From Escallonia rubra (lineage: Eukaryota; Streptophyta; Magnoliopsida; Escalloniales; Escalloniaceae): a DNA stretch of 64,000 nucleotides. The stretch covers positions 1,116,001-1,180,000 of the forward strand of contig JAVXUO010001488.1 in the NCBI GenBank assembly GCA_033065855.1. The letters run 5' to 3'. The position numbers were made by a program, and so were the translations under genes. Shown here piece by piece: positions 1 to 64,000 of the stretch. The notes under the pieces are model-generated. The model had not been told where the DNA came from. It saw only the letters and a list, made by a program, of their open reading frames with translations, and made no database searches. Position 1 is the first letter of the stretch. Every line of letters begins with the position of its first letter.

Positions 1-365
1 GAAGACTAATTGCGTAAAGACTTGAAGAATGCTTTAATTTAGGCTCTCTTTTTTAAAACAGTTTATTTTTTTAAGTTTCAAAAAAAAAATAAAAATTAAA
101 GAGCAGCTTAATTTTTTTTTTTTAACAAAAACAAGTGAATGTTTGATAACCCAGTTTTTTTTGGTGGTTTGCGGTGGCGGTGGGGGTGGTGGGGCGTGGC
201 GATGGCTGCCGGAGTTGGCCGCCGGCAACCGCCGGAGGTGAGAGGGTGGTGGTGGTGGTCTCAAAAAAAAAAACCAAAACTGAAAAGAAAAAAAACTGTA
301 ACTATTTTTTTTTTCAATTTCCAAAAAATTGGCAAAAAAATTGTGTCAAACAGGGCCTTAGTATC
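1..365. mobile_element. T-rich/GGT-rich foldback element, right part
   Basis: Runs of T and A flank a GGTGG/CCGGCGG core (about 165-265). The right end reads TTGTGTCAAACAGGGCC at about 338-357. The same block order (AGCAG/AGCTTAA, GTTTGATAACC, GGTGGTTTGCGGTGGCGG, GGTGGTCT, A-run, GTTTGAC end) recurs at 4166-4885, so this is one family. The left end is unclear or lies at the window edge. ORFs across it are low complexity. It is probably a non-autonomous DNA transposon; the superfamily is unknown. Confidence 0.5.
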
Positions 366-1379
366 CTAAGAAACTATTGTTCCGCTTCCATTCCCAATGA
401 TTGTTCAGCTTCCATTCCCAACGAAGGCTTATAGGCTATAGCATCATTTGTTTCTTGGCTTGTAAGGATTAATGGAGAATCACCAAGCAGTGGTGTTACT
501 GTTTAAGCACCATTTATTAAAGGGACAACCACCACCTGAACACTTAAAATTTATATTGTTTTCTAATTTTATACTCATTGGCTGCAGTTTCTCTCATGTT
601 CCACTCTATTATTACTAGTACGACTATTTGATGAATTATTATTATTGACTTATTGTTATGTCATCAACAACCAATGGGAGGAGATCTGTCTTTTAGTAAT
701 TTTTTCATTGGCATTGATTGCGCTGGTCCCTTTTTGTGTTGTAATTGCCTTCTAAGTGACCACTTGAAGTTAATGATTGATATACCCACTTTTAACTATC
801 TTTTTGTGCAGTTACAATGCCAAATGATGGTATTGTCCTGCTTCAAAGAGGGCTATAACATCGTATGAAATGAGTTTTCACTCTCGTGAATCGATTGGAT
901 ACAAGGACTCTTCAAATTGCTAGGCTCAAACTAGTAGCATAGACTCAAACTTGAGCAATAGCTCAATAAACCACAATAACTACTAGAAAAATTTAAGCCG
1001 GTGGTGCCACGTTCGCTCTTTATGGTTATTTGATTGATTTGATTGCCATAAATGGCTTGGTTCTTACAGATATTTATATCTATATATGTTTGTTGAGCCA
1101 GACTATGTGATCCTTCGCATAGTTGGTGGCATAGTCGGAGGGGAGGTGAGTTGAATGACTTAAACGACTGAGCTTTATTTCTAGAGTCGGAACCACCTAA
1201 GTCAAATCAAATGATGTTAAGTATTTTACAAAGAGTTAACTATTCGGTTGATCACCGTACTAGAAAGCAAATTCAACTTTGATCACTTGACATCAACATG
1301 TGTCAAATTGACCATTAAACTTTAAAATTTGTTTCAATTCGGCCATTCCGTCAAATTTTCTTACCGCCGCTACATTAAG
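366..1379. other. Intergenic, nothing recognised
   Basis: AT-rich DNA without a plausible coding region, RNA gene or element end that I could support. A short direct repeat of TTCCATTCCCAA(C/T)GA occurs at about 385-425. Confidence 0.4.
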
Positions 1380-1399
1380 TCTATTTAATCAGGGGTATA

Positions 1400-1570
1400 T
1401 ATATCTTTTTACCCTCTTTCTCTTTCTTTCCTTCTTCTTTCTCTTTCTTTCTCTCTTCTCCCCCCCCCCCCCTCCCTCTCCGTCTCACACACACTTGCAC
1501 ACACAAACTCCCCCACATTTCAGTCAAGGCCTAGCCTTACAGCCTCCACCTCTCTCTTCATTTTCTCTCT
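1400..1570. repeat. CT-rich low-complexity tract with poly-C run
   Basis: The segment is nearly pure pyrimidine on the plus strand, with CTTTCTTT repeats and a run of about a dozen C, followed by CACACAC. This kind of tract is common in plant 5' leaders, but no open reading frame of quality follows, so no gene is called. Confidence 0.6.
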
Positions 1571-2438
1571 CTTCTGCCTTCCCCGTCTTCCCTATCTTTT
1601 CCATCCCAGTAGCACCACCAAAATGAACTCCAAATCCAAATTCAAACCAAACCCATCAATCATTATCCACTACAATTATGTATGGCTTACTAAACATGGA
1701 ACATCCCCCACCTGATTTAACATACCCCTCCTCCTTCATCCCAACACCCCAATTACAGCGAAGGAAAACCCAGGAAGTCCCCCCCCCCCACCCACCCACC
1801 AAAGTCCATGATAAAAAAAGGTTTTCCACCTTTTCTAGGAATGAAACTAAACCACTTCCCCTGTTGAAAATCGAACTGGTGTTGTAGTTCCTCAACACCT
1901 GCTCAATAACTCCATTATCACTGGAAATCGAGAACGAACTCTCGTTGAGCCGAAAAAGGTATACATAACAAATAGCCCGTAATCCTTCGAAACATGGCTA
2001 TCCCACATGAACAGTTCACAGTAGCATTCAACCATGCATTAACGTCCGATAAACAATTAGGATCATAGCCATTAAATTTCTCCAGCATCCCAACTAAAGT
2101 AAGGTTTACATGGTAAGTTTCAGCTATCAATCCATAGTAATCGCCCGATTTGACCTCGTAATCTGATAATGAAGGTTAGATTCGTCACTTGCCGTATGTA
2201 ATACGAGGCTGACACCATGAAAATGGGCGGCAACAATGTGGATTGGGACGATGGTGGGTGGCGGCAACGTCATTAGTTTGGATGATTGGTTGGCATGCGG
2301 AGTGATGGTAGTTCGACGATGGAGTGGTGGTTGATTTGATGTGTAAAATAAAATTTTTGTTTAATACGTATATATGTGTGCAATATTTTAAAATTTTATA
2401 AGAAAACTAGTCATGTCGCCAAAACATAACTTTTTTTG

Positions 2439-2476
<38 letters not shown>

Positions 2477-3000
2477 AATATACGTGTGCTCAGGAATATT
2501 ATACGATGATGATTGGCATCGACTAATTACGACCATTTTGAAAGTCCGGTCCAGTCCCATCATAAGCGGGCTTTCCTGGAAGGTGCTTTTGGGCCCCATA
2601 TAACGTAGTACAGTAGTACAGTACCAAAGGAAATATGCTGAGATTGGGGCAGATTCATTTTTAGCCACTCATATCGCTGATGGGCGGCGAGTCAAAGGCC
2701 CCACGTTTTTTGGACCTTTTCGATAATCACCCGCGGCTGCACATGAAGAAAGCCCAGCAAAAAACCGTGCAGGGTGGTGAGCTGAGCTGAGCTGTAAAAT
2801 GTGGACGGCAAGCCGTAGCTGTAGGTAGGTACAGGTAGGCGGCTTCCCCATTCGGCCAATAATGAAAAAGGAGTAGGTAGCATGCATGCAGGTTGGGCTG
2901 TAAGAGTAGTCACTCACTCACTAAAGAAGGTAATGCAGATAAAAGTAGTCAGTCATGCTTGAGAGTTGAGAAGCCCATGACGGCCCATCTAAAGAAAGAG
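1571..3000. other. Intergenic, no gene supported
   Basis: Only short low-quality ORFs are present. The single clear structure is the TA microsatellite at 2440-2470. Confidence 0.4.
2440..2470. repeat. (TA)n microsatellite
   Basis: About 15 uninterrupted AT dinucleotides followed by AAAATAAATA. Confidence 0.9.
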
Positions 3001-3039
3001 TTTTTGCCACCTTTTGGGCCCAACCCATGAATTGTTTTG

Positions 3040-3250
3040 GGTTTCCAGTTTTGATTTTTTGTTTTGAGACCCCCATAGCAACCACCACCAAAGAAAAAAC
3101 TGGATAATCAAACACTCAAAAGAAAAAAAAACCCCAAAATTAAGACCGAGTAATCAAACACCCATTTATTTTTGTAAAAAATAAAAACTAACCTGATTTT
3201 TGTTTTTGTTTTTTTGGAAACAGAAAATCAAAACTGGAAGTGATTTTAAA
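3040..3250. mobile_element. Diverged fragment of the T-rich/GGT foldback family
   Basis: It holds a GACCCCCATAGCAACCACCACC core, then A-runs, TAATCAAACAC, T-runs and a GTTTTGATT/AATCAAAAC pair, in the same order as the fuller copies at 3655-4885. It is more diverged and lacks clean ends. Confidence 0.35.
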
Positions 3251-3654
3251 CAGACTGGTGTCCCCTAAACTCCAAATCTTTCGAAAGAAGGATAACGAGA
3301 AAACAATTTAAAGTATGTTGGGCATATCAAATTCTCTAAAATTTTATTTTGACACTATCTCTCGACATTCTCGATTTAAGATTTGTATCAAAAAAATTAT
3401 TGATGACAAAAATTACGTGACCAAAAGAAGACGATATAAAATTATGAATTGTATTGTATAGTCGGCTACAGTTTGTAAGGTTAAGAGTAGTCATTTGAGT
3501 ATAGTCAGAATATCTTCATACTTTTATTCACTTTTCTTTTTGAAATTACACATTTTTAAGTATGCAATTGATGCATGGTTGTGAAAGTTATTGGAGTTAA
3601 ATATGTTCCTTTTGGTACGTTCAAGAGCGTTTGATTATACTCGGTCTACTTAGG

Positions 3655-4885
3655 GTAGGTTTGACATTCTTTTTTTTCCTCTTTTTTTTCAGTTTTAAAA
3701 ATTGAAAAAAAAGGAGCGTTTGGTAACCATTTTTTTTTCAATTTAAAAAACCAGTTTTTAAAAAGTAAAAAAAAAACTCCAAAAACTAATTTTTTTTTTC
3801 ACTTTTGGTTTTTTTTTTTAGACCACCACCACCACCCTCCCACCGCCGGCAGCCACCTCAGGCGACCACCACCAGAGACTGCCGGCAGCCACCTCCGGCC
3901 GCCGACGACCACCGCCGCAGACTACCGGCAACCACCGTCGGCCACCACCACCGTCGACCACTGCTACGCCCTACCACCGCCACCGCAAACCACCCAAAAA
4001 AAAAATAAGACAAAATAAAAAGGGTTACAAAAAAAAAAAAAAAAATTAACTAAAAAAAAAAAAAAGGGTTATCAAACAGCCACTTGTTTTTAAAAAAAAA
4101 AAAATATATTAAGTTGCTCTTTAAAAACTGAAAACCAAAAAAAAAAAAATTTGTCAAACGAACCCTTGGGTTCGTTTGACCAATTTTTTTTTTTGGTTTT
4201 CAGTTTTTAAAGAGCAGTTTTTTAAAGAACAGCTTAATTTTTTTTTTTATAAAAACAAGTGGGTGTTTGATAACCCCTTTTTTTTAAGGTTTTTTTTTTT
4301 GGTGTTTGGTAACCCTTTTTATTTTGACTTTTTTTTTGGTGGTTTGCGGTGGCGGTGGTGGGGTGCAGCGGTGGTGGCCGGTGGTGGTGGTGGTGGCCGG
4401 CGGCCGGAGGTGGCTGCCGGCAGTCGCCGGTGGTGGTGGCCGGCGGCCGGAGGTGGCTGCCGGCAGTCGCCGGAGGTGGTGACTGGCGGCCGGAGGTGGC
4501 TGCCGGCAGTCTCCGGCGGTGGTCGCCGGCGGCCGGAGGTGGCTGCCGGCAGTCTCCGGCGGTGGTCGCCGGCGGCTGGAGGTGGTGGCCGGTGGTGGTT
4601 GTGGTGGCCGGCGGCCGGAGGTGGCTGCCAGCAGTCTCCGGCGGTGGTCGCCTGAGGTGGCTGCCGGCGGTGGGAGGGTGGTGGTGGTGGTCTAAGAAAA
4701 AAAAACCAAAAGTGAAAAAAAAAACCAGTTTCTGGAGTTTTTTTTTCACTCTTTTTTACTCTTCAGTTTAAAAACTGGTTTTTAAACTGGAAAAAAAAAT
4801 GGTTACCAAACGCTCCTTTTTTTCAGTTTTTAAAAACTGAAAAAAAAAGAGGAAATTTTTTTTGTCAAACTAGGCCTAGTGTACA
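3655..4885. mobile_element. Large inverted repeat: two head-to-head T-rich/GGT foldback elements
   Basis: The left arm (from TAGGTTTGACATTC at 3655) and right arm (ending TTTGTCAAACTAGGCC near 4880) are near-perfect inverted copies for several hundred bases. Shared blocks include GGAGCGTTTGGTAACCA, CACTTTTGG, and AGACCACCACCACC against GGTGGTGGTGGTCT. The arms meet at about 4155-4180, where TTTGTCAAACGAACCC abuts GGGTTCGTTTGACC. This is either two copies inserted head to head or one palindromic element. No transposase is present. Confidence 0.55.
4375..4675. repeat. GC-rich minisatellite (about 54-60 bp unit)
   Basis: Tandem units built on GGCCGGAGGTGGCTGCCGGC followed by AGTC(G/T)CCGG and a GGTGGT spacer; at least five units are visible. 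Translations are Gly/Arg/Pro/His low complexity on both strands and are not taken as genes. Confidence 0.75.
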
Positions 4886-6104
4886 TCATCATTTTACAAT
4901 TTTACGATAATTAAGATTGTAATAACCAACAAATGAAGTTCATTTATTTTGCATGTAAAATCTTAACTATTAATAAAATCGGTTTTTTATATAAACAACA
5001 AAAGAGTATGCAGTTCATGATAATGAAGAGGATATATATATAGTCATTAATTACTAGTCAATTAAGTGCCTTAGCATTAGCGAATGTCAAATATTGAAGA
5101 AGACCTTTACTTTGAACAAACTATAGCTGCTACTTTGGTTGTAGAAATCTTTCTTCAACTCCATATATAGAGATAATTAATAGTCGCTAAATGTCTCTAG
5201 TGACTATTCTATTAACACTTCCAGCGACAACTCTTAACATTACTTTTTTAACGTCACTAAATAAAATCCACTATAAATATTTAGCAACCATTAATTGTCG
5301 CTATATGGGAGATAAGAGGAAGATTCCTTCAACCCAAATAACAGCTAAATTTTTTCCCTTTACGCGTTTGAGTGTTCCCATTTGCGAAAGTCACAAGTTA
5401 CTTTGTTGTCTAAGCTTCCATTCTAGTACCTTTTTACAAGTCATACAATGACTTTTTCCAACCGACCATAGCAACTTCGTATAATTGAAAGGTAAACAAT
5501 TATTCCGTACTTAATCCCCCCCCCCGCCCCACCCCACCCCACCCCCACTCCCCACATTGTATGGACCTCGTGAAGGATAAGATTTGGAGATGAAAAAGGC
5601 CAAAAAAGATAACTGCACCAGCAACATCTAAGAAAGTTTCTTTGATTCAATAAAAGCCCTCAAGTCATTGCGAAAGCACTTTAAAAATTTCTACTTAGCA
5701 ACAATGATAGAAACATGACTTCGACGATCTCAAAAAAGTGATCATTAGTATATTTTATGCTAGCAATAAATCAAGTTTTCACGAACCCCCGTGTATGCGT
5801 ATATGCAATGGAGGCTCTTAGACCATCAAAACTTGTAAGAATTTTGAATCATATCGGAGATAAACATTTGACGCTTTCTTATTTCACGTACGAATCATAT
5901 CGACCAAATAGAAAATGGAGAACTCCACACCATTTTATTCATTTTCTTTTGTTTATAAAGGGACGGGAAAAGCCTTCCCTGGACTTGGTTAATAACACAA
6001 GAAGGAAGGTGAAGTAACATAAACGATGATCGTACAATATAATGCATTCCGTTATATATAACACGTACGTAAAGGAGACAATTAAACACCACACACACGC
6101 ACAA
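4886..6104. other. Intergenic, 3' flank of the CML gene
   Basis: AT-rich DNA with a C-rich run at about 5515-5550 (CCCCACCCC repeats). Words such as TAGTCGCTAAATGTC and TTAATTGTCGCTATATG at about 5170-5310 could be a small degenerate palindromic element. No coding region is supported. The last 80 bases are the 3' UTR side of the minus-strand CML gene. Confidence 0.35.
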
Positions 6105-6665
6105 TTAAGCGGAACGGACAATAACACCGCGCATCATATCCTTAAACTCGAAGAAGTCGACGCGACCGTCTTGGTCGCGGTCAACCGACGAGATCATCTT
6201 CTCAACTCTGTCGATCTCCCTCCCTTCGTCCCCCAACCCCAGCTTCCTCAGCACCACCTGCAACTCCCTGGCCGATATGTAACCGTCACCGTCCTCGTCA
6301 AACACCTTGAACGCCTCGGTCAACTCCGACTCCTCTTCGCAGTCTTTTCCCTCACGATCCTGCAGATCATCAAGGCCAAAGAAGAGCTCGTTGAGGGAGC
6401 GGTGGAGCGCTTCAAAGTCCTCGAACCGCAGGCCGGAATTTCCGGGCCTAATGTAAGGGCTGACCATGGAGTCCAGCTCGGACGGGTCGGTGTCGAGGCC
6501 GAGGGACCGGAGGGCTAAGCTGAGCTCGTCCGCGGTGATCATGCCGTCGTGGTTCTTGTCGAACACGTCGAAGATGCGCTGGAGACGAAGGGAGTTGAGG
6601 CTGGGGCAGCGGAGGCGGAAGGATGATGTTTTCCTCCCGGTTAGGCTCCGTTTGCACTTTTCCAT
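6105..6665 (-). CDS. CML43-like: Calmodulin-like Ca2+ sensor, CML42/CML43 type
   Basis: An intronless 186-codon gene. The start is taken at 6665 (MEKCKRSLTG); an in-frame ATG 75 bp upstream would only add a non-conserved leader. Three canonical EF-hand loops are visible: residues 36-47 (DKNHDGMITADE), 123-134 (DEDGDGYISARE) and 162-173 (DRDQDGRVDFFE). A degenerate second loop lies near residues 72-84, where acidic ligands are replaced (IRPGNSGLRF). The conserved SSFRLR-PSLN-LRLQRIFD-FDKN start and the acidic linker before EF3 are typical of CML42/43 proteins, small cytosolic or nuclear Ca2+ sensors involved in defence, trichome branching and stress signalling. It has no signal peptide or membrane segment. 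I am confident of the family; choosing CML42 or CML43 rests on overall resemblance. Overlapping plus-strand ORFs are shadows. Confidence 0.93.
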   Translation of the reverse strand: MEKCKRSLTGRKTSSFRLRCPSLNSLRLQRIFDVFDKNHDGMITADELSLALRSLGLDTDPSELDSMVSPYIRPGNSGLRFEDFEALHRSLNELFFGLDDLQDREGKDCEEESELTEAFKVFDEDGDGYISARELQVVLRKLGLGDEGREIDRVEKMISSVDRDQDGRVDFFEFKDMMRGVIVRSA

Positions 6666-6817
6666 GGCCGCCCTTGTCTCTGTTTTACCTCTCTCAATTC
6701 TGACTAAAACTTTTGGAGATAAAAAAGAGATGGAGACCAAAGATGGAATTCTGCGGACGGAGCCAAAAATGAAGATGGGATTATTTTGGTAACGAAAGAT
6801 GAGAGGGGAAGACTGAA

Positions 6818-6834
6818 CTGAATATATATGTATG
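6818..6834 (-). promoter_or_regulatory. Putative TATA element of the CML gene
   Basis: On the minus strand the sequence reads CATACATATATATTC about 155-165 bp upstream of the chosen ATG. That is a plausible TATA box giving a leader of roughly 120-130 nt. It is positional inference only. Confidence 0.35.
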
Positions 6835-7145
6835 CTTGTGTACGTATTGTAGCTGGTAGCTGGTAGCTGTTTCTGTGGATCGGCGGGAGGGGGAGGTGAA
6901 GTGAGTTTTGTGGGGCTGATGGAGGAAACAATAATTGATGGCTGTCAAAGCTCAATGGAAGGGGAGGACGGAGAGATTAAGCGGGGTGGTGGGTGTATAT
7001 ATATTTGGGAGAGGCAATGCGCGTTTGACGGGGTGTGTGGTTTGCTTGGTCGTTGGCTAACTATAAGGACCATTCCAATTACTCCATACATGATTTTATA
7101 TCTCATTTCGCTGTTCAACTTGCCATATGTTTGCTATACATGATG

Positions 7146-8050
7146 CAACTTGAAACGTGAAAGTCTATTAGATTTGAATTAGTCGGGGACCATAACGAGT
7201 TATTGCCTTCAGATACGCTGATGGGGGCTCAGTCAGGCAATTGTTAATATGCATTATTTTGATACCAGTTTTGTTATTCTTTACTTGTTAATGGGACAGG
7301 CAACGTGAAAGTCCTATAAATTTGAAGTGATTGAAGGTCATACCATAATGAGTTATTGTCTTCTGACACGCTAAGACTTAATCACAGGGCGGATTCAGAA
7401 AATCTAATCGAGGGGGCTAAGAGGCGTAATTTTTTTGATCATATTATAATTAGCGTAACTCCTTGAATAGGATAAATACAAAATAAATTATTCAATTGAC
7501 TATTAATTATTTTTATTTATTCATAGTGATTTGTTTAACTTGGTAAGTTGAATTAACAACAAATTACTAATTTTGCGTGAATAAAGCTTAACACTTACTA
7601 TATAGATGTATTATTAATGTGATTATTAGTTATATGAATACAATAGTGCATGTAGTGTAAGTTAATAATATTTTACAATAATTCAAACTAAAAAGAAAGA
7701 ACTAACCTTAATCATTTGTAATAAAAAATTTTAAAATTTGAAAGAGTGAAGATAGAACAAAAGAATGAGGAAGAAGAAGATTATGACGGCCGACGGAATA
7801 AAGAGTCGAAAATAAAAAAAGGAATCCCTAATTAATTACTTTTACAATATAATGGTATTTTTGTAAAATATGTAAAATATGAATATCATTATATAAAAAA
7901 CTAGTAAATAAATCCAAAAAATTGGGGGGTGCCATGGCCCCCTCCCTCAGGTGATAGCTCCACCACTGCTTAACCAGCCAATTTTTTATCTCGATCCATA
8001 ACTTTCATGCCAGTTTTGGTATTAGTTTACTTGTTAACAGTGTAGGCATT
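7146..8050. repeat. Local tandem duplication (about 160 bp), second copy split by a hAT element
   Basis: Copy 1 (about 7146-7305) contains ACGTGAAAGTC-TAT, GAGTTATTG, ACGCTGA and CCAGTTTTG-TATT, ending ACTTGTTAA. Copy 2 repeats the same words in order from about 7306. After ACGCTAAGACTTAATCA it is interrupted, and it resumes at 7977 with GCCAATTTTTTATC through CCAGTTTTGGTATTAG.TTTACTTGTTAA. Confidence 0.65.
7385..7968. mobile_element. Non-autonomous hAT (Tip100-like) element with 8-bp TSD
   Basis: The left end CAGGGCGGATTCAG and the right end (complement CAGTGGTGGAGCTA) match the CAGGGGCGGA(G/T)CCA ends known for plant Tip100-like hAT elements. Directly outside lie CTTAATCA (7377-7384) and CTTAACCA (7969-7976), an 8-bp target duplication with one mismatch, as expected for hAT. 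The 584-bp interior is AT-rich and has no transposase. Confidence 0.8.
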
Positions 8051-8598
8051 GATTAGGCCTTGAGTGTGTGGGATGTTTGATTCATTTACATATACAGATT
8101 ACAGATAATATAGACGAGGAAGCATATACGCTACATATATGGTCAGAGTACAGACCAGCAGCCTCCCTTCCATGTGCTTTACACCCACCGCGTACACAGC
8201 CTATGACTTTCTATTCAACGTGGAATTGTCTCAAACTTCGACTTACTCAAAATATCCTACAAAACACGTCAGGCCATAGAGTTTCTAGTTTCTTTCATCT
8301 TTTTTTATATGTTGATGGAGTGCTTCCAGAGTCATTCAACTATGAATATATTTGATTCTATTAAGGAATAACATCACGGGATTCTTTGAAGTTAGGATAT
8401 AATTATACACGTGTTTATTGATTATGAAAAATATCAAATACTTCTTTTGACCAGACGGTACACAAATGGAGATAACACATTTTTCAAAATGTATCCTTTT
8501 GTTTGTTTTGAATTCACCTTTCGCATCCTATTTTGTTTCCTTTCTCTACATCCTTCTAACGGAAGCACTCCTTACCCCCGCTTACTTTTCCCCCACGC
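8051..8598. other. Intergenic, nothing recognised
   Basis: Unremarkable sequence between the duplicated hAT locus and the 215-bp direct repeat. No gene is supported. Confidence 0.35.
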
Positions 8599-9362
8599 TC
8601 CTAGTCTTCACCCATCGCCTCCCCCTTCTCCAGACCACCACTAATCACCGCCTTAAAAGGTCAGATGACCACATACTCTGTCACAACCACCATCACCACA
8701 CAACCATTGTCGCCGCCGCCGTCTGAATTGCAGAATCACCAACTTGAACGTACGCACGCACACTAGTGCAAATTTGTGTGAGTTTGTATGCCCAGTTTGC
8801 GTTAGACCTGTCAAACGGGTAAACTCGCCGGATACGGGTAAAATTCGGCCGGGTATGGGTAAAACCGGTTTGGGTAATTTTTATCCGTTTTTTTCCGGGT
8901 AGACTTTTCCAGGGCCCGTACCCTACCCTGGCCGGCTGGATAATACCAGCGGGTAAATTATTTAATTAACTTTTTGAATTTTTTTATTAACATATATTTA
9001 CTGGGCTATTTTTTATAGATTATTTTTCTTCTTCTTTTTTATTACTACAACCACCACTTTCTGATTTAATTTCTACGATTATCACTTGGCTCCCATGACT
9101 GACCATCTCAATTCTCAAAACCAATGATCTCAACTCCAAGTCTCCCCACGCTCCTAGTCTTCACCCACCACCTCCCCCGATCTCTGGACCACCACCACCA
9201 CTAATCGCCTCCTTAAAAGGTCAGATGACCACATACTCTGTCACAACCACCATCACCACACAACCATTGTCGCCGCCGCCGTCTGAATTGCAGAATCACC
9301 AACTTGAACGTACGCACGCACACTAGTGCAAATTTGTGTGAGTTTGTATGCCCGGTTTGCGT
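8599..9362. repeat. Direct repeat of about 215 bp flanking a 330-bp spacer
   Basis: Bases 8599-8813 (ACGCTCCTAGTCTTCACCCA to GCCCAGTTTGCG) recur at 9148-9362 with near identity over the GGTCAGATGACCACATACTC to GTGTGAGTTTGTATG part. The spacer starts with GACCTGTCAAACGGGTAAA and has many CGGGTA words, like the ends of plant hAT-type non-autonomous elements. The arrangement may reflect insertion plus segment duplication. Confidence 0.7.
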
Positions 9363-9646
9363 GGAGGTGTTGTATTTATGTTCTTAAAGTAGAATATGAT
9401 GACATAAACAAAAAAAGGTAAAGAATACAAACGATTTTACAACGAAAGGTTATATGTGTTACAAATCTTTAATATTCTAGTCTGACATATAAGCCAATAA
9501 TTATAATTAATTCCCCCCCCCCCCCTCGACGCTAACTTTTGTGATTTGGATAAACTTAAAATAGGTTTATGCATCTTGTGCTAAAGTTAATACTTGAAGA
9601 TATCATTAGGGTGGCCTTATCGGTTATGGCACTATTATCGTGTAAC

Positions 9647-10695
9647 TATGGCTGTATACGAACCGAGTTCGAGCCGAACATGGGTGTGTTCGAACTCGGT
9701 TCGTTTAAATTTTGGTATGTTCGAGCTCGGCTCGAGTTCGTTTAAAGCCAAAACATCAGTGTTCGAACTCGGCTCGAGTTCGTGACTATGAAACTCAGGC
9801 TCGACTCATTCAACTCATTTAACGATACGAGCCGAACACGAGTTCACGAACTCATCTCGTATTCGTGTTCAACTTTCAATCAAATCCCTAAATTTGCTCA
9901 AAAATCTCAAATCCTTTCATGCAATCAAGCTATAATATAAAAAAATCGAAATACAAAAGATACAAGAAAGGATGCAGATTCGAGGTTGAGCGCTCGGTTT
10001 TTATTCGTATCAAAGCAAATTCCGCCGAAGAGGAGATGTTGGCGTTAGAGACAGGCGATGACAGCATCGAAGCCCGCGATGTCCATGTGAAGATAGAGAG
10101 AGAGAGAGATGTGTGATCTGCCAATCTGTGAGGAAGAGAGGCGCTATGTGTGACGCGATCTACCGATCTGTTAGGGACTGTGTGTTTGGGATGAAGGAGG
10201 AGATGGGAGAGCAAGTGCGGCGTGATCTGTCGATGGTGTGTGTTTGAGACAGGTGCGGCGCAATCTGCAGATGGTATGTGTGTTTGAGATGAGGGTGGCG
10301 ATGGGAGAAGTTTAGATTTAGGTTTTAGACTTTTAGTTTATATAGTTGGGGCTTTTGGGTTGTTGGGCTTCATAGGCTGGGCTCTAGCTGATAAGTGGGC
10401 TAGAGTTTTGGTAATTGTTTAGGGTCTACAGATTTAAATTTAAATTATTTGATTTATGTAAATATTATTTATTTAAACATATTATAAATTTATAATTAAT
10501 TTATTATTTAAATGAGTTGTTCGCAAACACGTTTGTGAATATTTTGGAGTGTTCATGTTCGGCTCGTTTATTAAACAAGTTCTAAAAACTTGTTTATGTT
10601 CAGTTCGTTTATCAGATGAATGAACATGAACGAGTTTTATAAAGAACGAATTACGAGCCGTTCGTGAACGACTCGGTTCATTTACAGCCCTACAT
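9647..10695. mobile_element. Foldback element with GGCTGTA-AACCGAG terminal inverted repeats
   Basis: The left end TATGGCTGTATACGAACCGAG and the right end (complement GTAGGGCTGTAAATGAACCGAG) form an inverted repeat. Many GAGCTCG, GTTCGAGC and GAACTCG words lie just inside both ends. The interior has a (GA)n run near 10098 and no transposase. This terminal type is common among plant non-autonomous hAT-like elements. I could not settle a clear target duplication. Confidence 0.55.
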
Positions 10696-10865
10696 CTAAC
10701 ACATCCGATTCAAAAGCTTGATTTAAAATGAGGATGAACCCACCAAGTATACAAGTCGAATCCACTCCTAGTTATATTTGATTGGGAATTCTAGTGCCCT
10801 CCTTCACACATAATGTGGAATATTAGGTGGCCGACCCCTAGTCCTACGATGGAGCGAGGAATGTC

Positions 10866-11830
10866 ATGCAAGTGGACAACTTCTTCAAGCACTTGGACCG
10901 ATACTTTAAGGCATTCGATATTGATGACGAGAAAGGTAAGGTGCACACAGCACTGATATACCTTATGCACAAAGTTGCCTTGTGGAGGAGTCCAAGCTAT
11001 AGTGCGACATTGACAGATGAGAGATGTTCAAGAAAGAACTTAAGAGGCCGTTCTACCTCGAAAGCATGGATGGCGTGGAAATGATCAAGCTATGAAGGTT
11101 GAAGCAGTATTCGCGAATAAGTGAAGGAATACTTAGGTTTTTGATGCTCGAGATCCTGGACATGTCCAAAAGGTATAGGCTTTGCTTTTTCATTGATAGA
11201 TTGCAGCAGTGGGTTCCCACAAGCTAAGGAGGAGGAACCTTGTAACTTGGCCTCCGCCATGACTATTGATAAGCAATTGAAGACTTCAAGTGGGACGATA
11301 GGCCGAAGTCTCTAAGGCACGACCTTGCCAAAGGGAGGGGAGCCCGAAGGCATCATGGTGGCACGTCCAAGGCAACAGATGACGAGTAGAGCGACCACAA
11401 GAGGCATCATAGTATTCACAAGGGAAGAAACACGAGCTCAAGGGTGAGGGATCTCATGACAAGGGTGTGAAGGGCATGCCTAGAGGAGGTTGTTTTCTAC
11501 TGTGGAGAACTGCACTACGCCAGGAATTGCCCACACCATTGCAAGGTAATTGCGCTACTCGAGAAGAAGGAACGGGTAGTGGCAAGGGAGATGATTCCCA
11601 TAACAACGAGGAAATGCATATAAGGGCATTGCAGAAGCTTAATGTCATGGTACAAAAGGAGTCGAAGGAAGCCGCCGACAAGACGAAGAAGAGTAAGAAG
11701 GGACGAGGCTTCCTCAATGCATGGTGGATGTTGATGGGAAGTCCCTCTAGGTTTTGGTGGACACGGGTGCTACCCACAATTTTCATGAGTCTGGGGTTTA
11801 CAGAGACATCATGCTTCCCTATGCATAATA
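10866..11830 (+). pseudogene. Decayed Ty3/gypsy gag-protease fragment
   Basis: The start (VDNFFKHLDRYFKAF, VHTALIYLMHKVALW) resembles retrotransposon Gag with its usual VDNFL-x-LE-YF and TAxxYL-x-ALLWW words. Downstream, in other frames, are a damaged zinc knuckle (FYCGELHYARNCP, about 11486-11535) and an aspartic protease site (VLVDTGATHNF, about 11750-11785) preceded by a stop. Frame changes and stops break the reading frame repeatedly. No LTRs or reverse transcriptase were found nearby, so it is a relic. Confidence 0.7.
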
Positions 11831-12529
11831 ATGGTTCTCTATCTTTGGGAGATGGTGTAAGGTTAGTGATCTCTCTTCTGAGCAGCATTCAAAAATCTTT
11901 CACGGCCTTAGACCAGTACTATGCTACACTCGCTAAGGCTTTTTCTTTTCTTTCTAACTTGCCTCTGGGCTCGCGATCGAAGTTTATTGTCTCCTTCCGA
12001 ATGACACCTATTGTATACTTATCGCTCGTGATAACTCCGTTAAACTTGACGTTCGCTATATTTGTACTGATTATCATTGTAATACGATAAAATACGGGGT
12101 ATAATTGAGCTCCTTCACGAAGCGAAGTAGGTGATATCATATGCCTCTTGTGGTTGTCACTTAGACTTTATTCTAGACTATCTTTGTGTTTTAACTGCTT
12201 TATTATCAATGCAATTCTCTTTCTTAAACTCAATTTAAGATGGCAATGATACTTGAACCATTGTAATAAAACAAGGAGATGTTGTACTTTTACTTTCCGT
12301 TCGTCGTAAACTTAAAGAACTTTTCTATTATCGAGGCTAAGTTTACTCACTTTATTCATTAGTAATTCTGGCCTCGTTGATATGCCGAAAGACTTGAAAA
12401 ATAATATCCCAAAAAATAAATGAATAGAACTTTATTGATATATAATCCAAAACTTTATCAATTTGATTTTATTGGACGTGATGACATATTATAATGGGTA
12501 CCATGTCATACTATAAACTCATAGGTCAT
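11831..12529. other. Intergenic, nothing recognised
   Basis: Possible further retroelement decay downstream of the protease relic, but no domain or LTR boundary is supportable. Confidence 0.3.
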
Positions 12530-12764
12530 GTTTGGCACGCCTAATAAGATATGCCAAAAGGATAAAATAAGAGAAGATTTATTTTTCAGTCGGACAAAGG
12601 AGGATAAGGATTTAATCCCGTATGTGCTTGCGACGAATATCGGAATACAATTCAGGTAACTCTAATATTCAACCAAATTGCAAGCTCAATCACCCACAAC
12701 CACCAAAACACCACCCATTGCAACCCACAACTACAGTAACGCCACCCATCGCACCACCACCATT

Positions 12765-15245
12765 GAATATATCACACCTTAACCACCACTGAACACCCCA
12801 CTACCTCCCTGTCAATTGTCTGTCCCACCAACCCGAATCCCCCCCCCCCCCCATATAGAGACAACAAAAGTCTGTCAGTGGAGCAGGCCAAAAGCGGATG
12901 GGTTCCATGGAGGTGGTGATGTGCAGGCGGTGCACGTTGTGCGATAGTGGGTGTTGTGCCTCCATTGATGCTTGTTGTGATTGATGTCGCGTAGCTTGAC
13001 CCGTTTCTTATCCCCAATTGTCTGGACAAAAACAACCCCTCCCCCCCCCCCTACCTCCCTGTCACCACCACCACCATTGAATATATCACACCTTAACCAC
13101 CACTGAACACCCCACTACCTCCCTGTCAATTGCATGTCCCACCAACACGAATCCCCCCCCCCCATAAAGAGACAACAAAAGTCTGTCAGTGGAGCAGGCC
13201 AGAAGTGGATGGGTTCCGTGGAGGTGGTGATGTGCAGGCGGTGCACGCTGTGCGACAGTGGGTGTTGTGCCTCCATCGATGCTTGTTGTGATTGATGTGG
13301 CGTAGCTTGGCCCGTTTTCTTATCCCCAAGTGCCTGGACAAAAACAACCCCCCCCCCAACTACCTCCCTGTCACCACCACCATTGAATATATCACACCTT
13401 AACCACCACTGAACACCCCACTACCTCCATGTCAATTGCATGTCCCACCAACACGAATCCCCCCCCCCCCAATAAAGAGACAACAAAAGTCTGTCAGTGG
13501 AGCAGGGCAGAAGCGGATGGGTTCCGTGGAGGTGGTGATGTGCAGGCGGTGCACGCTGTGCGACAGTGGTTGTTGTGCCTCCATCTATGCTTGTTGTGAT
13601 TGATGTGGCGTAGCTTGACCCGTTTCTTATCCCCAAGTGTCTGGACAAAAACAACCCCCCCCCCCCCAACTACCTCCCTGTCACCACCACCATTGAATAT
13701 ATCACACCTTAACCACCACTGAACACCCCACTACCTCCCTGTCAATTGCATGTCCCACCAACACGAATCCCCCCCCCCATAAAGAGATAACAAAAGTCTG
13801 TCAGTGGAGCAGGCCAGAAGCGGATGGGTTCCGTGGAGGTGGTGATGTGCAGGCGGTGCACGCTGTGCGACAGTGGGTGTTATGCCTCCATCTATGCTTG
13901 TTGTGATTGATGTGGCGTAGCTTGACCCGTTTCTTATCCTCAATTGTCTGGACAAAAACAACCCCCCCCCCCCCACTACCTCCCTGTCACCACCACCATT
14001 GAATACATCACACCTTAACCACCACTGAACACCCCACTACCTCCCTGTCAATTGCATGTCCCACCAACACGAATCCCCCCCCCCCCCATATAGAGACAAC
14101 AAAAGTCTGTCAGTGGAGCAGGCCAAAAGCGGATGGGTTCCATGGAGGTGGTGATGTGCAGGCGGTGCACGCTGTGCGACAGTGGGTGTTGTGCCTCCAT
14201 CGATGCTTGTTGTGATTGATGTGGCGTAGCTTGGCCCGTTTTCTTATCCCCAAGTGCCTGGACAAAAACAACCCCCCCCCCCCACTACCTCCCTGTCACC
14301 ACCACCATTGAATATATCACACCTTAACCACCACTGAACACCCCACTACCTCCCTGTCAATTGCATGTCCCACCAACACGAATCCCCCCCCCCCCCATAT
14401 AGAGACAACAAAAGTCTGTCAGTGGAGCAGGCCAAAAGCGGATGGGTTCCATGGAGGTGGTGATGTGCAGGCGGTGCACGCTGTGCGACAGTGGGTGTTG
14501 TGCCTCCATCGATGCTTGTTGTGATTGATGTGGCGTAGCTTGGCCCGTTTTCTTATCCCCACGTGCCTGGACAAAAACAACCCCCCCAACTACCTCCCTG
14601 TCACCACCACCATTGAATATATCACACCTTAACCACCACTGAACACCCCACTACCTCCCTGTCAATTGTCTGTCCCACCAACACGAATCCCCCCCCCCCC
14701 CCCCAATATAGAGACAACAAAAGTCTGTCAGTGGAGCAGGCTTGCTGGCGGATGGGTTCCGTAGAGGTGATGATGTGCAGGCAGTGCACGCTGTGCAACA
14801 TTGGGTGTTGTGCCTCCATCGATGCTTGTTGTGATTGATGTGGCGTAGCTTGGCCCGTTTTCTTATCCCCAAGTGCCTGGACAAAAACAACCCCTCCCCC
14901 CCCCCCCCCACACACACACACACACACACACACAACCCAAATTATAAAATTATTTCACGGAAGTGGTGGGATAAAATCAGTTCGGTGGATAGCTAATTCA
15001 CATCTTATATTTGTAACAAAAACCAAATGGTGAATAGAATAGTCTGTCAGTGGAGCAGGCTTGCTGGCGGATGGGTTCCGTAGAGGTGATGATGTGCACG
15101 CTGTGCAACATTGGGTGTTGTGCCTCCATCGATGCTTGTTGTGGTGTAGCTTGACCCGTTTCTTATCCCCAAGTGCCTGGACAAAAATAACAACCCCCCA
15201 CCCGCTCTCCCTCTCCAACCTAAATTATACAATTATTTCACGGAA
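12765..15245. repeat. Tandem satellite, 8 copies of a ~309-bp unit with poly-C tracts
   Basis: The anchor GTCAGTGGAGCAGGC occurs at about 12873, 13183, 13493, 13800, 14108, 14418, 14727 and 15043, giving a 307-316 bp period. Each full unit has CACCACCATTGAATATATCACACC, a first C-run of 10-15, the anchor, GGTGGTGATGTGCAGGCGGTGCACGC in pieces, GGACAAAAACAA and a second C-run. The last unit is shorter and follows a CA repeat. Most minus-strand ORFs of 80-100 codons here are one repeated frame through the unit and are not called as genes. Confidence 0.92.
14910..14934. repeat. (CA)n microsatellite
   Basis: About 12 CA dinucleotides directly after a poly-C run at the end of satellite unit 7. Confidence 0.9.
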
Positions 15246-15469
15246 GTGGTGGGATAAAATTAGTTCGGTTGATAACTAATTCTATTGAGCCCTTATTCTG
15301 CGCCAAACACAGGCAAAGGATTATGGACAGGAATAGGAATAATTAGTAGGAATGGGATGCATCAAAGCTCTATCTTTTAAACCAAATCAGGCTTAAGGCA
15401 GAAGAGTTGCGACTCAAGTCCCTTGAACTAAGGTCAGTCTATCCGATATTATAGCCGAACCGGCGCCAC

Positions 15470-15911
15470 TTTTTGACACCTTGAGTCAATCCCTTCAACC
15501 GCCGCCCTGTAAGTGCTGCTTCTGCCATTGCCGCTTGCTCACCCATTTTTTTGCCCTAATTCCGCCTCTCTCTTTTTTCCCCCTTGCTGCTTAGAAGTCG
15601 GATCTTGGTTTTTCCCTAAAACATAAAAGGTATCTCTTTTAGCTTTTCAAATTGTATGGTGTTGCATCTTTTATCTATGTATGTTGATATATTCAATTTT
15701 CTTTGTTATCTACTTGCATTATATGAATTATCTTTGAGTGCATCTCTTGTTATGCTATGATTACTGGGTAAGCTCAGTTTCCAGCAAAATTAAATATGAA
15801 GGAAAGAAATTGAGTTTCGAGAGGGATGATTAGAGATGGAACATTAGATGACTATGCCCTAATGTAGCACCTTGTTGTATGGCAGTTTGATTCGAACATA
15901 TTTCTTGGGAT
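15470..15911 (+). promoter_or_regulatory. Likely 5' leader with intron of the SMR11-like gene
   Basis: The pyrimidine-rich stretch with CCGCC and CTCTCTC words (15490-15590) ends near AAAAGGTATCTCTTTTAG (about 15625), a plausible donor. It is followed by a T-rich segment up to the coding start. This is inference from composition; a transcript is needed to place it. Confidence 0.3.
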
Positions 15912-16643
15912 ATGGAAACTGAAGCAAGTGCGGTTCAATGGAAGAAAGAGGAAAACGTCTCTCATGATTCCGTGAAGAAGTTGGACAATACTTGTGTTGT
16001 TTTAGAAGCCAAGGATGTCGTTGAGCTGTCTCCGCCGTTGATGGTGCCTGCTAATGGTGGAGCTTCTATCAGGCCTATGACGCCTGATTCTGGCAGAGAG
16101 AACGGCGAAGTGCCTTTTGATGCTGCATCACCAATTACATTGGTTGCTTCGCCTTCTACGCAGTCGGGTTTTGACTCCCACCAGAAGGATGACCCATGTT
16201 CATCAAGTAAAGACAGTCCCCGCACCCCAAAAGAGGGTGTCTTTGACCCATTTGCTCCTGGACCTGACAAGCTCATGCTGGCTCCACATAGGAAACACAA
16301 CCAAGAATCACGTGTTAGTGTTGCGCGTTGCCTTAATTTTAATTCCACTCTGAAGATTGTTGGAGATGCAAAGTGTGAAATTGATGCTGAAATGATCTCA
16401 GACGAAGATATTTTACTGGAAACTGTATATGTTACACTCTTGGAAGCTATTGTTTCAAAACAACAGAGTGAGATGGTTCTTAGGGAACTATCGCCTTTGG
16501 ATCCAAGTCCTGATGGGTTCAAGACGCCTACTTCTGCACCCTGCCTCAATGGTATTGCTGAAACCTGTCCCGGCGCTCCTGTAAAGTCTACGCGGAAGTT
16601 ATCGAACATTGACCAAAATATATGCAGAAAGCTTGAATTCTAA
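15912..16643 (+). CDS. SMR11-like: SMR11-like cyclin-dependent kinase inhibitor (SIAMESE-related)
   Basis: A single 243-codon frame. Two features place it. First, residues 204-225 carry KTPTS followed by I..TCPGAPVK, matching the conserved TPTS...IP..CPPAPRK motif of SIAMESE/SIAMESE-RELATED inhibitors, which bind CDK-cyclin complexes in the nucleus and promote exit to endoreduplication. Second, residues 102-119 (SPRTPKEGVFDPFAPGPD) match what I recall as typical of the longer SMR11 subgroup. SP/TP sites (40-41, 57-58, 73-74, 102-106, 194-200) are candidate CDK targets. There is no membrane segment. The rest is acidic and disordered-looking. A damaged paralogue lies 3.5 kb downstream. The family call rests on these short motifs, so a less specific name (TPTS/CPGAP-motif protein) is the fallback. 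Confidence 0.65.
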   Translation: METEASAVQWKKEENVSHDSVKKLDNTCVVLEAKDVVELSPPLMVPANGGASIRPMTPDSGRENGEVPFDAASPITLVASPSTQSGFDSHQKDDPCSSSKDSPRTPKEGVFDPFAPGPDKLMLAPHRKHNQESRVSVARCLNFNSTLKIVGDAKCEIDAEMISDEDILLETVYVTLLEAIVSKQQSEMVLRELSPLDPSPDGFKTPTSAPCLNGIAETCPGAPVKSTRKLSNIDQNICRKLEF

Positions 16644-16698
16644 TTGGGGAAGTAACTGAACATTGACCAAAGTTTATGCAGAAAGCTTGAATTCTAAT
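16604..16698 (+). repeat. Imperfect tandem duplication across the SMR11-like stop codon
   Basis: GAACATTGACCAAA followed by TATGCAGAAAGCTTGAATTCTAATT occurs at 16604-16646 and again at 16656-16698, 52 bp apart. The first copy encodes the last dozen residues and the stop; the second is in the 3' UTR. Confidence 0.85.
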
Positions 16699-16699
16699 T

Positions 16700-19600
16700 T
16701 TGGATTTGCAGAGAGTTTGAATGCTGGACTTGATGACTCCTTTGGTGATATGTCCAGAATTCGACTTTGCTAATCACTGCTAACTGATTCTATTCGTCAT
16801 AAAGTGGTATGCTTGTAGGGCCAGTTTTTCTTTTGCAGCAATTAGTATAATTTCTCCTTAAGTTTAGTCTTTATTTGTGATGTTGAGAGAATTGTGTTGA
16901 TGGGAACAAGTCTCTCTGCCAAGTTGTACCTTTTGTTTATGAACTACCAAATTTGTACTTTTGAAGTAAGATTGTATAGTTATTTGACATGAATTTAACG
17001 TGGAATATTTCAGGTTCCTTTTTCCCTTTGAGGAAAAAATAGTTTGCAAATTACAGCATATCTTACGATTTATGTCTGCATTTCCTTTCCCACCTATCCG
17101 GGGATCAGGCCCCTCGTCCCAAAACAAACTTGTAGTAGCTTGCTTGTCTGCTTCTGCAGACGTGGTTCAGATACTCTTTGTGATGGTTCACAGTAACAAT
17201 CGGAAACAATGCATTCTAATCCACCCCCCGGCCATGTTAAAGAAAGAGGACTAAGAATGAGCTACTATGCCTATCTATTGGTGTGGTATTGCAGTGACCA
17301 GGAAAGTTTGGCGACATCAGGTATCGTCTCTACACAATCTTTGCCTGGGGTTCCTCTTGGCGAAGAGAGGCGAAGGTTGTCGTAAAAGAACCTGATGCTT
17401 GTATGTTGTATTACATTTTATGTTGTTTTGGTGGATTCTGACCTGGGCAGACTTGTTTGTTGTTACTATGTTTATGAAATCTGCTTAGGTGACATCCTCA
17501 TAATCCTTTGACGTTCTTGTGCTGGATGAAAATATGAATTCCGCTCTGTGATTTTCGAGGTCAGTATCTGCCGTGATTGTGGATTTCCTGTGCTGGAGTA
17601 TTATCTCTGGCGCTGTTGCTGGAAATTGGTTCACTTCCAAGGCGAGACCATCTTTGCCAAAGAAGCCGGAGTTTGGTGCCTTTGAAGGATCAATTCTTCG
17701 GGAAAAGAAAACAGTAAGGTGAGCCATTCCTGCTATTACTGGCATAACTTAGCATGCATGTAGATTCCCTTTCTCAGTTCTGTTGCTCTAAGTTATTTTC
17801 TTTTGGCTGAAAAGATTTTATTTGCAACTGAACTTATCTTCTGTGAGCCATGAACTTTGAGCTGTTCAACTTTAAGCGCATATGAGCCATGAACTTTGAG
17901 CTGTTCAACTTTGAACGCATGATACTAAGCATGCTAGTTACAGCTCGTGCTTTGCATATGCAGTAAAGTTGTTCCTTGTTCATTAACAATAGAATATGTT
18001 TGAGTCGAAAGCTTGCAAAAGATATATACATCATGTTGATCAACACAGAAGATCATTTATTACTTTACCACGAGTTTCTAGAAAGTTTTTATAGACATCC
18101 TTGGCCAATATTCATTCTGTGATTAGTACATGTTGCTCCTGCAGGGACAGATGAACTGCGGGCGGGTCAGATTGGAGTGCATAAAATCAGAGAAGCATTG
18201 ATGAATTCTCGGATAGTTATGGAGGAAGGAAGGAAAATTGAAACAAATTGTGATATATCAACATCAGTTAGTAAGCAATGGAGACATCAATTAACTTCCA
18301 TCGTGAAGTTCATGAGTGAGTTTGCTTTAATTTCTGCGGATTCAACCAATTAGTTGGAATGGTATTAGCAGTGTAATTATGATGGTCAAAACCAACTTTG
18401 GTTCTACTGCTAACAGCGAATACACAGCCAAATAGAAATCCAGATTCATAAAGAATATTGCTTCATTCCATCCGATAAATCATAAACCGCTTGAATGCTA
18501 GATTTTCATTTACAGCGGACACACCGGAGGCACTAATGAGGAATATCCTACCTGGCACTATCAGCAAAAGAAAAGGATTTAGAGCACCTTATATTGCCGG
18601 GACTTGCCAATACGGATGAGGGACGTATCTATCAAATGGTTTTAGCAGTGCCAAGATTCTGATTTAGGTGATGCCGTGGAATAGGTTGTAAGTTCAAGAT
18701 TTGCAATTAAACATTATCAGATCAGATTACTTGGGGATGAACTGTATGCAACTCGTGCAATTTTAGTTTTGAAGTGTAAATAAGCATTTGCTCTTTGAAC
18801 GATTGTAGCTCCTTTTTCGCAATGGTTGATCTCAGTAATTTAGCGAGCAGTGCGAGTTCTTGGCCAGTTGGCCTCTTGGGTGAGTACTTCCCTCTAAACA
18901 AGCTTTCAGGCTCCGAGGGGTTGATTCAATGCTCCACCTCTTCCAACAACGCTCTAGGGATTCTATACTACTGCACTATCCGCGCCTCTTTAACGTCCCT
19001 GGATGTCAAATGGGTTGCGTAAATTAGGCAACACTTTAGATGCAATGTGCAACTTGGGTTGCGAACTGTGGGAGATGGAAGACAGGAGGACTGTAGGAAG
19101 GTAGTTCATGTGGTTACTATTAAGAAATAGGAGGAGATGCAAGATCCTTGGGTGCCAAAGAGAGTTATTCTCGCTGAAGTGTAAGACAGATAGTAAACCG
19201 GTGTATAGACGCTACCCTTTACTTGCCATGCCAGCAAGTAATTCTCAATGCTTTATATGTATCCAGGACAGCAATGTAACTTTTTCTTAATTAAATTTAA
19301 GAACTTCACTAATATGGAAGTAACAAGATTGAATGACAAATCTGAAAGAGCGAGTTCGCTGCAAAAGAAAGCTAATAAACTTCAAAGTTAATACCTATCG
19401 GACTAAATAATACATTCCTCCCCTACTTGTATGGTATTCCAGGTGATGCGCGAGGACGACAAGTCCAAGTGAGCCGATACTCAGCATGGCCGATACCTGG
19501 AATGAAATTTTCTTAGTTCTTCCAGAAAACAACAAATATCTTAGCATTTTGAATTCTACAAATGTAGCTGAAGTGACTATATAGCAATGCTTCAGAAACT

Positions 19601-20169
19601 TTAGTGATGGAAGTGGAGCTCAATGATTAAAAGTGGAGCTTTAATCTTAATTGCCTAAATTTTGGCTTGTTCTAGCATCAAATTATATATAGTTTTTGCG
19701 AAGCATTTTGCAGTCAGAGAAATAGGCGACACAACCATCTTGAAGCACAAGTTGCTTTGAAAAAAGTCATAACTGCGGTGTCAAATACTTAGCCTAATAT
19801 TTTAAGTAAACTTAAGAATTTTCGTCTTTTTGTGAACTATTTTCTTGGAAGTGATATATTTAATTGAAGGAGAATGCACATTTTTAAACTCCGGTATACC
19901 CGTTTACAATTTATTTATCGCTAAAAAGACTAATATTATGTCTGAGGCATCCTTTACAAAGACGTAGGTAAAGCATGGTAGGCTAGCTCTACCTCTATTG
20001 GGCTGACGCAATAACCCTAGGAGTATTTTTCTTTTGCTTTTGCCGTGGAATATGAATGTAACGGTGTGCTGGGATCATAGAATTGATAGAACTTTCTTTC
20101 TAATTTAATTACTTGGAACGGCAAATAAAAGGAACTAAAGTTAAATTTCATGGGATTTGACTTGATTTG
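16700..20169. other. Intergenic between SMR11-like gene and its decayed copy
   Basis: No convincing gene. Short ORFs (17000-17254, 17485-17745 minus, 18795-19022) match nothing I recognise. A 39-bp tandem duplication (TGAGCCATGAACTTTGAGCT...) sits at 17844-17921. The 3' flank words CTTTATTTG and TGATGTTGAGA-ATTG near 16870 recur near 20640-20690 after the decayed copy, so the duplicated unit included 3' flank. Confidence 0.4.
17844..17921. repeat. 39-bp tandem duplication
   Basis: Two head-to-tail copies starting TGAGCCATGAACTTTGAGCT differ at one or two bases (TTTAAGCGCATA against TTTGAACGCATG). Confidence 0.9.
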
Positions 20170-20170
20170 T

Positions 20171-20533
20171 TTCTTTGTCGACATTAAGTTCCGTCTCCCA
20201 CCAGAATGATGGCCGGTCTGCATTAGAGGAAGATAGCCCCCGTACCCCGAAGGATGTAGCTTTGATCCATGGGCTCCTGGTCCATGTAGTGTCAAGTTTA
20301 AACCCGGTGATGGAAGTTATGAAACTGATGCTGAACCAATTTCAGGAGTACATTATATTCTTTGGGAAACTCAGATTGCAGAAATCTCTTCTCCAGATTC
20401 AAGTCCCGATGGATATGAGACGCCTACTTCTGCACCTCGTCTCCGTGTTATTGCTGAAACATGTCCTGGCGCTCCTGTAAAGGCTACGCGGAAGTTAAGC
20501 CACGACATAAGGATGATGAAGAAAGCTTGTTAA
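20171..20533 (+). pseudogene. Decayed copy of the SMR11-like gene
   Basis: The segment encodes SHQNDGRSALEEDSPRTPKD in one frame. A one-base loss near 20256 then moves the match to the next frame, where FDPWAPGP, SSPDSSPDGYETPTSAP and IAETCPGAPVKATRKLS follow before a TAA at 20531-20533. These line up with residues of the 15.9-kb gene in order, but the first 85 residues or so and much of the middle are missing. There is no start context. It is best read as a truncated, frameshifted duplicate; an unusual intron across the shift is less likely. Confidence 0.75.
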
Positions 20534-21470
20534 GTTGCGATCTTGAGATAAGCAGAGGAAGGAGAAGAATCTTTGGTGATGAAAACAAGATCGGAATCAG
20601 TTATCACTGCTAGTCGTGCATATTGCCATGGATTGTAGGCTTTATTTGCATCTGGAACAAGTCTTTAGCTCGTGATGTTGAGAATTGCTGGACCTTTTCT
20701 GGACAAGTTTATACTTTTTCCGTGTGTTGAGGGATTCCTTAGTAGTTTGGACATGAATCAAAGTTCCGTATACCCTTTACAGCAAATTCATTGTGGAAAT
20801 TATATCTTTTGCGTTATTTGTGGCCTTTTTTGGTACATTGCTCTGTGTTACTTTGTGCGTCTTTTGCAAATTCGGACACCAATTATGGTCCTTTCATGTC
20901 TGATGATCTAGTTTGCACCAACATTCTTGAAGAAGGCTCCAACCCCAAAAGAGAAGGAAAAGCTTGCAGTGATCGAGCATTATAGCCAAACAATGCTTGA
21001 AAGAGGCAAAGGATGCTGTGGTTGATCCTGCTGCTTATGTGGTATGGTTTGCTATTTTTGGGTTCAGCAGACTTGTGCTTTCCGCTCCCACGTAGTTCTC
21101 TCTCGTTACTATCGTTGCTAGATGATTACATCCATGTCCTTACCTTTCATTGTACATCGTTAGCTCCATCTTCCCCTACCATGCCACTGACTGCAGGTTT
21201 AGGGTGCTAATAGTCTTTAGGCCACTTGCTATGGTAGGGGTCCTCTTGATGTAAACAATTCTTCATTTTTGATTGAGAGATGAATACATCAATATGTGAA
21301 GCTCACTATCCAACGCCGTGGAAGCTCTACGGTTCACGTGTATCCTGATAGCTACGCATAAGCCCTACTTAACATGATGGTTGACTTTTATCTTTGCAGA
21401 ATTCATGATTAAACAACTGGCTATGGCACTTGCACTCTTCCCTTAGGACCCTCACCTTAGGAAATAATCC
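20534..21470. other. Intergenic, nothing recognised
   Basis: The 3' flank of the decayed SMR copy is followed by unremarkable sequence with only short ORFs. Confidence 0.35.
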
Positions 21471-21475
21471 AACAG

Positions 21476-21960
21476 CTAGTTGACGCTTAGATATTGCAAA
21501 GACGTGTTTCTTGATGAGCCGATGCCTTCCCAGGAATGGTGGTATGTGTTTCCACGGAGAGTTACCCTGCTAACACATCGTGGATGACCAGCGACGCCAT
21601 GTTTGTCCGGAGCAAGCCGAGTACAAGCATTAGCAGACACGTAATAGTGTGGACCCCATTGGCGGAACGAAACCACTGTCCAGGACAGCCTCCCCGACTT
21701 GCTTTCCCCTGTGAATAACTAGACTTGTGCCACCTTGCCTGCTCTTGAAGCTAGCATGATTCGGGTTTTCAACCTGGATTTTGAGGTTAAGGGTTACTTT
21801 CAGTTCTATCCGGCCAATCGGTAACGAGAAGACAGGTGCAGCACCGTCAATGGCCACATATAGGAGCTGGGTACGGAGCCAAGATGAAAGTAATGCCAAC
21901 CCGCCTTCAATTCTGCGCATTCTTCTAACAGCTGTCACGAGCTGTGTCCTTTTAGCGAAT
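21476..21960 (-). pseudogene. Decayed LEA_2 family copy
   Basis: The minus-strand frame ending at 21630 contains VTLNLKIQVENPNHASFKS and GKQVGEAVLDSGFVPP. This matches the LEA_2 pattern seen intact at 23.8 kb (NITLDVNLSVQNPNKVGFKY, RGEVVGEVPLPAGKI). Downstream, a shifted frame gives LVLGLLRTN, DVLAG and then a TAA where the intact genes continue toward the C-terminus. Frameshifts and a stop break the domain and the transmembrane N-terminus is not found. It is a third, older LEA_2 locus in this cluster. Confidence 0.65.
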
Positions 21961-23502
21961 CAGTGATTTTGTTGGTGCTGGTTCTCCCTCATTTTGTGCT
22001 TTAGGTCAAGAGGTTGAGAGAGAGAGAGAGCAAAGCTGGAATCCAGATTCAGCAAGCCCAAGAGGGTAGCACAAATGGACAATGGCACCAAACAATATAT
22101 TACCGTAGAGAAGGGAAAGTGAGTGTTTGCTTTTGTTGGTGATGGTTTTCTTCGCATACATGCATTACGCGCAGGTGGCAAGTAGTTGAGTTCTGCAGTT
22201 ACAATTAACAATTATCTGCAGTTACAATTATCTGGTCAATATAACGTTGGAAGTTTCTTCAGTGAACATTTCAGTTTTCCACGTTTGAAGCTACAAAATA
22301 AGAGTTTCTCAAGTTTACCGGACTCTACATTGGCATGTCCGGAGAAGAAAAAGCATCCCAATGCACTACACTACTACTGAATACAAGAAGATATCAAGTT
22401 CTGCAAGTTACCATATGCTCATTCCTTATTAACGCAAAAGTTAGCACAACATAGAGACATAAATCATAAAACCGAGTCTTTCCATCTCAGCCTCCTGCAT
22501 TACTAAACTTGTCGAGCCAACAACTTACAAACAAACAACTTATGAACCGATCTCCTTCAAGTTAACGTCTCATAGTCACCACGTACTTTATTTTACATGT
22601 GGAATTGAAGATAAAAACCAATAACAGAACTCTACATGAAGTTCAATACTGAAAAGCCAAAGAACAAGGATCCCAATGAACTTTGAGCACGTTCAGCATA
22701 AAGGTTCTACCCTTCATAGTTGGCACATGTATCCGATTATCATCCAATGCTAAATGTTGTGTGGGAAGCGTATCACGTTTCACAAATTCGAACAAACTCG
22801 CAACACAAGGAAGAAGAGAAAAAAAGAACTTTGGCGCTCACCTTTTCGAGCTAAATAATTATGTCTGCAATGCAACTCTGGTTCTTAGGCCTATAAATTA
22901 CTTCCCATTTAAGATAATTGTGCACCCTGACATACCAAAGTGATCCTGAGGAGTCTGCCTTTAACCTGTGAAATCATAGATCTAGGCCTTCCACACTGCG
23001 TGCATATCACACCATTTACCTTTCACACAACCAATGGTTTCTTTGTATGCCGTGTCTTTATGTCAACACACAGATCTAAGATCAGTAGAAACTAATATAC
23101 ACATAAAGCATCCATTCGAGCAGCCATCAAGGAGAGGACTGTGAATTGTATGAAGCAGTAGGATTCATCCAAACATCTTAAAAGGGCGGATTCACCGTCT
23201 AAATATTTTCTGGACAACGGTCTGCTCCATGGATGGGGATTGATGTGGGAAAATGGCTCCCTCTCAAATTTCATAACTACATTTACTAGAAAGGTAAATT
23301 CTTTGTCATCATTTTAGTTGGTTTAAAGATTCAGCTCAGAGGGATGGGGATCAATACGTGATATGGCTCCCTCTCATGTTTTATAACTACATTTACTCAA
23401 AAAGTTTATTCTCTGCTAGCATTTCAGTGGGTTTAGTGCTTATTAACAGGCAGTTTTGTTTAGAAGTTTAAATGGTTTTCTTCAGTTTCCTTTTTTATTG
23501 TT
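21961..23502. other. Intergenic, nothing recognised
   Basis: AT-rich DNA without supportable genes, from upstream of the decayed LEA_2 copy to the start of the tandem duplication. A short repeated phrase, GGCTCCCTCTCA(A/T)(A/G)TTT(C/T)ATAACTACATTTACT, occurs at about 23252-23288 and 23364-23400. Confidence 0.35.
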
Positions 23503-23774
23503 GGAAAATGCAGAGTATCTCTGACTCTGAGCGATCTACCCAGGTAGTCGTAAAAGTGGAAAGATGTAATTGCAACACAAAGCCATAACAAAATTAGAAC
23601 TTTATTTCCTTATCAAAAACAAGGAATACCTGTAAACAAACTCAACTAAGAGACTAACAAGCTAGAGCGCATCAATCAACGTGACATCAGACAAGTAATA
23701 ATAGGAAAATAACAACTAAAGTATGTACTCAACTCGTAAAGATCCTTGTACGTACGGGTGTGAAGCTCAAAGTG

Positions 23775-24413
23775 CTACAATTTGGTCTTGTAATGACAGC
23801 TCTGGTGGCTCAAGCTTTTAGTCGCGATACTGACATTCAAATCACACGTTGTATAAGACACGACGTGAAAATTGAACAGCAGTATCTTCACTTTGCCGGA
23901 AATCCTCGTGAAAATCGTCAACGGCAAGGCGCCGGCGATGACGTCAGAATAGGCATTGGAATTGGACAGCAACCGATCCGCCAGCACGGTGAGCGTCAGG
24001 TTCATGGCTTTCGTTTCGTCGGCACCGATCTTCCCGGCGGGAAGAGGCACCTCTCCCACGACCTCGCCCCTGTACTTGATCAGACCGGAGCTGTCGGTGT
24101 ACTTGAAACCGACCTTGTTAGGATTCTGAACGGAGAGATTGACGTCGAGGGTGATGTTGAGGTGCACCCGGAAGCGCGCAATGTCGAGGGAGAGATCGAA
24201 GTCCTTGAGGGAAACGGAGTTGACGGTGTTAACGGGACGCTTGGCTTTGAAGACGGTGAGGGCTAGAATGACGATGAGGAGAACTAAGGCGAGGAGAAAT
24301 AAGGTGACGGCCAAGCATATGTTTCTTCTTCTCCTTTTCCGGCGTTTGTTGATTTGGCGATCTGGGTCTGGGAGGTCTCTCATGGTTTTCCCCTGTTTGG
24401 ATTCTACTTCCAT
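23775..24413 (-). CDS. LEA_2 (NDR1/HIN1-like) membrane-anchored protein, copy 1
   Basis: An intronless gene of 212 codons. The N-terminus is short and basic (KRRKRRRR at about residues 23-30), followed by one transmembrane helix (about 32-56, CLAVTLFLLALVLLIVILAL) and then an extracytoplasmic LEA_2 domain (about 75-190). The domain carries the hallmark words DVNLSVQNPNKVGFKY, YRGEVVGEVPLPAGKI and LTLTVLADRLL. LEA_2/NHL proteins are single-pass membrane proteins linked to stress and pathogen responses; the biochemical role of this one is unknown. The start fits the first ATG of the frame and a TATA-like CTTATAAAG about 85 bp upstream. The long plus-strand ORF over it is a shadow. The neighbouring copy at 28.5 kb is about 95% identical. 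Confidence 0.9.
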   Translation of the reverse strand: MEVESKQGKTMRDLPDPDRQINKRRKRRRRNICLAVTLFLLALVLLIVILALTVFKAKRPVNTVNSVSLKDFDLSLDIARFRVHLNITLDVNLSVQNPNKVGFKYTDSSGLIKYRGEVVGEVPLPAGKIGADETKAMNLTLTVLADRLLSNSNAYSDVIAGALPLTIFTRISGKVKILLFNFHVVSYTTCDLNVSIATKSLSHQSCHYKTKL

Positions 24414-24496
24414 GGGATTGGATTGGATTGAACTGGATTAAGGGTATAATTTGGTTTAGCTTTTGGGTTGTAAAAGCTACGTACAAAAGCTTTAAT

Positions 24497-24504
24497 CTTT
24501 ATAA
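24497..24504 (-). promoter_or_regulatory. Putative TATA box of LEA_2 copy 1
   Basis: The minus strand reads TTATAAAG about 85-90 bp upstream of the ATG at 24413. The surrounding 214 bp (about 24450-24663) is absent upstream of copy 2. Confidence 0.4.
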
Positions 24505-24663
24505 GGTGGATGAAGGAGAAGAGAGAGGGAGAGAGTTAAAGAGTGCCGTGCCCCTATAACTCAATAAATATACCTTTTTACGTACAGTTGAGCAATTTTT
24601 GATCGGAATGGGGCTGCGAACTGCATTGAATGCCAGACGCGGGTTAGGTTGACGGCGCCTGAT

Positions 24664-27600
24664 GATGTTGTTGCTGTTGCGTGTGAGTTTACGTGGCCAT
24701 GATCATCATACTCCAGACCTTTAACAACAGCATGCAGCTATTTTTGCATCAAGTGCGGACTCCAACTTCTATATTTATTGTGATTTCTCGTTGAGTTTCA
24801 TGTGACAATTTAACCTTTTCAAAATTTGTTTACGGTAATCTCAAAATTATTATCACTATCAAGTTATTTGAAAACGAATCTTTTAAGTAGCATGAAGTAT
24901 CATATGTCCGACTTTGTCTCGGAATACTGTACATGTTTCCTTAGTCATTTTTACCGGCGCACACTTTTGTAAGTTTAATTGTCCAGGGACTATAGTAGGC
25001 GCTTGGGCGCCGCACTAATGTAGCAGCTCTAGTGCGCTACACTTGTACAATGTAGTGCACTGGTACTTAGGTACTAGGGTGGGGTGTTTGATGAAGAAAA
25101 AGGGGGTGGTGTTAGGTTACAGTTGGGAGTTCTTAATTGAAGCGAATTAATATCTCAGAGCTTAAATTCAACCCAAAGGAAGGTGACATTCTTTCCAGCT
25201 GAATGGTGCCCATGCAGCTCTGATAGGGGAGCATCGAAAGGAATGGGCCGATAGATGGATGGATGGCGTACAAGACTTCAAGGAAGTGAAAACGGAAGCT
25301 AATCAACTCCTCTGTTTCTTTAATTTAATTAAGACCACTTTACCACTTAATCATCTGATAGAGTCACCGGCCTTGCCATGTGAGATCACTACTCACTCAA
25401 CCCAAGTTTCAAGGTCATGTATTGTTTCAAGGAAATGAAGACTTATTGCAATAAGCCATGTTTTCAGTTTCGTCCGTTTATGCCACTTTTTGTATTGATA
25501 CTTTAGATTCGGTGAACATGTGATCACACAAAACATATACAAATATTTGATTATTGCAATCTTTGAGCTTGTTTGTAATCCCTACAAGTTAATGCCCATG
25601 TGCCACTTCCTTTCTTAAGAAATTCATAGTGGGCTTTATTAAGATTAATAGAGAGCTGTCAACATAACACGTTTAGTGACAATCGATAAATATGTTACGA
25701 AATATGAGATAGCGGAAAAAGCTGATAGCAAAATGCAATTGAAAAAGTAACAAAAAAAATAGAATATATATATAGTACTGTATTTCTACATTTGTCTCCT
25801 GCGAAATTTTAAGGTTTAATGTGGGCTGAAAGACATAAACCCAAACTGGGCTTTCTCCTTTTGCAACCCAACATAGTGGAGCAGAGCCCATTTAGCCCAC
25901 CCATTGGGTGGAGACGCGTACCTATCATCGACGCACACTCCTTAGCAACACTGGACCACGTAAAGGCTCTTGCCGTTATCGATTGTAAGATTACTCGGAT
26001 TGATCTAGTATCGGCCCACACACCTCAGGGCCCAGTCATTAGCACTAGGGACATTGTCAAAATTCCGCGCTATGCAGCTTGTTAAATTGTTTGAACAACT
26101 TTCAACATGCCTCAAAGAAAGAGAGAGAAAAAATAACTAATAGATGTTGAAACTCAGATTTACATATTGTCTTCACGAACGGAAGTTGAGGAGACAAATT
26201 TCTATAGTCACTCTCACAGTGAATGATTAATCAGAGAATGTTCCAAACTCGTCCAAAGCTCCCAAATCTTTATGAAATAGAAACTTGTTGTGAAATTAGA
26301 AGAATTTTTTGTTACCGGAATCAACCTTTGTAAGCTCCATCAATCACCAATGACAGTTACCTCAAAGTTCCAGCTCCACCTTTTTCCCCACCGGTAAGTG
26401 ATGGAGGGAGAAGAAAAGAGGCAACTGCCAGTGACTAAGCCCACCAATCCCACCGGTCACCACTAACCCCACCGTCACACGCACCAGAGATCCACAACGA
26501 AACCACCACCATTATAACAAACCAACTTCACCGCTCACTGCCGCCATTATCGGAATCCAACTCAACTTCCACCATCGCCATATCAGCTCCATCGTCGCCG
26601 CCACCACTCGTGATGAATAGGTCTCAAACTTTACCGTTCTCCAGTTGCTTTTGAGTCCATCTTCTATCTCCCTTGGTACATGCAAAAGTACATTAGAAAA
26701 ATGACGACGACATCACCTCCTCCCCCGGCCGCTCTTCGGTAGCCTTTTCACGCCAAGCCACCTCGCTACTATTCTCGATGATTCTCCCTCAGAGGGCCCT
26801 GCACCAAATCAACCCACATATGTGTATCCAGATGTAATGCCGTTATTAGGACGAGTCATCACAGCACACGCGATGCGTGTGTAAAAATAAAAATAATTAA
26901 TACAATCTTGTTAAATAAAATAAAATAAAATCAAACATCACGTATAAGTGTTTATTGTTACATCCAGTAAAATGAATCTTAAATTACAGAAAATAAGTTA
27001 GTCATGCGTGTGACAAAATAAGTTAGGAAAATATTATTATCATACCAAACATAGATTTAATTTTAACTATAAATTTTTAATGAATTTGAAATTGTTGAAA
27101 CTAAACACGTGCAAATATAAAATTAGCAATATAATATTTTTATAATATCAAGTTTGGACTTCATAATTTATTCTGACTGTATATTTTTAATGAAGTTTAA
27201 ATTAAGAAAATCAAACATGTCTTTATAGGCAGATATAAAGTATTTAAGATTTGTTTTTTGTGTCACTTTTTCTGGAATGCCATTTTTTACTATTTTAAAT
27301 AGGTAGTTAGTAACACCAAATATGTGTTACACTAAAAGAAAATTTTTCTTTATATACAGTATAGATGAAAGTATCATATAAATAATTTGATATACAATTA
27401 GCAAGTGAGGGTACAATCTTCGACGGTGATGGTGTAGGTTATCTTGTGATTAGCATTGAATCGAGCCTTTGTTTCAAACGCGTATATACAGATTTCCAAC
27501 AATGTTTAGACGGATTTAGGTGCACAGCGTACCGAATGTAAAGGTTTTGGGGAGGTTGCTTATAAAGTCAAAAGAGAAGTATCTTGAAATGAATACTATG

Positions 27601-27934
27601 CCTAGCGAGTTAACTCATTAAATCTCATGTCCATCATTGAATTTTTTTTAAAACACAGTATGTTAACATCAGCAAAAAGAAGTACAAAACACAGGCATTG
27701 TAAAAGCGAAAAGACATATTTGATGTACATTCCAAAATTATGGACTGACGGGTAGTACTTTAATAGCGATGGAGTTGACTGTATTTAATTCATAACTTCA
27801 CAGATGATATTATCCCTTATTAACAAGTATGTTAGTTTTCGTTCAAAAAGAAGAAAAATACCTTATCAGTTTTATAGTTTATGCAAAGTTGATTTAATAT
27901 TCCTCCGCACCAAGCACATCAGTACTGCAGTGAA
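24664..27934. other. Non-coding remainder of duplication unit 1
   Basis: No gene is supported. It includes a small hairpin GGCGCTTGGGCGCC near 25000 and CACC-rich segments near 26390-26600. At 27340-27380 (TTTATATACAGTATAGATG) lies the counterpart of the MULE insertion site, uninterrupted here. Confidence 0.5.
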
Positions 27935-28178
27935 AATGCGGAGTATCTCTGACTCTGAGCGATCTACCCGGGTAGTCGTAAAAGTGGAAAGATGTAATTG
28001 CAACACAAAGCCATAACAAAAATTAGAACTTTATTTCCTCATAAAAAAACAAGGAACACCTATAAACAAACTCAACTAAGAGACTAACAAGCTAGAGCGC
28101 ATCAATCAACGTGACATCAGATCAGACAAGTAATAATAGGAAAATAACAACTAAAGTATGTACTCAACTCGTAAAGAT

Positions 28179-28420
28179 GGTACACCCAGTATCCATGAAC
28201 TGGCGGGCTCCAGGTGGCCAGGCTATTTTGCAACCTCGTGCGGAAGTAACAGTGCATCGGCCGCCATAGGGCGGGTTGGGCATTTAGGTCGTTGTAAATA
28301 ACTAGTGTGATAGGTTATGTATCTGGCTCTTCTGTTTATGTTGCTAGGTTTGTAAAACGTTTGTACTTGGATGTTGGTTTATACAGCAGGTAGGGTTCTT
28401 ACCTGAATTCAAAAAAAAAA
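28179..28420 (+). mobile_element. Poly-A-tailed retroposon with 11-bp target duplication
   Basis: A 242-bp insertion ends in ten A. It is flanked by CTCGTAAAGAT (28168-28178) and CTTGTAAAGAT (28421-28431). Unit 1 has a single copy of this site at about 23736-23746, so the insertion post-dates the duplication. The tail and the target duplication indicate target-primed reverse transcription. It is probably a 5'-truncated LINE or a SINE; I see no clear tRNA-like head. Confidence 0.75.
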
Positions 28421-28462
28421 CTTGTAAAGATCCTTGTACGTACGGGTGTGAAGCTCAAAGTG

Positions 28463-29098
28463 CTACAATTTGGTCTTGGAATGACAGCTCTGGTGGCTCA
28501 AGCTTTTAGTCGCGATGCTAACAATCAAATCACACGTTGTATAAGACACAAAGTGGAAATTGAAGAGTATCTTCACTTTGCCGGAAATCCTCGTGTAAAT
28601 CGTCAACGGCAAGGCGCCGGCGACGACGTCAGAATAGGCATTGGAATTGGACAGCAACCGATCCGCCAGCACGGTGAGCGTCAGGTTCATGGCTTTCGTT
28701 TCGCCGGCACCGATCTTCCCGGCGGGAAGAGGCACCTCTCCCACGACCTCGCCCCTGTACTTGACCAGAGCGGAGCTGTCGGTGTACTTGAAACCGACCT
28801 TGTTAGGGTTCTGAACGGAGAGATTGACGTCGAGGGTGATGTTGAGGTGCACCCGGAAGCGCGCAATGTCGAGGGAGAGGTCGAAGTCCTTGAGGGAAAC
28901 GGAGTTGACGGTGTTAACGGGACGCTTGGCTTTGAAGACGGTGAGGGCTAGAATGACGATGAGGAGAACTAAGGCGAGGAGAAATAAGGTGACGGCCAAG
29001 CATATGTTTCTTCTTCTCCTGTTCCGGCGTTTGTTGATTTGGCGATCTGGGTCTGGGAGGTCTCTCATGGTTTTCTCCTGTTTGGATTCTACTTCCAT
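28463..29098 (-). CDS. LEA_2 (NDR1/HIN1-like) membrane-anchored protein, copy 2
   Basis: An intact 211-codon duplicate of the 23.8-kb gene, with the same basic N-terminus, single transmembrane helix (about 32-56) and LEA_2 domain. It differs by roughly ten substitutions (for example GLIKY to ALVKY and CDLNVS to CDLIVS) and a one-residue deletion in the KILLFNF segment. The open frame is kept, which suggests recent duplication or some constraint. However, about 214 bp directly upstream in copy 1, including its TATA-like box, are missing here. Expression is therefore doubtful or relies on other sequence. Predicted location is the plasma membrane or ER; specific function is unknown. Confidence 0.85.
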   Translation of the reverse strand: MEVESKQEKTMRDLPDPDRQINKRRNRRRRNICLAVTLFLLALVLLIVILALTVFKAKRPVNTVNSVSLKDFDLSLDIARFRVHLNITLDVNLSVQNPNKVGFKYTDSSALVKYRGEVVGEVPLPAGKIGAGETKAMNLTLTVLADRLLSNSNAYSDVVAGALPLTIYTRISGKVKILFNFHFVSYTTCDLIVSIATKSLSHQSCHSKTKL

Positions 29099-29134
29099 GG
29101 GATTGGATTGGATTGAACTGGATTAAGGGTATAA

Positions 29135-30090
29135 GGTGTTGTTGCTGTTGCGTGTAAGTTTACGTGGCCATGATTATCATACTCCAGACCTTTGACAACG
29201 GCATGCAGGTATTTTTGCATCGAGTGCGGACTCCACATCCCGAACGGAAAATACAGAGCTTTTGTGACTTGTAAAATTTTTTGTAGAAGAGCCGACTTCT
29301 ATTGTTAACTGTGATTTCTCGTTGCGTTTACAATTCAACATTTTTCAAAATATGTTTACGATAATTTCAAAATTATTAGCCCTATCAAGTTGTTTGGAAA
29401 CGAACCTTCTAAGTAGCATGAAATATCATCCGTCCGACTTTATTTCGTACACAGTACATGTGTCCTAATTATTTTAACGGCGCTCACTTTTGTAAGTTTG
29501 ATTGTCTAGGGACTATAATAGGCGCTTGAGCGCCGCACTAACGTAGCAGTTCTAGTGTCTACACTTGTACAATGTGGTGGTACTGGGTACTAGGGTGGGG
29601 TGGTAGACGAAGAAAAAAGGGGTGGTGTTAGGTTACTGTTGGGAGTTCTCAATTGAAGTGTATTAATAGCTCAGATCTTAAATTCAACACAAAGGAGGAT
29701 GACATTCATATTGTAGGGGAGCATCGAAAGGAATGGGCCGATAGATGGATGGATGGCGTACAAGACTTCAAAGAAGTGAAAACGGAAGCTAATCAACTCC
29801 TCTATTTCTTTAATTTAATTAAGACCACTTTACCACTTAATCATCTGATAGAGTCACCGGCCTTGCCATGTGAGATCACTACTCACTCAAACCAAGTTTC
29901 AAGGTCATGTATCGTTTCAAGGAAATGAAGACTTGTTGTAATAAGCTATGTTTTCAGTTTCGTCCGTTTATGCCACTTTTTGTATTGATACTTTAGATTC
30001 GGTGAAGACGTGATCACACAAAACATATACAAATATTTGATTGATGCAACCTTTGAGCTTATTGTAATCCCTACAAGTTAATGCCCATGT
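29135..30090. other. Non-coding part of duplication unit 2
   Basis: It matches unit 1 from about 24664 to 25610. The 91-codon ORF at 29653-29928 is also partly open in unit 1 (about 25230-25440), but it resembles nothing I know and has no supporting context. Confidence 0.4.
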
Positions 30091-31000
30091 AATCCCGCAA
30101 CCGGCGGATCCCCGCCCCGCCCCGCCCCGCTCCTATAGGAGCGGGTCTTTTTGACTTTGACCGGACCACGGGGCGGGTATGGTTTTTTTTTTTAAAAAAA
30201 TCCGCAGCGGGTTAGGGGCGGGTATGGTATTTAGTCCAACCCGCGCCCGCGACCCTCTTCCGTCCCGGTATTTAACCCTACTCATCTTTAATCCTAGCCG
30301 TCCATCTCACACCTATATAATATGTCCTTACTCCTTGTCATCCACATTCCCCAACCCTAATTCCCAATCAATCACTCTCACTCTCTGCCGCCGACAACAG
30401 AGGTCTCACACTCTCACTCTCTGCCGACAACAAAGGTGTCACGCGCCGCACCAACCCTAATTTTCATCTGCGAACAAAGGTGCCGCGCCGCCGTCGCGCC
30501 TCCTTCTTCTCTCCCAGCCTCTCCTTCGCACAGTCGGCGACTGACCATTTACTGATCTAAGGCACCGTCGGCAACTGACGCAACAACAAGCCATCAGACA
30601 CCAAGCCGTCGCTGCCACCTGTGATGATGTCGTCGTTGCCGCCTGTGATCATCAACAATCTGTCGTTGCCGTCGCTGCCGCCTGTGATCATCAGCAATCC
30701 GTCGTTGCCGTCGCTGCCGTGATCGCTGCCATCTCAGTATATTGGGCTACCGTGATCTACTGCCATGATTGCTGACATTTGATCACTGCCATCTGATCAC
30801 TGCCGTGATCTACTGCCAATTTCGAAGGGCATAAGGACATGGCGGGGCAGGGTGGGGAAGGGTTTTCTAAAACATTTCAGGGTCAGATATGGACTTGAGG
30901 GTATATAACCCGGTGCGGGGCAGGGTGGGATTTCAAGGGTAGCGGGGCGGGTGCGGATCTTATAAGATCTGCATCCGACCCGCCCCATTACCGTCCCTAA
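30091..31000. mobile_element. GC-rich insertion with GGGGCGGGT-type ends
   Basis: Absent from unit 1. The right end reads GACCCGCCCCATTACCGTCCCTAA; its complement TTAGGGACGGTAATGGGGCGGG resembles plant non-autonomous hAT-like termini. The left end is rich in CCCCGCC and has a perfect 20-bp palindrome, CCCGCTCCTATAGGAGCGGG (30126-30145). The middle has repeats of TGCCGCCTGTGATCATCA (about 30615-30720). The ORF at 30179-30460 is low complexity. Confidence 0.55.
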
Positions 31001-31325
31001 TTTCTACATTTGCCTCCTTGAGAAGTTTTAAGTTTAATGTGGGCTGAAAGACGTAAACCCAAACTGGGCTTTCTCCTCTTGCAACCCAACATAGTGGAGC
31101 AGAGCCCATTTAGCCCACCCATTGGTGGAGACGTGTTCCTATCATCGACATACACTCCTTAGCAACACTGGACCACGTAAAGGCTCTTGCCGTTATCAGT
31201 TGTAAGATTACTCGGATTGATCTAGTATCGGCCCACACACCTCAGTCATTAGCACTAGGGACATAGTCAACATTCCACGCTATGCATGGTTGCTTGTTAA
31301 ATTGTTTGAACAACTTTCAACATGC

Positions 31326-31835
31326 CTACGAACGTGTTTCTTAGTGTTTTTAATATTATAGTGATGAAAGTAAAGCCGGTAAAAACAGCATTACTTTAAT
31401 AAAATTACATCTCTCCGGTCGAAATTTGACAAAACTACATCTTACTAGTTGAAGTTCGTCAAACTTATTGGTCAGCATCATTAAGTCAATCAAAACACTG
31501 GATTGTTTACTATAAAATCTCTAACATTAAAAACACGTAAAAAGCACCGCAACAAATTTTTTTTAGCCAAAGTATAGCATTAGAACACTAAAATTTAAGA
31601 GAATTAAAAATAATTAGGTAATTTTAGGCCAATTAGGTAACACTCTTCTCTTTTTCATTCCTTTCTTTATTTGAATTATCACAACATAAGGTATGATACT
31701 TTAATGTGGTCATTAGCAGCAAACAAACCAGGAAAAATAGATTTCTCGATCATTGCTACCAACAAATCTCCATCACCACCAAAACTGCAACCGTCAAACC
31801 CATTGCCAAACTCTACCGATCCAAGTAAGTGCAGG
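31326..31835. other. About 510-bp segment present only in unit 2
   Basis: Between AACATGCCT and GTTGAGGAGACAAATTTC-type sequence, unit 1 has about 80 unrelated bases. Unit 2 has this AT-rich block with ACATCTCTCCGGTCGAAATTTG and similar words. The origin is unknown; it may be another insertion or the ancestral state. Confidence 0.4.
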
Positions 31836-32985
31836 AATTGAGGAGACAAATTTCTATAGTCACTCTCACAGTGAATGATTAATCAGAGAATGTTGCAAAC
31901 TCGTCCAAAACTCCCAAATCTTTATGAAATAGAAATTTGTTGTGAAATTAGAAGAATTTTTTGTTACTGGAATCAACCTTTGTAAGCTCCATCAATCACC
32001 AATGACAGTTACCTCAAAGTTCCAGCTCTACCCCGTTCCCCATTGTTAATTGATGGAGGGAGAAAAAAGGCAACTACCAGTGACTAACACCACCAATCCC
32101 ACCAGTCACCACCAACCCCACCGACACATGCACCAGAGATCCACAACGAAACCACCACCATTATAGCAAACCAACTTCACCGCTCACTGCCGCCATTATT
32201 GGAATCCAACTCAACTTCTACCATCGTCGTATCAGCTCCACCGTCGCCACCACCACTCGTGACGAATATGTATGAAACTTTACTGTTTTCTAGTTGCTTC
32301 TGAGTCCATCTTCCATCTCCCTTGGTACATGCAAAAGTACATTAGAAAATGACGGCGACATCACCTCATCCCCGAGCCACGCTTCGGCAGCCTTTTCACG
32401 CCGAGCCACCTTGCTACCATTCCCGACGATTCTCCCTCAGAGGGCCTGCACCAAATCAACCCACATATGCGTGGATAGATGTAATGCCATCATTAGGACA
32501 AGTTATCATGGCACACGCGATGCGTGTGTAAAAATAAAGATAATTAATACAATTTTGTTAAAAAAATAAAATCAAACATCACGTATAAGTGTTTATTGTC
32601 ACATTCAGTAAAATGAATCTTGAATTACAGAAAATAAGTTAGTCATGCGTGTGACAAAATAAGTTAGGAGAATATTATCATCATATCAAACATAGATTTA
32701 ATTTTAAGTATAAATTTTTAATGAATTTGAAAGTGTTGAAACTAAACACGTGCAAAGATAAAATTAGCAATATGATATTTTTATAATATCAAGTTTGGAC
32801 TTCATATTTATTTTAACTGTATATTTTTAATGAAGTTTAAATTAAGAAAATCAAACATGTCTATATAGGTAGTTATATAGTATTTAAGATTTGTATTTTG
32901 TGTCACTTTTTATGAAATGCCACTTTTCACCATTTTAGATCGGTAGTTAGTAACATCAAAGAGGTGTTACATTAAAAGAAGTTTT

Positions 32986-33056
<71 letters not shown>
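32986..33056. repeat. (TA)n tract at the left MULE junction
   Basis: About 35 TA dinucleotides end directly at the MULE terminus. The same dinucleotide tract continues after the right terminus at 42626-42663. Confidence 0.95.
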
Positions 33057-33059
<3 letters not shown>

Positions 33060-33252
33060 AGCTGATCCCTTGACCGCGTAGGCAAAATAGGATATCTTGC
33101 CAGCGCGATCTGGCCGTCCATCCCGAAGGGATGGACGGTCCAGATCACTTTTTTTTGCGGCGCTGTCAGTCGTCCGCTACACAGTCTCGCGGACGGCTCT
33201 TTTTACCATCTTGCCCTCGCTCACCCGTCCGCTACACAGTCTAGCGGACGAC
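33057..33252 (+). repeat. MULE left terminal inverted repeat
   Basis: Identical to the complement of 42430-42625. Inside is a hairpin CGTCCATCCC-GAA-GGGATGGACG (about 33115-33137) and two GTCCGCTACACAGTCT(A/C)GCGGAC palindromes near 33172 and 33226. Confidence 0.93.
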
Positions 33253-33440
33253 ATTCTTGGGCCAACAAAAAGTAGTCCGCTACACTGTCTAGCGGACGAC
33301 TGTGTCCGTCAAACCACCCACTTCCCCCTGACAGTTGTCACATCAGTCGATGCACGTCTGTTACTTTGTCGTTATCCCAGCGTCCGCAACACAGTGTAGC
33401 GGACGTTGGCAAGCATTCGAATACTTCTAAACTTCTATTC

Positions 33441-33512
33441 ATTCCTTCTTCTCACAATCAAAGTATTCCTTCTTCTCACAATCAAACTATTCCTTCTTCT
33501 CACGATCAAACC
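33441..33512 (+). repeat. 24-bp repeat x3 in the leader of the PMD-Ulp1 gene
   Basis: Three consecutive units of ATTCCTTCTTCTCACAATCA plus four bases. They lie between the TIR and the start codon, probably in the 5' UTR. A likely leader intron follows (GTAAGT at 33580 to TTTCAG at 33799). Confidence 0.85.
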
Positions 33513-33808
33513 AGCGGCGTTGGCAAGTAGATCGGCGCAATTTCTTTGCAAGAAATCCTTTAATCGTCTCATCAATCACGTAAGTTCACAAACTAATCCT
33601 TACTTTGTTCATAATCTAGAGTTCATCTTGCGGCGTTGGCAAGTAGATAGGCACTATGCTAGCGTTTGTCAATGTATATACATATATATTATATATGTGT
33701 ATTGCGTATTATCTGATCACATGCTAGCGCTGAATATGCTAGCGTTGTATGTTTGGGAATGTTTACGCTTCCAACCTTGCCCTCTTTCCATTATTTCAGT
33801 TGCAAAAA

Positions 33809-36800
33809 ATGGATTTCAACCCTGGACCAGAAGATTCGTCCGTATTATATGACCAAGCATCCCATATCAGTACGCTCATATGGGATGGTGGAGTAAGATA
33901 CTTATTTTATCGTTTATATCGTTTATTTTGCTTACGTATTTCAGTTGCGAACGTTGTATAGTGTTTATTTTGCTTAAATAATATTTATTAATTCGTAGGA
34001 AAGAGCACTTGTCAACACGGTAGAAGTAAGCGATAATTTCAACGCCTGGAAATTGAACAGAACCCAGAAAAGATTACTGCGTGGGATTGGGTTTGGGATT
34101 TTCACGCATGGGCAGATCTTTCAACAACTTGACCGGCACTTAATAGGTGCCCTTGTTGAAAGGTGGAGAAGTGAAACGAATACGTTTCACTTCCCTCTCG
34201 GAGAGATGACAATTACCCTAGAAGATGTAGGGTTCATCTTAGGGTTACCGGTGACGGGGCGGCCGGTAATAGCTCATCCGTCCGAAGCAACGAATAAGAG
34301 GACCGCTAGGGACTTCTTTACTTCGGTACCCCAGGATGGATTTAGCAGTGGTGGTATCAAGTTGAAGTGGTTGGTAGATACCTACGGGGTTTTGCCGGAA
34401 AACTATACGGGCCATGACCTTGTGCTGTACACACAAGCCTTCCTCTTGTGGGTGATGGGGGCAATATTATTCCCAACGACGTCGAAGAACACGGTCAGCG
34501 TCAAATATATACCGTTTTTGCGTAACCTGGCTGAGGTTGGGGATTATGCCTGGGGTGCAGCAACTCTTGCATACCTGTACCGAGCATTGCACAAGGCAAC
34601 GAGGCCCGACTCCAAAGCGATATGTGCATGTCTCTCGCTATTGCAGGTATATCATACAATTCTTCATTACGTGCTCTTTGTTGTTTTTTTTTGTTGTTGA
34701 ATGGACAATAAATGTTGACGATACTTTTTTCAATGTCTTTGCTCTCAGGTGTGGTCTTATGAACACCTTGCTACCGGCGCACCCAGGCGTAGGGACGGAA
34801 CAGATAATGTGTGGCCTCGGTTGTGCGCCTGGGAGTACAGCCGGAAGGAAACCCACTACGAGAGGAGAGACGATCCCCATCACAACATTTCATACTATCG
34901 GGGGGAGCTCGACTCGTTATCTCCTGGCCAGATGCGATGGGCACCGTACAAACGTTTGGCGCGACGGGTGGGAGAGTCGTTCGTCTTCACGCTCTCCGGG
35001 TTGCAACGCACACCCCTGATCCACTTCGAGGTCGCAGAGTGGCAGCTGCCGGATCGCGCTATGCGCCATTTTGACTGCCTGCAGGGGTTGCCAGCCGGTG
35101 CGCCAGATATGAGGCTTAACAGGAACCCACCGGGTGTCGGACTGTTTGGCAGGGCGAATGCGCACGAGTTGTGCGCGCGTGAAATTGAGGTCTGGAATTC
35201 TTGGCAGGACACGCTGGCGGCCATTGTGTCGGAGCCTGACCCCGTCATCAGTATCGAACAGTACAACGAGTGGTACTACCGCATCACCCGGAGGAGAGTA
35301 GCTCCAGTAAGGTTTGAACGCGGGGAGAAGTACCACCCTAGGGGTCAGATCGATGAGCACATGGCATACAATCTGGTAAGTTGCCCAACCAGTGCTTCTA
35401 ATTGAACTTGATCATTCTAAGTGTGTACGAAGTTACTTATTTATTATCTCTCTGGATGTAGGTTAATGCCTCGTTCGCCTTCTTCCAGAAGTTGAGCGAG
35501 CGGAAGGATTTGGTGGATGCCATGGGCGAGGAGCTTCGCCAACAGGCTGAAGCGTTGGCGGTTGGCTGCGGGAATTTTTTGCGGCAAGCATCGGGACAGC
35601 CAAACCCGGGAATGGGTTATCCGGGGTGGCAGCGGCCGTTTGTTCCCGAAGGATGCACCGATCCCTCGGGACAGACTTCGGGAGTGAGCCAGGGATATGG
35701 TTTTCCCTCTGTACCAGAGATGGCTGGTGATTGGGGACCGCCAAGCACCATGGGCCAGGCTCAAGCGCCGTGGGATTATTACAGTGCGCCCTCCTTCTCT
35801 TTACGATTGGATTCGGAACCCCAACCCCTCTCCCAGAGTCAAGTCACGCAAGACTGGATTTTCGGAAACATCAGTCTGCCCATTGTCCCGTGGGCAGGAC
35901 CATCTATTGCCGAAGGCGGGCAATACCCCCCCGTTGACCCCCCCGAAGGAGTGCAATATCCCCCCGTCGACCCCCCCGAAGGAGTGCAATATCCCCCCGT
36001 CGACCCCCCCGAAGGAGTGCAATATCCTCCCGTCGACCCCCCCGAAGGAGTGCAATACCCCCCGGTCGACCCCCGAGGGCAATATCGCAAAGGGCATCCG
36101 TTGAAGCCCCTAAAGCCGCAGAAATGCCAGATAATCAGAGAGCGTTATTTTAGCGGCGTCCCGCATGACCAAGCGTTGTATAGTGTGGATCATCCGGAGG
36201 GCATGGATTACATTTGCTCGTGGGGAGAACTCGCCTCGCTGGCTCCGGGGAGTTGGTTAGACACCGGTGTCGTCTCCACCTACGTGGAGATTCTGAGGGA
36301 AAGGTGTCGGCAGCAGCCGAGCTATCCGGCCGTTTTTCTGTTCGATGCCTTTTTTCATCAGATGCTAGTGTCTGAATGGCAGGAGTGGGTCGAACATAGG
36401 GGGAAGAAAAAGTTGGCCCAGTGGAGACCGTCCTTTAACCTAGGAGCATATATTAATAGGGATAGTCCGGTGAGCGCAAGTGTTGCCGATGTGTTTCTAA
36501 TCCCATTTCTAGGGCACAGCCACTGGTACTTGGTTTGCTACTCCCCAACAACTAAAGTCGTATCGGTGATCGACAGTCTCCACGACGATACTCATCAGAT
36601 GCCTGTGCTGCACATGTACAAAGCCCAATTGGACGCGTTGGTAATATTACGATCGCTGTATAATTCTCTGATTCTATCTTGCCATAAATTTTAACTCGTG
36701 TCTTACGCCATTTTCTGTTTCTCGCAGAATATTTTTTGTGCAATGGTCAATCGTGCCCGTGATGTCCCCGTACCGGCGCGGCCAAATCTCAATAGGCGAT

Positions 36801-37039
36801 TGAAGAAGAGGAGGCCCAAGCAACGTAACACTTCGGACTGCGGCGTCTTCCTTTGCATGTACATGGATTTCATTTGTCGCTCTGAGAGCCTCAAGGCGGC
36901 CGTCTGGAGCCAAGCAGAAGTTGAAGGCTATAGATATAGAATGGCTTGGCAAATTATGAAAGGCCGGCCTAGAGCGGTTAGGTTTATAGAAAATCCGGCT
37001 AATGACGAGAATCCGGCCCAACATGCGGACCCCAGTTGA
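33809..37039 (+). CDS. Plant mobile domain-Ulp1 (C48) protease fusion of the MULE, 5 exons
   Basis: Exons 33809-33892, 33999-34646, 34749-35375, 35462-36640 and 36728-37039 join in phase 0 with GT-AG introns and give 949 codons. The N-terminus (GPEDSSVLYDQASHISTLIWDG) and residues 40-450 show a plant mobile domain (PMD), including FHFPLGEMTITLEDV and GLPVTGRPV. Residues about 606-657 are five 11-residue YPPVDPPEGVQ repeats. Residues about 700-900 are a Ulp1-type cysteine protease with His in GHSHWYL (about 797), Asp in VIDSL (about 814), and Gln and Cys in KQRNTSDCGVF (about 878 and 884), so the triad looks intact. PMD proteins occur in host MAIN factors and in MULEs; Ulp1-like genes occur in Kaonashi MULEs. 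It probably acts in the nucleus on SUMO-like conjugates or on silencing, which is inference. It converges on the transposase gene. Confidence 0.88.
35919..36075 (+). repeat. 33-bp coding minisatellite in the PMD-Ulp1 linker
   Basis: Five near-identical 33-bp units encode YPPVDPPEGVQ. Units 2-5 differ by only a few bases, so copy number is recently changed. It probably forms an extended proline-rich linker between the two domains. Confidence 0.95.
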
Positions 37040-37229
37040 AATTGTATCATAACAGTAGTTTTTACATAAATCGTACGCAATTGGTGTGATTTGATTTGTG
37101 TTGTCGTTGGTGTGATTTGATTTGTGTTGTCGTTGGTGTGATTTGATTTGTGTTGATTTCTGTTGTCGAATACTGATTTTTCTGATGACGTAAAATGAAG
37201 ACCAAATTTTTCTAAGTGTCGGTAACAGA

Positions 37230-38400
37230 AGTTTCTGCTGCGCCGTCCGCTACATTGTATCGCGGAGGTAAAATGAAGACCAAATTTTTCTAAGTGTTGA
37301 TAACAAAAGTTTCTGCTGCGTCGTCCGCTACATTGTCTCGCGGACGTAAAATGAAGACCAAAAGTTTCTGCTGCACCGTCCGCTACATTGTATCGCGGAG
37401 GTAAAATGAAGACCAAAAGTTTCTAAGTGTTGATAACAAAAGTTTCTGCTCCGTCGTCCGCTACATTGTCTCGCGGAGGTAAAATGAAGACCAAATTTGT
37501 CTAAGTGTTGATAACAAAAGTTTCTGCTGCTCCGTCCGCTACATTGTATCGCGGAGGTAAAATGAAGACCAAATTTTTCTAAGTGTTGATAACAAAAGTT
37601 TCTGCTGCGCCGTCCGCTACATTGTATCGCGGAGGTAAAATGAAGACCAAATTTTTCTAAGTGTTGATAACAAAAGTTTCTGCTGCTCCGTCCGCTACAT
37701 TGTCTCGCGGAGGTAAAATGAAGACCAAAAGTTTCTAAGTGTTGATAACAAAAGTTTCTGCTGCTCCGTCCGCTACATTGTCTCGCGGAGGTAAAATGAA
37801 GACCAAATTTTTCTAAGTGTTGATAACAAAAGTTTCTGCTGCTCCGTCCGCTACATTGTCTCGCTCCGTCGTCCGCTACATTGTCTCGCGGACGTAAAAT
37901 GAAGACCAAAAGTTTCTGCTGCACCGTCCGCTACATTGTATCGCGGAGGTAAAATGAAGACCAAAAGTTTCTAAGTGTTGATAACAAAAGTTTCTGCTCC
38001 GTCGTCCGCTACATTGTCTCGCGGAGGTAAAATGAAGACCAAATTTTTCTAAGTGTTGATAACAAAAGTTTCTGCTGCTCCGTCCGCTACATTGTCTCGC
38101 GGAGGTAAAATGAAAACCAAAAGTTTCTAAGTGTTGATAACAAAAGTTTCTGCTCCGTCGTCCGCTACATTGTCTCGCGGAGGTAAAATGAAGACCAAAT
38201 TTTTCTAAGTGTTGATAACAAAAGTTTCTGCTGCTCCGTCCGCTACATTGTCTCGCGGAGGTAAAATGAAAACCAAAAGTTTCTAAGTGTTGATAACAAA
38301 AGTTTCTGCTCCGTCGTCCGCTACATTGTCTCGCGGAGGTAAAATGAAGACCAAAAGTTTCTGCTGTGCCGTCCGCTACATTGTATCGCGGACGTAAAAT
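37230..38400. repeat. Tandem array of ~78-bp units with a TCCGC...GCGGA palindrome
   Basis: About 17 occurrences of TCCGCTACATTGT(A/C)TCGCGGA run from about 37247 to 38375, mostly 76-79 bp apart. They are separated by GTAAAATGAAGACCAAA, TTCTAAGTGTTGATAACAAA and AGTTTCTGCTG. Some units are shortened to about 50 bp or fused. The array lies between the 3' ends of the PMD-Ulp1 and B3 genes. Long minus-strand ORFs through it are products of the repeat. Confidence 0.95.
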
Positions 38401-38511
38401 CCAAATTTTTCGAAGTGTTTATAACAAAAGTGTATTTCAAACGACACAATTAAGCGAGGAAAAATTTCGAAACACAATCAACAAGAACTCAAATAATTTT
38501 ATTTCAAATAA

Positions 38512-38975
38512 TTAGGGTTCACATTGGGGGAAAGAAATTTTTTCACAAGTGCTCCGATCAAAGATTACAACTTCAAAATCCCACCACCCAAGGTGTTCAA
38601 ATACTACAAAGTCCCCGAGTTCGAGGCCATGCTGGCGCACGAAGACGTTCCAACCCTCTGCGAATTGCTTTTTTTGGGGTCGGCCGGGCTTCAGCTTGAT
38701 TTCAACCTGCCATGCCCCCTTGCGGCTATATAATCTTGCACTGTCATGAATTGTTGTAAATTGATTGGTGAAGGCTTCCGGTATGTCCTAACAAACACAA
38801 TACACAAAAAATAGGTTAGTTTTTAACCAAAAGATTTAACACACGAAAATACAGAGATAGAGGGATGGCATACAAGTTCATTCTCAAACCCCGGCATCAT
38901 GACTTTGAAAAAGTGTTTGCCTGCCAGGTGCAAGTTGCCAATAAAATCGTAGGTGGTCTCCGATCCAGAAGCCAT
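38512..38975 (-). CDS. Stand-alone B3 DNA-binding domain protein of the MULE, 2 exons
   Basis: Exon 1 is 38874-38975 and exon 2 is 38512-38787. The 86-bp GT-AG intron joins them in phase 0 to give 125 residues; no single ORF shows it. The product is almost entirely one B3 domain: KHFFKVMMPGF (about 20-30), IPEAFTNQF after the splice, WQVEI, FAEGWNVFVRQHGLELGDFVVFEHLG and FEVVIFDRSTCEK. These match the order FFKV-P.F - L.IP..F - W.V.. - F..GW..F...L..GD..VF - F.V.IF of plant B3 domains (REM-like). B3 domains bind DNA in the nucleus. The gene lies between two groups of palindromic repeats and is oriented like the transposase. B3 genes are common in plants, so it may be captured; its intact frame inside a young element suggests use by the element. 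Confidence 0.85.
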
Positions 38976-39144
38976 CGAGGTCGGCGTTGAGGGGGGGACG
39001 GTTTATCGCCGGAGTTGTGGATCACCTGTGGGTCGCCGGAGATGGAGTATTGGCCTGGGCTAGATGTTCCAGACAGAGAGAGCAGAGAGACTGTTGGACT
39101 GATAACAGCCGATTGCCCGATATGATTAATTTATATCATATAGA

Positions 39145-39380
39145 CTTATCCGCTACATTGTATAGCGGACATGAAAGGCCAAAAGTTATGACGTCCGCTA
39201 TATTATATAGCGGACAGTAAAGAAGACCAAAAGTTTGCCTGCTCTAACGTCCGCTACATTGTATAGCGGACGTACAAAGACCAAAAGTTTTACTTCGATG
39301 CCACCCGTCCGCTATACAATATAGCGGACGTAAAAGACCAAAGTCAATGATGTCCGCTACATTGTATAGCGGACGGGGAT
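39145..39380. repeat. Second cluster of TCCGCTA...TAGCGGA palindromes (5 copies)
   Basis: Copies at about 39149, 39194, 39248, 39307 and 39352 are more perfect than those of the main array (for example GTCCGCTACATTGTATAGCGGAC). They are separated by AAAGACCAAAAGTTT. They lie just upstream of the B3 gene and downstream of the transposase gene. Confidence 0.93.
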
Positions 39381-39525
39381 TACAAAATAAAAGAAAAACC
39401 TCGTAATAAAGACTTTAGATTTGATTCGATGGCCTCTCATAGGTCCATTTTAAAAAAATTCCAGTACCCGGTAGAAAAATTATCCCTCGAATATTATTAC
39501 AAATGTCATAAAGTTGTACAAAAAA

Positions 39526-41823
39526 TTAAAGGTCCACTGCAGCTTGTTCGTCCTCATCTTCGGCGTCACCTTCTTCCCCGTCTTGCAAACCCCTTGAACT
39601 TATCCCCAGTGCCTTGTAATGGTTCCGCTTGTCGTGGTCGGTCATTTTGTTGCACAATGCACACCTTCGCAGCTTTTTAGGTTGAGTTGCCGTTTCAATA
39701 GAGCTTTTCATCCGCGTAGATCTCTTGCGGCCTTTCGTTTGCGATATAATTGGATCCAACAAACGGATATCATTGTCGTCTTCCTCCTCCGGCTCGTCAT
39801 CTTCTGATACCCCCGTCGTAGGCTCGGTGTCAATCGCATTGGTGACTGAAGCTGCTTCCAACTGGTCGACGATGGGCTCTTGTTGCTGAGCTACCTCGAG
39901 GAGATGTTTATAACCGACCATTGTAGCAGCACCTTTTACGGACAAACGGGTGAACATCGTCACCAGATGATTATACCGCAGCGTCTCTGATTCTTCAAAG
40001 TCAGTATACGAGTGCTCCGGAAAGGAAATGGTACCGTGCAACCTGTTTGCACCTTTTGTCCACCGTGGCAAGACGTATTTATCGGGGATTGTCCTGATAT
40101 TCTTCTGGGTGAAAAACCGCAGAACGTGTCTACACAGGATGCCATGGAACTCAAACTTCTTGCAAACACATGTCACCGAGTCCGTCAATGTGTCGTGGCT
40201 CACCGTATACATTCTGCGCAGCTTCTCAGGGACTAGGTCATTCACGAGCGAATAAACCTTGTACTCACGCGTAGACATTTCTGCCACCTTGTTTATACTG
40301 TATCGTCCGGATTTTCGCAGCTCTACTTGGTATAGCAAGAAGATCTCCTTCGTATAGACTTTGGCACCGTTCATCTCCAGCGGGGTCTCGAGCAACGTTC
40401 TCCTTTGTTTGTACGTTGTTGCAAAGTCGGCAGCCCTTTCTTTTACGAACAACGAAGCTACCGCTTTTTGTGCGGATGCAACGAAAGTCTTCAAATTGGT
40501 AGCTGTACCCACATAACTATCGAACGTGGCATTCATGGATTCACTCCTGCCCGTCGTTTTCATGCCCGCTGAAAAATACCTCCTCGTGTAAACGCCAATC
40601 CATTGCTCTTTGCGCTCGTACAAGTTCTGGAGCCACTCGTTGTCTTGCAATGAGTAATCCCGAACAAGCTTTTCCCACCTCTCCTCGAATTCCTCAATCG
40701 TTAACGACTTGAGGACGCACTTGTCAAAATCCTGTTTAAAGTCTTGATACTTTGCGTACACGTGATGCAGCCGTTCCGGGTATTTGTTGCTTATGTGCCA
40801 GGTGCACAAGTTGTGCCGAGTGTCTGGGAAGACGGTCGCAATAGCCTTCTTCATTGCCAAATCTTGATCGGTGATGATCACTTTGGGTGCTTTGAAGTTC
40901 ATTGCTTCCAGCCACGTCCTAAACAACCATTCAAAAGAACTCTCGGTCTCGTCCCTTAACAAGGCGAACCCGAACAGGATGGAGTGATAATGATGATTGA
41001 CCCCCGTGAAAGGGGCGAACGGCATCGAGTACTTGTTGGTACGGTATGTGGTGTCGAACGTCACGACATCCCCAAAATGCTTATAAGCAAGCCTCGAACG
41101 ACCGTCGACCCAAAAAATTGTGCTAACTCGATGCTCGTCGTCAAGTTTATAATCGAAGGTCAACTGCGGGTCCTCCATCTGCATCCGTTTCAATAGGCTC
41201 ATTGTGGCTTGAGCATCATTGAGGTCATACGCGGCTCGTCTATGGGTTCGGACCGCGTTACGAACGTCTGTCGTGTTAAAGGTCAAATTTTGAATTCCCC
41301 CAGCCTGTTCAGCAAGAACATTAATCATGTCGGTAGGTCCTAGTCGCGCATTGCTCATTGTCTGAATCAGGCTCCTTGCGACCTTACCCATCTTCTTGTG
41401 TTGATGCATCTCACTCACCTTAGAAGGGGTTACTAACGGGTGATTGTGTGCCAGTTCCAGGCTGGTAATAAGCCAATGGTCTTGTTTGGGTTTGTAGCTT
41501 ACGAACATCTTGACCTGGCAATTTGTGCGCTCAAAGCAGTCCCGTCTTCTACGCGGATATCCTATTTCGTCCTCACTGTCATCATTGCCTACACATGTCT
41601 CATTTTGCACTGGGTTTCTGCTCCTATGGCACTCGTATAAGCGAGAGCATATCTTTCTGGTTATGGTGCTCGTTCTTGAAGTCTTTATTCTAATGCCAAA
41701 ACCAACCCTCAATGAATACGCTCGAAAACATGCTTCAGCTTCTTCCAACGTAGCAAATGTCCGTCCTAGATACGGATCACTAGCATCTACGGGGACGTTG
41801 GAGCTCGACACGAAATCAGACAT
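39526..41823 (-). CDS. FAR1/MURA-type MULE transposase
   Basis: An uninterrupted frame. The start is taken at 41823 (MSDFVSSSNVP, 765 codons), because a likely leader intron (donor near 42186, acceptor near 41837) makes the upstream ATG intronic. Residues about 20-130 are a FAR1-type zinc-binding domain (GRTFATLEEAEACFRAYSLRVGFGI, then C and H ligands ending LAHNHPL). Residues about 245-345 are the MULE transposase core with Asp in VTFDTTYRTNKY (about 257), Asp in IITDQDLAMKKA (about 319) and CTWHI (about 340); Glu in GRSESMN (about 428) is a candidate third acidic residue. A SWIM zinc finger, CVCKKFEFHGILCRHVL, is at about 552-568. The C-terminus has CALC...H....H, an altered zinc knuckle. 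It should bind the terminal repeats and catalyse transposition. Host FAR1-related factors share this architecture, but its position inside TIRs marks it as the transposase. Confidence 0.92.
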   Translation of the reverse strand: MSDFVSSSNVPVDASDPYLGRTFATLEEAEACFRAYSLRVGFGIRIKTSRTSTITRKICSRLYECHRSRNPVQNETCVGNDDSEDEIGYPRRRRDCFERTNCQVKMFVSYKPKQDHWLITSLELAHNHPLVTPSKVSEMHQHKKMGKVARSLIQTMSNARLGPTDMINVLAEQAGGIQNLTFNTTDVRNAVRTHRRAAYDLNDAQATMSLLKRMQMEDPQLTFDYKLDDEHRVSTIFWVDGRSRLAYKHFGDVVTFDTTYRTNKYSMPFAPFTGVNHHYHSILFGFALLRDETESSFEWLFRTWLEAMNFKAPKVIITDQDLAMKKAIATVFPDTRHNLCTWHISNKYPERLHHVYAKYQDFKQDFDKCVLKSLTIEEFEERWEKLVRDYSLQDNEWLQNLYERKEQWIGVYTRRYFSAGMKTTGRSESMNATFDSYVGTATNLKTFVASAQKAVASLFVKERAADFATTYKQRRTLLETPLEMNGAKVYTKEIFLLYQVELRKSGRYSINKVAEMSTREYKVYSLVNDLVPEKLRRMYTVSHDTLTDSVTCVCKKFEFHGILCRHVLRFFTQKNIRTIPDKYVLPRWTKGANRLHGTISFPEHSYTDFEESETLRYNHLVTMFTRLSVKGAATMVGYKHLLEVAQQQEPIVDQLEAASVTNAIDTEPTTGVSEDDEPEEEDDNDIRLLDPIISQTKGRKRSTRMKSSIETATQPKKLRRCALCNKMTDHDKRNHYKALGISSRGLQDGEEGDAEDEDEQAAVDL

Positions 41824-41836
41824 TGTGAAACAAGAG

Positions 41837-42300
41837 CTGTGTAGAAATAGACTACGCTTAACAATCAAATGGCATTTCTAACTGAAAATATTACCTAAAA
41901 ATTAGGATGGCAAACATACGGTATGCATAATCTCAAAAGTGTCTCCAAATTAACAATTACTAATTTATTGAACATAACAAATTTAAATTAGTAAGATAAA
42001 TAGACGAATTCATCATGCCAAAAAATCGAATTAAACTATAATGAATTAAATATAAAGTTAACAAATTATACCTTTTTGATGAACATCATGTCTAGAACAT
42101 CACAAAAAATCTAGAGTATAAAATCACAAATTGATGAATACAGTGACAAATTTCTAGAACATCAAGAAAACTTGAAGCAAACTTACCTTGCTTGAGCGAA
42201 GCTTGAAGCAAGTGTTACTCGAAGCTTGAAGGCAGCTGAAAATGGAAGCGAGTCTGAAGGAGAAGAAAATTGTGCTGAAAGAATTGAGTAGAAGAAAATT
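41837..42300 (-). promoter_or_regulatory. Likely leader and leader intron of the transposase gene
   Basis: On the minus strand a pyrimidine-rich leader with a repeated TTTCAGCACAATTTTCTTCT (about 42230-42310) reaches CAAG/GTAAGT at 42187. An acceptor ACACAG lies at about 41837, 14 bp before the chosen ATG. This is inferred from splice-like sequence only. Confidence 0.4.
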
Positions 42301-42429
42301 GTGCTGAAAGAAAGGGAATGGGCAATACTGTCCGCTATACTGTGTAGCGGACAGAATTGTGTCAGATGTGTCAGAATGACAGTCGTCCGCTGGACAGTGT
42401 AGCGGACTACTTTTTGTCGCAGGTTGTCA

Positions 42430-42623
42430 GTCGTCCGCTAGACTGTGTAGCGGACGGGTGAGCGAGGGCAAGATGGTAAAAAGAGCCGTCCGCGAGACTG
42501 TGTAGCGGACGACTGACAGCGCCGCAAAAAAAAGTGATCTGGACCGTCCATCCCTTCGGGATGGACGGCCAGATCGCGCTGGCAAGATATCCTATTTTGC
42601 CTACGCGGTCAAGGGATCAGCTC

Positions 42624-42625
<2 letters not shown>
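42430..42625 (-). repeat. MULE right terminal inverted repeat
   Basis: Perfect inverted copy of 33057-33252 as far as I could compare base by base. Two further palindromes (about 42331 and 42384) lie just inside it. Confidence 0.93.

Positions 42626-42663
<38 letters not shown>
42626..42663. repeat. (TA)n tract at the right MULE junction
   Basis: Continues the dinucleotide tract interrupted by the element, then returns to unit-1-like sequence (ATAGAAGTATCAT). Confidence 0.9.
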
Positions 42664-42667
<4 letters not shown>

Positions 42668-43299
42668 GATAGAAGTATCATTTAAATAATTTGATATTTA
42701 GCTTTTTTTCTACCTCAATTAGCAAGTGAGGGTACAGTCTTCGACGGTGATGGTGTACTTTATCTAGTGATTAGCATTAAACCGAGCCTTTGTTTCAAAC
42801 GCGTATATATAGATTTCCAACAATGTTTAGATGGATTTAGGTACACATCGTACTGAGCGTAAATGTTTTGGGGCCGTTGCTTATAAAATCAAAAGAGAAG
42901 TATCTTGAAATGAATACTATGTATGCCTAGTGAGTTAACTCATTAAATCTCATGTCCATAATTGATTTAATAAAAAAAACACTGTATGTTAATATGAGCA
43001 AAAAAAAGTACAAAACAGACGCAATGTAAAAGCGAAGGGATAAATTTGATGTACATTCCAAAATTATGGACTGACAGGTTGTACTTTGATAGTGACGAAG
43101 TTGACTATATTTAATTCATAACTTCACAGAATTCGATGATATTATCCCTTATTAACAAGTCTGTTAGTTTTCGCTCAAAAAGAAAAAAAAGAAATACCTT
43201 ATCAGTTTTATAGTATATGCAAAGTTGATTTAATATTCCTTCGAACCAAGCACATTAGTACTGCAGTGAAAACACACTTCTTCCAAGTTTTTTTTTTAA

Positions 43300-44190
43300 C
43301 AGTAATTTGAAGTAGTAGAAATAGTTGTGAATGAATCGAGTTGTTCACGAAAAAAGCTTGTAGATCGGTTCAGTAATGACTCGTTCATGTTCATTCATCC
43401 ACCAGATGAAAAGAGCCTAATCTAAAAGTTAGAGCTCATATGTCAAACGAGTTGTGAATAGTCTTGTTTTATTTTGCTTTCTTTATTTTACGTAGCATAT
43501 TTTAAAGCTATTTTCAATTCTCATTTTAGCGCATAAATTTTTGTCCAAGGCTTGAATCTGGGTGCATTTGAAAACAAAATACTCAAGTTAGCCAATCTCA
43601 GTCACGAACATGAGCTTAAACACGAGTTTAACCTCTCACTCGTGACTTATAAACACGATTTTGACACCGAAATCCAAACTCAAAGTCAATCTCGAAATCA
43701 AGGCAAGAACGACGAGCATAGAAATGGAATATCGACGAGTGTGGTATTTATCATAACATACCTTTTTAACATCACTTAAGGTCGTGTAAGTGATGGTTAG
43801 GTGTAAAGAAGGAAGACGGAGGAATGGTGGATGATTGGTAGTGGTAGGTAACCACCCCTCCCGCGGGCCCCCGGCCATTCTCTCGTTTCCGGTGTTTCTG
43901 TGAAAAGACATTTTAGATGTTAACCAATTTGTTGCCATTCTTCTCTACGACGTTAAAAATGAAATGAAATGAAAAGCATGGCGCGAAGCCAGTCACTGCC
44001 ACCGCCACAAAAAGGGGGGAGAGAGAGAGATAATTGTTGTAAGTGTGCCCGAGCTTGGGCCCACCTCGTTTAAAGCACCAGAACTACCTCCGTTCCACCA
44101 CCCACCACCCACCACTTCCTTCCTAGTCCATCCAGAGAATGCGCGTGTGTTGGTGTGAGACACACAGAGAATAGAGGAAGAATTGAAGAG
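43300..44190. other. Intergenic upstream of MED33
   Basis: Contains a degenerate relative of the 9.6-kb foldback element (AATCGAGTTGTTCACGAA, CACGAACATGAGCTTAAACACGAG; about 43320-43740). The (GA)n stretch near 44020 and CCACCACCCACCACC near 44095 are probably promoter or leader of the Mediator gene. I found no TATA box I would defend. Confidence 0.4.
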
Positions 44191-47100
44191 ATGGAGTGCG
44201 CTAGTAGCGAGTCAGAATCGGATTTCCGCGAGCGGGTGCTGAACACGGTGAAGGCGTGCCAGCAGAGGGAGGAGCCGCCGCTGGTGTGGGCGATGGAGGC
44301 GGCCAAATGCGTGCTCGGAACCGCCGGCTTAGGGCTTCCGAGTCCCGAGTTGGGGGAGGTGGTGGTTTCTCAGCTGTGCTTCACCAACAACCACCCTTCC
44401 CTCTGGAAATTCCTGCACCAAGCTCTCTCCTCCGGCCTCCTCTACCCCCTCCACGTCCTCTCCCTCCTCACTTCCAGGTCTCTCTCTTCATTTCTCGTCT
44501 GCTAATTTTGTTGTTGGACTTGGAGATTAGATAAATACTCCATCTAGTTTTTCCCACCAAGATGCCTTAATGATTACTGTGTAGACTTGTATAGCGCAGG
44601 TCTGCGGTTCTATTAAGTTGAAGAGTAATGACGTTGGCCATTTAGGCTTCCACCATCATGTCCTTCATCACCTTCATATTGCTTCCATACCTTGATGATT
44701 TTGATGTTCATAAAGATGTATTTTTTCTATCCCTTTTGAGAAATTGATCGGGGTCACTGTCGTTGTCACGTGCACGCCCAGAAATGAACATTTACATCAA
44801 GTTTTTTTTTCTCTTCTTTTCTTGCATTCTATAGTTTGCTTGCCAATCATAGAAGTCCAAGCTTAGGATCCATTATTCTCACCTCCCTCAATTATCGGAC
44901 CAAGAGCCCGAGCACAAAGCAAAGTCTCTTATTAGAGATAATTATGCAGCATTTTATATATCTGATAATTTTATTTTTACATTCCTCTTGCACATGTTTT
45001 TTACAGGGTCATTCCTCATCGATGGTCTCAACCCGGGGCGTACAGACTCTATCTTGAACTCCTAAGCAGATATGCATTTGCGTCCAATCCATCTGTGGCA
45101 GATGCTTGCAGGGACAAGTAAGTGTTTTCCTCCCAATGTCGGTCTAACTTCATATTTGTATTTGCTCGCACCGAAATGTATGTTTACTGATTTATATGTT
45201 TTGTTGAGTGAAAAATTCAAATTCGTTCACCACAAAATGGGAGTCCCTTTTATAAATCTCTCCTCGGGGATCACTTTACTGTACCTTTATGAACCTCACT
45301 GCTCTTTGTATGTCTGCGACGTTGTTTTCCTCTGTATAGATCTCCCCTCGGAGATCAGTTTCCTTCTTCTTGCTTGGAAAACATAAAATCCAATCCGGCA
45401 TCATAGCTTAAGTGAGCACTTTTCTACCAAAAAAGCAAGTGAGCACCTCCATCCGTTTTCTTAAGATGAACTGGTCTGGTCCTTCAAATGTAATGCCTTG
45501 TACCAGGTATAGGCCTTCAGCGAGACGAGCTGGTCTCTTCACTGATGCGCAGTTCCTTGAGCAGTATGAAACTGTCTAAGCATGAAATACATACTTCTGC
45601 TTCAATGAAATGCCTGATCAAATTGAGCAAGTGTCATTGAACTTAATTAGATATATGCAATCTCTAAGGCAATGCTGAATAAGATGAAAATGATGAGCAA
45701 TTCTAATGGCCTTTGACATCCGTTCCAAGCATCGACTCATACGTTGACCAGAGCAAATCAGCCAAATTTGACGAAAGTTGAACTAAAGGTATGGGGGATG
45801 TTTAAACAACTGGTTTTGCAAGCTGTAGCAATTGCTCTCTCATATAGTCGAGTCTATATTTTGATCAAACACTAGGAAGTGTTTTGGGCCCCACCCTGTC
45901 ATAAATACACGTTTAGTCTTGGAGAGTTAGTCGAACCCATGTGTCTTGATCCAGTTCTCCCGTATTCTCCCGCATCATGGAACGAGGTTAGCTTAGAAAG
46001 GTGGAGGTGAGATTGGGTAGATCTCTGGGAATGATAAGGATCCTAGAGATGAAAGAGATATTGGGGCAGGGTGGGGTGCTAATCTGTGTACTTTTTTGGG
46101 AGAGCTGAATCGTATGAAAATTTGGCTATTTTCCATTTCAATTGAGCTGTCTTGGACAGCGGTTGAAGGATCACAATACCAAATTCTCATAGACTAGCTA
46201 GTGCTCAGAAGAGGTTGTATCAGGTTAGGAGGGCATTGGTTTTTATCAAGGATCTGTTTCCTTTTCCAAGTTGTGTTACCTGTAGCTTTGATTTACCAAA
46301 ATTTTGGCTGCCCTGCATGATAGTTCAACCGATTGTTGACTGTCGATTCTTGAGTGAGCTCTTGCTTTTTGGCTAGTACTACTTTCGCAGTCCCCTGTTA
46401 AAGAGGATTAGAGCCAACAATATGCACTTTGATATGCATCCCCTCCACTTCAGTTGAATGAAGAACAAGCACTTTGAAGTTAGACTACTCTCTCTAGTGG
46501 TTACAAAGCATTATTAGTGCTAATAATACCACTTCTTGACTAGGCTGTAAGGATATCACGTCTAATTTCCGCATTGTCCTATTTGGTTTTTGTGATCTTG
46601 TGCTATTTTTTCACAAAAGGTGTCTGTTCTGGAGGGCTAAATCCAGAACTTTGTTGCATTATCATGCTTCATTGGGTAAAGTGAAAAGATGCTTGGATTT
46701 AGCACTTCCTATGTTGTTATCTTGAACATGTTATGGTCACACATGCAGCAGAAAGAGCTGCTTAACTTCAATGTTCATTTGGGTTGATGCTTGGCTGTTT
46801 GGCAGGATAATCAAATCTGTTGATGATGCTCTTCAACTTTCGCAAACATACAAGATTCAGGTCTTTGAGCTTGGACATGCACTTGTGTTGTCTTTTTTCA
46901 GCATCGTCGTTTGCTTAGTTGATGGCATATTAGATGATTGGGGATTGAAAATATCTGTTGGTGAAGGCCATAATATGGATGTAGAGTTTGAAGGTTATCC
47001 AAATTTCAAAAGACATGAACAACGGGAACAGATTCGAACAACAAATTCTCTTATGGCCCTGGAGATGTTGGGAAATCTAACCGATGACAGGAAGGCTATG

Positions 47101-50100
47101 GCTTTACTCCGTCTTGTTCACTTGAATATGTATGTACTCTTAGTCTACATCCAGTTTGTCTTCATATGTTCAACGCCTATGCACCTCTGCCGCTTACTAG
47201 TTACCACAAATATATAGACCTTGGACAAGTATTTTGGTTTCTTTGATCATACAAACTTTATGAAATTGGTGTATTTTGGTCTTCTACGGGACTCTTCTAT
47301 CTGGTTATTTACTTCTCCATAACTTTGGAATTGCTTAGGTGAAGTTTCCAGTTGTCCCAAGGCAAAACAAGTCTTTCCAGTTCTATACTGATCTTTACAA
47401 GATTGTGCCTTGAAAATCATAAGGTTTTGCTATCAAAATAGAGTAAAGGAGAAATATGCTATGCCTCCTTATACATGGCCCACAGATCAGATTCCCGTAC
47501 CTGGTTATGTTGTATCTTTTAAGTTTGAATTTCTATAGGGATGACCGTAGCTCACTAGTAAGGTTGCTCACAGTTCAAAATTTGAAAGCAGCCTCTTCAA
47601 TAAATAGGGGTAAGAATGTGGACATTTGATCCTCTCCACACGTGCACGGGCCTAGTCCATTTATCAACATCATTTAGTGTGCGAATTGATGTTGAAGCAA
47701 AAGTGCAGACAGTGTTCTACTAAAAGAACCAGAGTTCCTACCGTTCAGGGTGTGAGCCAAATTTCAACATTTGTTTCCCAGTTCTTGATGTCATTTGTTA
47801 ACATAGATACACTAACTCAAAAGTAACAGCAGCTCTGTACTGTAGTGTTGGCTATGCATCATAAGAACCTATACATTTTTAGACATGTATGCTTGTCTGT
47901 ATGTATATTCAATTATGCCTTGAAAATCCTACTACGCGACTAAGCTATTCATAATTTGTAGTACAATACGATATGGACATGAAATTTTACGAATTGGTAT
48001 GCATTTTGAAGTTACGAGTTCCGATGCGAGGTGTGTATCTTACGATATGTAGCTCAATACAACAGGTAGCTTGTGATGTGAACCTTTTTCTCTTTTTGGC
48101 CCTTTCACTTTAAATTTATGTTGTTTACATTTTTTCAAGTGCAATCAAGTGGCCCTGCAAAGAGTTGAAGATTGATGAAAAGTTTTACAAAGAATCATAA
48201 AGATATTGCATGTTGTCAGTCTGTTTCAGAGATAGGTGGATTAAATCTCCACCAAGTCTAATGGCATGAGTTTTTAATGACATTTACTGATAGGCCTGAA
48301 AAGTACGACGGCCTTCTGCAGAGGATGCAGCTTCTCGAAGCTCATAACTTGTCACCTTCAAACATGGCGTCTGCAAGTCAGCCTCTAATAAAATTATCTG
48401 CAAATATCCAGAGAGCTTTGGTGTTCGAGTGTCAGTTGAACAAGCGCCAGCTCATTGGGATGCTTACGAGCATCGCTTCACGTAAACCGGCTTCCTGCTG
48501 CGCTTCTGAAGCTGGTCGTTTTGCTTGCTGGGTACCACTTGATATATATATGGAGAATGCAATGGATGGGAAACAATTTCCTGTCACTTCAGCTGTTGAT
48601 ATACTTGCAGGTAAATCCTCCTGTAGTTCTTTGACATAAACTATCACCGGTCACAAATCATGACAGCATATATGAATAGCTGCAGCTCTTTTTCATTTGG
48701 GATTTTGTTGAACAACCTGCAGAAACTATCAGTACGCTTCAAGTTTTTAATGGGGCAAGCTGGCATGAAACCTTCCTTGCACTCTGGCTTTCAGCACTTC
48801 GGATTGTACAACGAGTTGAGATTAGCCAACACAAACCTATCCTTCTGTCAAATTAAAATCTAGCTGGTATTTACTTCTTCTCCATGGTTTATTGTAGGAG
48901 CGTGATCCCTTGGAAGGGCCTATTCCACATCTTGAGGCTCGTCTGTGTGTCCTCTTGTCTATTGTCCCCTTGGCAATTGCTCATGTGGTGGAGGAAAATT
49001 CAACTTTTTTTGCTCCCATCCTGTCAGAGGGTATGGAGTCCAGGTATAAAGAAACTGGACAGGGAAAGGGTGGCATTGGTCATTCTTCAAGAAAACAGGG
49101 ACTTATAATTTCTCTTCAACTCCTTGGGCAGTATCCAGCCCTCTTATGCCCTCCTGCATCAGCTCTTAGTTCGGCTAATAATGCCGCTGCTAAAGCTATA
49201 AACTTCATATCTAAGAGCAGCACGAAGAATGGAATAAGTACGAGTGGCTGTGGCAATTCTTTTGTAAAAGCAGGTAGCAATCTACATCATGAGTTGAAGT
49301 TCTACTACAAGTGAGCTGCTATTTGGCCTCAACATGTGTTCCAAACTAATCTGTCTAGTTTTTTTTGTTTCGGCTGATGGTTTCCAGGCGGTGACATGCG
49401 GCACCTAATTGTGGAAGCATGCATTGCTAGAAATTTAGTTGATGCGTCAGCATATTTTTGGCCTGGCTATATTTCTGCATCTGTTGTTTCGCAGTCAGAT
49501 CCATCACTTCTTCAAAGATCTCCTTGGTCAACGTTAATGGATGGAGCTCCATTGACTGGCCCCCTCGTTAATGCTCTTCTTACAACCCCTGCATCATGGT
49601 ATTTTTTGTTGGATTTTCTTGGTTGTTCTTTTCTTGTTTCATTAAATTTCCTTTTTAATTTGGGAAGGTGTGTGTGGGTTTGTTGTGGGGGTGGGGTGTG
49701 TGTTGTATTTACCTTCATCACTGGTGAATCAGCTGTTTAAATTCACTTTCTCCGTTGCTCTCCTGCTTAAGTTTAGTAGAAATTGAGAAGCTATATCACA
49801 TCGCATTAAATGGACCCGAGGAGGAGAAGTCAGCAGCTGCAAAAATCTTATGTGGTGCCTCACTTAGTCGTGGTTGGAATATTCAGGTAGCTCATCTACT
49901 TATTAAACATATTCACATTGCAAATTTATCTAGCCTCGACCGTCTTTTGTCTCCATGTGGCTTCAGTCTTTTGTTGCAGTTGTCTACGGTAGGAATGGCT
50001 TGAAATATATTAGACACATTGTCCACCAGCCATTGTTATATTAAATTTGCTGGAAATTACTGAAACATTTGAATCAAGTGGTGGTTTTCCTGTGCTTTAG

Positions 50101-53100
50101 GAAGACATAATGTTGAGAAAAGGAATACGTTTATTATAAGCTTTTATAAAAGTGTTCCTAGAAATTTCTCATTGAATTTTGTCATCAATCTGAATTTACA
50201 ACTAATTAACCATTGCCTGCCTGGAATATAAATAGTCTCATTTGGTGTCCCGAAAGCTCCAGCTCTCTATCCGCGCCTGTGTCCAGTCTTGTAGCCTCAA
50301 GTGGGTCCCAGACTGTAGCTTCATCTGGAGCCCTAACAAGAAAATATGACAAAACCACTGGAATGAGGAAAATCTTCCTTATGAGACTGCTTTATCCGTT
50401 TGATATCTATAGCTTGTAGCTTCAAGTTTAATATTTTTTGTGAAATCGCATATTTGGAACTCATTTTCTTAATCTTGAGTTAATGATTTCTTAGTTTGCT
50501 TTCTGTGTAGGAACATGTGGTCCATTTTGTAGTCAAGCTTCTTTCTCCTCCAGTACCTCCTAAATTTACTGGTACAAGGAGTCATCTGGTTGATTATATG
50601 CCTATGCTCAGTGCTATTCTTTTTGGAGCTGCCTCTATAGATACTGTTCATATTCTTTCCTTGCATGGTGTGGTAAGTGATGTACATTTTACGGCATCCC
50701 TTGTCTGCAATGAGATTTAATTTCTGATTTCTTGTGCGTTAATAATAGGTTTGTTTACTACACATGCTTTCTGCACTATGAATGATAATATTGTCCAAAG
50801 CAACCATAAGATTCTCGACCTTTTGGCAAGGAGAGTTTGACTTGTAGAGGAGCTAAGCAGGTCTATCCAGGGTTAAGGGCAATATTCAGCAATGTATTTT
50901 GAAGGCTCATTGAGAGAAAAAAATAAAGGTTTTTTGAAACAGGGTCAAGTGCAATCCAAAGGGTATTGTAGTCCCTAGAAGACACCAAGCACCAGATTAT
51001 TCCTAAAACTTGAAGGCCACATTTTTATTTTCACGAGTCCCGTTGAGAAAATGATCACTTTGAGATGTAAATACTAGTAGAAGGGTAAATAGCTGCATTT
51101 CAGCTATTTCACATTGAAAATTGTGCTAGTCTACTAAAAGGACAAATGTGCAATACCACCACCCCCGCCCCCCCAACAACCCTCCTTAGACCTATGAGAG
51201 AATACTGGAAGTTGATAAGATCTTCTTAGGAACTTAAAAGTACGATTAATATTAAACTACAGAAGATCTTCAGGTTTCTTCTATATCAAAAGCTAAACTT
51301 TATGAGATCAATAAGAAGAGTCTATCTATCGACAAGGCGGTCTTGCTAAAATGTGTTTGCACATAGCAAAAAACATGTTTTCAGATTGTATGCATAGTTG
51401 GTGTTAAGAATCATAATAGCAGAGGATATAATGTATGGGTTTGCCTTTTGAGATGAAGCCTTCCAAGACTCTCCAACCTTTGCAATGTGATTTCTGGCCG
51501 ATGGTTAAAATGGCAACAAAGCCTATGCTCCTTGTACCTTGTCTGCAGCTGGTACTCTGAGCTGTATCCGTGATTACCTTCGCCTTTCCCAAGGAGGGGC
51601 GTGATAGAATGGTATCAGCTCATGGGTTGCACAAGGTCTTTGGTTCAAGTTATGACGTTTGCATATGTTTGTCTCAAAGTAATGGGGGGTGCTAAAAGCA
51701 TGAAAAACTAGGTGCAGCACAGGCCCACAATCAGCGAAGACGCTCCATCTGATGCAGCGATAGACTATCTATCCTAGTGCTAGTTAAATTTGGATCGGTT
51801 GATCTAACAGTCATCCCATGTTTCTTTTAACCTGATGATACATGCTTAAATCTGCAACGTCCAGTTTTCCTACGGGGTTGTCTAAAATGTTGTTAACTAC
51901 AGATTCAAAGTTATTGCTCCTACAGGTTCCCGAAGTTGCAGCTTCTTTAATGCCGCTTTGTGAGACCTTTGGCTCACTTGTACCAGCATCAAGTCAAAAA
52001 TCAAGCACATATGACGAAACCTCAATATATATGGTCTTTTCTTCTGCATTTCTCTTTCTTCTCCGCCTTTGGAAATTCTATAGACCTCCTCTTGAGCAAT
52101 GTATAACAGGGCGAGGTGGGGCAATTGGAAGCGAGCTTACCCTGGAGTATCTTCTGTTATTGCGGAATAGTCGCATGCAATCATCTGATCGTCCTGTCCA
52201 GGACAAAATGGATAGCAGTTCGAACATGCATATTCTACTATCAGACAGGGCTATATATATTGACTCTTATCCAAAGTTACGGACTTGGTATTGTCAAAAC
52301 AAATCTTGTATTGCCTCCACTCTTTCGGGGCTCAGTATTGAAAATCCAGTTCATCAAGTTGCTTTTAAGATTCTGAATTTGATGTACGGGAAATTGACGA
52401 GAAGTGGTACCGTCTCCAGTAACTCCTCTACACCATCCAGCAACACCACAAGTAGTTCTCCAGAGAGTGCTGGGGAAGATGTTTCACCAATACCTATGCT
52501 CTCTGCATGGGAAGTTCTGGAAGCAGTTCCTTATGTTCTGGAGGCAACTTTAACAGCTTGTGCCCATGGAAGGCTTTCACCACGCGACTTGACAACAGGT
52601 TAGATGCTTGACATATATTTGATTTTTCACGTCCAGGATTGTGAGAGATTATTTAATCATTAGTGTTAGTGCTTTCATCAGCCAACATGCCGCTAATGAG
52701 CCATTGCTTCCTTTCCAGGTCTTAGGGACCTTGTCGACTTTCTGCCTGCTTCACTCGCAGCTATGATCAGTTACTTCTCTGCAGAAGTTACTCGTGGCGT
52801 ATGGAAACCTGTGCCGATGAATGGTAAGGACTGGCCAAGTCCAGCAGCAAACCTTATATCAGTCGAGTCTGAAATAAAGGAGATACTCACTGCTGCAGGT
52901 GTTGAATTTCCAAGCTATTCATCTGGTACGTGTTTAGAGTTTTCTTGGTAACTCATATTTTGTAGAACTGATTTGGTCGTACTTTACTTTTTGATTTTTG
53001 GCACTTATGTAACTTGCTGGATATTCTGAAACTAGAATTAGTTGATCATCTTTCACTGTGGTATTCTCTCTAAGTTGCTGGAAATTTCATAATTGTAGCT

Positions 53101-56100
53101 TTGTTTGTATAATGACAATAGTGAAGCAGTTGCTATGAAATAAGATGCAAGGTTTATCTATCAGATAATGGAAATAAATTGGTGTCACTGTAGATTAGGG
53201 ACGTATAATGAATATCTATCTGCTTCCATTCAATACTTAATGGTTAAGTGATGCATGGCCTTCTATCCCGCGTTCTCCAGTGTTAGATTGACTTTTCATT
53301 CCTCCGGAAAGTACTTTTTTCGACTGCATATTTTATTGATGTTATAGGATATGTCTCCAACCAAAGTACCCAAATCAAACACAGATCTGGTACATACAGT
53401 GCTTGCTAAAATGACAACAACTGAATAAGCACCTTGGATCAGTTGCAAAAAGTTTTTTTGCTTCTTCTATTCAGAGATTAATAGAATACTCTCGTTTTAC
53501 CAAATGTTTTTGGAAGTCTTTGTAAAGTATACCATCTAGTACTACTAGATAGGTATGAACAGCTTTGGACGCTTCTCGAGCTGAATCCCTGTATCTTAAG
53601 AATTATGGTTTGGGAAGACCTAAACAGGACCACACACCATTGCAAGTAACTGTATCTATGTAACATGTATATATGCCTGACTTGAGCTTTGGGCTGTATG
53701 TTTCGACTCTCGATGCTCTAAATTTTCTGGTTAGAGGTTTATTCTATGCAAAAGCTAGGTATTGATAAATGCAGTTGTTGCTACGTGGTAATGAAATTAC
53801 GTGATTGGATATCTGCAGCACTTCATCAAAGTTAATGAGATGCCTAACAACGACGACGTGACAATAGTGAAAAAGTTATAATCACAAAACAAGCATACAA
53901 CTAGAACATATAATCACAATGCCATGCGAAATTTCTCAAAGATCAAGGAAGGTAGTCAAGGTCTAACACTCCCAAGGTATATCATACCTATTAGATTACC
54001 TTGTTTAGACCTTCAAGCGTACCTTAAACCTCAGCATGATAGCACTTCTTGGCTGGTTGGCTTAGTGGACCAAATATTAACCTCTGGCACAGTCCTTATA
54101 GGTGTCACTCATGCCAACTTTCCCAAGAGAGCCTCCACCAATATTAGAACTCGAAAAGAGGCTTGAGGCTTCAAGTGGCGACTTTTTTCTGAATCTCCCA
54201 AAAAAAACCTTCAGGTCCTCTTAAGGAAGCTTTAATCAAGTGGTTATGGTCCGCTTCTCAAGTAAAATTTAAGATCCTTATCAATCATATCTGTCCCAAT
54301 CCTCTATTTGTTGCACCTTCAGAGGCATTTCTGGCTTTTATTGTTAACCCCTGGAACCTCACCCAACTCGAGAGAGCTTTTTCAAATTTTAATATGCAGA
54401 GGAACAGAGATAATGTGGCCTTGCACAAAATATTTAATAACGGGTTTACTTTGATATTGTAAGAGCAGAAACAGCTCGAGTTGATCGAGTTTCAACTGAA
54501 ATTCTGCCGAGTCTCAACTGAAACTCTGCCTATAAGCTAATCAATCTATGGGTTCTGTCCTGATTTCCTCGACCTATGTTCCCTCTGGTCTTTTTGTTCT
54601 TGTTGCACCTTCATCATTCCACTTATCTAGACTGTCTAGTATAACCTTTTTCTTCTACTACTAAAGATCATGTGCGTTGCACATAGGATAGTGATTGAGG
54701 TGTTAATTAACATGAGTGGAACTACCTATTCTCTATATCACAGGCAACTAAGAATTATGAATATCTGAATGATCCAGAATAAAAATTCATGTCATTTTCT
54801 TGCGCACTTGTAGGGCTTGGGGCTACTTCTAGTAAAGAGATTCTACTTTTAACACCAATAATCATCATTCACATAAAGTTTTAATACAATCTCTACTTCC
54901 ACCTCAAAATATATAGTCGTTCTATTCATGATATAAATTTATAGTCGCTCTACTCTTCCAACATCAAAGAACCTTCTTCCTCCTAAACTTCTTACCATTT
55001 ATAACCGGTTAAGAGCTACTTCCCCTGATCATCTTTTCGCATTAAGAAAGAGATGTATATCAGAGGTTTTAAGAAAATTATTCAGAATGTTTCACAATTG
55101 AAACTTCGTATTATATAGATATTTAGGGTTATAGTTTGTTAACCTAATAAACCTAATATAGCAAAAAACATAGGATAAAGCAAACAATACAGAGATATAC
55201 ATCATAGATGCTTGCTTGGAAACCCCTGACCGCACCAGGAAGCTGCTGTGCTCTAAACAAGAAATTGATCACTAACATGTCAAATTCTATTACGGCAGTA
55301 GAGTTACATAGGTAGTAAAAACAGCATTTATTTTTAGAAATTGCACCCTAAAACATTATGTTAAAACGGACACATACCACACCATATTTGAGTTCCTAAC
55401 TTTTGCACCTCCGACCTTTCTTACTCTCAACAGTGCTTGGTGAATTAGGTTCTCTTAGAATCAATTCCAAACATTGGCATTCCTACACGCACACACCCAC
55501 CATGATGCCTCCTTGGCTTGCATAGGGGAAGGGAAGGTGGTCTCTTAGGTTTAGCATAGGAAGGTGCTCACCTTAAATTGACAGTTATAAAGTTCGATCG
55601 ATAACATGAGTCTTTGATGTTGGTCTTACGGGCTTGTTCTTCTATGAGAAGCACCTGTTGTTGTCGACTCATCTTAATTTCCTAATTAGTATGTCGCATA
55701 TAATTCATGCGAGGCAAGACCTCTTCTACACACGCACAATGCTAAGCCAGAGAGAACATACAAGGAGATAACTTTTTTGGTTCTGGAAGTTTTACTTTGA
55801 ATTGCAGGAGTCAACTCTGCTTGTCGTGGAAGTTTACTTTGAATTGTTTGGCTCTTCTTGATACATCTTTAGTTAATTTTAACCTTTTTGTTTTCATGCA
55901 CTGAATTTGTTTCCATAAGTTCAAACACCCTTTTGAGCCTGTTCTATTGTTCTTCCCTTTTCTGTATTTAGTGAAAGGCTAATTATGATTGCTCTAACGG
56001 ACTGACACCATCTAAATTCTCAACTTGATTGGTAGGCAAGTGATTATTGTTCTGTGTTTTCAACAATCTTATTCCTTTGCCCTTTAATTGCTCTAGCTTT

Positions 56101-57207
56101 TCAAATGCTTTTTCAGGGGTTTCACCAGCGATGCTTCCGCTACCAATGGCAGCCCTTGTCAGCTTGACCATTACGTTCAAGCTTGACAAGAGCCTGGAGT
56201 ACCTTCATGCTGTTGCAGGGCCTGCCTTGGAAAATTGTGCTTCAGGTTGTCCCTGGCCTAGCATGCCTATCATTGGATCTCTGTGGGCCCAGAAAGTCCG
56301 CCGCTGGCACGACTTTATAGTTGTATCATCTTCGCGCTCTATTTTTAGGCAAAACCAAGAGGCTGTCGCGCAGCTTCTGAGGAGTTGTTTCACTTCATTT
56401 CTTGGATCACTCCATCTTTCAACGTCTCCGTTGATGAGTCCAAGTGGTGTAAATGGCCTCTTGGGCACCTTTATATCAACTCGTGGCCTTCGGCCTCGTG
56501 TAGCGCCTGGATTTCTTTACCTTCGCTCCTGTCGCACGATACATCATGTCCAATATGTGAATAATGTTATTGTAGAACTTGTGGCCGAATTTGCCAGGGA
56601 ATTATCTACCAGATGGGCAAGCACGGACTCCCCACGCTTAAAGTCTACCGGAGCATCCCTAGCTGTTGCAACTGCCACGGCAAAGGAGGTGGCTACACTT
56701 GGTGCAAGTCTCTTATGGGTGTCAGGTGGTCTTCAGCTGGTCCAGGAATTATACCAAGAGACGATGCCGACTTGGTTGCTATCTGCTAGGAAAGATAAAC
56801 TTGGTAACCTGAGGGTAGTATCTCGTATAGTGGAAGGATATGCAATGGCATATTTGTTGGTTTTATCCGGGGCTATGGCATGGGGTGTTGCCGCCAAACA
56901 ACCATCATGGGCACTGTCTAGGAGGTCGCATGTGATTGGTGTCCACATGGACTTCGTGGCAGGGGTATTAGATGGAAACATATCACTTGGATGCGATCCT
57001 GCGACTTGGAAAGCTTATGTATCTTGCTTAGTTGGCCTTATAGTGAATTTTGCCCCGCTGTGGATACAGGAAGTAAAGCAGGAGACGCTGAGGAAATTGG
57101 CCAATGGGCTGAGAGGATGGCATGAATGTGAGCTGGCTCTTTCCCTCCTTGAAAGAGGTGGGGCTGCAGCCATGGATTCTGTAGCTGAACTACTAAATGT
57201 AATCTAA
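44191..57207 (+). CDS. MED33A: Mediator complex subunit 33A (REF4/RFR1-type), 12 exons
   Basis: Exons 44191-44477, 45007-45117, 46806-47129, 48294-48610, 48723-48814, 48898-49273, 49388-49598, 49772-49886, 50511-50672, 51926-52598, 52719-52925 and 56117-57207 join in frame with GT-AG introns to 1321 residues, close to the roughly 1300 of known MED33 proteins. Landmark words of the family are PLVWAMEAAKCVLGTAGLGLPSPELGE at the N-terminus, HPSLWKFLHQAL, VIPHRWSQPGAYRLYLELLSRYAF, GPIPHLEARLC and PLAIAHVVEEN, KILCGASLSRGW, and KLDKSLEYLHAVAGPALEN. MED33 is the plant-specific tail subunit of Mediator (nucleus) and restrains phenylpropanoid and lignin gene expression. No frameshift or stop was met. 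Intron 5 is only 83 bp with a weak donor (GTTGAG); intron 11 is 3.2 kb. The A versus B paralogue call is tentative. Confidence 0.92.
47538..47656 (+). mobile_element. tRNA-derived SINE (Au-like) in MED33 intron 3
   Basis: GTAGCTCACTAGTAAGG resembles a tRNA A box and CAGTTCAAAATTTG a B box. They are followed by AAAGCAGCCTCTTCAATAAATAGGGGTAAGAATG, which resembles the body common to Au-like plant SINEs (AACAGCCTCT...AGGGGTAAG). The end is truncated near GGGCCTAGTCCA. It lies in sense orientation in the intron 47130-48293. Confidence 0.6.
52926..56116. other. MED33 intron 11 (3.2 kb), mostly unrecognised
   Basis: The longest intron of the gene. An 80-codon ORF (53924-54166) and its surroundings to about 54480 have coding-like stretches in several frames, suggesting an old retroelement or gene fragment, but I recognise no domain. 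The remainder is AT-rich. Confidence 0.45.
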
Positions 57208-58236
57208 TCCTTTCGAGGTCATAATGGCAAAATCTGCATCTAGCAGTTGAGGGAGGAAGCTGCTGAAATGTTATACATGTTACTACGGAGTGGGATTGTC
57301 GCCAACTACTGCTGTTCAAGCACAATGGTCAGTAGCATTTTGAAGATCAGCTTCTCCCCTGACAAAACAAACACGCTGCTGGATTATTGGCTGTTGCTTA
57401 AATCAGAAAGGAAGTAGAAAGTGCAAGGGGCTCTATAGATTTTCAATGTTACACGTAGATAAGAGAATAATTACAGCTGTGAAGGCCTGGGCCTGTAGCA
57501 AAGAACGTGGTTGAAGGTTATTTTCCCTTCAACTCTTGCTCATTTACCAATGATGTATAGTTTTTGTGTCTCTTTTATGCTTATGTTTCTAATTCCAGGG
57601 TGTTATAACTTGTCTAAACTTCCAACAAACAGTAAGTTCGGGGTGGTGGTGGGTGGTGGGGGGGTTTAAGGATCTGTAGCCCTATTGTATCAATGGCTAG
57701 ATCTCCAACTTTCGTCTCCGATCTACCTCACCTGACTAGTCACTGTTTCATTACTTGATGCCGTTGACAATGCCGAATTTGATGCCATCTACAATGCCGA
57801 AGCTGTCTCTGTTGGCAGATTACATCGCCCATGAAGCCTCCGTTACTGGAATCTGCCGTGGGAATTAGCATGGTGATGCCCCAATCTGTTTACAACCGTC
57901 TTCGTCGTTGCTTGCCGAGCCACATTTAAACGGCGGATATGGTGTATTATCCGTGCATCGTTGATCACCGCAGGAGGTTTGCCCGCTCCAGTGTCCTCAC
58001 CGCCACCGGTTTCTCCACCTTATAACAAGTGATCTTTGTTTTTTTTTAATTGTTGATGTGTCCTTGGGTCGGAGAGCGCAGTGGTGGTGTTAGGAGCTAT
58101 AGTATGGTGGAGCGCGGGGTAGATTTAGTGGTTTTGGCCTGGTTTGTAAGTGGTTTGTAAGTAGTATGGTGGTGCGGCCCTTGTGTGGTTTTCTTCTAGG
58201 TTCCGTTTCTTAGGCCTTTCTTGCCCTCTTTCCCTG
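57208..58236. other. MED33 3' flank and intergenic
   Basis: 3' UTR sequence is expected for the first few hundred bases. Around 57640-58190 there is a GGTGGTGGGTGGTGGGGGGG run, repeated AATGCCGAATTTGATGCCAT/ACAATGCCGAAG words and TTTGTAAGTGGTTTGTAAGT. No gene is supported. Confidence 0.35.
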
Positions 58237-58842
58237 TGTCAGGGATTTACCACGTAAAATCCCTGTACGCATTCGCATTAAGAGAAGGTCCACCATGGAA
58301 GAAACAGGGGAGAGGACTGCTGAGAAAGGAAGAGAAAAGATACAAGTTATCAACAAAGAAGGAGCTGAGCAAGTGAAGACCACGCAGGAGTCCAAGGAGA
58401 CTGAGCCAAGCGCGAGTCTCAAGATTCATTTTACCACCAAGGCACGTGAGACTCACGTGGGAAGAAATATTAGTTGAAGATTTGCTGAGTTGTCTGAGTC
58501 ATTAAGGAAATATTAACATTAATGAAAGAGAAGATGTTGAGTTCAAGGAGGATCATTGCCTGAACCAAATTAGCTTCTTTTATCTTATTTTTAGTTTTAT
58601 TTTATGTTTTAGCATCTTTCTGTTTCCACAATTTCAGGAGTTCGTTTTGACAACCTTTATGATGTGTAGCTGTGGGTATTCAGTGAATAAACTTTTGGAA
58701 GATTTCCTCTCTTTTTGTTCTTTCTACTTCTTCTCTCTATTCTATCTTGGCCAAGTAATTGGATTTCTATATCAGAGACAATTCATCACGAATTTCTCTG
58801 AAACTTCACAGAAGATTCAAGTTCAGTAACTAGAATCTGACA
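58237..58842 (+). repeat. 5' LTR of the Ty3/gypsy element
   Basis: 606 bp, TG...CA: it begins TGTCAGGGATTTACC and ends TAGAATCTGACA. The same start recurs at 63514. Compared with the 3' LTR it lacks 10 bp in GTAGCTGTGGGTATTC and 2 bp in GCGCGAGTC. Confidence 0.9.
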
Positions 58843-58844
58843 AT

Positions 58845-58857
58845 TGGTATCCAGAGC
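58845..58857 (+). other. Primer-binding site, initiator tRNA-Met type
   Basis: TGGTATCCAGAGC starts two bases after the LTR. The standard complement of the tRNA-iMet 3' end is TGGTATCAGAGC, so one extra C is present. Confidence 0.75.
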
Positions 58858-58895
58858 AGGTTTATTTCCTCTCAAACTTCATCAAACCACTACTA

Positions 58896-59717
58896 ATGGG
58901 GTACAATACCAGACAAGGGAAGCAACACCAGCTGGATGAGCATGTGAGCCTTATGGAGGCTCAATTCGCAGATCATTTCAGTGCCATCGATGACCAACTG
59001 ATGAACTTGAAGGAAACCATTTCTGAGCTGCCAAAGCTTCGAGCTTCAGTGGAACACTTGAGGGAAGAATTACCTGCAGTGAGGCACTCTCTAGCTGAGA
59101 TGCAGATGTTGATGCAACAGCTAGTTAACATGCGAGAAGGAGAGAGCTCGAATCCCAAACAATTTAGGCCACCCAAAGGACCTGAATTCGTACACAAGGA
59201 GTATACCCAGACAACAAATGGTAATTCAATTCCAAAACTCCCTAAACTAGATTTTCCTAGGTTTAATGGAGATGATTCTTATGGTTGGGTGAGAAAAGCA
59301 GAGAAGTTTTTTGAATTTAACCCAGTTGATGAACAATATAAAGTGAGTTTTGCATCAATTCATTTTGAAGGTCAAGCTGAGTTTTGGTTTGGTACATATA
59401 CCAAAGCAAAAGGGAGGGTAACATGGACTGAATTTGTTAAAGACCTTAATGCTAGATTTGCTAGCCTATTTAGAGAAAGTATAGTGGGTGAGTTTCACAA
59501 ACTAAGACATACTTCTTCTGTGGAAATTTATTACAATGGGTTTGAAGCTCTAAGGTCCATGTTGGTCAGTGAAGGGTGTAAATTTGACGAGGGATATTAC
59601 ATACAAAGTTTCGTGGGAGGGCTGAGGGATGATATAAGGCTGGAAATTGAAAAGTTTGAGCTCTATGATTTATCCAGAGCTATTTACTTGGCCAGAAAAC
59701 AGGAGGCTAGTATTTAA
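58896..59717 (+). pseudogene. gag: Retrotransposon Gag, ended by an in-frame stop
   Basis: 273 codons. The N-terminal coiled-coil-like region (about residues 14-80) is followed by the conserved Gag core (KLPKLDFPRFNGDDSYGWVRKAEKFF to LRDDIRLEI). A TAA at 59715-59717 interrupts what continues in the same frame toward the zinc knuckle and pol, so the original product was one Gag-Pol frame. Gag would form the cytoplasmic particle that packages the RNA. Confidence 0.85.
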
Positions 59718-59741
59718 AACACTTGGCATAACCCCAGGACT

Positions 59742-62700
59742 GTGATCAAACAAAGTTCACTTCCTATTTACCCCAACACTGCAAAAACTCCAGCTATCAA
59801 TTCCAATTTGAGACCTAAACCATTCTTAACCCATCCAAACCCACCAGCAAACCCTGTATTAGCCAATGCTCATCATAAAGGCCTACTGCCTACACCACAA
59901 AACCCACCTCCACAAAGGCTAACTAGGGGATACTTTGATGACAGAAGAAGAAAAGGGCTCTGTTATTGGTGTGTTGAAGTGTTTACCCCTGGCCATAATT
60001 GCAAACATAAACAGGTGTCAATGTTAGTGATTGATGAAGAGGTGGAAGGAGACACACCCCTTGTGTATGATGAAGAAGAAAATATAACTGAAGATGAGGG
60101 AGCTAAGGATGGGCATGAGAAGGTGGAGATCACAGCAAATGCAATTACTGGGAGCTCAACCCATAACACCTTCAAATTATGGGGTCAACATAAGAAGAAG
60201 ACGTTCTCAATTCTCATTGACACAGGATCCACTCACAATTTTTTGGATCCTGCTACTGCTGCTAGGCTTGGATGTGTTTTTACTCCCACTGAAACCATGA
60301 TAATCATGGTTGCTGATGGCAACAAGGTGGAAAGTGATGCAATGTGCCAAGATTTTTCATGGACCTTGCAAGATATTGAGTTTAAATCAAACATGATGGT
60401 TCTGCCATTAGGAGGTTGTGAGTGTGTTTTGGGCCTTCAATGGTTAAGGAAATTGGGACAAGTGCAGTTTGATTTTCAAGAAATGACTATGACCATCAAT
60501 GTTGAGGGAAGACCAATTACATTACATGGGGGCAATGGCAAAACAGAAGTGAAGTTATTATCAGCTACAGGTATGTTCAAGTACTTAACCCACAACCCAG
60601 GCTCCCTATATGGTCAAATCTATACCATTACTACTCTATCAATCAAGGAAGCAGGTGAACCACAACTTACAGCTCTATTGCACAACTTTTCGAATGTTTT
60701 TGATGAACCAAGGGGCTTACCACCAAAAAGGCCACAGGACCATCACATACCCATTATTCCAAATGCAACACCTGTTAGCCTTAGACCTTATAGATTGCCC
60801 TATGCACAGAACACAGAAGTAGAAAAGATAGTGCATGAGATGTTGGATTCAGGGATTATACAAACCAGCTCTTCACCCTTCAGTTCACCTGTATTATTGG
60901 TGAAGAAGAAAGATGGAACATGGAGGATGTGCATAGACTATAGGGGACTCAATAAAATCACCATCAAAAACAAATTCCCTATCCCTATTGTAGATGACTT
61001 ACTAGATGAGCTGCATGGAGCCCAATTTTTCACCAAATTAGACCTAAGAAGTGGCTACCACCAAGTGAGAGTGAGCCCTAAAGATGTCCACAAGACAGCT
61101 TTCTCTACTCATTTTGGACATTTTGAATTTTTTGTGATGCCATTTGGGTTGACAAATGCCCCGGCTACCTTTCAATCGGTGATGAATGACGTGTTTCAAC
61201 CATACCTCAGAAGCTTTGTTTTAGTATTCTTCGATGACATACTTGTTTATAGCCAGTCCTACAGTGAGCACTTAAACCATCTAGCCTTGGTGCTAAAAAT
61301 TCTGAGGGAGCACCAATTATTTGTGAAGTATTCCAAGTGCACTTTTGCAACTCAAGAAGTTGAGTATTTGGGTATATCATTTCCAAGCATGGGGTATCTG
61401 CAGATACAACCAAAATTGAAGCCATGACTGCTTGGCCTTTACCCAAGACACTCAAACAACTTAGGGGATTTCTTGGCCTAACTGGCTACTACAGGAAATT
61501 CATCCAAAATTATGGGATTATCAGTAAACCCTTGACCAAACTGCTACAGAAGAACAATTTTCATTGGAACCCTGAGGCTATTCAAGCTTTTGAGAAGCTC
61601 AAGAAGACCATGGTAAGTGCTACTGTGTTAGCTTTACCAAATTTTTCAGCACCTTTTGTGATTGAAGTGGATGCGAGTGATCAGGGTATGGGGGCTGTAC
61701 TTATGCAATCAGGTAAACCAATAGCTTTTTTTAGCAAAGCTTTCGGACCTAGAGCAAGGGCCATGTCTACCTATGAGAAAGAATTGATGGCCTTAGTGCA
61801 AGCAGTATTGCATTGGCACACTTACTTAAGCACTCAGCCTTTCACTGTTCTAACAGACCATTGTAGCCTGAAATATTTATTAGGCCAGAGAGTGACTTCA
61901 TTACTCCAACAAAAATGTTTATCTAAACTGCTGGGGTTCACCTTTGAGATACACTATAGGGATGGAAATGAGAACAAGGCTGCAGATGCATTGTCCAGAA
62001 TCCCACATGAAAAACAAGAGGAAGGAAGTTGTCTGGCAATTTCACAGGTCACACCACTATGGCTCACTGAACTTCAAGCTAGCTATGAAGAAGATCAAGA
62101 CATCCAACAACAGCTGCAACAACTTCTTTTGGATCCATATGCTACATCTGAATACCAGTTAGAACAGGGAACCCTCAGATATAGGGGCAAACTCTGTGTT
62201 GGAAGAGGGGGCAACCTAAGACAACAAATCATACACACCTTGCACTCAACAGGAATTGGGGGACATTTTGGAGTAACAGCTACCTTCAAGAGAATTGCTG
62301 CCATATTTTATTGGCCTTCACTCAGGAAGGAAGTCAAAGAGTGGGTACAACAATGTGAAGTATGTCAGCAAAACAAGTCTGAACATGTAGCCAGCCCTGG
62401 ATTTTTACAGCCATTACCCATCCCAAACCAACTATGGAGTAGTGTTTCTATGGACTTCATTGAAGGTCTTCCCAAATCTGACAATAAGGAGGTCATACTT
62501 GTGGTGGTGGACAGACTTCGTAAGTTTTCACACTTCATTGCTCTCAGTCATCCCCACACAGCTCAACAGGTAGCTCAAGTCTATTTTGATCAAGTTTTTA
62601 AACTGCATGGGACTCCCGACAATATCATTACAGATAGAGGAAGTGTTTTCATAAGTCAGTTTTGGCAAAAATTGTTTCAATTATTGGAAACCAAGCTGAG

Positions 62701-63694
62701 TATGAGCACTGCCTATCATCCAAAAAGTGATGGGCAAACTGAGCGGGTTAATTAATGCTTAGAAACTTATCTAAGATGCTTTTGTGGGGATAGACCAAAA
62801 ACTTGGCACAAATGGCTGACACTAGCAGAATATTGGTTCAACACTTCTTATCATAGTGCAATCAAGATGACACCATTTCAGGCTTTATATGGCTATAGCC
62901 CAAGACCTCTCAATTTGGGGATTCATGAAACCACCCATGTAGTTTCAGTTGACTCTTACATGGCTGACAGGGCCAGAGTGCTCAATCTTTTGAAGAACAA
63001 CCTAACTCTTGCCAGGGAAAGGATGAAACATTATGCAGATAAGAAGAGAAGTGAGAGGTTTTTTGCTGTTGGTGATATGGTTTATCTTAAGCTGCAGCCA
63101 TATAAACAAAGTAGCTTGGCACTTAGGAGGAATCTGAAGCTGTCCCCTAAGTATTATGGACCTTATGAAGTGATTGAACAGATTGGAACCGTTGCTTATA
63201 AACTTAAGCTACCGATTGGAGCACAGATTCATCCTGTGTTCCATGTGTCTCTACTTAAGGTAGCTGTGGGCAAGCAAGTGATAGCATCCTCTACTTTACC
63301 TCCTACCAATGATACATGGCAGATTATTGTTGAACCCACCAAAATCAATGACCACAGGATGATTAAGAGAGGTTCTTCTTATGTGCCTCAAGTGTTAGTG
63401 GGCTGGACCAATCTACCAGACAGTGATCTCACTTGGGAAGATTGGGAAGTGCTTAAGAAAAAATTTCCAGAGTTCACAGCAGAAGTGGAGGGAAATCTTG
63501 AAAGAGGAGGGAATGTCAGGGATTTACCGCGTAAAATCCCTGTACGCATTCGCATTAAGAGAAGGTCCACCATGGAAGAAACAGGGGAGAGGGCTGCTGA
63601 GAAAGGAAGAGAAAAGATACAAGTTATCAACAAAGAAGGAGCTGAGCAAGTGAAGACCACGCAAGAGTCCAAGGAGACTGAGCCAAGCGCGTGA
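59742..63694 (+). pseudogene. pol: Retrotransposon Pol, broken by a frameshift and a stop
   Basis: Zinc knuckle [14 protein letters not shown] (about 59970-60005). Aspartic protease with DTGS (about 60220). Reverse transcriptase (about 60770-61380) with [15 protein letters not shown] and [10 protein letters not shown] frame change at about 61375-61390 moves the reading frame. RNase H follows (IEVDASDQGMGAVL), then integrase with H-H-C-C and catalytic DFIEGLP, TDRGSVF and SDGQTER. A TAA at 62753-62755 interrupts the frame just after the catalytic Glu. From 62867 the integrase C-terminus continues to HPVFHVSLLK and a chromodomain-like end (WTNLPDSDLTWEDWE...FPEF). The frame then runs about 180 bp into the 3' LTR. 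Chromovirus is supported; Reina versus another clade is not resolved. Confidence 0.88.
63500..63513 (+). other. Polypurine tract
   Basis: GAAAGAGGAGGGAA lies directly before the 3' LTR, as expected for the plus-strand primer. Confidence 0.75.
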
Positions 63695-64000
63695 GTCTCA
63701 AGATTCATTTTACCACCAAGGCGCGTGAGACTCACGTGGGAAGAAATATTAGTTGAAGATTTGCTGAGTTGTCTGTGTCATTAAGGAAATATTAACATTA
63801 ATGAAAGAGAAGATGCTGAGTTCAAGGAGGATCATTGCCTGAACCAGATTAGCTTCTTTTATCTTATTTTTAGTTTTATTTTCTGTTTTAGCATCTTTCT
63901 GTTTCCACAATTTCAGGAGGTTGTTTTGACAACCTTTATGATGTGTAGCTACGGGAGAAGTGGGTATTCAGTGAATAAACTTTTGGAAGATTTCCTTTCT
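63514..64000 (+). repeat. 3' LTR of the Ty3/gypsy element, cut by the window end
   Basis: The first 487 bases of the LTR are present. About 120 more are expected beyond the window, judged by the 5' copy. Confidence 0.9.

What the first reader, a model, noticed from the sequence alone, without database searches (positions are those of the whole stretch)
33057..42625. A young MULE that unites a FAR1-type transposase, a PMD-Ulp1 fusion and a stand-alone B3 protein
Seen: 196-bp identical TIRs enclose three spliced or open genes with intact motifs. Known: MULEs with Ulp1 (Kaonashi) and MULE-linked PMD genes are described, and VANDAL MULEs carry DNA-binding anti-silencing genes (VANC). I do not know of a description of this triple set with a B3 gene. 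Inference: PMD-Ulp1 and B3 may be accessory factors that counter host silencing or aid transposition, giving the element its own de-repression kit.
Basis: partly seen in the sequence, partly recalled or inferred. Interest (0 to 1): 0.92.

Follow-up and report, generated by a model that had tools for sequence, protein, structure and literature searches.

The report
Plant transposon carrying regulator-like genes
A young plant transposon carries, besides its transposase, a DNA-binding-type gene and a protease-fusion gene, plus arrays of a 21-base palindrome, and the set recurs in other copies and in a related family, which suggests a self-control system that can be tested.

Summary
Identical 196-bp TIRs (33057-33252, 42430-42625), each beside an (AT)n run, enclose three open genes: PMD-Ulp1, a B3 protein and a FAR1/MULE/SWIM transposase. 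The host assembly matches Escallonia rubra (inferred). In 20 copies read, window included, B3 is intact in 17, the transposase in 15, PMD-Ulp1 and hence all three in 6. The genome holds 182 exact TIR ends. A sister family keeps the three genes in the same order in 3 of 5 long stretches read, with two extra small genes in 4. Between families transposase and PMD look constrained (dN/dS 0.24-0.47 and 0.25-0.41). B3 is inconclusive, except against a distant repeat-borne homologue (0.48, p 0.003). New here: 29 palindromes of exactly 21 bp, all in noncoding parts of the element, 16 in a 78-bp tandem array. The array segment holds 6-23 of them across 16 copies, and sister-family arrays have another centre. 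This resembles VANC-motif arrays of VANDAL elements. An anti-silencing role is inferred. New variant of a known kind.

The parts
32988..33056 (.). (AT)n microsatellite at the 5' border (insertion target)
   Evidence: 18 of 19 elements with a readable flank sit in AT/TA runs, L026 does not
33057..33252 (+). 5' terminal inverted repeat, 196 bp
33173..33403 (.). four 21-bp palindromes TCCGC-N11-GCGGA (33173, 33228 in the TIR; 33276, 33383 subterminal)
33809..37039 (+). PMD-Ulp1 gene, exons 33809-33892, 33999-34646, 34749-35375, 35462-36640, 36728-37039 (949 aa); 11-aa repeats encoded at 35910-36074
   Evidence: length differences of 33 nt or a multiple in several copies
37187..38400 (.). 78-bp tandem array holding 16 of the 29 palindromes, between the 3' ends of PMD-Ulp1 and B3
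   Evidence: 6-23 palindromes in this segment across 16 elements
38512..38975 (-). B3-domain gene, exon 1 38874-38975, intron 38788-38873, exon 2 38512-38787 (125 aa)
   Evidence: Escallonia herrerae homologue P0001
39149..39373 (.). five palindromes between the B3 start and the transposase stop
39526..41823 (-). FAR1-MULE-SWIM transposase gene, single exon, 765 aa
42331..42509 (.). four palindromes (42331, 42386 subterminal; 42434, 42489 in the TIR)
42430..42625 (-). 3' terminal inverted repeat, 196 bp
42626..42664 (.). (AT)n microsatellite at the 3' border

Best explanation
SHOWN: this is a complete-looking copy of a recently amplified, microsatellite-inserting MULE family in an Escallonia rubra-like genome (species inferred). 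It encodes a FAR1-type transposase and two accessory proteins, PMD-Ulp1 and B3, that recur as part of the element across copies and in a sister family. Its noncoding DNA carries a 21-bp palindrome at both ends, upstream of B3 and in a tandem array whose size differs between copies. INFERRED: the transposase cuts and inserts the element. One or more element-encoded DNA-binding proteins dock on the palindromes, with B3 my first choice and PMD-Ulp1 or the transposase next. Docking recruits activity (for PMD-Ulp1, removal of SUMO or a SUMO-like modifier) that keeps the element's own promoters open against silencing. The mode would be that of VANC in VANDAL elements, built from different proteins.
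For: Intact domains and conserved transposase residues. 17 of 20 copies keep B3 and 6 of 20 keep all three frames. 38 closed elements among the 100 listed ends of 182, 18 of them 9.0-10.1 kb. Same gene order in sister-family stretches L039, L040 and L041. dN/dS below 1 between families for transposase and PMD and for B3 against L044. 29 of 29 palindromes of the window lie inside the element and outside the three genes, against a mean of 0.03 in a first-order simulation of the noncoding DNA. The same 21-bp register occurs in the sister family with a changed array centre. The array segment holds 6-23 palindromes in 16 elements whose transposase and B3 are 99-100% identical to the window's. VANC targets are motif tandem repeats in noncoding regions that expand, contract and diverge together (PMC5735166, PMC10398659; passages). 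Others have speculated that MULE-captured PMD serves anti-silencing (PMC5418596, passages).
Against: No binding, expression or methylation data. B3 selection is weak: dN/dS 0.31 (5 S, 6 N), 0.57 and 1.32 (1 S, 5 N) against three sister-family copies, none significant. The B3 intron is more alike between window and L044 (75 of 85) than synonymous sites are, so the 0.48 has an uncertain yardstick. Within the family N/S is neutral. 14 of 20 copies have a broken, partial or missing PMD-Ulp1 and 3 of 20 lack B3. Palindrome centres show little compensatory covariation. A 1.4-kb derivative keeps exact TIR ends while the 600 bases read inside it match nothing of the element, so array and accessory genes are not needed in cis if it transposed.
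Confidence: 0.47

Rival explanations
1. The palindromes are transposase-binding sites (FAR1 domain), spread through the element by repeat growth; B3 and PMD-Ulp1 assist or regulate transposition (for example transposase dose or SUMO state) and do not act on silencing.
For: Two palindromes lie in each TIR and two more just inside each. The 1.4-kb derivative at C1105 ends in exact TIR sequence although the 600 bases read inside it match nothing of the element. The transposase is well conserved between families, as are the outer halves of the palindrome.
Against: 16 of 29 sites sit in the middle of the element between two 3' gene ends and 5 upstream of B3, not where an end-binding transposase needs them.
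Confidence: 0.3
2. B3 and PMD-Ulp1 are passengers: captured host sequence that rides along without a function for the element.
For: MULEs commonly capture genes (PMC13317346, passages). Neutral N/S within the family. 14 of 20 copies have a broken, partial or missing PMD-Ulp1. B3 changes between the two families are not significantly constrained.
Against: dN/dS well below 1 between families for PMD and 0.48 for B3 against L044. B3 frame intact in all 17 copies that have both exons. The set is shared by two families, and an E. herrerae B3 homologue exists. Some frame breaks fall in the 33-bp repeat and could be nanopore assembly errors (inference).
Confidence: 0.15
3. The palindrome arrays are mere repeat growth, or a source of small RNAs that silences the element, with no docking role.
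For: Tandem arrays grow by slippage (recalled); long MULE TIRs are often siRNA sources (PMC10398659, passage).
Against: The 21-bp register and outer halves are kept in both families although PMD DNA is only about 77% identical; none lie in the coding regions of the window element.
Confidence: 0.08

Closest known systems
MuTAnT / AutoMuTAnT of Medicago truncatula (PMC4486113; parts 1-2 of 4 of the text seen)
   Same: MULE with long inverted repeats inserted in (TA)n microsatellites; Jittery-like transposase there, FAR1/SWIM transposase here
   Different: AutoMuTAnT is 4,873 bp with one five-exon transposase ORF and TIR mask GGGGTTTGCTAGAACA; here 9,569 bp, single-exon transposase, TIR GGGAGCTGATCCC, two accessory genes and palindrome arrays
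VANDAL elements with VANC (PMC5735166, PMC10398659; passages)
   Same: MULE with accessory genes; short motifs in tandem repeats of noncoding DNA that vary in number and type between copies; tandem peptide repeats in an accessory protein (VANC variable region there, 11-aa repeats of PMD-Ulp1 here)
   Different: VANC binding and loss of methylation are shown there. Here the accessory proteins are B3 and PMD-Ulp1, the motif is a 21-bp palindrome, and the TIRs are long and identical, while VANDAL TIRs are described as degenerate
Kaonashi (KI-MULE) and other Ulp1 MULEs (PMC2528002, PMC13317346; passages)
   Same: Ulp1 domain gene on the strand opposite to the transposase
   Different: KI-MULEs are non-TIR; Ulp1 is described there within a VANC-type gene, here it is fused to PMD
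PMD-carrying MULEs (PMC5418596, PMC6446971 group table; passages)
   Same: PMD gene in a plant MULE, often antisense to the transposase
   Different: In the group table PMD goes with groups 42 and 45-50; the plant part of Jittery group 36 (FAR1, SWIM or CCHC) is listed with one ORF and no PMD, and the text has no 'B3 domain'
Celery AgCh_028454 (P0124)
   Same: PMD and MULE transposase in one gene model; 32% identity over 38% of PMD-Ulp1
   Different: Weak DBD_Tnp_Mut match and no FAR1; no Ulp1 or B3 in that model

Membership tests
MULE superfamily | MULE transposase catalytic domain | tested here: met
   PF10551 3.7e-33; D257, D319, D321 and E428 invariant in 9 aligned proteins; catalytic roles recalled
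MULE superfamily | terminal inverted repeats | tested here: met
   196 bp, identical
MULE superfamily | 8-11 bp target site duplication | tested here: inconclusive
   Flanks are AT/TA runs in 18 of 19 elements with a readable flank; L026 has another 5' flank but a broken 3' end
Jittery group (group 36 of PMC6446971) | FAR1 in N-terminus, SWIM (or CCHC) in C-terminus | tested here: met
Jittery group (group 36 of PMC6446971) | one ORF | tested here: not met
   Three genes, five in the sister family; the table row describes members and is not a strict rule
Jittery group (group 36 of PMC6446971) | transposase falls in the Jittery clade | not tested
   No Jittery sequence was at hand
MuTAnT family | insertion into (TA)n microsatellites | tested here: met
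   18 of 19 elements with a readable flank; L026 is the exception
MuTAnT family | its TIR sequence | tested here: not met
   GGGAGCTGATCCC against the published mask GGGGTTTGCTAGAACA
VANDAL/VANC | VANC-type gene (DUF1985; link recalled) | tested here: not met
   No such Pfam match to the three proteins at E up to 1
VANDAL/VANC | element-specific motif in tandem repeats of noncoding DNA | tested here: met
   specificity seen only within the 64-kb window and the loci read, not genome-wide
VANDAL/VANC | protein binds the motif and removes silencing | not testable with these tools
   needs binding and methylation data
KI-MULE (Kaonashi) | Ulp1 domain antisense to the transposase | tested here: met
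KI-MULE (Kaonashi) | no TIRs | tested here: not met
   196-bp TIRs

The most novel reading that the evidence does not exclude
An independently assembled, VANC-like self-derepression system: a MULE whose B3 protein (with PMD-Ulp1, and in the sister family a pair of orphan proteins) recognises a 21-bp palindrome that the element multiplies in noncoding arrays, so that protein and array evolve together family by family.
Probability: 0.33. Interest if true: 0.88.

Novelty: new variant of a known kind. Interest (0 to 1): 0.72.

Why it matters
VANC is, to my knowledge, the best-studied case of a plant DNA transposon that undoes its own silencing in a sequence-specific way. A second system with other proteins, a clear palindromic motif and copy-to-copy array variation would show that the strategy arose more than once. 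It would also give a ready experiment: three proteins, one motif and near-identical copies with 6 to 23 sites in the array segment. It would give PMD and Ulp1, recurrent MULE genes of unknown use, a testable role.

Tried and rejected
Chance TIRs or assembly artefact: rejected (182 exact ends, 0 controls). Passenger genes: opposed, not excluded. Palindrome as a conserved hairpin stem: centre pairs show no strong covariation among 76 unique sites (positions 8/14 P 0.018, 6/16 P 0.063, 9/13 P 0.24, 7/15 and 10/12 none), so I favour protein recognition of the outer halves. Relatives in viral contigs, with B3 and with transposase alignment A1: none. Rfam and tRNA: nothing in the window. A count of the 11-aa repeat by pattern failed (0 or 1 per copy) and is not used. 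Structure prediction of B3 exon 2: queue full twice, not done. Not obtained because the tool was busy: genome-wide count of the palindrome, B3 protein search (48, 53, 90, 92, 111, 117; with P0001 62, 65, 67), transposase and PMD protein searches. DNA of E. herrerae was not in the genome searched here.
Full report
ANATOMY. The window lies at G000:C1345:1116001-1180000 of a 566,129,122-base assembly in 3,222 contigs. The published E. rubra draft is 566 Mb in 3,233 contigs (PMC10759652, passages), and E. rubra proteins match the window's PMD (P0122, 97% identical over 53% of the query; P0123, 79% over 64%). I infer Escallonia rubra or a very near relative. The element is 9,569 bp with two identical 196-bp TIRs, bordered by (AT)n on both sides. 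On the + strand: PMD-Ulp1 (949 aa). On the - strand: B3 (125 aa) and transposase (765 aa). The Ulp1 H, D and C motifs are present in the window protein (HSHW, DSL, SDCG; roles recalled); sister-family copies show corresponding residues in some translations and changes or frame breaks in others (by eye).

RECURRENCE. A TIR query gave 47 matches, 40 of 2,099 first-look candidates being scored. From these I chose and fetched 20 stretches, with high TIR identity favoured; they make 19 elements because C45 came in two pieces; with the window 20. L022 and L025 share their 5' flank and may be one locus. B3: both exons with an intact frame in 17 of 20; missing in L020, L021 and L023. Transposase: full-length intact frame in 15 of 20 (L012 interrupted, L025 cut by the contig end, L011 and L021 deleted, L023 without a match in the stretch). 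PMD-Ulp1: intact frame in 6 of 20 (window, L015, L017, L019, L022, L026); the same six have all three frames open; the other 14 are broken, partial or without it. L014, L025 and L027 are cut by contig ends. Some PMD-Ulp1 frame breaks lie in the 33-bp repeat (for example gaps of 31, 32 and 35 bases) and could be nanopore errors; others do not. Exact 22-bp TIR ends: 86 forward and 96 reverse, controls 0 and 0. Of the 100 ends listed I paired 38 closed elements (adjacent + and - ends under 15 kb): 18 of 9.0-10.1 kb, 6 of 7-8.8 kb, 7 of 2.6-5.8 kb, 6 of 1.36-1.49 kb, 1 of 11.3 kb. The family is young: in the 12 fetched elements with both TIRs aligned end to end, each TIR matches the window's at 183 of 192 or better; L024 and L026 have one shortened TIR.

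SISTER FAMILY. Querying with P0123 found 215 matches, 72 of 5,570 candidates scored; listed rows are 77-96% identical to P0123. L039, L040 and L041 carry PMD-Ulp1, B3 and transposase in the same order and relative orientation; the transposase is cut by the stretch or contig end in all three (with a frame shift near the cut in L039), and the B3 exon 1 frame of L040 is disturbed. L042 has PMD-Ulp1 and a different transposase (65% over its best 269 residues) on the same strand as PMD, and no B3 in the stretch. L043 is cut by the contig end. L039-L042 also hold two further open frames of about 143 aa between the B3 place and PMD-Ulp1, divergently transcribed and 35% identical to each other over 78 residues, with no Pfam family above cut-off. 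One of them has stops in L039. They match nothing in the window or in L001-L038.

SELECTION. Between families (NG86; 8 of the 15 loci used for PMD): transposase pieces of 494, 396, 187 and 174 codons give dN/dS 0.24, 0.27, 0.35 and 0.47. PMD exon 2 gives 0.30-0.41 (six loci) and exon 3 0.25-0.31 (seven loci, L043 with one stop). I left out L031 exon 2 (0.56, badly aligned) and list apart L029, a closer locus with two stops per exon (0.50, 0.35). No significance test was run on these. B3: 0.31 (L039), 0.57 (L040 exon 2) and 1.32 (L041), none significant; L037 exon 1 has 0 S and 2 N. Against L044, a B3 gene of the same two-exon plan, dN/dS is 0.48 with p 0.003. But the B3 intron is 75 of 85 identical while about 40 of 71 synonymous sites are (p 8e-6), so either part of the gene was exchanged or the intron is constrained; B3 constraint is therefore probable, not settled. 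Within family 1, N/S is 21/9, 2/1 and 78/31 for transposase, B3 and PMD-Ulp1 against neutral expectations of 2.49, 2.63 and 2.43: no sign of selection (L027 and the PMD repeat left out; three stop changes in PMD-Ulp1). Synonymous divergence rises from B3 (0.01-0.07) through transposase (0.07-0.16) to PMD (0.19-0.39; L029 and L031 exon 2 left out), which points to exchange of modules between families.

PALINDROMES. A scan for TCCGC-N6..18-GCGGA in 64 kb found 29 sites. All are 21 bp long, all inside the element, none in the three genes: 2+2 in TIRs, 2+2 subterminal, 16 in the array, 5 between B3 and transposase; 500 first-order simulations of the noncoding DNA gave a mean of 0.03. A looser scan, one mismatch per half, found 30 in the window element and 23, 25, 22, 11 and 12 in L039-L043, against 1.1-2.0 in shuffles. 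Sister-family arrays keep the 21-bp register and mostly the outer halves but have another centre. In 16 family-1 elements with both borders, window included, the array segment holds 6 to 23 sites, although transposase and B3 are 99-100% identical to the window's. This is like the pattern described for VANC targets (PMC5735166, PMC10398659; passages). A genome-wide count could not be obtained, so specificity to these families is shown only within what I read.

WHO READS THEM is open. B3 is a plant DNA-binding domain; its best matches among solved structures are weak, VRN1 and At1g16640 (E 0.01 and 0.037). The transposase has a FAR1 domain. PMD-Ulp1 is the nearest in build to VANC-Ulp1 (KIU) genes and has 11-aa repeats that vary in number. 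I put B3 first because a stand-alone DNA-binding domain has no other evident use, but this is inference.

ORIGIN OF B3. The protein search found one relative among 5.8 billion sequences, E. herrerae RJ639_046830; only two candidates shared enough words, so this is a weak negative. A B3 profile search of the genome scored 150 of 1,397 candidates and did not list the window's own B3, so it is a capped list. By eye, 80 or more of the 150 rows share an open frame of about 88 codons, nearly all on different contigs; 15 rows have the identical score of 49.6 bits, C143 among them. The one read (L044, at C143) is 57% identical to the window's exon 2, with the intron at the same place. So B3 genes of this plan sit in more than one repeat; which element carries L044 is unknown.

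LITERATURE. Searches for this set found no description: (open-licence PMC papers only, listings). PMC6446971 lists FAR1 transposases without PMD in the plant part of its Jittery group (passages).

VERDICT. The element, the family and the co-occurrence are solid. Constraint on transposase and PMD is good, on B3 probable. Function is inferred.

Noticed in passing
L039:3440-3868(-), 4244-4675(+); L040:2460-2873(-), 3261-3692(+); also L041, L042: Two orphan open frames (about 143 aa, paralogous, divergent) in the sister family, no Pfam family above cut-off; pairwise dN/dS 0.24-1.9, few changes, mostly not significant; the second has stops in L039.
   Followed up: partly
G000:C143:18100-19050 (L044) and, by eye, 80 or more similar rows: A high-copy repeat carries another B3 gene; the one copy read has the same intron position as the window's. 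Its element type is unknown.
   Followed up: partly
window 38788-38873 against the L044 intron: The B3 intron is more alike (75 of 85) than synonymous sites of the exons (about 40 of 71; p 8e-6), as if part of the gene had been exchanged between families or the intron were constrained.
   Followed up: no
G000:C1105:178205-178804 (L045): A 1,364-bp element with exact TIR ends whose 600 bases read show no blastn match to the window element; its first bases look like part of a palindrome (by eye). Pack-MULE-like derivative with foreign filling.
   Followed up: partly
P0122 (E. rubra RJ640_023953): Gene model joins what looks like a different FAR1-type transposase C-terminus (by eye), this PMD and a PPR gene; likely an annotation across element and neighbours.
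   Followed up: no
window 12752-14904: Tandem array of seven 309-bp units, 94% matching.
   Followed up: no
window 23778-24437 and 28466-29122: Two very similar open frames of about 220 aa on the - strand (LEA-like by recall), a recent duplication.
   Followed up: no
window 58830-63691: Gypsy-type retrotransposon gag-pol frames (by eye).
   Followed up: no
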